This document shows positions 1 to 64,000 of a stretch of DNA of 64,000 nt, piece by piece; the first letter of the stretch is position 1, and every line of letters starts with the position of its first letter. The notes beneath the pieces are model-generated. The model saw only the letters and a list, made by a program, of their open reading frames with translations. It did not search any database and had not been told where the DNA came from. Source of the stretch: Lathyrus oleraceus (lineage: Eukaryota > Streptophyta > Magnoliopsida > Fabales > Fabaceae). Made by a program: the position numbers and the translations under genes. Location: positions 228,982,539 to 229,046,538 of the forward strand of contig NC_066581.1 of the NCBI RefSeq assembly GCF_024323335.1, in the 5' to 3' direction.

Positions 1-2
1 GG

Positions 3-380
3 TTGAACTTGGCCCATCAACTCAAGGGAGTGCAAGGAGAGGATGCTAGCAGAGCAAGGAGCAAGAAGAGATCCTACGAGGAGATGGAATCCATGTTGGA
101 TGCAGAACACCGGGAGTGTTTGAGACTGCAGAGAGCTGAAGCCAGCTACCAGAAGAAGATCAGAGACTTGGAGAAGCAACTCAAAGACAAAGACGTCCAG
201 TTGAAGAAGGAGGTAGACCTGAGACAGGCATCAGAGGACTATCTTCGAGGAGAAGTCATGGAGCTTAGAAGACAATTGAAGGAGAAGATCACCCCTCTAC
301 CAGAATGTTCAGAATGCACACTGTTGATAGACCAGTGCCAATACCTGAAGACCCTCATTCCGGAAGACCGTTTGTCTTAG
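3..380 (+). CDS. Ogre ORF1 protein, C-terminal part
   Basis: The frame is open from the window edge to the TAG at 378-380, leaving 125 residues; the real start lies upstream. The protein is highly charged (Lys, Arg, Glu, Gln), with heptad-like spacing from about residue 35 to 95 that predicts a coiled coil, and a Cys-containing tail (ECSEC and DQC). Ogre elements carry an extra ORF before gag whose function is unknown; position and composition fit that. No enzymatic motif is visible. The 401-nt gap to gag suggests it is expressed from its own start rather than fused to gag. Confidence 0.7.
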   Translation: MNLAHQLKGVQGEDASRARSKKRSYEEMESMLDAEHRECLRLQRAEASYQKKIRDLEKQLKDKDVQLKKEVDLRQASEDYLRGEVMELRRQLKEKITPLPECSECTLLIDQCQYLKTLIPEDRLS

Positions 381-781
381 ATTGTACCTTTGTTGTTTAT
401 TTTGAGAATCACCTCCAGGCTTGTTGGATGGGATTCATTTGTTTGTACTCTGTTTATTCAAATATTTGTTGACTTGGTTGTATGATCTTTTTGCCCTTAT
501 TTATAGATAAAGTTGTTGGTGTTCCCTGTTGTTCTCATTCACCTTGTACTTGGTTGTTTCCTTGTTGTTGCAGGTTGCCATCTTTTGAAGATGGATCAGG
601 CTCTTTGAATGCCTGAGAAATGAGCATATCATGTGCATCATACGCATCATTAACATCATACTCATCTCATTTGCATAACAGGTGTTCTTGTGCCGACTTC
701 TCACTTTGATTCCTGTGTTCAGGCAGGATAGCTGATCAGAGACCGCATCGCTACTCAACGAGACTCAACCATCAAAGGAAC
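381..781 (+). other. Ogre spacer between ORF1 and gag
   Basis: T-rich non-coding stretch between the ORF1 stop and the gag ATG at 782. The sequence before the ATG (AAGGAACATGG) is a plausible plant initiation context. The only long frame here is an antisense one of low complexity. I see no promoter or repeat. Confidence 0.6.
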
Positions 782-3700
782 ATGGATCAAGTACAAGCTG
801 AGTTAGCAGAGATGAGGGCTAACATGGCCCAGTTCATGCACATGATGCAAGGGGTTGCGCAAGGACAAGAAGAACTCCGAGCTCTAGTTCAGAGGCAAGA
901 AGCTGTAGTTCCGCCACCCAACCAAGCTCTGCCAGAGGGAGGCCCGATTAATGATAACCCTACTGCGGCTGTGCCCATCAACAACTATGCTGTAGGGGAG
1001 GAATTAAGAGGTATTCGAGTCAACGGTCAACCGATTGCTCCAGAGACCGCCAATGCCAGAGTAGTCCATACTCCGGCCCGTAATCAGGCTCCGTTGGTGG
1101 ACAGACAAGAGGATATCTTTACTATGCTCAGTGAAGACGAAGACGTCCTGGGAAGGGTTGATGAGAGAGATCGCAAAGTTGAGGCCCTTGCTGAGAAGAT
1201 CCGGGCTATGGAGTGTCAAAATTCTCTTGGTTTTGATGTAACTAATATGGGATTAGTGGAAGGTCTGAGAATCCCACATAAGTTCAAAGCACCCACTTTC
1301 GACAAATACAACGACACTTCTTGCCCTCGCACTCATGTGCAGGCATACTATCGAAAGATCTCGGCGTATACTGACGACGAGAAGATGTGGATGTATTTTT
1401 TCCAAGACAGCCTATCTGGGGCGTCTCTGGACTGGTACATGGAGTTGAAAAGAGATTCGATCAGATGCTGGAGGGATTTGGGAGAAGCGTTCCTCAGACA
1501 ATACAAACATAACATGGATATGGCACCGACCCGGACTCAGCTGCAGAGTTTGTGTTAGAAAAATAACGAGAGCTTTAAAGAGTACGCCCAGAGATAGCGC
1601 GAGCTTGCTGCGAGAGTTCAACCCCCTATGCTGGAAAGGGAGTTGACAGACATGTTCATCAGCACTCTTCAAGGTGTGTTTATGGACCGGATGGGAAGCT
1701 GCCCATTCAGTAGTTTTTCTGATGTCGTCATCTGTGGCGAGAGAACTGAAAGTCTGATTAAGGCCGGCAGAATTCATGATGTGGGTTCTTCTTCGTCATC
1801 GAAGAAACCCTTCTCTGGGGCACCTCGCCGTAGAGAAGGTGAAACCAATGATGTACAACACCGAGGGAGTGTGTACAGAGGAAGTGTGAATAGAGATCAA
1901 TATCGCCCGGTTGCTGCAGTGACCATTCCTGCACCTCAACCTCGTCAACAACAACAACAAAGGGTTCAACAACCGCAACAACAACAACAACAGCAACAGC
2001 GTCCGTATCAGCCCAGACAAAGGATAGCTGATCGACGTTTTGATCCATTGCCAATGTCGTACGCCGAACTATTGCCCGAACTACTCCGGTTAGGGTTTGT
2101 TGAGCTGCGTACAATGGCTCCACCAACAGTGTTGCCACCTGGATACGACGCCAACGTCCGTTGCGACTTTCACTCCGGGGCGCCAGGGCACCACACTGAA
2201 AAATGTCGGGCTTTCCAGCACAAAGTCCAAGATTTGATCGATTTCAAGGCGATCAATTTTTCTCCCGTGCCTAACGTCGTGAACAATCCTATGCCTCAGC
2301 ATGGAGGACATAGGGTGAATTGTGTTGAAGGGGCCGAAGCTGAAGATTTTGTTGTCAGAGTGGATGAGATTCAGACTCCTTTGTTGACTGTAAAGGGCCG
2401 TTTGTTGGGTGGTGGTGTCTACCCGGGCTGTGATGAAGACTGCTTGGGCTGTGTAGAAGCTGATAACGGTTGTGACCAGTTGAGGGCTGGTATTCAGAAG
2501 CTGATTGACGAGGGTTGTGTTCAGTTCAGTCGGGCTGTCAAAGATAATGGGTCGGTGTCAACTGTCACCATCTACTTTAAACCGGCTGAAGGACGAGGAC
2601 AAGGGGTTGTTAGTTCATCTGCAGCAAGTGGTACTCCAGTTACCATCTCCGCTCCGGTAACCATCAGTGCTCCCACTACTATCGCGGCGTCTGGAAGAAG
2701 ACTAGTTGAGAATAGTAGGGCTGTCCCTTGGAGGTATGATAACGCCTACCGCAGCAATCGAAGGGCTGATAATCAGATGAGGCCAACGAGTCAAGCGCCT
2801 GTGACGATCAGTGCACCAGTGAAAACTCATGTGGTTGTGAGTCCCGTTGTGGACAACGTTGGTGGACCAGGAGGTTTCACTCGGAGTGGACGACTGTTTG
2901 CTCCTCAGCCGTTGAGAGATGCCAATGCTGAGGCATCTGCTAGGGCGAAAGGCAAACAGGTTGTCGTTGACGAGGAACCAGCTCGGAAGGAGGTGCTTGA
3001 GGGTTCATTTGAAAAGGACGTAGAGGAATTCATGAAGATCATAAAGAAGAGTGACTACAAGATCGTAGATCAGCTCAACCAGACTCCGTCTAAAATTTCA
3101 ATTCTCTATTTACTGTTGTGCTCTGAGGCACATCGGGATGCTTTGTTGAAGATGTTGAACATGGCATACGTACCGCAAGAGATTTCCGTCAACCAACTAG
3201 AGGGAGTGTTGGCCAACGTGAGCACCAGGCATGGTGTAGGTTTCACTAACCTAGACTTGACGCCTGAGGGTCGCAATCATAACAAAGCCTTGCATATCAC
3301 TATGGAATGCAAAGGTGCAGTTTTGTCTCACGTGTTGGTAGACACCGGGTCGTCGTTGAATGTCCTACCAAAGCAGATTCTGAAGAAGATTGATGTTGAA
3401 GGAGTCGTGCTCACTCCCAGTGACCTTATTGTGCGCGCATTTGATGGATCCAAACGTTCTGTGTTTGGTGAAGTTACACTGCCGGTGAAGATAGGTCCAG
3501 AGATTTTCGACATCATTTTTTATGTTATGGACATTCAACCCGCCTACAGCTGTCTGTTGGGGCGTCCTTGGATTCATGCAGCAGGAGCAGTCTCGTCAAC
3601 TCTCCACCAAAAACTCAAGTATGTCTGGAACGACCAAATTATGACCGTGTGTGGCGAAGAAGAGATTCTGGTGAGTCACCTATCCTCGTTCAAGTATGTC

Positions 3701-4116
3701 GAGGTAGATGGCGAGATCCACGAAACGTTATGCCAGGCATTTGAGACCTTGGCTCTGGAGAAGGTAGCTTATGCTGATCAGAGGAAGTCGGGTGCTTCGA
3801 TTGCTTCATACAAGCAAGCCAAGGAGGTTGTGGACTCCGGCAGAGCTAAAGGCTGGGGCAAGATGGTAGACTTGCCGGTTAAGGAAGACAAGTTCGGTAT
3901 CAGATATGAGCCTCTCCAAGCAGAGCAGAGTGTACAGACGGGTCCGAGTATCTTTACCAGCGCCGGGCTGATGAATCATGGCGACGTCTTTGCAACTGGT
4001 AGCGAAGACTGTGATAGCGAATGCGATTTAGACATCTGGGTCCGGCCGTGTGCACCAGGGGAGTCTATCAATAATTAGACGGCTGAAGAAGTGGTTCAAG
4101 TTACTCTTCAGACAGA
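782..4116 (+). pseudogene. Ogre gag-pro, interrupted by three in-frame TAG codons
   Basis: One reading frame runs from the ATG at 782 to the splice donor at 4116/4117, broken by TAG at 1556-1558, 1595-1597 and 4076-4078. The gag core lies at about 1270-1660 (the FLRQYKHN and ERELTDMF blocks), followed by a Gln-rich stretch at about 1945-2000 and a zinc-binding-like CDFHSGAPGHHTEKC segment near 2160. The aspartic protease is near 3330-3580, with catalytic DTGSS at about 3341 and a LLGRPW block. Gag would form the particle and the protease would mature the polyprotein. The frame is otherwise intact and its conservation is high, so the stops look like recent point changes. Readthrough cannot be excluded for 4076, which lies close to the donor. 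Confidence 0.88.
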
Positions 4117-4369
4117 GTAATTTTCCTTTGTTTTTATCATTTTGCATGAAAACCCTACGTTCTGCCCAAGGCGTAGTGGTTCATTGTAGGGCCTCATCAT
4201 GTTTTAATGATTATCATAAATAAAGGATGTTTTGCAATCAAATTTTGTGATCCCTGTCTTTCTATTTTTTGTTTTCACTTTTTCTAAAAAAACAATAAAA
4301 ATGGCAATGTTTTTGTTTTTTGTGACTTTATTGAACTCTTTTTCTAAAACAAAACATTAAAACATGCAG
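4117..4369 (+). other. Ogre pro/RT intron (GT-AG, 253 nt)
   Basis: A GT donor at 4117 (GA|GTAATT) and an acceptor ending GCAG at 4369 flank a T/A-rich 253-nt stretch. Joining 4116 to 4370 keeps phase: the last two bases before the donor plus base 4370 make one codon, after which the frame runs into the ATG at 4380 and on into pol. Ogre elements are known to carry a partially spliced intron at this place, thought to control the Gag to Gag-Pol ratio. The exact sites are my inference from phase and consensus; another nearby donor is possible. Confidence 0.72.
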
Positions 4370-7300
4370 AAGTGACCTTATGGCATCCACTATGAACGAT
4401 CATGTTATGGCTCAGTATGATTTTGATAATCCCATCTACCAAGTCGAAGAGGAGAGTGAGGAAGACTGTGAACTCCCCGCAGAATTGGTCAGACTACTGA
4501 AGCAGGAGGAAAGGGTCATCCAACCTCATTAGGAGGAGTTGGAGATTGTTAATCTGGGTACTGAGGACGCCAGAAGAGAGATCAAGATTGGGGCTGCTTT
4601 AGAGGACTCTGTCAAGAGGAGGCTGATTGAGATGCTGAGAGAATATGTGGAGATATTCGCCTGGTCATATCAAGATATGCCTGGGTTGGATACAGACATT
4701 GTGGTGCATCGACTACCCCTCAGAGAAGAGTGTCCGTCGGTCAAGCAGAAGCTTCGCAGAACTAGTCCCGATATGGATGTCAAGATCAAGGAAGAAGTTC
4801 AGAAGCAATGGGATGCAGGTTTTCTGGCTGTTACCAGTTATCCACCGTGGGTAGCCAACATCGTTCCTGTGCCGAAGAAGGATGGCAAAGTCAGAATGTG
4901 TGTCGATTACCGGGATTTGAACAGAGCAAGTCCGAAAGATGATTTCCCATTACCTCACATCGATGTATTGGTGGATAATACGGCTCAATCCTCGGTATTC
5001 TCTTTCATGGACGGTTTCTCGGGCTATAATCAGATCAAGATGGCGCCAGAGGACATGGAAAAGACGACATTCATTACACCTTGGGGCACGTTCTGCTACA
5101 AAGTGATGCCATTTGGGTTGAAGAACGCCGGTGCTACCTATCAGAGGGCTATGACGACTCTCTTTCATGACATGATGCACAAAGAGATCGAAGTGTACGT
5201 GGATGATATGATTGCGAAGTCGCAGACAGAAGAAGAGCACCTGGTTAATTTGCAGAAGTTGTTTGACAGGTTGGTCAAGTTCAAACTGAGGCTGAATCCA
5301 AACAAGTGTACGTTTGGGGTGAGATCAGGGAAGCTGTTAGGCTTCATTGTCAGCGAAAAAGGGATTGAGGTTGATCCAGAAAAGGTCAAAGCTATTCAAG
5401 AGATGCCTGAACCGAAAACGGAAAAGCAAGTCCGCGGGTTTTTAGGGAGGTTGAACTACATTGCAAGGTTCATATCTCACCTAACTGCCACGTGTGAACC
5501 AATTTTCAAACTGCTCAGAAAGAATCAGGCGATCAAGTGGAATGATGATTGTCAGAAAGCTTTTGACAAGATCAAGGAGTATTTACAAAAACCTCCAATC
5601 CTGATTCCTCCAGTTCCAGGGAGACCATTGATAATGTACCTGTCAGTTACCGAGAACTCGATGGGGTGTGTATTGGGGCAGCATGACGAGTCTGGTCGAA
5701 AAGAGCATGCCATATACTACCTTAGCAAAAAGTTTACCGACTGTGAAACAAGATATTCACTGCTCGAGAAAACTTGCTGTGCTTTGGCCTGGGCTGCTCG
5801 CCGACTAAGGCAGTATATGTTGAACCATACTACCTTGTTGATTTCTAAGATGGATCCAGTAAAGTACATCTTTGAGAAGCCGGCTCTCACCGGGCGCGTT
5901 GCTCGATGGCAGATGATTTTAACAGAATATGACATTCAGTACACGTCGCAGAAGGCCATCAAAGGTAGTATTCTGTCAGATTACCTTGTCGAGCAACCAA
6001 TTGATGACTATCAGCCTATGATGTTTGAATTCCCTGATGAAGACATCATGTATCTGAAGATGAAAGATTGTGAAGAGCCACCTGTCGAGGAAGGACCGGA
6101 TCCTGATGACAAGTGGACACTGATGTTTGATGGGGCTGTGAATATGAACGGTAACGGTGTTGGGGCAGTGCTCATTAATCCCAAAGGTGCTCATATCCCT
6201 TTTTCTGCCAGATTGACGTTTGACGTCACCAACAATGAAGCTGAGTATGAGGCTTGTATCATGGGGATAGAAGAAGCTATCGACCTGAGAATCAAAACTC
6301 TTGACATATTTGGAGATTCAGCTCTAGTGATCAATCAGGTCAATGGAGATTGGAATACGAACCAGCCGCATTTGATTCCGTATAGAGATTACACCAGAAG
6401 AATACTGACGTTCTTCAAGAAGGTGAAGTTGTATCATGTCCCCCGGGATGAGAATCAGATGGCTGATGCCTTGGCTACTTTATCTTCCATGATAAAAGTT
6501 CATTGGTGGAATCATGTGCCACATGTTGCGGTGAATCGACTCGAGAGGCCTGCGTATGTGTTTGCAGCCGAGTCTGTTGCGATTAATGAGAAGCCGTGGT
6601 ACTATGATATCAAGAACTTCCTCAAGACTCAAGAGTATCCTGAAGGTGCGTCAAAGAACGATAAGAAGACCCTGAGAAGGCTAGCTGGAAGCTTTTACTT
6701 GAATCAGGATGATGTGTTGTACAAGAGGAACTTTGACATGGTCTTGCTCAGATGCATGGATAGACACGAAGCAGACATGTTGATGCAAGAAGTGCACGAG
6801 GGTTCGTTTGGTACCCACGCTGGTGGTCATGCAATGTCAAAGAAATTGTTGAGAGCCGGTTATTACTGGATGACTATGGAATCCGATTGCTTCAAGTATG
6901 CTCGGAAGTGCCATAAATGCCAGATTTATGCTGATAAGGTGCATGTACCACCAAGCCCGTTGAATGTCATGAACTCGCCTTGGCCGTTTGCCATGTGGGG
7001 CATTGACATGATTGGGAAGATTGAGCCAACTGCTTCGAATGGACATCGCTTCATCCTGGTTGTGATTGATTACTTCACCAAGTGGGTGGAAGCAGCTTCC
7101 TATACTAACGTTACCAAACAAGTGGTTGCCCGGTTCATCAAGAAGGAAATCATCTGTCGTTATGGAGTTCCTGAAAGAATCATCACTGATAATGGTTCAA
7201 ATCTCAACAACAAGATGATGAAGGAACTTTGTAGAGATTTCAAGATTGAACATCACAATTCTTCTCCTTACAGACCGAAGATGAATGGTGCTGTAGAGGC

Positions 7301-7847
7301 GGCAAATAAGAATATCAAGAAGATTGTGCAGAAGATGGTCGTGACGTACAAGGATTGGCATGAGATGCTGCCTTTCGCTTTGCATGGGTACCGTACCTCA
7401 GTGCGTACATCGACCGGGGCAACCCCGTACTCCCTGGTGTATGGTATGGAGGCAGTCCTACCTGTTGAAGTGGAGATCCCTTCTCTGAGGGTTTTATTGG
7501 ATGTCAAGCTGGACGAGGCCGAGTGGATTCGAACAAGGTTTAATGAGTTGAGCCTTATCAAAGAGAGACGGTTAGCAGCTGTGTGCCATGGGCAGTTATA
7601 TCAGAGAAGGATGAAGCGAGCCTTTGATCAGAAAGTGCGTCCTCGGACATTTCAGACTGGCGATCTAGTTCTGAAAAGGGTCCTTCCTCCCGGTACAGAT
7701 AACAGGGGCAAGTGGACTCCTAATTATGAAGGTTCATATGTTGTGAAGAAGGTCTTCTCCGGTGGAGCCTTGATGCTTACAACAATGGATGGTGAAGATT
7801 TTCCGTCCCCTGTTAACTCAGATGTAGTAAAAAAATACTTCGCATAA
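4370..7847 (+). pseudogene. Ogre pol: RT, RNase H, archaeal-type RNase H, integrase
   Basis: The frame continues from the splice acceptor through an acidic linker, meets one TAG at 4530-4532, then stays open from 4533 to the stop at 7845-7847. Counting residues from 4539: reverse transcriptase about 85-265 with the YVDD catalytic box at 220-223; a degenerate first RNase H about 360-440; a second, archaeal-type RNase H about 520-655 with FDGA near 530, NNEAEYEA and GDS motifs; integrase zinc domain about 740-800 (H, H and CHKC); and a D-D-E core with GIDM near 823, TDNGS near 883 and Glu 920. The dual RNase H is typical of the Tat clade. Only the single TAG breaks it, so the enzyme region is nearly complete. 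Confidence 0.92.
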
Positions 7848-8564
7848 ATTGACCCGCTGGACAAAAAGAATAAGAGAGTCCAGGCAAAAAAGGGCATCCC
7901 GGCGAACCAAAAAAACAGAAAGAAAAGGTTCGGGCAAAATTAGGGATAAAAATGAAAAGAATTTGTACACCCGGTAAGTCGAAAACCCGCAAGGGCGGCT
8001 TAGGCAAAAATGGGTATCCCGGTGGATTGAAAACCCGAAAGGGCGATCCAGCCAAAAGAGGGATTAAAGCGAAGACTACAGTCTGAGTTATCTGTACTTC
8101 ATCCCGCTTCGTCAGCTGCCATCTCGAAAGATGTGATCGGTCCAGTCATTCTTCTCAGAAAGCAAGGAAATTGGGAGGAAAATTGATGATCTATGAGTTA
8201 TAACAGAGTTGGGAAATAGTGGATGCCGTATTCACATTGCCATTAGGATAGTTTATTTTCCTTTTGTGCGCAATTACCTCTTCCTAGGAATTGCTTCCCA
8301 ATGTATCTGCCTTTTCAGGCACATTTTCAATCAATAAAAGTCGTTATTCAGATAAATTGCTCTCTTGTTTTCACTTTTACTGTTTTGTTTGCAAAAACGT
8401 CCGAATTTTTGATAAACATTGCATATAAGAACATGAAGGCTAAACAATAACGTGCAAAAGATCAAAACATTTGAAAATTATTTTGAACGTTGAGGATACT
8501 TGAGCGTATCTTGTCCATGTGTCCCCTGGGGGCATTTGTTGTCCGTTTTGCAGGTCGTCATCTG

Positions 8565-8935
8565 TGAGCATCCCCAGCAGTTATTTTCCCAGAGCAGAGT
8601 TCATCCTACCAGTGGATTGGACGAGTTTCCATAGCAGACTGATATCTGCATCCCCAACCGAGTTGATTCTACCTATGGTTTGCATGGGTCGTCCCCAGCG
8701 GAGCAGTTATTTCCCCAAGCGGAGTTTATCCTACTTGTGGATTGATTGGGATATCCCCAGCAAAGTTGTCGGTGTTGTCTGTAGCAAGTTGCTTCATTAA
8801 TCCCCAGCGAGTTGCCTTGTCTTCCCCTAGCGGAGTTGCATTGATGGTTCCCCGGCAGTTGCTTTGTTTTCCCCTAGCGGAGTTGTATTGTTGGTTTTTC
8901 AGCACAGTCGTCCTGTGTATTCCCCAGCGGAGTTT
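8565..8935 (+). repeat. TCCCCAGCGGAGTT-like interspersed motif array
   Basis: At least nine imperfect copies of a 13-15 nt motif (T)CCCC(A/T)AGCGGAGTT occur, for instance near 8568, 8693, 8752, 8801, 8822, 8869 and 8920, separated by 20-60 nt of less conserved sequence. More diverged copies occur downstream near 9207, 9543, 9773 and 9835. The core is always in the same orientation. Confidence 0.75.
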
Positions 8936-9249
8936 TCATCATTTTGCATCTTGCATGTAGTGATCATTGCATCCTCAAACGCGTAACATTTCCATTCCAT
9001 ATGGAGCATTACGCCATAGAAAAATTCAAACATATGCATTCATGTGTTCGAAACCTTCAGACCGTATCCCTAGAAGGCAGATTTTTGTTCAACTTGTACA
9101 GCACGTCCGCTACAGTTGCTTTGACAGCATTCGGAATTGATATCCCCCAGAGGTTTATTTCCTCACCCGTTGATGACAGAAAGTTTGTTTCTCCTCAGTG
9201 AGACCCCCAGCAAGTGATCAGCCTTGCCTTGACGTATTTAAGATGTCGT

Positions 9250-10145
9250 TCTTGTGATACCAGTAAGTGTCATGTCAGCACCCGCGTGTGTTTCCTTGTT
9301 TGGTGTCGGTACACACCATTGTTTCGGTGTCGGTAAACATCGAGTCTCACCCCAGTCATCGGTAAATGTCTGGTCATTTTTTCGTGTCGGTAAACACCAT
9401 TGTTTCGGTGTCGGTAAACATCGAGTCTCACTCCAGTCATCGGTAAATGTCTGGTCGTCTTTGTTTGATGTCAGTAAACATCATCTTTCGATGTCGGTAA
9501 ACATCGAGTCTTTTCCTCAGTCATCGGTAAATGTCTAATAATTCCCCAGCTAGAGATCCCCAGTAGAGTCATCGGTAAATGTCCTATCTGGTTTCCGGGT
9601 GCGAATATTTGTTTTTTCTCTTCCCAGTAGATTTTTCCCCAGTCATCGGTAAATGTCTGGTCGTTTTTTTGGATGTCGGTAAACATCATCTTTCGATGTC
9701 GGTAAACATCGAGTCTCATCCCAGTCATCGGTAAAGGTCTGGTCGTGCTTTATTTTCTTGTTAACAAAATCAAGATCCCCAAGAGTCGTCAGTAAACGTC
9801 TTGTCTGATTCCATTACAAGAATATTTTGTTCCTCCCCAAGCAGAGATGCCATCGGTAAATGGCCCCGTTTTCTTCGATATCGGTAAATATCGAATTCCC
9901 AGTTGCAGCAGCCATCGGTAAATGGTCTTGTTGAAGTTGATATCGGTAAATGTCAAGTTGCTTTAAAGCCACCATCGGTAAATGGTCTTGCTTCCTTTTA
10001 CATCAAGTTGTTTCCCAGCAGCCATCGGTAAATGGTCTCGCTGAAGTTGATATCGGTAAATATCAAGTTTCCAGTTTCTAACCATCGGTAAATGGTTTCG
10101 CTTTCTTGAAGTTGTCATGCAGTCGTCATCGGTAAATGATGTGGT
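9250..10145 (+). repeat. CATCGGTAAATG/TGTCGGTAAACA tandem minisatellite
   Basis: Dozens of copies of a short core, TCGGTAAA followed by TG or CA, alternate as CATCGGTAAATG and TGTCGGTAAACATCG. In the first half they form higher-order units of roughly 80-110 nt (three related copies near 9330-9540 and another near 9640-9740). In the second half they form AGCCATCGGTAAATGGTC units of about 60 nt. The block lies in the Ogre 3' UTR just before the polypurine tract. Such 3' UTR arrays in Ogre are known seeds of satellite DNA in pea and relatives. Confidence 0.88.
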
Positions 10146-10262
10146 TCTTCTTGTATCATATCCGGCAGAGTGCAAATTTCTACGGTTCTTTGGTATTCAA
10201 TCCCTGTTTACCCTGAAAGTCTGACAGCCGTTGCTATCATCCGTTCGGGTTCCCAGTTGATT

Positions 10263-10275
10263 GAATAGGGGCAGC
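10263..10275 (+). other. Polypurine tract before the Ogre 3' LTR
   Basis: GAATAGGGGCAGC lies directly before the TGTAGCACC start of the LTR. A G/A-rich tract at this place primes plus-strand DNA synthesis during reverse transcription. Confidence 0.7.
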
Positions 10276-12090
10276 TGTAGCACCTCAAATTTGCACCTAC
10301 CTTTTGTACATACATTCTCATATTAGGTCATAACATTAACATAGTCCACTGCATAGCATTGCATTGTCCTTTGCCCAAGTGCAAGTCCTCTGACAGGAAT
10401 TAGGTCAAACTGGTCAGGAGATCAGTCCATCAAGCAAGCAAGTGCAATTTTCATTGAGCCAAGGACCTAGGGTTGGTCCAACATGTTCACATGACCTAGG
10501 GATCCTTTGGGAGTGTTTTGGTCAAGGTTTGGATGCTCAGAAGTCATCAGTCAGTGTTCAGTTCACCAAAAACCCTAGAAAGTCCACTATGGTCAACTGT
10601 GCCTAATTTTATGGATTTCAAGGTGGGAGATGGTTTGAAAGGGTTCATTCATGTCCATACAAGTCTCATTCAACATTTCAAAGGTCAAGATTGAAGAATT
10701 TGAAGTCAAACAAGAAATTTCCAAAAATAGAAAGTTGACCTGTAATTGGAATTTGCCAAAAATGGAAAGTCTTGATCCTCAAGATTACATCATCATAAAA
10801 GCTTCAAATGAATTTTTTCCCAACATGAAAGTTGAAGATCTTGTTCTCCCATTTCCAAAAAGTCCAAGAACACTCATTTCTCATGTATGGTTGGCCAGTT
10901 ATGATCAAATCATTCTCAAGAATTTTTGAACTTCAAAGTGGCATATCTTCCAAACCATTTGGCCAAATTGGGTGGGGTTTTTTGCTACAAGTCCTATTTG
11001 ATGTGCTCTATCCAAATCTTTCATCACAATCCACCAAAAATCTTCCAAGCAAAATGGCATTTTTTATGTGGCATGAATTAAATAGAGTGAAGTTGAAAAA
11101 TGGACTTTCAATTTAAACATTTCCAATGATTTATACCAATTACATCTGTTCAGAAATCATGTTTAGAGTTTGTCCAAGGCCCAAATTCGTGCATGTACAT
11201 GCACCCCATGCAAATTTGGTTGATTTTTAGCAATTGGTAAAAACACCTCATTAACCAAATTTCCAATTAACACTTCATTAACCATGATTACAAATGCTAA
11301 ACAGAGTACATATACAACATTTTCTGCTGAAAAGCCCTAGCCACAACATTCTAAACGGATCAAAACTCATTTTTCTCTCAAACATTCATCTTCTTCATTT
11401 TGAACTTTTGCTGAAAACCTTCAAAGAAGCTCGTGCCCTGTTGTTTGTTCCATCATCCAACAACATTGTTGAAGCTTTTGCAAGCCCTAAACCCCAGCTG
11501 TAAAGCCATCTCATGCTACTGTTTTGAAGAAGCTTCATCCATGGCAGATTTCAATTGGAGCTGTTTCGAGGATTGTTGAGCCAAAGTCCATTCTCCATTC
11601 ATCATCTGGGACCTTCATGCGCATCAGTTTCAGCCTTGTACAACCAAACAACCATCAAATCACCACTATGCTTCAGATTTGGTAAGTTTTCGACCCTAGC
11701 CATTTTCAAAATTATGTTATGCTTTAGAAAGATCCTTCCATGCTGAGTTCATTGATGTTTGTGGTTTGAAAAATGGTTGAGTATTTTGAGAGTTATGCTG
11801 CCATGAAGTTTGCTATTCCAATATGTTTGTGCATGTTTCTTTGTTGGTAGCTCGAGTTAGGGAAAAATAGGGCCAGATTATGATTGTGTGTTGTTTGCTG
11901 GTTTGAATGATGTGTTTGATTCCCATTTCTGGGAAATTTGTTCTTCATCGTGATTGAATGCGCACTGTAGCTTGAAGAAACCCTAAAATTCCTTTGCCCA
12001 GATTTGTTTGATCGTGTTTTTGGCTGTTGGATTGTGTTTTGTGCATGAAAATTCACTGTATCATTGCCATGACCAATAGGAACGCAGCAT

Positions 12091-12125
12091 TCCCTTAAGT
12101 GAAACGCCGCGTTTCACTTAAGGGA
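12091..12125. repeat. Perfect 35-nt palindrome inside the Ogre LTR
   Basis: A 17-nt arm starting TCCCTTAAGTGAAACGC is followed by a single C and then its exact reverse complement. Transcribed, it would form an uninterrupted 17-bp stem with almost no loop. It lies in otherwise ordinary LTR sequence. Confidence 0.95.
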
Positions 12126-14106
12126 CCATTTATTTACAACAATGCCATTCCCATTTAATTATTTAATTAAATCATTTTTATTTTGCAATTTTTATTTCAT
12201 TTGCATGGCCAATCTTAGAAAATTCATAAGTTGATCATTTCTTATCCAAATTTCATGGGATTTTTTGTGGATTGATCCTCTTGACCTTTAGTTTTTTATG
12301 ATATTTTTTCCAGATTTTTTGCACGTGTGATTTTTAAAAGATGCTAGGGTTTGTTCATGTGGTCCATTTTATGTATGCTATGCCAAATCAATTGTGAAAT
12401 GATGATACTTTATCCATTGCTTCCCAAATTTTTTGTGCTTAATCTAGACACATTCATGTTGATTTTGGTGTAGAGTTTGTGAATTTACCATTGCTGGTTT
12501 GTGATTTATGATTTTTTGAATAGGGGTGTGACAATTTGTGTCACACCATTGATGTGCAACTTCATGATTTTAATTACCATGCTTCTTGAACTCAAATTGG
12601 TTTGAATTTTTGCATGAATATACTTATGGATGTCTAGTTCACATGTGATTTTTTCTGGAATTTTGGAATGCATTTTCTAATTGTTTGATAATTTCTCCCC
12701 TGTTTGACCAAAATGTTGACTTTTGTGACACATGATGCCATATGATTTGTGAAATTCTCATACATTATTGGATGAACTTAAAATTTGACATGTGATTAGT
12801 AGACATCTTAAGGTTTATCATGGTTTTAATCCCATTCATTTCTCATATGTTGTCACTGATTTATGATTTATTGAAGTTGGTGCATGTTTGGTTGACTTCT
12901 TTGAGCATGTTTGAACTTGCCTTGCCTTTCTGATTTTCATTGACCTACTTCCCTTTATCCAAATGAGCTGAAATTTGATATGCTTATCATGTTATGGATG
13001 ATGATTTATCATGAATTATTTGATGATTTATTGAAATGTTTATGATTGGTTTTGAGTTAAGTCTTGCTGTTGACTTCTATGAGCTTCTATATGCCATGCC
13101 TTGACCTAATTTGCTTATGAAATGATGATGATGATTGATATGAACATGAAACCAATTGAGTTTGTTTCTTGATTGTTTGAACTTGATTTTGGACACTTGT
13201 CACTTGCTGTTTTGACTTTCTTATCTCTTTTTGACCCTAGGCTTGTCCTAGTGGTCATGTTGCTCATGTTTAAGTTTGTTGTTTCAGGTTAAGCAACAAA
13301 TACCCAAAGAGATCAATACAAATTGATTGAGCTTGATTGATTATCATGACTAACTTGTTTGTTTTGTAGGTTGCTTGGCTCACATGCTTTGAGCCTTGTG
13401 CATTGCACATTTAACTAATTGTGTTGACTGTTGATCTCTATCTCATTTTGATTTAACTTTGAACTGTATACTGATGTTGTCTGACTGGTTTCAGGTACCT
13501 TTAGTTGCTTATAGTTCTTTAAGAACTTTGCTTTGCTTTGCTTAATAGCAATTTGCATTAAGGTATAATTTCTTATCTTCATGTAGTCTGGAAGACCTGG
13601 CCTGTTACTTGGCCAGGCAACTGTCTGAAGTCCTCCTTAAGAGGCAATGTTTGTGACTGTTTACATTTGTCCTTGTATATATTCAAAGACCTCCTAAGTG
13701 AAGAGGCGATTGGCAGAACCCAAGGGATATGCAATCTATCCCCTGCTATTCTGTGTGTCATCTGCTTTGCTCACACCACTGTGTTGATGCATTGCAGATA
13801 CCAACCCAAGATCTTGTACAATTGTACAATTGAGTCAGTTTCAAATGTGTAGAAGGGTTCCCGCTTTCTGAACCCACACATTCTTGTCTTAAGCTCTCCC
13901 AGGCCAGGGATAAGAGCTATGAAGTCTCATCTTCACTCACTTTTCATCTGCTTCACCTTAGCCCCTCAATGGCAAGGTTAAGAGCTAACACTACCCAGTT
14001 ACAGTGGTTTGTTTGTTGAGGTTGATATGACCCCTCGACTAAAACTTAACCTTGTTTGAGCCCATTGCTTGCATATAGTGTGTGCTACTTGTGTTTGTGT
14101 GTTTGT

Positions 14107-14228
14107 TTGGCTTGCTTCCTGTGCAAGTTAGGTTTAGTTTGGCATGCTTCCTGTGCAAGTTAGGTTTAGTTTGACTTGCTTCCTGTGCAAGTCATGTTTA
14201 GGATAGGCTTGCTTTCTGTGCAAGTTAG
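14107..14228 (+). repeat. Tandem 32-nt repeat, four copies, in the Ogre LTR
   Basis: Four consecutive imperfect copies of a unit containing GCTTGCTTCCTGTGCAAGTT, each including a short CTTGC...GCAAG inverted repeat. No known function. Confidence 0.85.
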
Positions 14229-14451
14229 CTACAAACCTTGACTTAGGGACAATCTTGCATGATAATATCTAGGCTCGAGTCGTAGTCTCCCTAGTTGTGT
14301 CTCCCTCTGTTATCTGGTTAAGCTAGTCCTGTGTCCCTCTGTAGGGGAACTACGTCACCCTGATCCTCATACCAGATGAGGTACGTAGGCAGGAGATGAG
14401 CAGATCTCTCCGGGCGCCTGTGTTTTTGTTTTATCTTGTTGTGTGCTTGGA

Positions 14452-14640
14452 AGTTGATGTAAGTCCATCGAGTGGCATTCGGGTTCCAGTGTGGGTGCGT
14501 TTTGGTTCGGATGCTAATGTAAGTCCAGTGATTGGCATTCGGGCTCCGCGTTTGCCTTCTTGCGTGTGTTTTGGTTCGGATGCTGATGTAAGTCCAGTGA
14601 TTGGCATTCGGGCTCCATGTTTGCCTTTGCCTGTGTTTGT
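14452..14640 (+). repeat. Tandem 60-65-nt repeat, three copies, in the Ogre LTR
   Basis: Three successive units share GATG(T/C)(A/T)AATGTAAGTCC-type starts followed by GGCATTCGGG(T/C)TCC and TTTTGGTTCGGATGC. The open frames across it on both strands follow the repeat period and are not taken as genes. Confidence 0.85.
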
Positions 14641-15108
14641 TTGTGTGCGTGTTAGCCGAGCTACGAATGCTCTGATTCTCCTTCGTCCAAAGGAGATACG
14701 TATGCATAGGATGTGACATCCTATCGAGCATGTGTTTTCCCCAGTCCGAACTACTTTGACTCTGATGTTTATGCCTGATAGACTAAGTAGGCCCAGGATG
14801 CGATATCCTGCCGAGTCAGTCATGTTTGTTTTCTCGTGTCTCTTTCAGCCAGTGTGTGTGTGTGAGCAGTGTTTTAGCAACCATTTTCCTTCCTTTTGTG
14901 CGTGGATCCCGTCGAGTACGACGGATGCGTAGGGGTGCTAATACCTTCCCTTCGCATAACCGACTCCCGATCCCATTCTCTTTGGTCGCGAGACCATGCT
15001 TTTTCCAGATTTACTCTGAGCGTTTCCTTTCCCTCTTTTGGGATAAATAACGCACGGTGGCGGCTCTGTTGTTCTTGTTTTCCCGCCGGTTTTTCGCGTG
15101 ATGCGACA

Positions 15109-15960
15109 GACACGTGTGAGGCATGTGTGGGAATCTTGCAGAATAGGTGCAGGCTAGGTGGTAGTGTTGGCATGCATTGGTGCAGATTAGGTTGCACTTG
15201 TCTTGTCTTGGGGAAGACTTGGTGGAACCTGATGATGCAAAGGTGTGACACATGTGAGGCATGCGTGGGAATCTTGCTTTGAATATTATTTTAGTACAAC
15301 AGTTTTAGAAAGTTTAAATTGGTTTTTAATTCAATTTAGTTAATCAGGTTGTTTAAAATAAATAATTAAGCTTAAATAAGATTGAATATTATTTTAAACA
15401 CATAGCGGAAAAAAGAGGTAGTTTAGTATTGGAAGTGTGATATTCAGTATTGGAAGTTCAAGAAGTTTAACTTTTCGCTATGGAGTTATTCACTTTCAAT
15501 TTGCACATGAAGACGAAGCTATTGTTGGTGCAAGCAAAGCTATAGCCGAGAGAATAGGTGCAGGCTAGGTGGGAGTGTTGCATGCAAAGGTGTGACACGT
15601 GTGAGGCATGCGTGGGAATCTTGCAGAATAGGTGCAGGCTTGGTGGAACTTCATGATGCAAAGATGGTGAATCTTGCAGACTAGGTTCAGGCTAGGTGGT
15701 AGTGTTGCATGCAAAGGTGTGACACGTGTGAGGCATGCGTGGGAATCTTGCAGACTAGGTGCAGGCTTGGTGGAACTTCATGATGCAAAGATGGTGAATC
15801 TTGCAGACTAGGTTCGGGCTAGGTGGTAGTGTTGCATGCAAAGGTGTGACACGTGTGAGGCATGCGTGAGAATCTTGCAGACTTGGTGGTGAATACTTTT
15901 GATGGATAGGCATGCGTGGGAATCTCTGAGACTAAGTTCAGGCTAGGTGGAGAATACATT
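15109..15960 (+). repeat. MULE-1 promoter-side tandem repeats with a GACACGTGTGAGG core
   Basis: The core GACACGTGTGAGGCATG starts at 15109, near 15247, and at 15594, 15721 and 15848. The last three are exactly 127 nt apart, each unit also holding GGGAATCTTGCAGA and GCAGGCTAGGTGG blocks. Each core contains the G-box hexamer CACGTG (CACATG in the 15247 copy). An unrelated AT-rich stretch (about 15277-15540) separates the older copies from the regular ones. The unit truncated at 15109 marks the Ogre insertion. Confidence 0.88.
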
Positions 15961-16159
15961 TGATGGATAGGCAGTAGACATGTCAAAATTATTACATGCA
16001 TGCAGCTCCACCTAGCCTGCAAGATTCTCAGCAAACTTTGCATGCGTTGCTCCTACCCAAATTTTTGCATGCTTTACACGTGTCCAAGTTTTGCATGCAT
16101 TGCTCTTGGGGAAGGCTTGGTTGAAGACATGCATGCAAAGATGTGTCGGAATCTTGCAG

Positions 16160-16167
16160 TATAAATA
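16160..16167 (+). promoter_or_regulatory. TATA box of the MULE-1 transposase gene
   Basis: TATAAATA lies 102 nt before the ATG at 16270. The interval is a leader of repeated CTTCACAATAT-type units, like the ACTTTTCATCTTCACTC leader of the MULE-2 transposase. Confidence 0.65.
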
Positions 16168-16269
16168 TTCACACACATTTTCACAAAGGTATTCACAATA
16201 TCTTCACAACAATCTTCAAAAAATCTTCACATATATCTTCACAATATCTTCACAAAACCTTCACATAAC

Positions 16270-17520
16270 ATGGCATCTTCATCACAATTCAAAATCAAAG
16301 CTCACGTCAATGGTGAGACTTATGAATGTGATATGTCTAGCTTCCTATTTAGAAACACCGAATGCACTCGTTTTTGTCTAAATAGAGGAGCTGACTTCTC
16401 TTATCTGAAAAGGAAGATTGAGTCCAAACTAAGACAACCCGTGTCCCAAATTTTTTATCAACAACCTTTTTTTTCAAAAAATAACTCTGTCAAGTTTTAT
16501 AAGTCATTGATTCAAAATGACATGGAGACACAATACATGTTTTGTAACCATGAGTATTCTGGTTACGAATACATAGTGTTGTACATTGTGTTGGAACAAT
16601 TTCAACAAGCTCAGAATATTCAGTCACAGGTTATTGATCCTGTGATTGATGACGAACAAGATGTTGAGCACCACGTTGAAGACGATGTGGTTGATGATGC
16701 AGAAGACGTGGTTGATGACTTGGTGAACCGTGATTCTGAAGACGAAGACCAAGTTCAAATACCTATAGTGCAACGCTACTCACCGCCTGCGCACTTCACA
16801 ACCCTTAACTTGGGCGAGGATGAGCCCTCATCAGATATGTTCTACAACCCATATATGAGGTCTGATGAGGAGTTAAAGAAGGGTGGCCAATTTCGGACCA
16901 AGGAAGAGTGTCTGTTAGCAATAAAGAACTGGCACTTGAAAAACTGTGTTGACTACGATGTTATCAAATCAAATCCGGAAAGATACGTTATTGTATGCAA
17001 AAATCCAGAGTGTGGATATAGGTTGATGGCATCGTACAAGAAGAAACATAATGCGTGGGTGATAGGGTCCATTTCTCAAGCTCACACTTGCGTCAACACC
17101 AACATGGCACAGGATCATCGCAAACTTAGCCATGATATGATCTGCCATTCCATATTACCTCTAGTTGAGGCTGACCCGTCACTGAAGGTCAAAACTATTA
17201 TCTCCCATTGTGTGGCTGTTTTCAAATATACACCGTCATACAGAAAGGCTTGGTTAGCGAAAACCAAGGCAATTGAACTAGTATACGGTAATTGGGAGGA
17301 ATCATACAAACAACTTCCGCGCTACCTGGCTGCACTACGATTGTATTCACCTGGGACGGTTTCTATAATTGAGACCTTGCCGGCACAATCCTCTGATGGA
17401 ACTCGTCTAGAAGGTAATGGAATATTCCATAGAATTTTCTGGGCATTCCGTCCCTGCATCATCGGTTTCACATTCTACAAACCACTTGTTCAAGTCGATG
17501 GAACTTGGCTGTATGGGAAA
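16270..17520 (+). pseudogene. MULE-1 MURA-type transposase, N-terminal half
   Basis: 417 codons are open from the ATG to the break at 17520. It aligns throughout with the MULE-2 transposase: an N-terminal PB1-like/ubiquitin-like fold (about residues 1-115), an acidic linker rich in Asp and Glu (about 120-165), a MuDR-type DNA-binding domain (about 195-280, GGQFRTKEECLLAIKNWH and a C-x4-C pair), and the start of the MULE transposase core. It stops right after the first catalytic Asp (VDGTWLYGK). The continuing frame to 17565 encodes retrotransposon sequence, not transposase. Together with 19541-20468 it is one gene broken by an insertion with a local deletion. Confidence 0.92.
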
Positions 17521-17607
17521 CTTGAGAGTAAGATGAAGGAGTCTTACCCAGAGTTGTTCGCTTGAGGTATGTTTTCGAGGACGAAAACTCTTTTAGTGGG
17601 GGAGAGT

Positions 17608-19540
17608 TGTAACACCCCGATAATAATAAAATAATTATTTAAATTGAGTTAATAATTTATTTATTAATTTAATTAAATAATTGGAAATTTTATTATTATT
17701 ATTGGATTATTATTATTATTATTATTTGGAAAATATATAAGTTGGAAATAAGAGAAAAGAGTTCATTTTGGAAAATAAGGTTTTACATGAAAAGCAGAAA
17801 GCGATCGTGAAAGAGGAAAAGGGCAAGAGGAAGAAGGTTGAAGAAGAGAAGAGCTTGGAGCTTGAGATTCGCCGGATTAATCAGGTAAGGGGGGTTTATC
17901 TCGATTAATGGGTATTATGGGAGAATATGTGATGGGTAGTGATAAGCCGTTAATTTGACCCTAATTGGGATTGTTGATGCTGAAGAATAATGTTGGATGA
18001 ATTGTGGTTAGACTGTAATTGAATCTGTGTTTGGGTTAGTTGTGAAATTCCGAACGTATAGCTTTTTACGGGATCGGAATCGGAGGTCCGGAAGTCCTCC
18101 AACGGCGGAAAATGCGGAGAATTCTGCGTTCTGCCTTGTGTTAGCGCAGGGACTGCTGTTTGGTCTGCGTTAACCGGTTAACCCAGGGTGTTAACCGGTT
18201 AACACTGTTATGATTTGTGAAAATGTACTGTTCTGCCTGCGTTAACCGGTTAACCCAGGGCGTTAACCGGTTAACACTGTTACGTTTTGCCAAAAAAATA
18301 TGTTTTTGCCTGCGTTAACCGGTTAACCCAGGGCGTTAACCGGTTAACACTGTTGCAGAGTGGAAAAATTAGCTTTTTAATGTTGTGTACATAACTGAGA
18401 GTTAGCCTATGTTGGCGTATGATGTAATAGGGATTATATCCCGCTGTTTTGAGCAGTATAGGTATTAGTAGAGTGTGCTAATACTGTGATTAATTATTTG
18501 ACATGACATAATGTTTTGATACATATGTTGAGGAATGTATGATTGTATGCATAATGCTATGAATGTATCAGTTGTGTATGCATTTGTGAATAGACTGTTT
18601 TATGGCTTAGAGTGTGAGCATATGTCTATTCTTGAATTGTTGTGGATATTGCATTGCTAGGTGATTAGCATGCATATTGTGGCCTTTATGGTGGTAGCTA
18701 ATTCCCGTGGTGAGGAATTAGTGATGTTAGTCATTTTGGACTGTTGTTGGTGTTTGCATGCTAGGTGAGTTAGCGTGCATAGCATGGCCCTTGGGGTGGT
18801 AGCTAATTCCCATAGTGAGGAATTAGTGATGTGAGTCACTAGGTCTCAAATGAGTGGGACTAGTGAGCTTGGTAGTCGTACCTGGATTGGTCGGTGAAGT
18901 TGAACTATATGTTCAAGAATAGTCGGTACCGCATGTGTGGAGTCTCATTGCATAATGCATGTATGGCATATAATATGAATGGATGTATTCCAATATTATA
19001 CGTGTGTTTGTGTTGTTATGGAGTATGATTTGAGATTATACTTGTGCTTTATGTTGGTGTTGAGTATGATGTTGAGCTGATGTGCTGTTACTGATTGTAT
19101 GTTGCGATTAGGGTGATTAATGTGTTAAATTACTTAACATGACATTATATTCTATAATGCTTATTATATTGATTGAGAAACTCACCCTTACAACTATTTT
19201 TCAGGTAACGAGAAATGAGTTGAGTAGAAGCGAATGCTTGGAGTCTAGTGTAGTCTCCTTAGTGGGTCGTGCTCTGATAGATGTAACATCGGGATGGGAT
19301 GTTTTATGTTGTTGAATGATTTACATATGAATGTTACATGTTTTACATGATTGAGGAGATCTCTATCCGCTGCGTTTTATGCAAATGTTTATGTTTTGAA
19401 TTAATAAAAGAGCATGACCGTTATATTGTTGAATGGTGTGAATATTATGTGTGACACCCTTGAATGGCATAATTACTCTGAGTTGTTATATGTTTATTAT
19501 TTTTAATTAAATATTTGGGGTATTTTAGAAGGGTGTTACA
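17608..19540 (+). repeat. Chromovirus 3' LTR (1.93 kb)
   Basis: Begins TGTAACACCCCG and ends GAAGGGTGTTACA, so the two ends are a 10-nt inverted repeat (TGTAACACCC/GGGTGTTACA). Transposase coding sequence resumes at the next base. It contains a 72-73 nt tandem array at 18165-18356 and two copies of a GGTAGCTAATTCCC(G/A) block near 18690 and 18800. No gene is seen. Confidence 0.92.
18165..18356. repeat. 72-73-nt tandem repeat with paired GTTAACCGGTTAAC palindromes
   Basis: Three units, at 18169, 18241 and 18314, each carry two copies of the perfect 14-nt palindrome GTTAACCGGTTAAC separated by CCAGGG(T/C)(G), six copies in all. They lie inside the chromovirus LTR. Confidence 0.95.
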
Positions 19541-20468
19541 TGACCCCCCGTCTACGCATGTCTACTGCATCAGGCATATTGCTCAAAATTTTGTGCGGGA
19601 GTTCAAAGATGATTTCTTGAAGCAAAATTTGATAAACGCGGGGTATGCATTAAACCAACCTAGATTCCAATACTACCGCCGGGAAATAATGTTGGCAAAT
19701 TCTGATGCAGGGAGGTGGATCGATAATATCGATAGAGCGAAGTGGACTAGATCATACGACGATGGGGTGAGGTGGGGCCACATGACAACAAATCTTGTGG
19801 AATCAATGAATGGCGTCTTTAAGGGCATACGTAACCTCCCGGTAACCGCTTTGGTGAGTGTGACCTATTTTCGCATGGCAACATTGTTCGTAACAAGAGG
19901 AAAGCGCTGGCATGAAGTGTTACAGACGAGTCAAGTATATAGTGATGCCTGCATAAAGTTTATGAGGCAGGAATCTGCCAAAGCCAACAGCCATCGGGTT
20001 ACGGAATTCGACCGCCATGGCCACACTTTTAGTGTCAAGGAAACAATTGACCACAACCAGGGGCTGCCCAGACAAGAGTATAGGGTCCTAATACCAGACC
20101 GTTGGTGCGACTGTGGTCAATTTCAGGCCTATCGAATGCCTTGTTCTCATGTCATTGCAGCATGTTCACACAGCCACTTCGATGCATTGTCGCTAGTGTC
20201 TCCCATCTACAAAGTTGCAACATTGCTAAATGTATACGACAATCCCTTTCCGGTGGTAGCATTGGAGGCATATTGGCCAGAGTATGATGGGGAAATTGTT
20301 TGGCACAACGAATCGATGCGGCGGAATAAAAGTGGTCGCCCAAATAGCAGGCGCATTAGAACTGAAATGGACGTCGCAGAAAAAATGCAGAGGAAGTGTA
20401 GCATATGTAGACAACTAGGGCATAATAAGAACAAATGTCCATATCGTGGATCTAGTTCCACAACTTAG
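19541..20468 (+). pseudogene. MULE-1 MURA-type transposase, C-terminal half
   Basis: Coding resumes with the DPPSTHVYCIRHIAQNF block that in MULE-2 follows the second catalytic Asp. It runs through the NLVESMNGVFKG region (likely catalytic Glu), a SWIM zinc finger (WCDCGQFQAYRMPCSH, about 20104-20165) and a terminal C2HC zinc knuckle (CSICRQLGHNKNKC). The stop is at 20466-20468. Compared with MULE-2, about 72 residues including the second Asp of the D-D-E triad are absent at the junction, so the MULE-1 transposase cannot be restored by splicing out the insertion. No frameshift is seen within this half. Confidence 0.92.
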
Positions 20469-20690
20469 TTTTCATATTCATAAATCTGTGTACCAATGCT
20501 ATTTATCATTAAAGTTTACTTTTTATTCCAAATAGAAGATGACACTTGAACAACAAACACAAACATCTAACATTACAACACCAATTACTAAAACAAAAAC
20601 AAATACTGGAACAAAAACAAGTACTAAAACAAGAACAAGTACTAGAACAATAACAAATACAACAACAACATGACAAACAACCATTAAAAT

Positions 20691-21044
20691 CTAAGAAATT
20701 ACAACAGTTAACACTATGTCGTCTGATCCATGCATCATTTGGATGCAATCAATGTCGCTTTCAACTTCAACCCACCAACGTATCGTTTCTCTAGTTTCAA
20801 ATGAGAACCTTGTTCTAAGCCTCTGAATCCTTCTGATGACTTCACCAGGTTGGTAATCTCCCTCTAACCAAGACATCAAGGACCTTTTTAGTTGGTCCAA
20901 CGAACGAATGTTCCAAAATTTCATCTCCATTGGGGGTTTCAAAGGCGAGAAAATAACATGCCCATCCCTTTTTAAGATTACTGGTTCAGGATCCGGGCGC
21001 CTTGATGATGTTCGCTGCCATGACGACGGTCTTGGGGATGCCAT
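20691..21044 (-). CDS. MULE-associated small protein (117 residues), MULE-1 copy
   Basis: Start chosen at the ATG whose first base is 21044, because a TATAAATA box lies about 66 nt upstream and a longer frame to 21107 would begin almost at that box. The protein has a basic, Pro-rich N-terminus and a conserved core: FWNI, LDQLKR, a W-L-E-G segment, a GE-IR-I-RL segment, and a DDI...VVIS C-terminus. The MULE-2 protein at 29241-29510 shares these blocks at the same relative place, ending in the same VVIS. It converges on the transposase gene with a 222-nt gap. I do not recognise a family. The position matches mudrB of maize MuDR, but I see no sequence likeness to it. Confidence 0.62.
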   Translation of the reverse strand: MASPRPSSWQRTSSRRPDPEPVILKRDGHVIFSPLKPPMEMKFWNIRSLDQLKRSLMSWLEGDYQPGEVIRRIQRLRTRFSFETRETIRWWVEVESDIDCIQMMHGSDDIVLTVVIS

Positions 21045-21109
21045 GAACTCAACTTGATAGAGAAAGTGATAGGAAATAGTGGTGAAGAAAATGCAAGGAA
21101 ATAACACTT

Positions 21110-21117
21110 TATTTATA
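21110..21117 (-). promoter_or_regulatory. TATA box of the MULE-1 small gene
   Basis: TATAAATA on the minus strand, 66 nt before the chosen ATG. The MULE-2 copy of this gene has the same box at about 29562-29569. Confidence 0.6.
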
Positions 21118-21650
21118 GGAAAAGATCTTGGTTGTACACCAATCTACTTAACCCTAATTAGTGTCGCACTTGATTAATTAGTCTTATGGGGAATTAGGGT
21201 TTGAATTAGGTCATAACTACCAAACTCTAATTATATCCGATCAATAAACCCTAATTATAATTGATTAATTAACCTTAACATGATTAACCCTAATTCTCCA
21301 TAAAATTTATAAATAATATTAATTACTTATAAATTAAATTAATATATTTATAAATTTATATATATTGTAAATAATTTTATTTATATATATGTATTAACAT
21401 AAATTAATATAATTTATAATAAATATAAATTAATAAATTAAAAAAAAATTAAAACATATTAAAAAAAAAAAAATTGAGTGTAGGCGCCACTCCTAGTGGC
21501 GACTTGCCCTACCCCTTAAGGGTAGACGCCAACTAGGGTGGCGCCCACGTACAAAAATAGGGCAAAAAATGCCTATTTTTGTAATTTTTTTGAAAAATTG
21601 TGTATTTTTGGAAATTTTTTAAAAAAACTGGATATTTAAAAAAAAAATCG
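21118..21650. repeat. Right terminal region of MULE-1
   Basis: AT-rich DNA followed by a GC-rich set of inverted repeats at about 21480-21550 (GTAGGCGCCACTCCTAGTGGCG and relatives), then a T/A-rich end. The GGCGCCA...TGGCG style and the distal GAAAA(T)TG...GGAAATTT order correspond to the right TIR of MULE-2. The left partner is outside the window, so the terminus at 21650 and a 9-bp duplication TGTAATGTT (21651-21659) are predictions. Confidence 0.55.
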
Positions 21651-22070
21651 TGTAATGTTGACACTGTATAATAATTAATCTTATTTGGATATTATAAAAT
21701 TCATATAATGGAGTAGAGTGAAAGTGAGTCGAATTCTATTCCATTTGACTTTAAATGATATTTTGATGGAAGAAATTTTTCTACCATTCATAAATGATAT
21801 TTTTACTATTAAATTTTTATATAATTTCCATTAAAATTATTATTATTAATTTTCATATAACTCTCAACTATTAATTTTTATATTATATTTTCAAAATTTT
21901 ATATTTAAATATAAAATATCACTTATATTTTTATTAATACGCATTAAAAAATAGACAAACGGACACTCAAATGTCTCTCTAATCGTTTGTCCATTATAAT
22001 GAAACTTTTTTTTAATATTTTTTGTGTTATCCATTCGCAGAAAATATTGTGAAAATAATAAACTGACATG
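21651..22070. other. AT-rich DNA between the two MULEs
   Basis: No gene is seen. Near 21952-21995 an imperfect inverted repeat (GACAAACGGACAC...CGTTTGTCC) resembles the hairpin next to the Helitron end at 39910-39939, so this may be an old MITE or Helitron-derived piece. That reading is weak. Confidence 0.35.
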
Positions 22071-22079
22071 TTATAATGG
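22071..22079. other. Left 9-bp target-site duplication of MULE-2
   Basis: TTATAATGG, identical to 30381-30389. Nine base pairs is the standard duplication length for Mutator-like elements. Confidence 0.9.
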
Positions 22080-22645
22080 GGCAAATTTACCGACATAACC
22101 CACATTTTCGAAGAAATTCCCAAAATAACCCAGTTTTCAAAAAAATTCCCAATATACCCCACTTTTAGAGGGAGGCGCCAATTGGATTGGCGCCCCCTCT
22201 TAAAAATTACACACAGGCGCCAATTGGATTGGCTAGGGCAGGTGCCCTAGCCAATCCAATTGGCGCCTGTGTGTAATTTTTAAGAGGGGGCGCCAATCCA
22301 ATTGGCGCCTCCCTTAAAAAAGCCTCAAATGAAAAAACTTCCAACATGAAAGTTATAGATCTTTTCAAGACAATGAATTTAGATATAAATTTTGCAACAT
22401 TTGGAATTTTTTTGAGAAAGTTATGGGCAGTTGAAGTTGGACTTCTGAGTTTTTCAACTGTTATCTGACCGATAATGTTTTGTATTATTGCATGTGTTTA
22501 TTTTAGGAATATGAATTTTTGTCCAACATAACATTTGAACTAGACATCTTAAATTTTCCAATGCACTTGGTCCCACCTCAAAATAATAAAAAATGAGTGA
22601 GTTAGGTCCCTGCGAACTTGACCCAAAATTAGGGTTTTTGTCAAA
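22080..22645. repeat. Left TIR of MULE-2
   Basis: Matches the reverse complement of 29817-30380 with few differences: the AACCCACATTTTCGAAG block, the GGCGCC palindrome cluster, then a GCCTCAAATGAAAAAAC...TTTTGTCAAAA segment. It includes the 144-nt palindrome at 22170-22313. The long inverted partner fits the long-TIR class of MULEs. Confidence 0.93.
22170..22313. repeat. Perfect 144-nt palindrome (71-bp arms, 2-nt centre) in the left TIR
   Basis: The left arm, beginning GGGAGGCGCCAATTGG and ending GGCTAGGGCA, is followed by GG and the exact reverse complement of the whole arm. Each arm holds GGCGCCAATTGG modules. The right TIR carries the corresponding block near 30149-30292 with several mismatches in one arm. 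Confidence 0.93.
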
Positions 22646-23090
22646 ACAAGTGTATGTGAATTTTGCCAAAAGGGACCAACTTCAAGCCCTTTATTTTGAA
22701 TGATAAAAGCCTCAAATGACAAAACCTTCAACATAAAAGTTGTAGATCTTTTCAAGATAATGAATTTGGACTAAAGTTTTGCATCATTTGCAAATTTTAT
22801 GAGTTAGGTATGGGCACCTGAAGTTGGACTCTTTGACATTTTATCTGTTATCTGACCTATAATGTTTTGTATTATTGCATGTGTTTGTGTTAGAGTTATG
22901 AATTTTTGTCCAACATAAGAAGTGAAGTAGACACCTTAAAGTTTCCAATGCACTTGGTCCCACCTCAATATAATTAAAAATGAGTGAGGTAGGTCCTTGC
23001 GAACTTGACCCAAAATTAGGGTTTCTGTCAAAATATGTGTATGTGAATTTTGCCAAAAGGGACCAAATTCAAGCCCTTCAACATAACAAT
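22320..23090. repeat. Tandem duplication of about 390 nt next to the left TIR
   Basis: The segment starting AAGCCTCAAATGA(A) at about 22320 recurs at about 22707 with roughly 85-90% likeness, including TTGTATTATTGCATGTGTTT and CACTTGGTCCCACCTCA. A third, shorter piece follows to about 23170. The first copy is part of the TIR; the second extends it inward on the left side only. This is the 3' flank of the PMD gene. Confidence 0.85.
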
Positions 23091-23252
23091 AACAAGTCCT
23101 TGAATTAGGGTTTCTGACCTATAAATTTTTGTATTATGATATGTGTTTATTTTAGAATTATGAAAGAAACCTAATGTTTGGAGTTTACACAAAGATAAAT
23201 TTGACATAATACGAATTGATATTAATAAAATTTGGATTTTACACAAAGAATC

Positions 23253-25456
23253 CTAATGGTGATGACCGGGATCACCTAACCGACCTCCGGTCCCACATCC
23301 CCTAGCTACCCTAACCCTTGGCCCTAACCCACGTTGACGATTCTGCACCGGTGTTTGTTCATCTGATGGTCCAGGAGCGTCATTACCTCCTACAGGAGAA
23401 GATCCGTTGAGGTATTCAGCCAACTCAGCATAGTCTTCAGTATTCAATGATGGTGTACCGGCGTAGCTGAGCTCATGACCCATGCCAGAGAAGTTGGGGT
23501 GTGGTTGACTCATGGATGGGCGACCGGGACGGTTGAAGGGGGACATGGGTGACAATGATGGGTCTAGGAAAGGTTGGAAAGGTTGTTGGGGTGTTTGGAA
23601 GAGATATGGTTGTGGGATGTTTTGGTATTGTGATGTTTGGGGTTCTTGGCTACGGTAGGTGATGGGGTGGTTAGTGTTTTGGGTAAGGCGACTTTGGTAG
23701 GGTGATGGTGTGGGTGCGAAGCGATGTTCGGTCGAAGGTTGATGGTCCATTTGTTGGTGGTGGTATGGGGGATGTTCTTGGTTTTGGGGTTGGGTGAATG
23801 GCATGTTTTGGTTGTATGTTTGTGTGTTTGTGGAACGGAAAGTTTGTCGGATAGGTGGTTGTGAGTAACCGGGTTGAGAATGTTGTTGGGGGTTAGATGT
23901 TGATCCTTCTTGTGTGTAACTTGTCTGGCGTGGGTCGTAGAGGTACATATCATCGGCGATGAATTGAAATCCAACTGATCTATACCAAGCCATATAAGTA
24001 CGACTTGGTTTTACCTCATTTGGCATGACTGCGTCAGTTAAGACATGGTCATGACGGTGCTTCCACTTGCGACACTCTGATCTTGCGAAGGTTTGCCAAG
24101 GGTTGTAGTTCCATTGGTCGTTCACTTTACGCATATGCCATTCTCCTAGGCTAGCTGGGGGATCTGGGATATTCTGGACCATACCAAACTGCAGCTTCAC
24201 ACGGTCGGTGTTGTGCAGCTCCACTGTTGTGAACCGTATTATCGGTGTGCATGTTGTCCATACGGCTGCGTCTTCAGGGTTGATCTGATGCTCATGATCC
24301 ATATTAAGGTATGGACGCCAAATGAACTGAAATGTTAAAGACGATAGGATTTTAATGAATGTAGAAAAAGTCAACATAATATGAAGAAATAATGAAATTA
24401 TTTTGCTTACGTCTGCCGGTCGAAGGTGATCCAACAGGTTGCGATATTGAGTAATACAATGTCTCGGACATCTGCTGTAATTCATACCGCGTGCCGACCA
24501 TCTACACCAAAAAGTTAAAATAAATTAGTTATGGGTAATAAACTGTAAGGAAGGAAGTAAAGATATAGCAATTTAAACAACTTACTTTTTTGCATATGGA
24601 AAAGTGAAGGGGTTGCTATTGACCGGTGCTAGAGACGGTAGTCTTGACCATCCCCATGCTTGTAGCAAAACAGCACATCCAGAAAATGTAGAAGTATCTT
24701 TGTGGGAGTTTTTGCACAAAGAACTATAGAGATAGGCTAGACATGCGGATCCCCAACTATAACTACCTATTCTATCTATATGTCTAAGTAAAGGTAAGTA
24801 CATAATATGCATGCTAGAACCACTACCTTCGGGAAATAAAAAGGATCCTAGTAACAACATAATGTAACACCTAGTTTTGATGATTCGAGCCTCTTCGGTA
24901 GAATGCTCATCTAAATAAAAACTATTATAATATGACTTTAGGCGTGAAAGTAGTATACCTTGTCCCCTAGCATTATCATCTAACAAATCAGTGTTTAAAA
25001 GCTCCATGCAAATTGAATTTGCATAGTTGGTCTTACCATTAACAGCTTTGCCTTCAATTCGTAGTCCTAAAAGTATGTAGACGTCTTCTAACGTCACGGT
25101 ACACTCACCGGTTGGAAACCAAAATGTGTGTGTCTCTGGCCTCCATCTTTCGCATAAGGCTAGAATGAACTTGTTATCTATAGACCAAGACATAATTTTG
25201 CTAAGGTGACCAAAACCGGCGAGTTCAACATAAGGTTGAATCATCGGGTCCATTGGGACAAATTCGTGGACTCGAGTTCGAAACCTTGAGACCTCCTATA
25301 ATAGAAATAATGTAACACTTGACTAAGTCGGTATTTAAAAATAAAATGGGGTTGGTGGAGATGAAACATAAAAAAGAAGTATAAGAAAAAACTTACGTAT
25401 GTCGCGATGTTTGCAACTGTTCCTCTGTGTGCTTCGCCCATTGTGAGTAAAGACAT
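23253..25456 (-). CDS. Plant mobile domain (PMD, MAIN/MAIL1-like) protein, four exons
   Basis: Model on the minus strand: exons 25397-25456, 24586-25295, 24411-24501 and 23253-24326, with introns of 101, 84 and 84 nt, all GT-AG and all phase-consistent, giving about 644 residues. PMD signature (residues about 20-330): a conserved HEFVPMDPMI start, a W-FPTGECTVTLEDV-LLGL block, then YSWGSACLAYLY and RPADFIWRPY segments. The last exon ends in a Pro/Gln/His-rich tail and a Gly/Arg-rich C-terminus. PMD proteins of Arabidopsis act in transposon silencing and genome stability; mobile copies are known in plant transposons. Intron 3 (84 nt) has no stop and is a multiple of three, so retention would add 28 residues. 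Transcribed divergently from the transposase. Confidence 0.85.
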
Positions 25457-25584
25457 ATTGTTGGGGAGTTGGTGTAGATGAAAATGGAAGATTTTGTTGA
25501 AGATGAAATTGTAAAAGAAGTAGTGAGAAATGTAGATGAAGTAGTGAGAATGTTGGTGTGGAAGAATTGTTGAAGGAGTGGATC

Positions 25585-25592
25585 AATTTATA
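25585..25592 (-). promoter_or_regulatory. TATA box of the PMD gene
   Basis: TATAAATT on the minus strand, about 130 nt before the ATG at 25456. The spacer is a repeated leader of GAAAATGGAAG/GTAGTGAGAA-like units. Confidence 0.55.
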
Positions 25593-25673
25593 GGCAAATG
25601 GAGGAGTGCATGAAAAATTGTGTTTGTATGGTGTCTCCACCTCATTTGGCGACCATGTGCAATATTAAAGTGG

Positions 25674-25790
25674 GGGCGCCATTCAAATTGGCGACACCCT
25701 AGGGCACATTCGAGGACTGACTCCATGGGGGCGCCATTCAAATTGGCGACCATGTACAAGCCTTAAAGGTAGGCGCCAAACCAATTGGCG
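25674..25790. repeat. GGCGCCA-type inverted motifs in the PMD promoter
   Basis: Three motifs, near 25675, 25731 and 25770, have the form GGCGCCA(N)TTGGCG. They are short relatives of the TIR palindromes, and lie just upstream of the PMD TATA box. Similar motifs occur at 29605-29710, upstream of the third gene. Confidence 0.75.
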
Positions 25791-25869
25791 CCACCTTCTG
25801 CATGTCTGACAAGTGGCATTGTTGTCTCCTGCATGCTGAACAAATGACTTATGGATGGCTTGCATGATT

Positions 25870-26410
25870 GACACATCATCTCTGACCATCTTAGGTGTCC
25901 GACACGTGTCTGTCTTGTCTCCTGCATGCTGATGACTAGCTTCTTGATGGCTTGCATGATTGACACATCATCTCTGACCATCTTAGGTGTCCGACACGTG
26001 TCTGTCTTGTCTCCTGCATGTTGATGACTAGCTTCTTGATACCTTGCCTGGTTGACACATCATCTCTGACCATCTTAGGTGTCCGACACGTGTCTGTCTT
26101 GTCTCCTGCATGCTGATGACTAGCTTCTTGATACCTTGCCTGGTTGACACATCAACTCACACTGTCTTGCAGGATTGACACGTCATCTCTGACACGTGGC
26201 TCTCTAGTATCCTGCATGCTGAATACTCACTTCTGTCTTGCATGACAGACACATCAACTCTTGACTAGCAAGCATGCTTGACACATCAACTCACACTGTC
26301 TTGCATGACAGACACATCAAGTCTTGACTAGCTAGCATGCTTGACACATCAACTCACACTGTCTTGCATGACAGACACCTCATCTCAGAAATTACTTGCA
26401 TGCTTGACAA
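25870..26410 (+). repeat. Tandem repeats between PMD and transposase genes (92-nt units, then about 60-nt units)
   Basis: Units beginning GACACATCATCTCTGACC recur at 25870, 25962 and 26054, with a partial copy at 26146, a period of exactly 92. Each carries GTCCGACACGTGTCTG, which centres on the G-box CACGTG. From about 26220 to 26400 a related shorter unit (GACACATCAACTCACACTG and CTTGCATGACAGACAC) repeats three times. Open frames in this block (25683-25981, minus) follow the period and are not genes. Confidence 0.9.
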
Positions 26411-26449
26411 GGTATCTCAGACTAGCTTCAATGTGAGACACTGATACCA

Positions 26450-26459
26450 TCTATTTAAG
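26450..26459 (+). promoter_or_regulatory. Possible TATA element of the MULE-2 transposase
   Basis: CTATTTAAGT lies about 170 nt before the ATG at 26628, in the same relation to the upstream repeats as the clear TATA box of MULE-1. The leader between holds repeated CTTTTCATCT/CACTCACATTCATC units. The match to the consensus is weak. Confidence 0.4.
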
Positions 26460-26627
26460 TGTCTTACTATCACATTCATCTGCACTTGCAAAATACTTTT
26501 CATCTCCAAAATACTTTTCATCTTCACTCACATTCATCTTCACTCACATTAATACTTATCATCTGCAAAATACTTTTCATCTTCACTCACATTCATCTGC
26601 ACTTGCAAAATAGTTTTCATCTCCAAA

Positions 26628-29066
26628 ATGTCATCTTCATCATTATACAGTATCAACGTTCACTGCAACGGTGAAACTTTTGAGTCTGAGCTTCATGGTT
26701 TTTGTTTTAGAAACACTGATACCATTAGAGTCACGATGAAGAGAAATGCAACCTTTTTGCATTTCAAAAAAAGAATACAATCCTTTATAGCATTAGGTAT
26801 TGTGTCAAAGATGACATATCAGAATCCTATATTTTTTGAGAATGGTCAATGCAAGTTTTTCCCCCTAAAGATACGAGACGATGAAGATGTTGAAAGCATG
26901 TTTCTTAGTCATGAACATTCAGGCATGGATTGTATCGAGTTGTACATTACTCTACAACCATGTATACCGTCTCAACAGTCTCAACTAACAGATCAGGATC
27001 CAGCTGGTGGAGATGCTGCAGATGATGCACAATGGTCAGATGAACTCAACCCAGAAGCAGAAGTAGAGGTCAATGTTGTTGATGAAGAAGAAGAGGAGAC
27101 TGAGATACAGGTTGATCACATCCTGAATAACGACGATGAAGATGAGGCTCAACAACCACCAATACCTCCTACTCATGCCTATATTCCTCCTCAACATATG
27201 ACAAATATGGATCTTCACGACGATGAAATGTCCGACAGTGTCTTCTATAATCCGTATCCGAGACCAGTAGGCGAATTAAAGGTTGGAGACATGTTTCGTA
27301 CCAAAGAGGAATGTGTCTTGGCAATCAAAAAATACCACATGAACAACTTTGCTGACTTTACGGTGAAACGCACTGATTCTAGAAGGTATGTTATCGAATG
27401 TCGTAACATGCTTTGTAAGTTTCGTTTGGCTGCATCTTACAAGAAGAAAAATGACTCTTGGGAGATCGCTTCAATAGACCCACCACACAGTTGCGTCGCA
27501 ACAACCGTTCAACAAGATCACCGTAAACTGAGCACAACTTTGATATGTCGAGACATTCTGCCATTGGTAAATAAAGACCCATCTGTGAAGGTGAGTATAA
27601 TTATATCCCATATCCGAACAACATATAATTATACTCCATCTTACAAGAAAGCATGGATTGCGAGGACAAAGGCTGTTGAGCAGGTTTTCGGCAACTGGGA
27701 GGACTCATTCAAGGAATTACCACGGTTTTTATGGGCACTAAAAACTTATGTCCCAGGAACTGTGGCAATTCTGGAGACAGTGCCAGCAATGATGCCAGAC
27801 GGAACCTGTGCTACAGGTAATAGAATATTTCACCGTCTCTTTTGGGCATTTGACCCGTGCATCAAAGGTTTCGCTTTCTGCAAACCTCTCCTGCAAATTG
27901 ATGGCACTTGGTTATACGGAAAATACAAGGGTACGTTGCTCATGGCAGTTGCACAAGACGGTAACAACAATGTATTTCCCATTGCCTTTGCTCTTGTTAA
28001 AGGTGAAACGGCTGCTGGATGGGGTTTCTTTCTTCGACATCTCAGAATGCATGTCGCTCCACAAGCCAATCTATGTCTGATTTCTGATAGACATGCTGCC
28101 ATCGAAAGTGCCTACAACAACCATGACAACGGATGGCATGATCCTCCTTCTACACATGTCTACTGTATCAGACACATTGCACAAAACTTCATGCGTGCTA
28201 TAAAAGATAAGAATCTTCGCAAGAAGGTGGTGAATGCTGGGTATGCTTTAACTCAACCGTCTTTTCAATATTATCGTGATGAGTTTCGACTGTCTAATGA
28301 AGACGCGGGGAGATGGATAAATAACATCCCAGTAGAGCAGTGGACAAGAGCATTTGACGGTGGTTGTCGATGGGGCCACATGACAACAAACATTGTGGAA
28401 TGCATGAACGGGGTTTTCAAAGGAATTCGAAACCTGCCCATAACCGCCTTGGTAAGATCAACCTATTATAGGTTGGCTTCTATGTTCGCAAGCAGAGGTG
28501 AAAGATGGAGTGCAGTGTTAATGTCCGGACAAGTATTCAGTGAATGTTGCATGAAGGTCATGAAAGAGGAGAGCATCAAAGCTACGACACACGCTGTAAC
28601 AGTGTTTGACCGTCATAGACAAAATTTCAGCGTCCAAGAAACAATGGGCAACAGCGAGGGGAGACCAAATTTAGCCTACGCGGTTAAACTACACAGGAGT
28701 TGGTGCGATTGTGGAAAATTTCAGGCCTTCCGCATACCTTGCTCCCATGTCATTGCAGCATGCGCTTATACTCGTCAAGACGCTTACACCCATTTATCTG
28801 ATGTGTACAAGGCCAACACCATCATGAATGTATATAGTAAAAGCTTTTCAGTACTACCAATGGAGGATTACTGGCCTCCATATGAAGGAGATATTGTTTG
28901 GCACAATGAAGAGATGCGTAGAAAGAAGAAAGGAAGGCCAAACAGCACACGTATAAGAACAGAGATGGATTCCACAGATAAAATGATAAGATTATGTAGT
29001 ATCTGTCGTCAACCAGGACACAACAAAAACAACTGTCCCAATCAAGGAGCATCATCTAGATCTTAA
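26628..29066 (+). CDS. MURA-type MULE transposase, intact, 812 residues
   Basis: Single open frame with stop TAA. Domains: N-terminal PB1-like/ubiquitin-like fold (about 1-110); acidic linker (about 120-175); MuDR DNA-binding domain (about 215-300, VGDMFRTKEECVLAIKKYH and paired Cys); MULE transposase core with first catalytic Asp at 425 (IDGTWLYGK), second at 487 (ISDRHAA) and a candidate Glu near 591 (NIVECMNGVFKG); SWIM zinc finger about 691-712 (WCDCGKF...CSH); and a C2HC zinc knuckle at 790-804 (CSICRQPGHNKNNC). The enzyme would bind the TIRs and move the element by cut and paste with 9-bp duplications, which are present. All visible catalytic and zinc residues are intact, so it may be functional. 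It is about 55-60% alike to the MULE-1 copy by eye. Confidence 0.95.
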   Translation: MSSSSLYSINVHCNGETFESELHGFCFRNTDTIRVTMKRNATFLHFKKRIQSFIALGIVSKMTYQNPIFFENGQCKFFPLKIRDDEDVESMFLSHEHSGMDCIELYITLQPCIPSQQSQLTDQDPAGGDAADDAQWSDELNPEAEVEVNVVDEEEEETEIQVDHILNNDDEDEAQQPPIPPTHAYIPPQHMTNMDLHDDEMSDSVFYNPYPRPVGELKVGDMFRTKEECVLAIKKYHMNNFADFTVKRTDSRRYVIECRNMLCKFRLAASYKKKNDSWEIASIDPPHSCVATTVQQDHRKLSTTLICRDILPLVNKDPSVKVSIIISHIRTTYNYTPSYKKAWIARTKAVEQVFGNWEDSFKELPRFLWALKTYVPGTVAILETVPAMMPDGTCATGNRIFHRLFWAFDPCIKGFAFCKPLLQIDGTWLYGKYKGTLLMAVAQDGNNNVFPIAFALVKGETAAGWGFFLRHLRMHVAPQANLCLISDRHAAIESAYNNHDNGWHDPPSTHVYCIRHIAQNFMRAIKDKNLRKKVVNAGYALTQPSFQYYRDEFRLSNEDAGRWINNIPVEQWTRAFDGGCRWGHMTTNIVECMNGVFKGIRNLPITALVRSTYYRLASMFASRGERWSAVLMSGQVFSECCMKVMKEESIKATTHAVTVFDRHRQNFSVQETMGNSEGRPNLAYAVKLHRSWCDCGKFQAFRIPCSHVIAACAYTRQDAYTHLSDVYKANTIMNVYSKSFSVLPMEDYWPPYEGDIVWHNEEMRRKKKGRPNSTRIRTEMDSTDKMIRLCSICRQPGHNKNNCPNQGASSRS

Positions 29067-29150
29067 GCTTATTGTAACATGATATCTAGATCTTAACCTA
29101 TTTGTAACATTGTATCTAGATCTTATGCTTTCTATAACATTGTATTTCTG
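29054..29150 (+). repeat. Three 30-nt repeats at the end of the transposase gene
   Basis: ATCTAGATCTTA(A) followed by TTGTAACAT(T)G(T)AT repeats three times; the first copy overlaps the last codons and the stop. It lies between the two convergent genes and may form their 3' ends. Confidence 0.85.
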
Positions 29151-29240
29151 TAACAATCAATCATTATATATCATTAAGTTCTTGTTACAACGAGTTTCAT
29201 AACCAACATCAGTACAAAACATCTGAAAACATAAATAATT

Positions 29241-29510
29241 CTAACTGATTACAACAATCAAATTAATATCGTCTCGACCGAACATCATTTCCCTAGCATC
29301 CTTATCAGTCTTCATTCGCACCCAACCAAAGATACTGTCAAGTCTCTCAATACTTCTGATTTTTTCCCCTTCTGGTATTTTCCCGTCTAACCATCGAACC
29401 AGCTCCCTCTTCAGTTGATCTAACGTGGTGATGTTCCAAAACAGCATCAGCAATTGAGGTTTGTCTCTCGCATAAATCACCTTACCGTATCGGCGACGAA
29501 CACCAAACAT
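29241..29510 (-). CDS. MULE-associated small protein (about 89 residues), MULE-2 copy
   Basis: The start is taken at the ATG near 29510 that begins MFGVRRRYGK; the frame is open further, to about 29543, but without another ATG. A TATAAATA box about 55 nt upstream supports it. The core FWNI-TTLDQLKREL, WLDG, GEKIRSIERL, W-VRM-TD and DDIN-VVIS aligns with the MULE-1 protein at 20691-21044. The gap to the convergent transposase stop is 174 nt. There is no signal peptide, membrane segment or zinc motif. Conservation between two diverged elements argues for selection. Function unknown; it could assist transposition, as proposed for MURB in maize, by position only. Confidence 0.62.
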   Translation of the reverse strand: MFGVRRRYGKVIYARDKPQLLMLFWNITTLDQLKRELVRWLDGKIPEGEKIRSIERLDSIFGWVRMKTDKDAREMMFGRDDINLIVVIS

Positions 29511-29561
29511 GATAGCCAAATGATTATATGAATTGTGGAACAATAGGTCACACTACGCATC

Positions 29562-29569
29562 TATTTATA
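29562..29569 (-). promoter_or_regulatory. TATA box of the MULE-2 small gene
   Basis: TATAAATA on the minus strand, about 55 nt before the ATG near 29510, parallel to the box in MULE-1. The GGCGCC palindrome cluster at 29605-29710 lies directly upstream. Confidence 0.6.
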
Positions 29570-29816
29570 AGACAAAAAGGCATTTTATGAGGGACTCGGC
29601 AATTGAGTTGGCGCCTCCTTTTAAAACATACACATAGGCGCCAATTGGATTGGCTAGGGCACCTACGCTAGGCTAGGGCACCTGCCCTAGCCAATCCAAT
29701 TGGCGCCTCCATTCAACTTTTAACAACAGCCGCCATATGAACAACTTTCATGTTCATCAAAAATCCATTTGAAACTTGGAAGCTCATCATTAATTTCAAA
29801 ACATTATAGGTCATTT

Positions 29817-30380
29817 TGACAGAAACCCTAATTTTGGGTCAAGTACGCAGGGACCTAACTCAATCATTTTTAATTATTTTGAGGTGGGACCAAGTGCATT
29901 GGAAAATTTAAGATGTCTAGTTCAAATGTTATGTTGGACAAAAATTCATATTCCTAAAAGAAACACATGCAATAATACAAAACATTATCGGTCTGATAAT
30001 AGTTGAAAAACTCAGAAGTCCAACTTCAACTGCCCATAACTTTCTCAAAAAAAATCCAAATATTGCAAAATTTATATCCAAATTCATTGTCTTGAAAAGA
30101 TCTACAACTTTCATGTTGGAAGTTTTTTCATTTGAGGCTTTTTTAAGGGAGGCGCCAATTGGATTGGCGCCCCCTCTTAAAAATTACACACAGGCGCCAA
30201 TTGGATTGGCTAGGGCAGGTGCCCTAGCCAATCCAATTGGCGCCTCCTTGCAATTTTTAAGAGGGGGCGTCAATCCAATTGGCGCCTCCCTCTAAAAGTG
30301 GGGTATATTGGGAATTCTTTTGAAAACTGGGTTATTTTGGAAATTTCTTCGAAAATGTGGGTTAATTAGGTAAAAAATCC
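29817..30380. repeat. Right TIR of MULE-2
   Basis: Inverse partner of 22080-22645. The inner part (29817-30145) matches the CACTTGGTCCCACCTC...GCCTCAAATG segment; the outer part carries the GGCGCC palindromes and the GTGGGGTATATTGGGAATTC...TTCGAAAATGTGGGTT end. One half of the palindrome cluster differs from the left TIR (CTCCTTGCAA in place of CTGTGTGTAA). An additional smaller palindrome set lies inward at 29605-29710. Confidence 0.92.
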
Positions 30381-30389
30381 TTATAATGG
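30381..30389. other. Right 9-bp target-site duplication of MULE-2
   Basis: TTATAATGG, identical to the left copy at 22071-22079. Confidence 0.9.
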
Positions 30390-31800
30390 CGACAATATTT
30401 AATTAAAAATTGTACAAACCAACATTACTTTAAATGACTTCCTTTTTAAAAATTGTAAACCATGTTCCTTTAAAATTGTACACTATATACTCCTTTTTAA
30501 ACATCGTAAAACCTTTAAAACTGTCTCTTTTTTAATGCTGAAGATATTTAGAATTTTTTTAATATTTCTTTACTGATGTTCATTAATACAGTGTATAATT
30601 TCTATTTATGAATTTTATGTAGTTATTTTTTGGTGCAGTTAAATTTGAATTGGGTCCGTATGTTTTAGGCAAAATTAATTTAAACTTTAAATTTATTAAT
30701 AAATTATTACGAAAATAATATAAGATTGAAAAGTTGGATGATAAATAGATATATCAATCAAATTCAATGGTATCATGATGTTCAATTTATAATATTCTAA
30801 TTTTTATTTAGTAAGTACAAAGTATACATAAAAATATTAAATTAAAGCAATTGATTTCTGATAAAAATATTTATTTCGTATGTAATATTAAATTTTAACG
30901 TATTTATAATGATTTATTTGTAAAAAATATTGCAAAAATAATAAAGTGGAGAAAACAAAATTAATAAATAATAATTGATTTTTTTTTTTAAATTGATATG
31001 GCAAAATACAAATATGACACATTCAAATTCACTATAAAATTTAGGATGCACTCTATCATCTCTCACAACATGGTAATTGTTTCTTCCTCTATTGCTACCG
31101 AATTTTGATTTAGTTTCAATTTTTCTTTTGTTTTTTTTTTCATTATTCTTTAATTGTTTTTTCCTCTATTAACTTTCAATTTAATTGCAGATGCTCTTTT
31201 AGTCTCTTCATCATGCTACTTTTCTCATGTACCATTGATCATGTTTTTGTCATTTTATTTTAGTTGTTGGTGCTATCTTCTCATATGTGAGTCACCTTAT
31301 TATTCAAAAAGGTATATTATTTACTTTATTTTATAATAATAATTCCATATTTTTTAATTTTAAGTTAGAAGTTTTTATTTTATTTTACTGAGATTGAATT
31401 TATGAAGATTGGAACTTAAATTTATTTTGTTGTTATGACTCAAATTTGGAGTGATGCGTTTTTTTTTTTTAAATTAAGAATTGTACAAATTTAGAGTAAA
31501 ATGTTGACTGCGATCTTATTATTTGGTTTTATCTATGTGTTATTGTTTTATTTTAAATTGGATTTTGAATATTCTGATTTAAGAGGTTTACTAATATATA
31601 GTTGTATGAAAATATGTGTTTTATATTGACATATTCATTTTCTAATTCATTGATAACATCATTAGAGTTAAAATGTTGGTTGGGATCCTGTCATGTCGTA
31701 TCTATAAACAAACACATTAATTATATGTAGATGACACATTCATTTTTGTATTATAATTTTTTTTAAATACTACATTTAATTTTATAGATAAAATAATATA
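30390..31800. other. AT-rich intergenic DNA
   Basis: About 75-80% A+T by eye, with T runs near 30970, 31130 and 31460. No gene or clear repeat is seen. The right part may be the 5' flank or 5' UTR of the Helitron that follows, but no 5'-TC terminus could be fixed. Confidence 0.4.
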
Positions 31801-31824
31801 ACGGAAAATATTCGTAGTCAAATT

Positions 31825-31995
31825 CAAGAGAACGTCAAAGAGAAAGACGAACACAAAATGCAAGAGATCAAAGACATCAGATGGGTCTTGAGCAAAGACA
31901 ACAAGAATTGGCTAGAAGGTGTTCGAGTTACCGACAAAATAAAGACAAAGAAAAACAAGTTCAAACATCTGATCCTTCTGATATGAGAACTATGA
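31825..31995 (+). pseudogene. Helitron protein N-terminal fragment
   Basis: A plus-strand frame encodes a basic stretch RERQRERRTQNARDQRH followed by a Gln/Arg-rich segment, ending at TAA. Such RxRQRxRR-rich tracts begin many plant Helitron helicases and may be DNA-binding or nuclear-localising. There is no ATG in frame; it looks like an exon remnant. Confidence 0.5.
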
Positions 31996-32671
31996 TGCAA
32001 TTTTAAAACTTGACAAATATCAATCTTACTTCTCGGTTTTATCAAAGAGCACATGACAGTGAAGCTGGACCGAGTACCATATATGTCAGTCGCGTTTCAT
32101 TCCCATGTTAGAAACTTTAAATTATTGTATACATTATACTTTAATACTGTATGTTTAAAAAATATCAATTAATTATGCAAAAATAATTGGTTGATCTGTT
32201 AATTCAATAATAATTTATGAATCAAAATTTTGTATACCCGATTTTCCAACAAACTGATAACAATGAAGTAACACCATTTATAAGAAATATTGATGACAAT
32301 GATTGTGGTAAGTATAATTCTGTCAATACTAAAATTGATAATAACATATATTTAGATTTATACATTGTTGTTATTTTTCAACTATAAATCTATATTGAAG
32401 TTAATACTTTCTTTTATAGAATCACATTCGCAAAATATGAATTCATGTATTGAAACTCACGAAATACAAACAGTTTTTAATCAAGGTACGATTAAGTATT
32501 TTTAATCCATAACATATATTGTATGTTTTTATTTAAATATCATTTCATGTTAGTCACCATGTATATAATAAATATAATTTTTTTAATGAATGTTTTGTAT
32601 GTAATAAAATACGAATCACACTATATTTTTTAAGAAAGACATAACATTGCAGAAATTTTCAAAATACTGTT

Positions 32672-33300
32672 ATGACAATCAAATCCCTACTACCTACTTC
32701 GAGTGAGTGTAGACGATGCAATGCAAAATTGTTTCATAGAGAATCTCAAGATATGTGTTGCAAAGGTGGAAAGGTGACAATTTCACAAGTGTCTGCTCTT
32801 GACAAGTTGTTACAGTTATTTTTAGTCACTTCTACTGAAGGAAGATATTTTAGACAACATATTAGAAGTTACAACCATGTAATGTCATTTACTTCACTTG
32901 GTGTTCATGTCGACGAAAGTTTGGTTGCAACTGGTCGTGGTATTTACACATTTCATGCTCAGGGTGCAATTTACAAAATAGGAGGTTTTCATCCGAATCA
33001 AGGTTCAAGGTCACGCTACTTGCAGTTATATATTTATGATACTGATTATGAGCTTCAAAATAGGATGAGGGAAAACTCAATACTTAATCAATCCGTAGTG
33101 TATAAATTGTAAAAAAATACTCCACCAATACAACTCGTTTGTCATGGTGTTTAGGCAACTTACACTAGAGCCAAATGTTGAAGAATGTAGGTTACTCATT
33201 AAAGAACGTCCATCAAATCAGGCACAATATAGTCTCCCTTCAGCTTCTCAAGTCGCAACAATTGTTATTGGCAGTGGTGATGAAGATACAATAGAACGTG
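32672..33300 (+). pseudogene. Helitron helicase-like N-terminal domain
   Basis: The first 146 codons encode a CRRCNAKLFHRES...CCKGGKV segment, then FRQHIRSYNHVMSFTSLGVHVD, GRGIYTFHAQGAIYKIGGF and RYLQLYIYDTDYELQNRM, the standard order of the N-terminal domain of plant Helitron Rep-helicases. After a stop at about 33110 and a frame change, VFRQLTLEPNVEECR and SASQVATIVIGSGDED continue the same protein. Coding similarity ends at 33300, where a retrotransposon LTR begins. Confidence 0.85.
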
Positions 33301-33816
33301 TGTCACACCTCGAAAAAATGAGAGCACGGCCTAGCGAAGCACAATCGCACGCTCGCAATGATATACTTAACAGAGTCGCCACCGAACTTTATTTATTCCT
33401 AAAAAGGAAAGGGGAAATATCGATAAAACCCAAGAAAGAACGATAATGATATTGGTCGTCGCAACCAATTAAGGGTTCGGGAGTCGATTATGCAAGGAGA
33501 ATGTATTAGCACTTCTCACGTCCATTGTACTCAATGGGAACCATTAGGTTAGCTGTGCACGTTAGTGTTAGCTTGAAATGTTAGAATTCTCAAGTTATTT
33601 TGAGGGAAATAATAATATGATCAAAAGAAAAGACAATATGTTTTTTTTTGAATTTTTAACGAAGGGGAGCCAAACCTAAGTTTTTTATTAATGGGTCTGA
33701 CAAGATTTCACAACCTTGCTCCTACGTATCTCAATAGAGAACTCAAGGCACACGTAATTTCTGGATAGAAAATGTTTGTTTGTTGGTCGATTTTAGTGAA
33801 AGTTATCTTGTATTAA
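33301..33816 (-). repeat. Tat/Ogre-like LTR end in minus orientation
   Basis: Read on the minus strand, this stretch gives GTGCTAATAC, ACCGACTCCCGA-like, TTTCCTTTT...GGAATAAATAA and CGGTGGCGACTCTGTT blocks in the same order as the last 200 bp of the Ogre LTR at 14930-15108. It starts on the plus strand with TGTCACACCTCG, that is, a CA-ending LTR on the minus strand. It interrupts the Helitron frame at its first base, and is itself interrupted by CACTA-1; a short remainder may continue from 38793 to about 38830. Confidence 0.7.
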
Positions 33817-33837
33817 CACTACGCCAAATAAGGGAAA

Positions 33838-34112
33838 AGAGGGCGCTTATTTTGGCCTATAACAGCGCTTTTAAGCGCCCTCTAAAGTGGCGCTGTCATA
33901 GGTAAAGACATCGCTTTGTTTTCCTAGAGAAAGCGCTCTCTAAAGTGGCCTTTTAAGGGCCACATCATAGTGCGCTTTCAGAAAAAAGCGCCCTCTGGAG
34001 TGGTCCATAAAGGGCCACCTTAGAGGGCGCTTTCTGGAAAAAACGCCCTCTAAAGTTGTCAATGTAAAGTGTTTAGAGGGCGCTTCCTACAGAAAGCGCC
34101 CTCTAAAGTGTT
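33838..34112. repeat. Left subterminal repeats of CACTA-1
   Basis: About ten copies of the motif AGAGGGCGCTT or its complement, mostly paired as hairpins (GAGGGCGCTTTCTGGAAAAA(A/G)CGCCCTC), spaced 30-60 nt apart. In En/Spm, subterminal repeats are the binding sites for TNPA. Confidence 0.92.
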
Positions 34113-34360
34113 AGTTATTTTAAAAAAAATTGTTTGAAAAACAGTGGGTATTTAATTGGGAACCTGTTCGCATGCTGCAAAAGTGTAAAATTCATATTGA
34201 TTTCATCCTTTAATCCAATGTTATACACCATTAATCCATTGATATATACAACATGAATCCATTTATATACAACATTAATCCTCCATATATACAACATTAA
34301 TATATTGATATTCATGCATGTACAACAACATTCCATACATATATGTACAACAACTACAAC

Positions 34361-37707
<3,347 letters not shown>

Positions 37708-38399
37708 TTTATCTGTAATATAGAAATGATTCAATAAGACCCAAGTAAGACAATGACCATATTCGTGAAGCTACACAAAAAACACATTCATATACCTTCC
37801 ATTTCTCTCATGTTACAACAATCTAAACTCTCTCTTTTTTTCATCATTATTGAATACAAACTCACACACACCTACTGCATACAAAAGACCAATGCAAACT
37901 TATGGTGTTTGGAACATGAACAAACTTGCATCCATAATCATCAAACTTCTAAGCACAAGCTCAAACACACTCCAAATGACATCAGTTTTCAATCAGAAAT
38001 AAAAAACCTTACAACAAGGTGCTCATGAACACCATATAGTGCTCGTTTGCCCTAAACAACATTAATCAACATAATGCACAAAATGTAAAACTCAGTTTAG
38101 AAAATGCCCTAATCAAACACCTGAAAATACAAACTATTGAGAGAAATACCTTCAAGGTGACGGTAACGATGGAGAAGAAAGTGAACAGCGATGGTGGACG
38201 CAGATAACTCAGTGAACATGAACGCAGCAGCAGAAAAAGGCGACGGCGACGACGACGGTGAGGGAGGGAGAACGAACGGAGGACGAGAGTAATCGCAGTA
38301 GAGAGTAATCGCAGTAGAGAGAAAACCCAGTTACGTAAACGAAATAGCATATAGAGAGGGAAAATAAAGAGACATGCAGTATATGTTATAATTTTAATG

Positions 38400-38770
38400 T
38401 TTACTAAAGGGGACCTTAGAGGGCGCTTGTGTAAAAAAGGCGCCCTCTAAAGGGGGCCTAAGAGGGCGCTTTTAAAAGCGCTCTCTAAGGCTTTCCAAAA
38501 GCGCCTTATAAACTGGAAATGTACATGGACTTAGAGAGCGTTTTTTTAAAAGCGCCCTCTAAGGGTACCCTTAGAGGGCGCTTTCATAAACGCGCCCTCT
38601 ATTGGTGTCCCTCCATTTCCTCATTATTTTTTCGCTTCACTTTAGAGGGCGCTTTGTTACAAAAGCGCCCTCTAAAGTGCGCTGTCTATTCCAGTTGTAC
38701 GCTCCTTATTTTTCTCTTCACTTTAGAGTGCGCTTTTTTAAGAAAGCGCCCTCTAAGGTGCGCTGTCTAT
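38400..38770. repeat. Right subterminal repeats of CACTA-1
   Basis: About a dozen AGAGGGCGCTT/AAGCGCCCTCT motifs, largely as hairpin pairs, ending 20 nt before the terminus. Short frames here (38519-38827) are translations of the repeats. Confidence 0.92.
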
Positions 38771-38792
38771 TCCAGTTTTTGGCGTAGTGTAA

Positions 38793-39059
38793 TCGACGAG
38801 AAACATTGTTTTACCCAAAATAAATGAGGAGCAGACGTATACAACACATTGAATGGATTTACAAATCAACATTTGGCAAAACGTCACTTATCTCAACTCA
38901 ACAATTATGGATGAAACATTTCTTTGCATCATCTTTAGACAAGATGTCTTTCGTTTATGAAGAGTATGATAGTATGGTGAAAGCTGAAATACCCCACTTA
39001 TTTAGTTAATTGCTTTATAAATGGAGACCTGAAGACAAGTTATGAGGACCTGAAGAGTA
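38793..39059 (+). other. Junction DNA between CACTA-1 and Helitron coding
   Basis: Probably the tail of the Tat-like LTR followed by Helitron sequence. Near 38955-39095 a short tandem duplication is seen: GAAGAGTATGATAGT(A/G)TGGTGAAAGCTGAAATACC occurs twice, encoding a repeated EEYDS-VKAEIP segment. Confidence 0.5.
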
Positions 39060-39540
39060 TGATAGTGTGGTGAAAGCTGAAATACCACGACATAAATTTG
39101 AACCAGAATTGTATGAAGCGGTGTTAAAACACATGATCCACGGATCATGTGGAGTATTGAATCAAAACTCTCCATGTATGAAGAATGGTCATTGTAAAAA
39201 AATATATCCAAAAGACTTTTGTGAAGAGACGCGCCAGGGAAATGACTCATATCCTAAGTACAGAAGAAGATTTTGTGATCCCATTTTTTTAAATAGAAAT
39301 AAGTTTGTTGATAATAGATGGGTGATTCCTTATAATCCATGGTTGTTTTTGAAGTACGAATGTCACATCAATGTTGAGATTTACAGCAACATCAAAAGCA
39401 TTATATATTTGTATAAATATGTTTACAAAGATCCTGACCGAGTTGCAATGGAAGTTAACAGAGGTACATGTATGAATTAGATTCAACAATATGTTGATGC
39501 AAGATGGATTTGTGCTCCAGAGGCATTGTGGAAAATATTC
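39060..39540 (+). pseudogene. Helitron Rep-helicase, middle fragment
   Basis: Encodes VKAEIPRHKFEPELYEAVLKHMIHG, then GVLNQNSPCMKNGHCKKIYPKDF, YPKYRRRF, NRWVIPYNPWLFLKYECHINVEIY and YLYKYVYKDPDRV, a well-conserved block of plant Helitron proteins. A TAG at 39478-39480 interrupts it, after which QQYVDARWICAPEALWKIF continues in frame. It then stops being alike at about 39543, where a Helitron-type terminal repeat begins. Confidence 0.85.
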
Positions 39541-39551
39541 AAATTCACACT

Positions 39552-39939
39552 TATTTTATCTAATCTTCTTATGGTTTTGAATAATCTATAACAATATATA
39601 AAGACAAAATTTAATTTTGGTGTAACCTATTTTCTTTTTCCATAATACAGTATTCCTAACCACCAAATTATTCCACTCACATTATTGATTTTCTTGAAAA
39701 AAAATGGTTGAATGAAGTCAAGTCACAGTGCGGTTTTCTCAATTCAAACAAAATTTAATGCGCGAATATTATATATTACAAACAAAACTTAATATGTATA
39801 TGAATAAATACCATATTTTTCATCATATAAATATTTATATTAAAATAAAATTTATAAAAAAGACGTTGTTAATATTTTCACGCGTTAGCGCAATAAAAAA
39901 AATGGACAAACGGACACGGAGTGCCCGTTTGGACACTAG
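39552..39939 (+). repeat. Helitron-type 3' terminal repeat, copy 1, with hairpin and CTAG end
   Basis: About 390 nt that recur at 41373-41747 as a direct repeat with roughly 88% likeness. It ends in a hairpin (AAACGGACAC GGA GTGCCCGTTT, one mismatch), 5 nt, then ACTAG at 39935-39939 followed by T, as Helitrons end. Helicase coding resumes right after it. It is either a non-autonomous Helitron inserted in the autonomous one, or a rearranged copy of the element's own end. Confidence 0.72.
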
Positions 39940-39940
39940 T

Positions 39941-41110
39941 TGAACTATAATGGAAAATTTGAGACATAATAGTGAAATTATCTTAGCAATAGCTTCCTCA
40001 AGCATAACTGCTACATTATTACCTGGTGGTAGAACTGCACACTCTCGATTTGGGATCCCCATTGATATAAAACCCTTTTCTATTTGCAAAATAACAAAGA
40101 ATTGTGACCTTGCAAAACTCATTAGAATAACCAATGCAATCATTTAGGATGAAGCACCTGTGATAAATATATATTGTGTAGAAGCATTAGATCGATCACT
40201 GCAAGATATTATGAATATCAATGCTCCATTTCGTGGGAAAATAATGGTCATGGGAGGAGATTTTCGTCAGGTGCTTCCTGTTATTGAAAAAGGAAGTAGA
40301 GGATAAATGATTTCAGCGTGTATTGTTAGGTCTCAATTATGGGTCACTACAAAGATCCTACATTTGCATCAAAATATGCGATCAATTCATGAGCACGATT
40401 TTGCACAGTTTCTGATGGGGATTAAAGATGACAATGAACCTGCTAAAGAGGATGACATGGTCAGGATGCTTGCTGAAATTGCAATACCATGGAAAGGAGA
40501 AAGCTCCATAAAAAAACTTATACAACATACATTTCCCCAATTAAAAAATCATGGATGAGATGCTTCATATATGGTGGAGAGAGCCATTATTATTAAGTTC
40601 CCTGGAGATGAACATATTTTATTAGCTTTTGATGAGGTTAAGGGTGATACTCATAATTTATATCAACATGAATACTAACACATAATTTCTCCTAGTACTT
40701 TATCACCATATATTTTAAAGATAAAAATAATGGTTCCGCTGATGTTGTTGCAAAACATAGACCCTAAATTTGGGTTGTGTAATGGGACAAGGTTGTTATG
40801 TCATGGTTTTTTTATGAATTTTCTTGATGTTGAAATACTTACAGGCCTCAACATTGGAAAAAGAGATTTCTTGCCAAGAATTAAGCTCAAAACCACTGAA
40901 GGTGCGGGACCTCCTTTTGTGCTTATTAGAAAAAAGTTTCATGTCCAATTAAGCTTTGCAATCACTATAAATAAATCACAAGGACAAACAATTCCAAATA
41001 TCGGAATTTTTCTTCCACGACATGTTTTCGTTCACGGATAATCATATGTTGCAACAAGAGTGCTAATTAAAGACAAAAAAGTAGAGGGGGAAGATGTGAG
41101 TTTACCAAAA
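39941..41110 (+). pseudogene. Helitron Pif1-like helicase domain
   Basis: Motifs in order: a remnant of the segment after motif I (EIILAIASSSITATLLPGGRTAHSRF), DEAP (motif II, after a TAG at 40145), GGDFRQVLPV (motif III), LHLHQNMR, then CNGTRLLCHG, and TINKSQGQTIPNIGIFLP (motif VI region). The Walker A loop is missing, lost at the junction with the terminal repeat. TAG at 40145, TAA at 40303, TGA at 40556, TAA at 40677 and TAA at 41039 break the frame. Clearly non-functional. Confidence 0.88.
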
Positions 41111-41372
41111 ATATAGTATTTAATGAAATTTTATTGTCACAAACTCATGTATTTATCTATTATGTTTAATCGTTCAACTATACTTTTTCAATGTCACACT
41201 TGGCGTGTACTCACTAGATTACACTATATAGTTGAGTACTAAAATTTACTTCATTTGTTTTGCAGTGAAACGAGAGATATTTCTGATTTCGATTCCATGG
41301 TTGACCTTCCTATTAAGCAACAATGTCTATGTTAATGTTTATGTTTATTTGCTTAATAAACTGTAATAAATA
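41111..41372 (+). other. Helitron 3' flank with possible last exon
   Basis: AT-rich DNA with a short frame near 41265-41340 (ETRDISDFDSMVDLP). It may be the last Helitron exon, but this is not certain. Confidence 0.3.
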
Positions 41373-41747
41373 TTTTTTTATCTAAATTTTTTTATGGTTT
41401 TCAACAATCTATAACAATATATAAAGATAAAATTTAATTTTTGTGTAACCTATTTTCTTTTTCTATATTACGGTATTCCTAACCACCAAGTTATTCCACT
41501 CATATAATTGATTTTCTTGAAAAAACCCGGTTGAATGAAGTCATGTCACAATATAGTTTTCTCAATTCAAACAAAGTTTAATACGCGAATATTAATATTG
41601 CAAACAAAACTTAATATGTATATGAATAAATATAATATTTTTTATCATATAAATAGTTTTATTAAAATCAAACTTATAAAAAAAGACGTTAATATTTTCA
41701 TGCGTTAGCGCTATAAAAGAAAGCGAACAAACCTGTTTGGACGCTAG
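41373..41747 (+). repeat. Helitron-type 3' terminal repeat, copy 2
   Basis: Direct repeat of 39552-39939. The hairpin is eroded (GAACAAACCTGTTTGGAC), but the CTAG end (41744-41747) followed by T is kept. Being after the helicase, this should be the true 3' end of the autonomous element. Confidence 0.7.
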
Positions 41748-41761
41748 TGTTAGATAAATCT

Positions 41762-42088
41762 AACACTTCATCAAATGGATGTAAGAAATGCGTTCTTACT
41801 CAGAGTTATACGACAAGGTATATATGGAAGTACCACTAGGTTACAATGTTCTCGATAATGATATGGTGTGTCACCTTAGACAATTATTATATGCTCTTAG
41901 GTAGGCTTCACGCATTCGGTACTCAAAGTTATTCCAAGTATTAATAAGGTGTGGTTTCCATGAATATGAAGCTGATCATAGCCTATTTAGATACTCGCAT
42001 GAATCAATTTTCATATATGTACTCATTTATATTGATTATCTTATTGCGGATTAAAATGTTGTAAAATCATGTACAAAGTTCAAACATT
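41762..42088 (+). pseudogene. Ty1-copia reverse transcriptase fragment, left of CACTA-2
   Basis: Encodes DVRNAFL, a GIYMEVPLGY block, HLRQLLYALRQA and a YIDYLIAD segment, the copia RT core in order. The catalytic YVDD has become YIDY. Frameshifts lie near 41790 and 41905. The frame is cut by CACTA-2 exactly after the 3-bp target and resumes at 47471. Confidence 0.85.
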
Positions 42089-42107
42089 CACTACGCCAAA
42101 TAAGGGA

Positions 42108-42622
42108 AAAGAGGGCGCTTATTTTGGCCTATAACAGCGCTTTTAAGCGCCCTCTAATCTGGCGCTGGCATAGGTAAAGACAGCGCTTTGTTTTCCTGGA
42201 GAAAGCGTTGTCTAAAGGCCCACATTATAGTGCGCTTTATGAAAAAAGCGCCCTCTGGAGTGGTCCATAAAGGGACACCTTAGAGGGCGCTTTCTGGAAA
42301 AAGCGCCCTCTAAAGTTGTCAATGTAAAGTGTTTAGAGGGCGCTTTCTGGAAAAAACGCCCTCTAAAGTTGTCAATGTAAAGTGTTTAGAGGGCGCTTTC
42401 TGGAAAAAGCGCCCTCTAAAGTTGTCAATGTAAAGTGTTTAGAGGGCGCTTATTTTTTTAAAATAACTAACACTTTAGAGGGCGCTTTCTGCAGAAAGCG
42501 CCCTCTAAAGTTGTCAATGTAAAGTGTTTAGAGGGCGCTTTCTGGACAAAGCGCCCTCTAAAGTTCTCAATGTAAAGTGTTTAGAGGGCGCTTCCTACAG
42601 AAAGCGCCCTCTAAAGTGTTAG
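42108..42622. repeat. Left subterminal repeats of CACTA-2 (expanded)
   Basis: A unit of about 60 nt, GTTGTCAATGTAAAGTGTTT plus an AGAGGGCGCTTTCTGGAAAAAGCGCCCTCT hairpin, is repeated five or six times in tandem. CACTA-1 has one or two copies at the same place. Confidence 0.92.
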
Positions 42623-42948
42623 TTATTTTAAAAAAATTTGTTTGAAAAACAGTGGATATTTAATTGGTAACCTGTTCGCATGCTGCAAAAGTGTAAAATT
42701 CATATTGATTTCATCCTTTAATCCAATGTTATACACCATTAATCCATTGATATATACAACATGAATCCATTTATATACAACATTAATCCTCCATATATAC
42801 AACATTAATATATGATTCTTTGATCAACAATATACAACAACATATTCATGATTTAGTAAAAGTACAACAACAATATACAACATATATACAACAACAGCAT
42901 ACAACAACAACATTCCATACATATATGTACAACAATATACAACCTAGC

Positions 42949-45900
42949 TATATGATTCTTTGATCAACAATGAATTGACACAATTCATCCTTCATTTCAT
43001 CCAAATGAGCTCTTGAGTAAGATTTGTATTCCTCAAAGTACTACAATTAAGAGAATAAAACATATTCATGATTTAGTAACAAATTAGATTAGTTATCCGA
43101 TAATATTAAAATAAACCCTAAGTTATTATTCCATACCATTTTTGGGATGTCTATACGATTCAATGCAATGATATCTCTCATAAATCTCAATACAAAAAAT
43201 CCGCAATCGACCGAATTATTTTGCTGAGGACACTACACAGAAAAACAAACAATATATATATAGTTAATTTCTTACAAACACTATTATAAGCAAAAAAACA
43301 AACACTATTATAAGCAAAAATAAGATACTTAATATATACCTGAACTCTGACCCAGGTAATGTCCTTCCTAATGCGGTAATTCTTTTTCGATCTAAATTTT
43401 AGTATTGCCCTAACAAAATAAAAACGTATATTGAGATCAATCTGACAGACATAATTAAATATAGAAATACACAGGAATATTTAGGGGAATTTCACTTACG
43501 TGTCAACCGTCTTCTTCAAACCCGGATATTTACTCCAATCACCCGATAACGAATCGAGATAATACACTATTAGTCTCGAAAGATCCATAGCAACCAACAC
43601 CCAGTGGCCACTGTAAAATAAAACAAAAATTTAGATGAATGAAAATTTTCTACGTAAAAGATATACATAGATTAGAATGAAATTATTAGAAAGAAAATCT
43701 AATTCGTTGCCAGAATTAAACGGTAAAAAAAACAAACTGCGTGTAGTATTATCGCCGGCCGCCATGAATCTATCGACTAGATCATTCTTTACGGATGTTG
43801 GATTTTTCGATATTAACGTTGCGTTGACACGGGAAGCAGCAATAAAATTGAAACGGTTACACAATTCAGTTCCCCGCATCAATTTGTCATACATATACCT
43901 TAAATAGAAACATAATAAATATTAGACTACTCATTGAAATGTGTAAATAAATTGTTCAACTAAGTAAATTATAGATTGATCGGAGTACCATATGTATGTA
44001 TGAATGATAGCGATGCCCAATTCGTCGTGCTCAAAAAGTTGTTGCATGTCCTCCTTTCCAATTATTTCGAAATGAGCTTTTCCGAAAACACCTTCATCAA
44101 AATCTATACTACGAATGGACCCGTCCATAATATCGGACTCTTCCACCATTTTCTCAAGACGCATCATAATTTGAGATTTTGTCCCGGCCGTCGTTGGAAT
44201 ATCCTTCGTTGGAATATCCTTCGTTGGAATATCCTTACCATCGCTTTTCAACTTTCGACCGGGAACCTAAAAATTCATATAAAATAAATCATTACTTTTT
44301 GTGATGCAAAAGAATCGTTGTGTATATAATTCAATGGGTATATATATTTGTACCTCTTTTTGAGATGCAACCGACTCGATGCGTCTTGAAATCCCTTTAC
44401 CAGCTTTAGGGGTGGGTCTTGTAGGAGTCTAACATTACCATGTAATAAGGATTGATTAAATATCATAATTGTAGCTGAATTGAAATGTGAATTCTAAATA
44501 TTCATAATCATTTAGAACATATATACCTCGGCATCAGGGAAAATTAGATCTGACGGCCAACCAACAAAGGATCCGACTGCATCTCGCATCAACGTTGTCT
44601 CTGAAACAACGTCGGGTAATGGTAGACGGGCGTCCGTATCTAATACGAGGTCAACCGAAACTTTCATAAATCCCACCGGGAGGGGATTATGGTGAAGTAA
44701 TTCACCCGAAGTATTGTGCACTTTTCCCTTGCCAACCATGCGATAAGTTGGTGACGATAGATACAGCTGACAAGGTGAAATGCCCTAAACCAATAATAAA
44801 TGTTATTGTTAACTTGTATATGTGTCAAGTAAAAAAGTGCTATTTTAATTTCATAATAACATATATAATTACCTCGGGAAATTTCGGTTGATGATTGATA
44901 CTAGCTCGGTCACTAGTATCTTTTGCCTCGGAAGCGCACCTTTCCTCTCTATACCTTGCATTCTCGTTTTGCAGTTGGAGTACTTGTGCCCTTAACTCCG
45001 CCAAGGTCTCCATCACCTCTTTGTTGGTAGGATTTTTTGTTTTTGTTTTTTTATAAAATGACGACGGAGTCACACCAAAACCCTTACCCCTCACACGACC
45101 GGAATACTCAGGAACATTTAGTACTCGACTAAGTACGCTCCTGCAATCCTGGACCTCGGTTGAAGGGGTTTGGGATAAAGTCTCCTGAAATATTATTAGA
45201 GGAGATTAAAAATGAATTATATGTCTAACAAAATTTTCGATATAATTAAAGAAATAATGTTACATATACTTACACATTCGTCATAAACATTTTGGACCGC
45301 TTCAACGACAGCCCCATCCTTCCCAACCCGAGCAGTCTTCCATAATACGTGGTCCGGAAGAGATGTTGCGTCACTTTTCTCCTCGGCTAGCTACACATTG
45401 AATTAGATTATAAGATCATCAATTATAACATATTGTGACAATGTATAAGCTCATAGCATTTGAATATACTCACAATTCTTTGTTGTAACCGTGCATAACC
45501 CGTACGCCCTTTTTTGTACGGATACGCGGGTTTTGATGCCCTTTTCCTATTTATGTCGCTTATTTCCTGGATAAAAAAGTTTAAGGCATATTAGAACCAA
45601 GTAACTTAACAATTGTATAATACCATAATTAATAGACATTACATGGAATTTTTCGTTTCTTCGTTTGGCGACAAAGTTATCCCATTCATCGGCTGAAATA
45701 ATCTCGGCATACTTCATTGGCCGTTCTCCTTCAACAAATTTTCCTTCCTCATCCTTGAGAAATTTGTTGCACAAAAAGGATCGAAATCCTCGGAGTCTTT
45801 TTCCGGCCAATTGAATACAATATTTTTGCCGGCTTTCATCGATGTGAAAGGATCTCTAAAAAACATACAAATGGAGTGTGTTATTATAAAGTAATATTAT

Positions 45901-46245
45901 AACAATATATGGTTAACAAATAGTCAACAAAAAAAACATATAACAATATATGGTAAGTACCTGTATCTCCGACCATATTTTTTCCTTGCCAACCTTCAAG
46001 TCCGGACTTCTCCAATTATCACATGTAATCGGAATATGTTGGCGAACAAGGAAACCAATGTAACTTGCCAACATTGAACCGTTAGGCTCAATTAGTTGGT
46101 CTTCAGCACTCCAATGTACTTCAAATTTTACACCCTTGTCTCTTGCACGAATGATTGACTTCATAACAGTCAATCCTCGTTTGATTTCTTTTTCAACATT
46201 ATTACGTGATTCATTCGCGGCATGGGTATCGTCTTGGTTAGCCAT
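42949..46245 (-). CDS. CACTA-2 Transposase_24 / Ulp1-protease protein, multi-exon
   Basis: Colinear with the CACTA-1 gene. ATG at 46245 (MANQDDTHAANES), stop codon at 42949-42951. Approximate exons: 45960-46245, 45650-45850 (GKRLRGFRSFLCNKF and WDNFVAKR), 44870-45160 (RGKGFGVTPSSFY and coiled coil), 44530-44770, 44010-44265, 43631-43900, 43500-43612 (GHWVLVAMD) and 43100-43235 ([11 protein letters not shown], Cys codon 43203-43205). One exon holds an internal triplication of the KDIPT peptide (about 44200-44235). It has no gross frameshift relative to copy 1, so both copies keep the protein. Roles inferred as for copy 1. Confidence 0.7.
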
Positions 46246-46874
46246 TTTATCTGTAATATAGAAATGATTCAATAAGACCCAAGTAAGACAATGATTCAAT
46301 ACGTGAACACATTTACTGCATGCACAAACTTACTGCATACACATTTACTCACACACACCTACTGCATGCAAAAGACCAATGCAAACTTATGGTGTTTGGA
46401 ACATGAACAAACTTGCATCCATAATCATCAAACTTCCAAGCACAAGCTCAAACACACTTCAAATATATCAGTTTTCAATCAGAAATAAAAAACTCAGTTT
46501 GCCCTAAACAACATTAATCAACATAATGCACAAAATGAAAAACTACGTTTAGAAAATGCCCTAATCAAACACATGAAGAAAGTGAACGGTAACGATGGAG
46601 AAGAGAAATACCTTAAAGGTGACGGTAACGATGGAGAAGAAAGTGAACAGTGACGGTGGAAGAGGTTAACGCAGTGAACGTGAACGGTGAGGGAGGGAGA
46701 ACGAACGGCGACGATGACGGTGAGGGAGGGAGAACGAACGGAGGACGAGAGTAATCGCAGTAGAGAGTAATCGCAGTTGAGAGAAAACCCAGTTACGTAA
46801 ACGAAATAGCTTATAGAGAGGGAAAATAAAGAGACATGCAGTATATGTTATAATTTTAATGTTTACTAAAGGGG

Positions 46875-47445
46875 ACCTTAGAGGGCGCTTTTTTAAAAAA
46901 GCGCCCTCTAAAGGGGGCCTAAGAGGGCGCTTCTGAAAGCGCTCTCTAAGGCTTTCCAAAAGCGCCTTCTAAACTGGAAATGTACATGGACTTAGAGAGC
47001 GCTTTTTCAAAAGCGCCCTCTAAGGGTAACCTTAGAGGGCGCTTTCACAAAAGCGCCCTCTATTGTTGTCCCTCCATTTTTTTTTTGGCTTCACTTTAGA
47101 GGGCGCTTAGTGACAAAAGCGCCCTCTAAAGGGGGCCTAAGAGGGCGCTTCTAAAAGCGCTCTCTAAGGCTTTCCAAAAAGCGCCTTATAAACTGGAAAT
47201 GTACATGGACATAGAGAGCGCTTTTTTAGAAGCGCCCTCTAAGGTTACCCTTAGAGGGCGCTTTCAATAAAGCGTCCTCTATTGGTGTCCCTTCATTTCC
47301 TCATTATTTTTTCGCTTCACTTTAGAGGGCGCTTTGTTACAGAAGCGCCCTCTAAAGTGCGCTGTCTATTCAAGTTGTTCGCTCCTTATTTTTTCTCTTC
47401 ACTTTAGAGTGCGCTTTTGTAATAAAGCGCCCTCTAAGGGGCGCT
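46875..47445. repeat. Right subterminal repeats of CACTA-2
   Basis: Arrays of GAGGGCGCTT/AAGCGCCCTC hairpins. The block CTAAAGGGGGCCTAAGAGGGCGCTTC with its flank occurs twice (about 46905 and 47123), a duplication absent from CACTA-1. Confidence 0.92.
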
Positions 47446-47470
47446 GTCTATTCCAGTTTTTGGCGTAGTG

Positions 47471-48200
47471 ATTATCTTAGGTAGTGTTTCACATGAAGGA
47501 CTCGAGAAGGATGAAGTATTTCCTCGGTGTAGAATTGGTTTGTGGTCCATCTAGATTGTTTGTGTGTCAAAGAAATTATACCTTGGACATCCTAAATGAA
47601 TACGGAATGCTAGATTACAAACTTTCATCTTTTCCACTTGCACCAAATCATAAATTAACATTGGATTTGAGTTTACATGAGTGTCCTTCATAATATATAC
47701 GTTGGAAACAAGCTAATTACGTATTGTGATTCAAAGTCATCATGTACACTAACCAGGAGGTCAATATTAGACTACCTAATAAAGTTGGAAACAACTCTGA
47801 TACCATGGAAAACAAAGAAACAAATTACTGTATAAAAATCCTCAAATGAGAAATAGTACATGGCATTCACACAAGCCACAACTGAAATCATATGGTTGCG
47901 AAGATTGCTCACACATATGAAAGTATAATAATGTAATTTTCCTACAATTCTACATTGCATAAATCAAGTCAAGTCGCTATTCATTTAACTTCTAATCTCA
48001 TTTTACGCAAAATGACAAAGCACATTAAAATGCATTGTCCTTTTATTAGAGAATTTGTCGCAAAGAGATGTGTATCTATTGTACACATACCAACCTAATA
48101 ACAATAAGCACACATCTTCACAAAATCTTTAAGGAAAAAGTAGTAATGAGAATTATTCGTCATGTTGGAATCTTATAATCCTAAATCTCTAACTTGATGG
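47471..48200 (+). pseudogene. Ty1-copia RT/RNase H fragment, right of CACTA-2
   Basis: Starts with FHMKDSRRMKYFLGVEL, the RT segment that follows the one left of CACTA-2, then RNase H: YCDSKSSCTLTRRSI, IPWKTKKQITV, AFTQATTEIIWLRRLL, TLHKSSQVAIHLTSN, RKMTKHIKMHCPFIRE and AHIFTKSL. Several stops and frame changes. The RNase H run ends near 48150, followed by a G-rich tract (GATGGGGAGTAATG, about 48198) that could be the old polypurine tract before a lost 3' LTR. Confidence 0.85.
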
Positions 48201-48358
48201 GGAGTAATGAAGCTGAATATCATGTTGAAGTTGTCAATTAACGTTTATTTAGACATATTGTTAGTACCAATTATGGATTTATTTTGTTAATAATAAACCC
48301 TATGAATAACCTTTGTGATTTGTTGCCTTATATAAATTTATTGAACGTCTCATTATAC

Positions 48359-49690
48359 TGTTGGACATATGAATCCATACACAAGAAGAGAGTGAATTAT
48401 AGAGGTTTAAAAATTACTGATTTGACACAAAATTATTTGATAAATCAGAGTCTGAAAACACTTCATAAAAACATTTGAATAAATATGCAACAGAAGTTTA
48501 AAGTAAAAAAAATAGTGAAAATAAAAGAGGTAAGGGAAGAGTGATGACACCAGAGAATTATACAGGTTCAATCAAGAAGACTTAATCATGTCCCCAAGAA
48601 TTCATCTTGAGAGTATTCATTATGCTTGTGAGCTTTTAGAAGGTTATGCATATGAAACCCCTTATACAAGGAAATGAAGTTGCAGGCTAACTTCTAACTT
48701 AACAACGAACATGATTTGAAGTGGTTAGTCTTCGCACCAAATGGAGATTTTGCACATGCTAATTTCCAACCAAGGCGAAGTTCTGAGTTACTTATCCCTT
48801 GAACCGAACTAGGGTTTTATACAGGGTAACCACAAACAAAGACATAGTTTTAAGTTGGTTATCCTTTGAACCAAATCAATATTTATATCAGGATAATCTA
48901 AAAACTTCTGAGCTTTTATGTCATGCTACACTCAGAAACCAAATGAGATTTTACACCAGACTGATCTGGAACCGATGGAGCTTTTAATCGAAATAAGCTC
49001 AAGAGCCTTTGTGGAAATTTTTCAGTGATTCATCTTCACAGACCTAAAACAAAGCTTGTCTTCAATGACAGAGCTCACGAACCAAATTGTGGCTAAGACT
49101 AATCCCCTAAAATACAAACAAGAGCTTTTTCAATGGTTTATCTCTCAACCAAAATAATAACTTTTTAAGAAAGGATTATTTACTCAAGAGAAAAATCTAC
49201 TCTTGGTAAATTTTCAGTTATACCCTCACCCAAAATAATATCCTCATTGAGACTCGAGAACACTCTCAACGAAATATGGCTAAAATATGTGAGAATGCTA
49301 TAAAAGATTTAGAGCGGTTATGAGAGAAATGAAAAGTGAGGTTTCTCACATTTTATACATGTTGGGAAATGATAGAGAATCTCTCTATTTATAGGCCAAG
49401 GTGTGGTGTAAATTTGGAATCAAATCATGGGCCAATTTAATGACCTAATCAATTAGGATAATCAATTAGGAGGTGAAAATAACTTATTGTTATACCCCAA
49501 ATTAGAAGGTTTAGATATAGAGTTTCTACCAATTATTAAGATACTATCACAATCCATTGTAGACTCGATTAGGCATCATCTAATTGATTAGGCAGTTGCA
49601 AAAAGACTCATAATCAATTGGACACTTCCCAAATCAATTGGCTAGACCCCAAAAACATTTATTTTGATGATTTTAATTAAAATATAAGAG
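48359..49690 (-). repeat. Outer copia 3' LTR, first part (split)
   Basis: Starts TGTTGGACATATGAATCC and follows the same order of blocks as the LTRs at 49691 and 55056 (CAAGAAGAG-GAATT, CCCCAAGAATTCATCTTGAGAG, CCCCTTATACAAGGAAATGAAG), but is clearly more diverged. It stops at 49690 where the inner element begins and probably resumes at 56447. It is placed on the minus strand because retrotransposon 3'-internal sequence lies to its right, at 57219. Confidence 0.65.
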
Positions 49691-51371
49691 TGCTGAAAAT
49701 ATGACTCCACACACAAGAGGGGCTGAATTGTGGGTTTCATAAATACTTGAGTTTGAAAAATGTTTTGGGTCATTATCAGAGTTTAAGAATATTTTTAAAA
49801 TGTTTTGTAATTAAGCAGCAGGAATTAAAATTGTAGAAAATAAAAGTTAAGGGAAGAGAGAAAACAGCAGGAATTATACAGGTTAAGTCAAATCCCCAAG
49901 ATTAGATCTTGAGAGTATCCACAAAAATTAAGAGATTTTAGTAGGTTGAAATCTCGAACCCCCTTATACAAGGAAAATGAAGCTTTTAGCTAACTTCCAA
50001 CCAAACAATAAACATTGAGAGAAGAAGTGAGTCTTCCTTCAAAACAACGGCTTAGTCTCTTCCAAAACAAAAACTTGGAGCGGCTAGTCTTCAAGCTTTA
50101 AAATATATATTTTCCACGGGCTAGTCTCAAACCTAGTTGAGTTTTTAATACGGGTTGAACTCGAACTGAACCGGGATTTTGACAGGCTGACCACGAATCT
50201 AGGAGATTTTATATTGGGCTTATCTCCAACTTTAGTATACTTTTAACCGGGTTGAGCTTACGAACCAAAAATAGGTTTTACACAAGATAACCACCAACCA
50301 ACTTTAGATTTTAATATTTGACTGATCTCGAACTGATGAAAGCTTTTAATCGGCTTGAGCCTTCAAACCAAAACTGAGACTTAGTAACTAAATCCCCAAA
50401 CTAAAGCTTTTAAGGGTATAGCTTCGAACCCAAATAAAAATCCATAAATATATAAATTATTTAACCAATTTAGAAACAAATGTTCCATGGTGGATTTACA
50501 ATTCTACCCTTCTAGAATTACAAATGTCTCACATGCAAAATATATTTTCTCAAAAGCACTATGACTAGAATTCTAAGTGAGAGAAAGTGAGAAAAAAATT
50601 TAGATAGAGAGTGAGAAGTGAGATATGATAGCTTACTTTTTTGGATATGAAAAAGTGTGGGAAGGGGCCTCTATTTATAAGTTAGAGGTTGACACATAAA
50701 TGAAAATTTTTGTGGCCAAAATTAATGAGTCAATCAATTGGCATCATGCACCAATTGATTGGTTGGCCTAAAATTAATCGATTAGCAAGGTTAAAAAGGA
50801 AAGAAAAGATCTATATTTGTTGTCATTTATTAAAGCATTATCCTAAGCGATTAGGGTGCATTTTTCCCCCAGCCCAATCGATTAGATATAAGTTCCAATC
50901 GATTAGCCAATAAAAAAATTTCCCATAACTTCTTTTGACACTTCCCAATTCATCTAGCATAACTTTAAGGTATTTTTAGAAATATTTCTTTGGAAAAATA
51001 AGTTATAAAACTCATTTTGTGTGTCCGTGTATGTGTATGTGGTTAGCCGTATAACTTTATGAGAAATCCCTTATGGTTTTACAATACTTATTCACCTAGA
51101 CGTATTTTGGCGAGCTTTCACACTCTTGAAGAATGGTCAAAGGCTTCAATCGTGTAGACACTTGCTTGAGTTTTACTTGGTGATGGGGCTTGAGTTATAT
51201 TCTATTTAGTTGTCATCCTCATAGGAATAAACTCATCAAACCTTACTTAGTCTGCTTGCATCACTAACTGCTTCATACTTGACTTTAGTTCATAACATAT
51301 TTAGTTGACATCATCAAAAGTATATTCATCTTCAAGACTTCTTTGATCATTAACCTATAAAACATGGTTCC
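49691..51371 (-). repeat. 3' LTR of the minus-strand copia element
   Basis: 1.68 kb, direct repeat of 55056-56446 with many small differences, so an old insertion. It has AAGCTTTTAACCGGGTTGAGC-like short internal repeats, also seen in the partner. No gene is seen. Confidence 0.78.
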
Positions 51372-51879
51372 ACATTCTTCCTCTTTTTGATGATGACAAT
51401 GCATCTCTCAGGGGGGTGGTTAAAGAAAAATACAAATTTATTTGGAGTGGTTAAACTCCCCCTCAAGTAAATAGAAAGTATACACTACTCCCCCTAAGAA
51501 AATATTTTCTCCCCCTTTGTCGAAATCAAAAAGACGAGTAAAGATGCATGGGATAATTTTAATATGCAAACATATTGACAAATAGACATTTACGAAACAA
51601 AAAACATCACTCTTTTATTAATTTGAAATTTCTAAAAATTCAAAGTACAAAGGGAAATTTTAAAATAGTACGGAAATCATGAAATAACAAGAAATTACAG
51701 AATAATAACGAAAAAGAAAAATAAGACAACAAACATCCTAAGACATATATGTGAGTATATCTATTTCCATAAGCATCACCATCACTTGTGATAACTTTCT
51801 TGATCTTCACCCTATCCTGGGCTAAGTTCTGACATATTTGCAAAACTCTTCGATCTTTGAGTCTTTTACTTCTTCTGGC
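51372..51879 (-). other. Copia 3' internal non-coding stretch
   Basis: CT-rich on the plus strand (CTCCCCCTCAAG, ACTCCCCCTAAG, CTCCCCCTTTGTCG), that is, purine-rich tracts on the coding strand. It lies between the env-like relic and the 3' LTR. The last tract next to the LTR (TTCTTCCTCTTTTTG) is the likely polypurine tract. Confidence 0.55.
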
Positions 51880-52711
51880 TCTTCTTCTTCCTTGATTGTT
51901 GGGTCATTTTATATCACTCCATTTTTTACGAGAACTTTATTTCTCTGAGAGCAGTATAGGTGATTTTATGGTTGGTTGAGTCTATGACTTCATCCATTCT
52001 ATCAACATTGAGGGTTGCTAAGAGCTTGGTAATTATCACTCCATAAGGGAGTCCTTTTTATTGGTTCTCTTTGGAGCGAATCACGTGTTCAAATATTTCT
52101 TCTACCCAATTTGTTGGAATTTCATGGGTTAAAATCCAAAGGGGTACAATATCTTATTTAATGACATAGTTACGGTTCATCTTCATTGGAAAAAAGATTC
52201 TAGTTTGAAGGTAGTGGATGATGCAAAACTTTGGTTTTAAGTGGGTTGATTTGAAATAGACTTTTCTTTTCTCCATAGGATTGATAACAAGGACGTTTAG
52301 GGCTATGGAGTATTTGAAGTTTCTAAATCCTATGGGTCTCTCATAGGTTTATGTTTTCCCCTTAAATGGTAACTCGAAAATTCTTTCAAATTGATCCTTG
52401 TGGATATCTGTTCCACTCCCCTCACCAAAGATATTAGTGAGGTTCCCACAATTCTTAAGTTTAAATAGAATTCTATTATAAGGCTTGGTAAGTTTCTATC
52501 GAGTACCTGTATAAATTAATCTTTTAAAGAAGCTTGACAAATTTGATGGTATGGTTTGTGACTTCTTAAAAGGCTTGACTCCATGTACCATCGCTGAATC
52601 ACCTTTTTCCCTAGGATCATCATCTTATCCTTTTGCTTTCTATTATTAATCTAACAGTGAAAATATCCTTCTTTGGGACATCTTCTGATTTTCGACTCTT
52701 TGAAGAGGCCA
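51880..52711 (-). pseudogene. Env-like (plant transposon protein domain) ORF relic
   Basis: On the minus strand, from an ATG at 52711 (MASSKSRKSEDVPKKD), pieces read SFFKRLIYTGTR, FGEGSGTDIHKDQFERIF, VYFKSTHLKPKFCI, VPLWILTHEIPTNWVEEIF and LPYGVIITKLLATL, broken by several stops. The order and the IP-NWV...LPYG-I-TKLL end match the downstream ORF of SIRE-type copia elements, often called env-like or putative plant transposon protein. The same domain occurs in better shape at 62233-63344. Function unknown. Confidence 0.6.
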
Positions 52712-53799
52712 TGATGATATTTATGGCGAGATAAAGAGATCTCACACAAGAAAGACGCTAGAAGAGTTGAAATTTTGATATGCAAGAAAGAGTGATAAAG
52801 CATACCTAGTTATAGTGTGTCTTCTAATGATTTGATTGTGTATTTTTTGCAAGAAATCAATGGAAATTATGTTGATTGAAAATCATATTAAAATCTTTCC
52901 AAAATAGGTGTGCCAATCAATTGACAAAGAGCTTCAATCGATTGGATAATCAGATCTTTCAGAATTTTGAGTGTTCATCAATGTGCCAATGGATTGGACT
53001 TTTGTCAGTCATCCTTCTTGGTGCATTTTAGGCATTGTGTTGGATTTTATTATTACTTTTTTGCACCCTAGTTCGTCCTTATTTCACCTCTTTTCTATGA
53101 AACACTTAGAAACTCGTCATTTTGGTTAGCAAACTTAATTTATCGATATGAGCAAAATTAAATCCACTATATTAAAGGATTAAATATAGGTTTCTGATTA
53201 TCTCAAACTTAAAATAGTGTACTACCTCTACATCAAGAGGCCTTGATAAAACTTCCCTCAAAGGGAACACCAACCATATTATGGTGTGTCCCTCTCTATG
53301 CATCATTGGATGTGAGACTTGGTTCAAATGATGAGATGGGTAAGTCCATGAAAAAAAATGTCCATTCAACCTACTATGAGGTTTAACTGATCACAAAGGA
53401 TCACAAATGTTGAGATATTCTCAACAACATTTGTTTTAATCACTTTCGTTGATATTGTCCATTATTGTACATTCTTGGATCAGAGACTTCATAAATTTTG
53501 TATACTTTAAAGTATACTATTTGCTTTGCACAACTCTATCAAAGCTTTGAGCTGTAAAACATATGTGCAAAACACTAAGGTTTCACCATTGGTGCCCATA
53601 TTTTCTTGAGTCTAGGTGTGTTAGTTTTCCCATAAGTCATATGGTTATTACCTTTAGAACTTTTCAATTTGTCAAAATAGAAGGGCTATAAATTCCTTAA
53701 TTTCTTATAGTATATGCATTTATAGACTGGACGATTATTTTTCTTGTGATCTAAATCTTTACTAGGTTTTCTAACTGATTTGAATCCTAATCCATTTTT
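52712..53799 (-). other. Copia interior between env-like relic and gag
   Basis: No integrase, RT or RNase H motif can be read here on either strand, though pol would be expected. On the minus strand a GLTHLDSRKYGHQW-like piece near 53600 recalls the gag/pol junction of SIRE elements. A 65-codon minus frame (53172-53369) has no recognisable motif. Confidence 0.5.
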
Positions 53800-55040
53800 A
53801 TTTAAGGAATGCCTTTTACTTTATATGATAAAGTCAAGTTTCTCTTCCCATTTGGTAAACTTATTTAGGGTATCATGCAATTCAATTGGTTCTTTTTTCA
53901 AAGAGACACTAGTGTTACATGACTGGCTTGAGTTTCTAATCTTTCTTATTTCTAATTTAAGTGATTTATTACTTTCTTCAAGAAATCTTAAATACTCCTT
54001 AAGATCTAAGTTACATTTTATAAGTTTATCTTTTTTTACCAACTTAGTACTAATTTTAAACAGTTGCTTATATAATGGTTTATTTACCTTAAAATCATCT
54101 TCCTCATAGGATGCCTTTAAGAAAACTTCATCTTCTTTGTTGAAAGAAGATTCTTTTATAGTTCTCCCAAAGGTTGATTCTTATTTGTTTAGGAATACTT
54201 TGACTTTTCTTCTTTTGAAGATTCCACTGGACGATACTTCTTCACAGCCTCTTACACATGAGGTTCCTTCATTTGATGTTGAATCTTCCAATATTCTTTC
54301 AAGTATTGAATATGTTCTTTCAAAGGAAGCCATGGTATTTTTTTATAGGATTTCGATGAAGTTGATGATTCTTCAATGTTTGAGCTTGTGCGTTCACCTT
54401 TAAGTAATTGAATTATTTCATTCAATTTCTTAATAACTTCCTCCTTCTTTGATTTTTCCTGATATTTATAAACATTCCTCTCTTTTGATTTAAGAATTGA
54501 ATTGGGTTTTCAATTCTTAATTCTTAGATATTGATTAGTGACAAAAATTACAATATGATTTATAACATTTCTAAACATTTAAAATTATGGAAGAAACTTT
54601 CATCTTCTTTGCCTCACATGTTGATCTCCACTTGATCGATACTTGGAGAAACTCTATATATCATTTCAAGAGTATCATATATTTCCTTGGCAGTTTTACA
54701 ATTATGGATATAAAGAAGTTTACCATCATCCAAACTCATTACTAAAAAGTATTTTGGATTTTAAATCTATTTCAAATTTTATCTTTTCTTCTATGGTCCA
54801 AAGAGAATTGGGTTTATCTACTACTTTTCCATTTACTTTGTGAGTATGGATAAATAGACCGTTGATTATAGTTTTCCACAATTTAAAACTAATATTTGAA
54901 TAAAAATTATAAATATAACTTTCCATATTTCAAACCTAGCACCATTAAACGGTGGAGGTGTGTTTATGAAAGAACTCTTGTTTAAAAAATTGTTGGAAGT
55001 CACCTTTCTCCTATGACGATTAGTCCTTAAATAGGAGTTA
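53800..55040 (-). pseudogene. Copia gag, minus strand, broken
   Basis: Reading down the minus strand: PPPFNGARFEIWK (gag start, 55040-54900), a frameshift at about 54900, then LWKTIINGLFIHT, VNGKVVDKPNSLWTIEEKIKFEIDLKSK, NCKTAKEIYDTLE, and a C-terminal coiled-coil segment (LVKKDKLIKCNLDLKEYLRFLEESNKSLKLEI, 53821-54042). These are successive blocks of Ty1-copia Gag of the UBN2/DUF4219 type. The CCHC knuckle is not seen. Confidence 0.78.
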
Positions 55041-55055
55041 AGATCTGACGCCACT

Positions 55056-56446
55056 TGTTCGACATATTACTCCATATACTAGAGGGGGTGAATTGTGGGG
55101 TTCATAAAAACTTGAGTTTGAAAAACTTTTTTGGATCATTATCAGAGTTTATAAACATTTTTTAAAGCATTATATGATTAAGCAGCGAGAATTTAAATTG
55201 CGGTAAATAAAAGTTATGGGAAGAGAGACAAAACCAGGAGTTATCTAGGTTAAGTCAAAACACTTAGTCTTGTCCCCAAGAATTGATCTTGAGAGCTTCC
55301 AATAAAACTTAATAGCTTTTAGAAGGTTGAACTCTCGAACCCCCTTATACAAGGAAAATGAAGTTTTTGGCTAACTTCCAATCAAACAGAAAACACGGAG
55401 AAAAGTAGTGAGTCTTCCTTCCAAACGACGGATTGAAGTGGTTAGTCTTCTTCCTAATTAGAAACTTGGAGTGGTTAGTCTTCAAGCTTTAAAACTGATA
55501 TTTTACACGGGCTAATCTCAAACATAGGTGAGTTTTTATACGGATTAAACCCAAACCGAACTGGGGTTTTGACGAGCTGACCACGAGCCTAAGAGATTTT
55601 ATACCAAGCTTATCTCCAACCTTAGTAAGCTTTTAACCAGGCTGAGCTTATGAACCGAAAAGAGGTTTTACACTGGATAACCACCAACCAACTTGAGATT
55701 TTAATATCAGGATAATCTTGAACTGATGAAAGCTTTTAACCAGGTTGAGCCTTTGAACCAAAACTTAGACTTAGTAACTAAATCCCAAAACCAAAGCTTT
55801 TAAAGGTTTAGCTTTGAACATAAATAAACAATCCCTAAATGAATAAACTATTCAACCATGGTAGAAATATGTTCCTAGGTGAATTTACAATTTTATCCTT
55901 CCAGAATTACAAATGCCTTACTTGCAAAAGACCTTTCTCAAAAATACTATGGCTAAAATTCTAAGTGAGTGAACATTTTTAGAGAGAGAATGAGAAACAA
56001 TTTCCCATAACTTCTTATGACACCTTCTAATTCATCTGGCGTGACTTCAAGGTGTTTTAAGAAATATTTCTTTGAGAAAAATAAGTTATAAAACTCATTT
56101 TAGTGTGTGTATGTGATTAGGCATATAACTTTACAACAAAATCCTTATGCTTTTATAATACTTATTCACTCAGACGTATTAGGGCGAGCTTTCACACACT
56201 TCAAGACTTGTTAGATGCTTCAGTCTTGTATACACTTGCTTGAGTTTTACTTGGTGATGAGGCTTAAGTTATAGTCTATTTAGGTGTCATCATCAGAGGA
56301 TCAAACTTGTCAAACCCTACTTAGTCTTTTTGCATCTTTAACCACTTTATATTGTACTTTAGTTCATAATATATTTAGTTGTCAACATCAAAAGCATATT
56401 CATCTTCAAGACTTCTTTAATCACTAGCCTACAAAACATGGTTCCA
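55056..56446 (-). repeat. 5' LTR of the minus-strand copia element
   Basis: 1.39 kb, direct partner of 49691-51371, with about 290 nt less, mostly around the TATA/leader-like segment (about 50590-50930 in the other copy). The primer site lies just left of it, as expected for a minus-strand element. Confidence 0.78.
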
Positions 56447-56463
56447 TATAGAGGATTCTAAAT

Positions 56464-56520
<57 letters not shown>

Positions 56521-56585
56521 GTGTATGTGTGTGTATGTGTGTCTGTGTGTGTGTGTGCGTGTGTATGTGTATGTGTGTGTGTGTA

Positions 56586-56629
<44 letters not shown>

Positions 56630-57218
56630 AGTGTGTTGTGTGTGTGTGTGTATGTGTGTGTATGTGTGTATGTGTGTGTGTGTGTGTGAGTTAGACACAA
56701 TGCTTCCTAAAATTCCCTTTTGTCTTTACAAGACACTGATCACTCAAATGGACATGATCATGCGAGCTTTTATACTTCCTCTCTTTCACACTCTGGAGCT
56801 CCAAGCCTTCGTATTATTAACTTTGATTTTAGTGCACACAAGAACCTTGATTTTTCTTGATGAGGCTTTATATATCTCATTTTATATTAACATCATTTGA
56901 GAGTTTTAAATTTTAAAACACAGGTGATCATAAATCCTAAGTTTTCACTTGAGAGTCGTTAGACTGAAGTTTTGACTATGAACAAATCTCTAGCTTGATT
57001 CTGAAGGACAGATTTATCAACCATCTAGTGTATCTTTGACCACTGTCTTTAGTAGCTGCTTGACTTCAAGAGTTGTCATCATCAAAACCATGTCTTCATG
57101 AAGACTAAGAATCAAACCATGTCATCATCAAACTTTAGCAGTTAGTGATTAATTTGTATCTTGCTACCCGTAAGTTTCACCATCTTGGATCACTTCTTGA
57201 TCATACCTGCAAGCACAT
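56447..57218 (-). repeat. Outer copia 3' LTR, second part, with GT-rich microsatellite
   Basis: Resumes after the inner element and runs to about 57218, where CTCTTTTTGATGATGTCAATG begins, the same internal-end sequence that follows the inner 3' LTR at 51378. Includes the GT array at 56465-56690. Confidence 0.5.
56465..56690. repeat. (TG)n/(TGTA)n microsatellite, about 225 nt
   Basis: TG dinucleotide run broken by TATG, TCTG and TGCG interruptions. The frames through it on both strands are His/Thr or Cys/Val repeats with no coding value. Confidence 0.97.
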
Positions 57219-57430
57219 AGACCCATAGTTCCCCTCTTTTTGATGATGTCAATGTATCTCTCAGAGAAGTGGTAAATGAGAAAACATATAGATAAATTTA
57301 GAATGGTTAAACTCCCTCTCACATGACTAGGGAGTATAATTTAATCCCTATGAGACTATACTTCTCCCCCTTTATCATAATAAAAAATGCAGGTAAAGAT
57401 GAAATAAAATAATAGTAAATATGCAAGCAC
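57219..57430 (-). other. 3' internal end of the outer copia element
   Basis: Closely parallels 51378-51550: CTCTTTTTGATGATG, TCTCTCAGAG-AGTGGT, GGTTAAACTCCC and CTTCTCCCCCTTTATC in the same order. The rest of that element is not recognisable further right. Confidence 0.55.
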
Positions 57431-58418
57431 ATAGTTCACATAGCCAAACATGTTTTACTAAGGACGGGAAAATCATATAGAATGAGATTGAAATTATGTT
57501 CCACAGGGGACGAATGTCGAACTCGATGCTTCGACAATAGGTTCAACGAGTTACACATAACCATTGTACTAACAAGTAATAGATGATGAAGCATAAAAGC
57601 AATAAAGAATACAATCATGTATTTGCCCAATTTGGTGAAACTACATCTACGTCTGGGGTTTGAGTCCCTAACTCAAGAAAGGAAATTTAATATTAGTAGT
57701 TTAGTACAATTAGATTTACAAGCAATAACACACCCTATATTGTTCAATTCCTCTTTCTAACACTACCCAATGACTTTCTATTTAGAGCCTCCCCTTAAAT
57801 ATGAGAACCTAATAGCGTTCTTCTCTGCCACAAAACCAATGATAGGGGAAAACAAGCATTAAACCCTAGTGATCAACTTCAATCTTCAAAAGATGAGAGA
57901 ATGTTGAATATTACAAGTCAACTAGACAACCCTTTTATGCCAATTTACTGAAACATAGAGGTGTGCATAACAATATTAGTTACAACTCAACTAAACAAAA
58001 CATATATGCCAAGTTACTGAAAGATATATGTGTACATAAAGATCCTACACTAATCCCATTAATGCAGAATCTGTTGGATATTTGATTTTCTCCTTGATTA
58101 TCTCCAAAAGATATGATTTGTTTTAATTTAACTTCAAACTTAAATCTTCATTTAAATATGAATTAATCTCCATCGATTTGTCAAACAAATCACTTAATAA
58201 TATTATTAAATCAATAACAATAAAATCTTTTGCATAACATACTCTAAAACGCAACATTCTAGTGCCTATTGTACAAGGCTCAAATGTCGTACCAACATGT
58301 TGGAGCATCGTCCTAACACGTGTCCTTTCTGCAACTTCATATAGCTTTAGCAAGCTAGACCAATCTTGAATACTTGGGCACTTCTATTTCCCTTTGTTTT
58401 TTTTTCATTAATCATTTT
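57431..58418. other. LTR-like retrotransposon debris
   Basis: No protein homology was recognised. The text style (CACATCTACGTCTGGGGTTTGAGTCC, AACACACCCTATATTG) resembles a copia LTR or leader, but I could not pair it with a partner. Minus frames at 57436-57630 and 58123-58353 have no known motif. Confidence 0.35.
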
Positions 58419-59033
58419 CTATTCAATTTTATCATATCTTCTATGAGACAATTTATGTGGATAGATATTTCTATCTCTATTCTCCTTTCTTTTTGGGATC
58501 TTAGCCAAGAGATCAGGAGTGGTGCAAGACTTTTCAAAATCCTCCCAAAATTTCTTATCAATAAATGGATATTTCACATATGGAGGCTCTGATTCATCAC
58601 TTGGATATTTAAGATAATCATGTGTGAGTTGTGTCTTAAAGACCCTCCAACACTCACCAGCATATCCAAGCCATTTATTTCTCAGCATTTTAACCTCTAG
58701 AACCATAAACACTTCCTATGTTTACATAATAGAATTGATATTAGTATTAAACCAAAAAATATAAATGGTCATCTATACTTGTAAAACAAATCATAAATTT
58801 CATAATAAATACATTAATATCATTCCATATGCTATCTTTCAAATCACCATCAAAGTCATGTCAATTATCTATCAAAATACTCAATTTGCTTCTACCTTAT
58901 AATACTATGTAACCCTTAAAATCACCAGCATGTTCACCATACGCCTTACCGGTTCTTACATCAAAATTAACCGACGAACATCACATTCGTGGGCTTTTTT
59001 CACCTTGGTCAACATCATGACACCTCTAGTTTT
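58419..59033 (-). pseudogene. Transposase_24 (CACTA-type) gene fragment
   Basis: Minus strand: RTGKAYGEHAGDFKGYI and DLKDSIWNDINVFI (58780-58980, stops present), then RNKWLGYAGECWRVFKTQL...KFWEDFEKSC and KENRDRNIYPHKLSHRRYDKIE (58419-58690). The W-x-DI, FW-F and N-YPH-LSR-GY order is that of plant Transposase_24 proteins of CACTA elements. It is only distantly related to the CACTA-1/2 proteins, and no CACTA ends are seen. Cut at 59034 by the copia LTR. Confidence 0.75.
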
Positions 59034-60247
59034 TGTTGGAAAAAGTCTGGTTCTATAACTATCTTCGAGTTTTAATGAAAACAAATTATAAAAGTACAAT
59101 TTTGCTTTTCTAACAGTTTTTTAAGTGGGCGGACTCTGAGCAAGCATGAAGAGAAGAGAAGATGACTCTGATCTAATCAGACTATAAACTCGAGTCTCAA
59201 AGAGACTCTGGATATAGAGACTCTGGACTTAGATAAAAGAGTTTCTGAACTTGGGCATCATCAAAATCTAAATAAATGCAATCCTTGAAAAAGTTCTGAA
59301 GATAATGTCAACTCTGGTTATCACCAGTAAACACTTATGAAGAAGGCGCCTTTGATACACTTTGTATCATCCTAACCTTATCTATTCATTAGATTCTGAT
59401 AGGTTCTAAACTGTGAACATATCATTTATCAGTCATATGCAAGAACAATGTTCTAGAATATTTTAATGGGTGAAGAGTTACTATGTATTATGTTTGTCAA
59501 ACGTCAAATTAATAGTACTACTTCAAACGACTATAAAAGATTTTCTACCTACCCAATATTTACTGTTGCACCTACCTACTCTACAACAAAAGTGTACCTC
59601 GAAGAAAGCTCTAATCATATCCTCTAAAGGATCTAATTCTTCCTATATAAAGAGGTCAAAGGATTTATTTGAGATAGTGATGATGGATGGCTAAGAGAAA
59701 AAGCTCTTGTGCATAAACTTCATGATAAAGAAAATTCATTAAAAGAAAATCATCATCAAGAAGAAGATTGAAGAAACATTTTGAGCTCTATTTCAAATAT
59801 TCTCAAGCATATAAACTGAATTTCAGTGTGTGTAATCTGCTTGTTAAGAAGCACTCTTGTAAACATAATAAATTTTATTAACAATTGTTAATGTCCTTGG
59901 GAGACTAAGTTTAGTCAGAATTCTCATGAAGCCATTAACATATACTTTTTGAGTTGTATTCCTTAAGAGATTAGGGTATAGTCAGAATTCTCAAGAAGTA
60001 TTAGACAGTTGGTCTTTGAGTTGTAATAATCATATTAATTATTGAATTAAGTCCTTATTGAGAAGTAAAATCACTCAGGTGGGTGGACTAGAAGTAACTT
60101 TATTAACATCGAACCAGAATAAAAAAACTTGTGCTTTCATCTTAATGTTTATCTTTGTTGTTTGATATATTGGGCGGAAAAAGTTTTTATATCCAGAAAC
60201 CCAATCCCCCCCCCTCCCTTCTCTTTCGTGTGTTTCTTGCACCTTCA
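59034..60247 (+). repeat. 5' LTR of a Maximus/SIRE-like copia element
   Basis: Starts TGTTGGAAAAAGTC where Transposase_24 similarity ends, and ends GCACCTTCA just before the primer site. About 1.21 kb. It holds GAGACTCTGGA-type short repeats (59180-59235) and TATATAAAGAG at about 59644 as a possible promoter. The 3' partner is beyond the window. Confidence 0.65.
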
Positions 60248-60249
60248 AT

Positions 60250-60261
60250 TGGTATCAGAGC
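60250..60261 (+). other. Primer binding site (initiator tRNA-Met type)
   Basis: TGGTATCAGAGC, 2 nt after the LTR end. This is the standard plant Ty1-copia primer site, complementary to the 3' end of initiator methionine tRNA, and fixes the + orientation. Confidence 0.9.
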
Positions 60262-60335
60262 TCTGGTTCTAATATTGACTCATTGTGTCAAACACTTAAC
60301 CGTGTCGGAAAAAGATCTGTTTTATTAAAACAAAA

Positions 60336-61480
60336 ATGGCTCATATAAATAATGATAAAGATTATCATTTTGTCAATCCTCCAAGTTTTGATGGACATAA
60401 ATTTTAGTACAGGATAGAAAGTTTCTTTCTTGGCCAAGATGAAAATTTATGGGAAATAGTTTTTAATGGCTACACACATCCTTTGGATTCTAATGGTTTA
60501 AGGCTTGAAATGATTCAGATGAATGAGCATCAAAGCAAGGATCACAAAAATCATCATGAATCCAGAAATATTCTAGGCCATTTCTTATTCAGAGTGTGAG
60601 AAGATTACAAATAAAGACTCTGCTAAGTCTATATTTGATTCTTTAAAAGGGACTCATGAAATGAATAAGCAAATGGATAATACTAAGGCTTTGGATTCAA
60701 TCTAAAAGGATGAAGTTGTCATAATAGAATAGGACGAGGCTCTAAATAATGACATGTATGCGAATTCATAAATAAGAACCCTTCTAGACAAAAAGAAAGA
60801 CTCTAAAGATAAATTTGAAGATGAATCTGAAAGTGACTCTGAAGATAAATATGCCTCTAAATAAGAATAAACTTATATGTCTCTTAAGGTCAACACCTTC
60901 AAAAGATCAGGATCATATTTTGAATCAGATTCAAACATTGACGAGATATTTTTTAATCTCACATTTTCTGAATTAAATATGTGTTTAGCTGAGATTCTTG
61001 AAAAGTATCAAAAATATTTAACAAAGATGCAAGAATCTGAAATAGGCTCAAGTAGTCATTTCTTAAGATCATAGTGAACTTCTTATATAACACTTTGTTT
61101 CTGAAAGCTATAATAAATATATTAGATTTTAAGAACTCTACTCTAAAAAGCAAGAGTGAAAATTTTAGAAAAGAAATTCTTTCAGAAGCTCTTATGGACT
61201 CTGAATGTGCTTCTAAGAAATATGAGGGTTCTTTTAAAAAAATTATTACTAAAAACATAGATAGAAGCAAAATTGATTTAATGATCTATGGAATTATTGG
61301 TAAAGAGAAAAAAGGAATTTGTTATCTTAAACCAAAGTATCTCATGCTAAAACCTAAACCTAGAAATAAAGTGAAAAAGCCTAGGGCAATGCATTACCAT
61401 TTAATCTATGGCCACTCTTATCATTTATATTCTGCTCATAAATCATGGGTTGATAAAACATATGGGAAATTTAATCTCAT
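60336..61480 (+). pseudogene. Copia gag, heavily broken
   Basis: From the ATG at 60336: DYHFVNPPSFDGHKF, then a TAG at about 60406, YRIESFFLGQDENLWEIVFNGYTHP, and later a Lys/Asn-rich stretch (LKSKSENFRKEILSEALMDSECASKKYEG, 61140-61230) like the coiled-coil C-terminus of SIRE gag. It ends with a KKPRAMHYHLIYGHSYHLYSAHKSW segment. At least six stops or shifts. Confidence 0.75.
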
Positions 61481-61539
61481 ATGACCCAAAAAATATGTGG
61501 GTGCCAAAAGATAAAAAATTCTATGTTGCAGGCATTCTT

Positions 61540-61680
61540 AATAACAAAGATGAGACATGAATCATGGTACCTAGAAAATGGATGCTCTCTACACATAAAG
61601 GAAAGAAGGAATATGGCCCAAGATCTGGAACTTAAGCCATATGGATTTATAGGTTCTGAAGAAAGCCAAAAGAGTTAGAT
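61540..61680 (+). pseudogene. Copia protease relic
   Basis: Encodes ESWYLENGCSLHIKERR, a decayed form of the WYLDSGCSRHMTG protease motif of Ty1-copia elements; the catalytic DSG is now ENG. Similarity fades by 61760. Confidence 0.75.
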
Positions 61681-61760
61681 TATTGGTTCAAAATATATTG
61701 CTTGACTTGAGAAAGTCAAGGATAGTTTTATACCTGGAGGTCTAAAGATGAGCTAGTATG

Positions 61761-62232
61761 ACTCTGAGAACATAGCTTCTGATGAACTCAACAAGAAATC
61801 AAATCATCAGAACCTATAAACCTCTTCTAGTCTCAGAAGTACCAATAAGTATTTTCAAGAACAAGATAAGGTAAGTAGAGGTAAGTTAGAGTGTCTCACT
61901 CCCAATCCCTCTTGATTCATTTAAACTCTTGACATTTATAGTGGAAATCAAGTGTTCCATGTGTGGCTATAATGTAAGAAAACTGTCATACATTTAGCCA
62001 TTTGAATAGTTGAGGTGACCTTTTGGGGACACTATTTATTTATTAAAGAGAACACCATTTCATTTTGTCTCCTTTGTCAGATTGTGTGTTTTCAAAATTC
62101 TTTTAATTGATTTCTCTATTTAAACCCACAATGAAGTCACTTCAAACACACTACACAATTTCTTCTCACAACCCACACTTGAAAGTTTTCATCCTCCAAA
62201 CTCTCTCTCCCTTCAAACCTTAAACCCTAACC
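61761..62232 (+). other. Junction replacing pol, and leader of the env-like ORF
   Basis: No pol motif is readable. About 62130-62232 is C/A-rich (CACACTACACAATTTC, CTCTCTCCCTTCAAACC) like a 5' leader before the ATG at 62233. Confidence 0.5.
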
Positions 62233-63344
62233 ATGGCTGGCCAACAACTTCAACAACAAGAGCTACTACAACAACAATAAGGTCAACAATATCAGTATTC
62301 TCAAAAGGAAGTTACTATGATGGAAGACATCTCTACATTTTCTTTATTTACTCTAATGGATCAGTTGAAAGTTCTCGATGAAAGTATTGTTGATTTTAAT
62401 AATCTAGAACAAAATGGGTTTGATCTCTATGGCGATTATTTCAACCCAGGGATGGGGAGTCTACTTCAACAGGTTGAAGGGCCTAGTTTATCCGGCACAT
62501 GTAAAATATTTTTGGATTCATGCCGAAGCTACAGAAGTCCAGGTCTTCTCTAGTTTTATGGGTCAAAATATTCAAATTTTTGAGAAATCCATAGCCAAGC
62601 TACTGAATCATGATGGGTCTGGAAAAAGATGTTATCAAAATTTTAAAAAGGGGGAAAATGAATGAAGTTATGGCCACCATATTTCATAAAGGATCAGATT
62701 CAGGTGTCAATAATCTTAAATCTAAATCAAGGATTTGGGCCAAGATTATCTTGGGATGTATTAAACATCATCTTGCTGGCAACTCTACTGATTACATTAA
62801 TATTGACCCAAAATACATGTTGTATTATCTAGCCAAAGGTATCAAGATGAATCTTTCATCTATCTTATTTAAAAACTTGAGATAGATGGTCAAAGAAACA
62901 AGGAACTTATGCAGTAAACAAAGGAAGTGGACTCCTTTGGGCAGGTTGATCTCTAATATCCTGCTTAAAAGCAAGTTGGTAGCCAGGCTAGAAGAAATGA
63001 GCATTCGTGATGACCTCTACACAAATGTGGGAAAATTATTCAATGGAAGGAATCTTAAAAATATGTTGATGATTACAGATGTTGTGAATCCTAGTGTGCT
63101 GAACAGGGAATCTATCTCCACCAGAAGGGTAGAAATATATGACTTTTCATTATTCACTAAGTTGGATCCTCTAGATGTTCTATGGGCTTACATGAAAAGG
63201 TGTTTAACAGATGGAACTGATCCAGGTTTGGACATTCACAACTTGATGGATGCTCATCCGGATGCAACTCTCAAGAGGAAAATAAAGTCTAAAAAAGTTG
63301 ATGAAGGAACTTCCAATCCCCATCCTCCTTCTTCAGCTAAGTAA
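62233..63344 (+). pseudogene. Env-like (plant transposon protein domain) ORF, frameshifted
   Basis: ATG at 62233 begins a Gln-rich MAGQQLQQQELLQQQ, broken by TAA at 62278. The frame continues with EDISTFSLFTLMDQ, shifts near 62450 to VYPAHVKYFWIHAEATEVQVFSSFMG, shifts again near 62620 (DVIKILKRGKMNE), meets TAG at 62883, then stays open for 152 codons (TPLGRLISNILLKSKLV; YDFSLFTKLDPLDVLWAYMK). The YP-VK-F, WAK-I, IDP-YM-YYL and LG-LIS-ILL blocks match the downstream ORF of SIRE-type elements. Function unknown. The 51880-52711 relic is the same domain. Confidence 0.68.
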
Positions 63345-63416
63345 CCAAAGAAGTTTAAGACCTTCAGAATGATTCAGAGGTCTTCATATACTAAAGCTTC
63401 TAAAGTCCATAAAAAG

Positions 63417-63630
63417 GAAAGTTACTAAAGTTATTAAGGAATCTGAAGCTGCTAGAGTTGCTGAAGCTGCCAAAACTGCAGAAGTTGTTAGTGTTGCTGA
63501 AGCTACTAGAGCTTCTGAAGCTGGTAAAGCTGGTAAAGCTGCTAAAACTACAAAGGTTATTAAAGTTGCTGAAACTACAAAGGCTGATGAAGCTGCTAAA
63601 GCGGAAAGCCTCTGCTTATCAGAATCCTTG
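63417..63630 (+). repeat. Ala/Lys/Glu/Thr-rich degenerate coding repeat
   Basis: In one frame the segment reads as short V(A/S)EA(A/T)K(T/A) repeats (about 65 residues) ending at TAA near 63630. It follows the env-like ORF after a frameshift near 63420 and may be its basic, helical C-terminal tail. Repeat unit roughly 12-24 nt (GAAGCT(G/A)CTAAAGC). Confidence 0.65.
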
Positions 63631-64000
63631 TAAGTCTTCTAATGTTGAGACCTCCATAATTTCTGAGTTTATAATTGTTGACAATTCATCCATCCTTTTT
63701 CCAATCACAACCATTACCAATCCATCAAATGGATCTTCAACCACAAATGATCTACAAACCACAAATACACTTGAAATAATTGAGCCAGAAAACACAACCA
63801 CAACTTAACAAACTCCATAAAACACAACGTGACAACAACCTACATCTTGATATCTATCACAACCTCCATCTTCACCTCAACAAGAAGCATTTATTCAACA
63901 AACAACAACTCAACCAGCCAACCTGAAATAATAACAACCATTAAATTAACCTAACAACAACCTCAATTACCACTTATTCTAAACACACCATTTCTAAACA
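63631..64000 (+). other. Window end, Thr/Pro/Gln-rich low-complexity stretch
   Basis: C/A-rich DNA with CAACAACAA-type runs; the frame at 63458-63808 follows low complexity in its second half. Probably still inside the copia element. No other feature is seen. Confidence 0.4.

Follow-up and report, generated by a model that had tools for sequence, protein, structure and literature searches.

Whether a transposon that carries three genes is a single mobile unit, and what the two genes beside its transposase would do for it, are the questions raised by a locus of pea (Lathyrus oleraceus). The window, i.e., the whole stretch of 64 kb that was analysed, holds at positions 22080-30380 a complete MULE of the MUDR type with three genes: a PMD gene, a MURA transposase gene, and a small third gene.

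Structure of the element

The identical 9-bp duplications and the TIRs of about 565 bp described in the initial annotation were both recovered. The target-site duplication TTATAATGG is base-exact at each element end (22071-22079 and 30381-30389), and these flanks are its only two plus-strand occurrences within the 64 kb. The left TIR (22080-22646, plus strand), which includes 78-nt palindrome arms at 22163-22320, matches the right TIR (29814-30380, minus strand) at 95.9% identity over 561 bp ungapped, the match beginning 6-7 bp inside the element ends; because the TIR pair of a DNA transposon may differ at insertion, this divergence was left out as a clock. An inner palindrome at 29583-29735 is related to that of the TIRs. 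The initial annotation was silent on a partial tandem duplicate of the left TIR region (22705-23078, plus strand; 87.7% identity to 22318-22691), on the arrays of tandem repeats that separate PMD from MURA, and on a relic MULE directly upstream.

The PMD gene lies on the minus strand and has the four exons and consistent phases previously proposed: exon 1 with the start codon (25397-25456), exon 2 with the N-terminal part of the PMD domain (24586-25295), exon 3 (24411-24501), and exon 4 with the C-terminal part of the domain and a Q/P-rich tail (23253-24326). Its introns are GT-AG, its product of 644 aa matches PF10536 over the full length (1-347 of 347, 1.6e-77), and its start and splice joints are reproduced piecewise by the pea database models P0150 and P0151, the start being identical in P0151 and the joints of exon 3 matching both. 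Divergent from it, the MURA gene (26628-29066, plus strand) is an open frame of 812 aa without a stop, with Pfam matches to MULE (1e-17), DBD_Tnp_Mut (1.2e-7), and SWIM (4.8e-6), and a CCHC knuckle (CX2CX4HX4C) that is present with a score under the Pfam cut-off. Among the 120 listed of 194 homologues, the catalytic candidates are kept at D425 in 113 (4 gaps), at D487 in 100 (13 gaps), and at E591 in 100 (18 gaps); the three candidate residues and two zinc motifs reported earlier are all there. Convergent to MURA is the third gene (29241-29510, minus strand; 89 aa), which the initial annotation listed as a small convergent gene and then passed over, and which is the more novel part of the element.

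Copies, a second family, and constraint

We surveyed 20 further copies from the same 3.8-Gb pea genome. Both ends and exact 9-10-bp duplications were found in 12, and the family is therefore mobile and multi-copy, with independent insertions. At least half of PMD exon 4 is present in 18 copies and at least half of MURA likewise in 18, while the small gene is present in all 20 by selection: every copy of both families treated here was located through it, so these copies cannot give the frequency of MURA without the small gene, nor can copies of the main-element family show constraint on it.

The relic directly upstream of the main element (16270 to about 21655) belongs to a related MULE, with the 5' part of a MURA gene (16270-17522, plus strand; 52% identity to the MURA of the main element), the 3' part beyond an insertion (19539-20468, plus strand; 62%), and its own small gene of the predicted PB1 type, convergent to MURA (20691-21044, minus strand; 51%). 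A second family, whose MURA is 52-62% identical to that of the main element, has a small gene convergent to MURA at 12 of the 12 loci seen, as does the relic. Since a complete copy of this family (F2c) consists of MURA and the small gene without PMD and another copy carries PMD (identity of the family's PMD, 47%), MURA and the stand-alone PB1 protein look like a core pair with PMD as optional cargo.

Many copies have stops or frameshifts. Across copies, pN/pS is 0.32-0.44 for PMD and 0.32 for MURA, and among the more distant copies it is 0.34 for PMD exon 2 and 0.43 for exon 4. Constraint is absent among the 5-6 copies closest to that of the window (0.77 for MURA, 5.9 for PMD exon 2, and 0.95 for exon 4), as expected for dead copies. 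For the small gene, constraint is seen between the families and within the second family (pN/pS 0.28).

Candidate roles of the small protein and PMD

AlphaFold predicts a PB1 fold for the small protein (pLDDT 89.5) and for the N-terminal part of MURA (residues 1-108, 26628-26951, plus strand; pLDDT 92.3), and on the predicted model the small protein has the beta-grasp of the PB1/ubiquitin-like kind. Neither it nor P0001, P0005, and P0008 matched any Pfam family up to E 10, PB1 included, and we therefore speak of a PB1-fold protein and not of a member of Pfam PB1. Foldseek returned no match for the small protein at E ≤ 0.001 (best 4.3e-3), and querying PDB sequences with the small-protein pair gave no hit below E 0.087. 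In profile comparisons, the likeness of the small protein to the MURA N-terminus was not significant (probability 0.8%, E 0.066), and neither the DBD region of MURA, used as a control, nor the N-terminus of grass PMD matched it; the best sequence hint of likeness between the small protein and MURA came from one Trifolium MURA (E 0.007, among 268 sequences).

One type of PB1 is typified by the acidic OPCA motif, the presence of which in MURA is suggested by acidic residues at positions 84-88, of which 54 of the 59 listed homologues spanning that region have at least two, a hint that we did not treat as proof. Opposite charge of the small protein and MURA is found in the main element (pI 9.9 vs 6.2) and only there: both members of the second-family pair are basic (9.0 and 8.7), and the homologue P0008 is neutral (6.8). 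The small gene is intact in at least 150 places, and 8 of 28 database homologues of its protein end in a common frameshifted tail. Scans of viral contigs confirmed no relatives with the small-protein pair (184 raw pattern stretches) or the MURA alignment (14), nor did scans of genome contigs with MURA (17) or its alignment (164).

Since the small protein and the front of MURA share the same predicted fold, they are likely to bind each other. In our preferred explanation, which we hold to have about an even chance of being correct, the element is a complete, high-copy MULE in which pairing of the two predicted PB1 folds would steer assembly of the transposase and thereby regulate transposition; PMD, present in most but not all examined copies, would be an accessory that aids the element against host silencing, perhaps acting at the repeat arrays that lie between its gene and that of MURA. 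Several of the results above weigh against this explanation: the lack of significant profile similarity between the small protein and the MURA N-terminus, the lack of a Foldseek match for the small protein at the threshold used, the charges in the second family and in P0008, the selection of all copies through the small gene, the absence of constraint among the copies closest to that of the window, and the frameshifted tail of some homologues.

The arrays, of a 92-bp repeat with ACACGTGTC motifs (25822-26158) and of a 63/32-bp repeat (26225-26387), bear on a competing and partly compatible explanation that we consider a serious contender, if somewhat short of even: PMD would be the functional heart of the element and the small gene minor, with PMD binding the arrays in the manner of VANC and lifting silencing from related copies. 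VANC, encoded with VANA and VANB by VANDAL21/Hiun, has the DUF1985 domain, acts against silencing, and targets tandem arrays, including upstream of VANA, according to the portions of PMC5735166 available to us. Constraint on PMD across copies is in line with such a role, as are matches to DUF1985 at E ≤ 0.01 in 13 of 46 PMD proteins scanned (from 120 listed of 181 homologues), which overlap the PMD match in the seven with coordinates; against it, these matches all fall under the gathering cut-off (best 1.3e-5), and the PMD of the window matched, besides PF10536, DUF7745 below cut-off and not DUF1985, so that the DUF1985 + DUF287 signature of VANC was not found in it. Also in its favour, the arrays span 624 to 2012 bp among 16 element copies, and ACACGTGTC is confined to them and absent from the remainder of those elements. 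The same 9-mer stands out between two MURA upstream regions with 6 and 5 counts (naive expectation for a shared repeated 9-mer, 0.08), although it was picked post hoc and palindrome overlap doubles three of the window sites, and total k-mer sharing between these regions was within shuffle range. Within ACACGTGTC lies CACGTG, which is common in promoters, and some copies have few or no such motifs (none in L026, F2a, and F2d); both points also weigh against the VANC comparison, as does the existence of a complete copy without PMD. Judging from the constraint across copies and the weak DUF1985 matches of some PMD proteins, we favour some function for PMD, which could be the interference with, or imitation of, host silencing put forward in the initial annotation; the top-listed open-access literature, as far as accessible, contained no report joining PMD to DUF1985.

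The small protein could, conversely, be a brake that covers the PB1 face of MURA, blocks transposase assembly, and limits copy number, by analogy with the Aux/IAA proteins that restrain ARF factors. We consider this unlikely: the gene is intact in at least 150 places alongside its wide spread, and selection for a brake is not obvious. Improbable is the proposal that PMD is a functionless, host-captured passenger and the small gene the degenerate remains of a duplicated MURA N-terminus, which would suit the copies without PMD, the stops and frameshifts in many others, and the lack of constraint among the closest ones, but is at odds with the pN/pS of PMD among more distant copies and of the small gene in the second family, and with the occurrence of PMD there as well. 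That PMD and MURA are two separate elements side by side, put forward for testing in the initial annotation together with a lack of other copies having both TIRs and PMD, is ruled out with near certainty by the 20 further copies sharing ends, duplications, and genes in the numbers given above, which agree with its proposal of a single three-gene MULE.

With respect to clade PMD-C (MAIN/MAIL), a tree drawn from a set without an Arabidopsis reference shows only that the PMD of the window falls among Fabeae proteins, some of which carry the name MAIN-LIKE 2-like. Pea proteins of this kind are so annotated, P0150 has 124 members in its cluster, and these many-member proteins are likely transposon genes of the main-element family, to be kept apart from the host MAIN genes.

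Comparison with known systems

As a somewhat doubtful generalization of our preferred explanation, the PB1 front of MURA may be old and general in MUDR-type transposases, the small protein may correspond in legumes to MURB of maize, and PMD, which in grasses would bear a PB1-like domain of this sort at its own N-terminus, may be related to VANC, the whole amounting to a kit that assembles itself through PB1 contacts linking the transposase to a regulator and an anti-silencing factor. With a conserved small protein of predicted PB1 fold next to a transposase whose front has one too, the role of the second gene of MuDR-type elements becomes a direct question of binding. The hint of DUF1985 in PMD, if true, would link a widespread cargo to a protein of MULEs for which removal of silencing has been shown.

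In maize MuDR, mudrA and mudrB are laid out convergently, and F2c follows the same two-gene design, with a transposase gene and a second small gene. The accessible portions of Dupeyron 2019 (PMC6446971) give MuDR as mudrA plus mudrB, and record PMD genes, for the most part in antisense orientation, for several clades of plant MULEs. The MUDR, MUDRAVI2, and MDR elements there resemble the present one in their 9-bp duplications, TIRs, MURA with SWIM/CCHC, and antisense PMD, and MULE-Solanaceae_1, with an "unknown ORF and PMD", resembles its three-gene form; the TIRs here are longer (about 565 bp vs 30-447 bp), and those portions describe no stand-alone PB1-fold gene for the plant clades. Capture of PMD by MULEs and speculation on anti-silencing are already in the accessible part of Ikeda 2017 (PMC5418596). 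As far as these sources extend, antisense PMD and the anti-silencing idea are thus in print and the third gene is new; the top-listed open-access literature, to the extent available, left a stand-alone PB1 gene in MULEs undescribed.

VANDAL21/Hiun is likewise a three-gene MULE with variable tandem arrays by its transposase gene, and its VANC domain is the one weakly matched by some PMD proteins; the pea element differs in its long TIRs and in its predicted PB1 gene, which the available text of PMC5735166 does not mention for VANDAL21. The fold predicted for the small protein and for MURA 1-108 is that of the PB1 domains of PKC-iota/Par6, NBR1, and p62 (PDB), although the pea proteins do not match the Pfam PB1 family. 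The MUSTANG MUGB genes encode a transposase protein of MULE origin to which a 5' exon contributes a PB1 domain, similar to the MURA here with its predicted PB1 front; they are domesticated host genes whose PB1 is thought to have been acquired (PMC3435246, in the part available), whereas in pea a PB1 fold is predicted on the MURA of a mobile element.

Structure of the element and its neighborhood

The MULE at 22080-30380 is certainly complete. The boundaries placed by the initial annotation proved exact, with TTATAATGG flanking both ends and present on the + strand of the window in just these two copies, and the long TIRs that it described align over 561 bp at 95.9% identity. Its gene models were likewise recovered: a PMD (plant mobile domain) gene of four exons (644 aa) on the - strand, divergent from the + strand transposase gene MURA (812 aa), and an 89-aa small gene convergent with MURA, the stop codon of which begins 175 bp beyond the MURA end. 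At the left end, 22705-23078 is a second, tandem copy of the TIR sequence, an arrangement already known from MULEs (PMC3310237). Palindromes built on GGCGCCAATTGG lie in both TIRs (22163-22320 and 30140-30297) and inside the right end (29583-29735), looser ones occur before PMD (25671-25800), and 19 of the 25 GGCGCCA/TGGCGCC words in the window fall within the element.

A second, related MULE, here called the relic, lies directly upstream (16270 to about 21655). Its MURA is 52% (5' part) and 62% (3' part) identical to that of the main element, and it has its own small gene, also convergent with MURA and 51% identical. The left part of the relic, where any PMD would lie, is lost. The relic MURA is split by a retrotransposon-like insert (17608-19540; starting TGTAACACCC, ending GGGTGTTACA) that on visual inspection resembles a long terminal repeat preceded by some retrotransposon sequence. 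A looser GGCGCCAATTGG-type palindrome occurs at the relic end (21483-21545). At 710-7847, long open frames resembling gag/pol suggest, by eye, a retrotransposon.

Copies and relatives in the genome

Searching the genome with the small protein yielded at least 150 scored matches among 9,377 candidates; all 150 were full length without stops, and 126, including the window's own, were 100% identical. Twenty match sites, a sample thus chosen by the small gene, were fetched; in 12 of them both termini were present and flanked by an exact 9-10-bp duplication, when each end was allowed to shift by up to 3 bases. Joined flanks were compared for six of these 12 and the window and all differed; these copies are therefore separate insertions. 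At least half of PMD exon 4 was covered in 18 of the 20 copies, of exon 2 in 15, and of MURA in 18. The main element's PMD is 97-99% identical to two Lathyrus oleraceus / Pisum sativum proteins, in alignments that cover 74% and 44% of the PMD (database proteins so named: P0149, P0150, P0152, P0158), and pea is taken to be the host.

The homologous protein P0009 retrieved a second large family (at least 150 scored matches among 7,326 candidates, none with internal stops), and in 12 of 12 loci returned the MURA 3' end was convergent with the small gene. Four loci were extended. F2c, 4.7 kb long, is complete, with TIRs and duplication ATTTTATAG; it lacks PMD, its MURA frame is broken at least once, and its small gene is open. 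F2a has a MURA with a broken frame and the small gene, and a PMD was not detected in the 5.8 kb upstream of them; F2b retains the MURA 3' end and small gene only. F2d (duplication CCCACTAAA) combines a PMD 47% identical to the main element's with an open small gene and a MURA truncated at its 5' end; its PMD coding sequence directly abuts that of MURA (stretch L044 joined to L036, about 6760), apparently through an internal deletion joining both genes. The small gene thus accompanies MURA where PMD is absent, in a sample that, being found via the small gene in both families, cannot give the frequency of MURA without it.

Selection on the genes

In family 1 (the main element's copies), pN/pS was measured against the window copy, which is common to all comparisons and makes them non-independent, and pooled over copies covering at least half of each gene. 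MURA gave 0.32 (18 copies), PMD exon 2 likewise 0.32 (15), and PMD exon 4 gave 0.44 (18). The small gene's value of 0.03 is biased, since this gene itself had served to choose the copies. Without L026, the most diverged copy, the values were 0.32, 0.42, and 0.46, respectively. Restricting the comparison to the closest five or six copies gave 0.77, 5.9, and 0.95, no constraint, as would be expected of young dead copies; excluding these and L026 gave 0.28, 0.34, and 0.43. In family 2 (12 loci plus the relic, all pairs), the small gene gave 0.28 and the MURA 3' part 0.22; the sampling bias is milder here, the loci having ranked highest in a search with a protein of about 60% identity. For the small gene compared between families, the value was 0.48, with synonymous sites saturated.

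Proposed roles of the cargo and comparison with known systems

That the small gene is a gene with a predicted PB1 fold is well supported; we infer its function as a MURA partner. In the best explanation, to which we give roughly an even chance, slightly lowered because every copy was found through the small gene, the two proteins would bind and steer transposase assembly, and PMD would be an anti-silencing accessory. Eight of 28 small-gene homologues (P0016-P0019, P0021-P0024) share a frameshifted tail just past an A-run, either subfamily decay or sequencing error.

PMD cargo in a MULE is of an already known kind. Tandem repeats of 92 bp and 63 bp lie between PMD and MURA. In the 16 copies that retain the starts of both genes (the window's and 15 of those fetched; the other five lacked a start and were excluded), this region spans 624 to 2012 bp, with ACACGTGTC counted 0-12 times and GACACATCA 1-22 times, a site being counted twice where palindromes overlap; outside it, the outer 600 bases aside, neither word occurs in the 16 stretches. 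ACACGTGTC also occurs in the relic's upstream array, and is not constant, since it is absent from F2a and F2d and counted twice in F2c. Arrays of such kind are bound by VANC of VANDAL elements (PMC5735166). Its domain, DUF1985, was weakly matched by 13 of 46 PMD proteins scanned, and in P0158, P0166, P0267, and others the match overlaps that to PMD (best E 1.3e-5), a hint that these domains may be related; by analogy, a VANC-like role of PMD at the arrays is a lead.

In the open-access literature searched, a small PB1-fold partner gene of MULEs was not found. Homology to the MURA N-terminus extends to some PMD proteins (grass P0222, P0262, and others; Senna tora P0263), which have such a domain at their own N-terminus. 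The PB1 domain of MUGB, MUSTANG host genes domesticated from MULE transposases, is usually not transposon-associated according to a review (PMC8616336); with a PB1 fold now predicted for the front of MURA in a mobile element, that domain may be ancestral.
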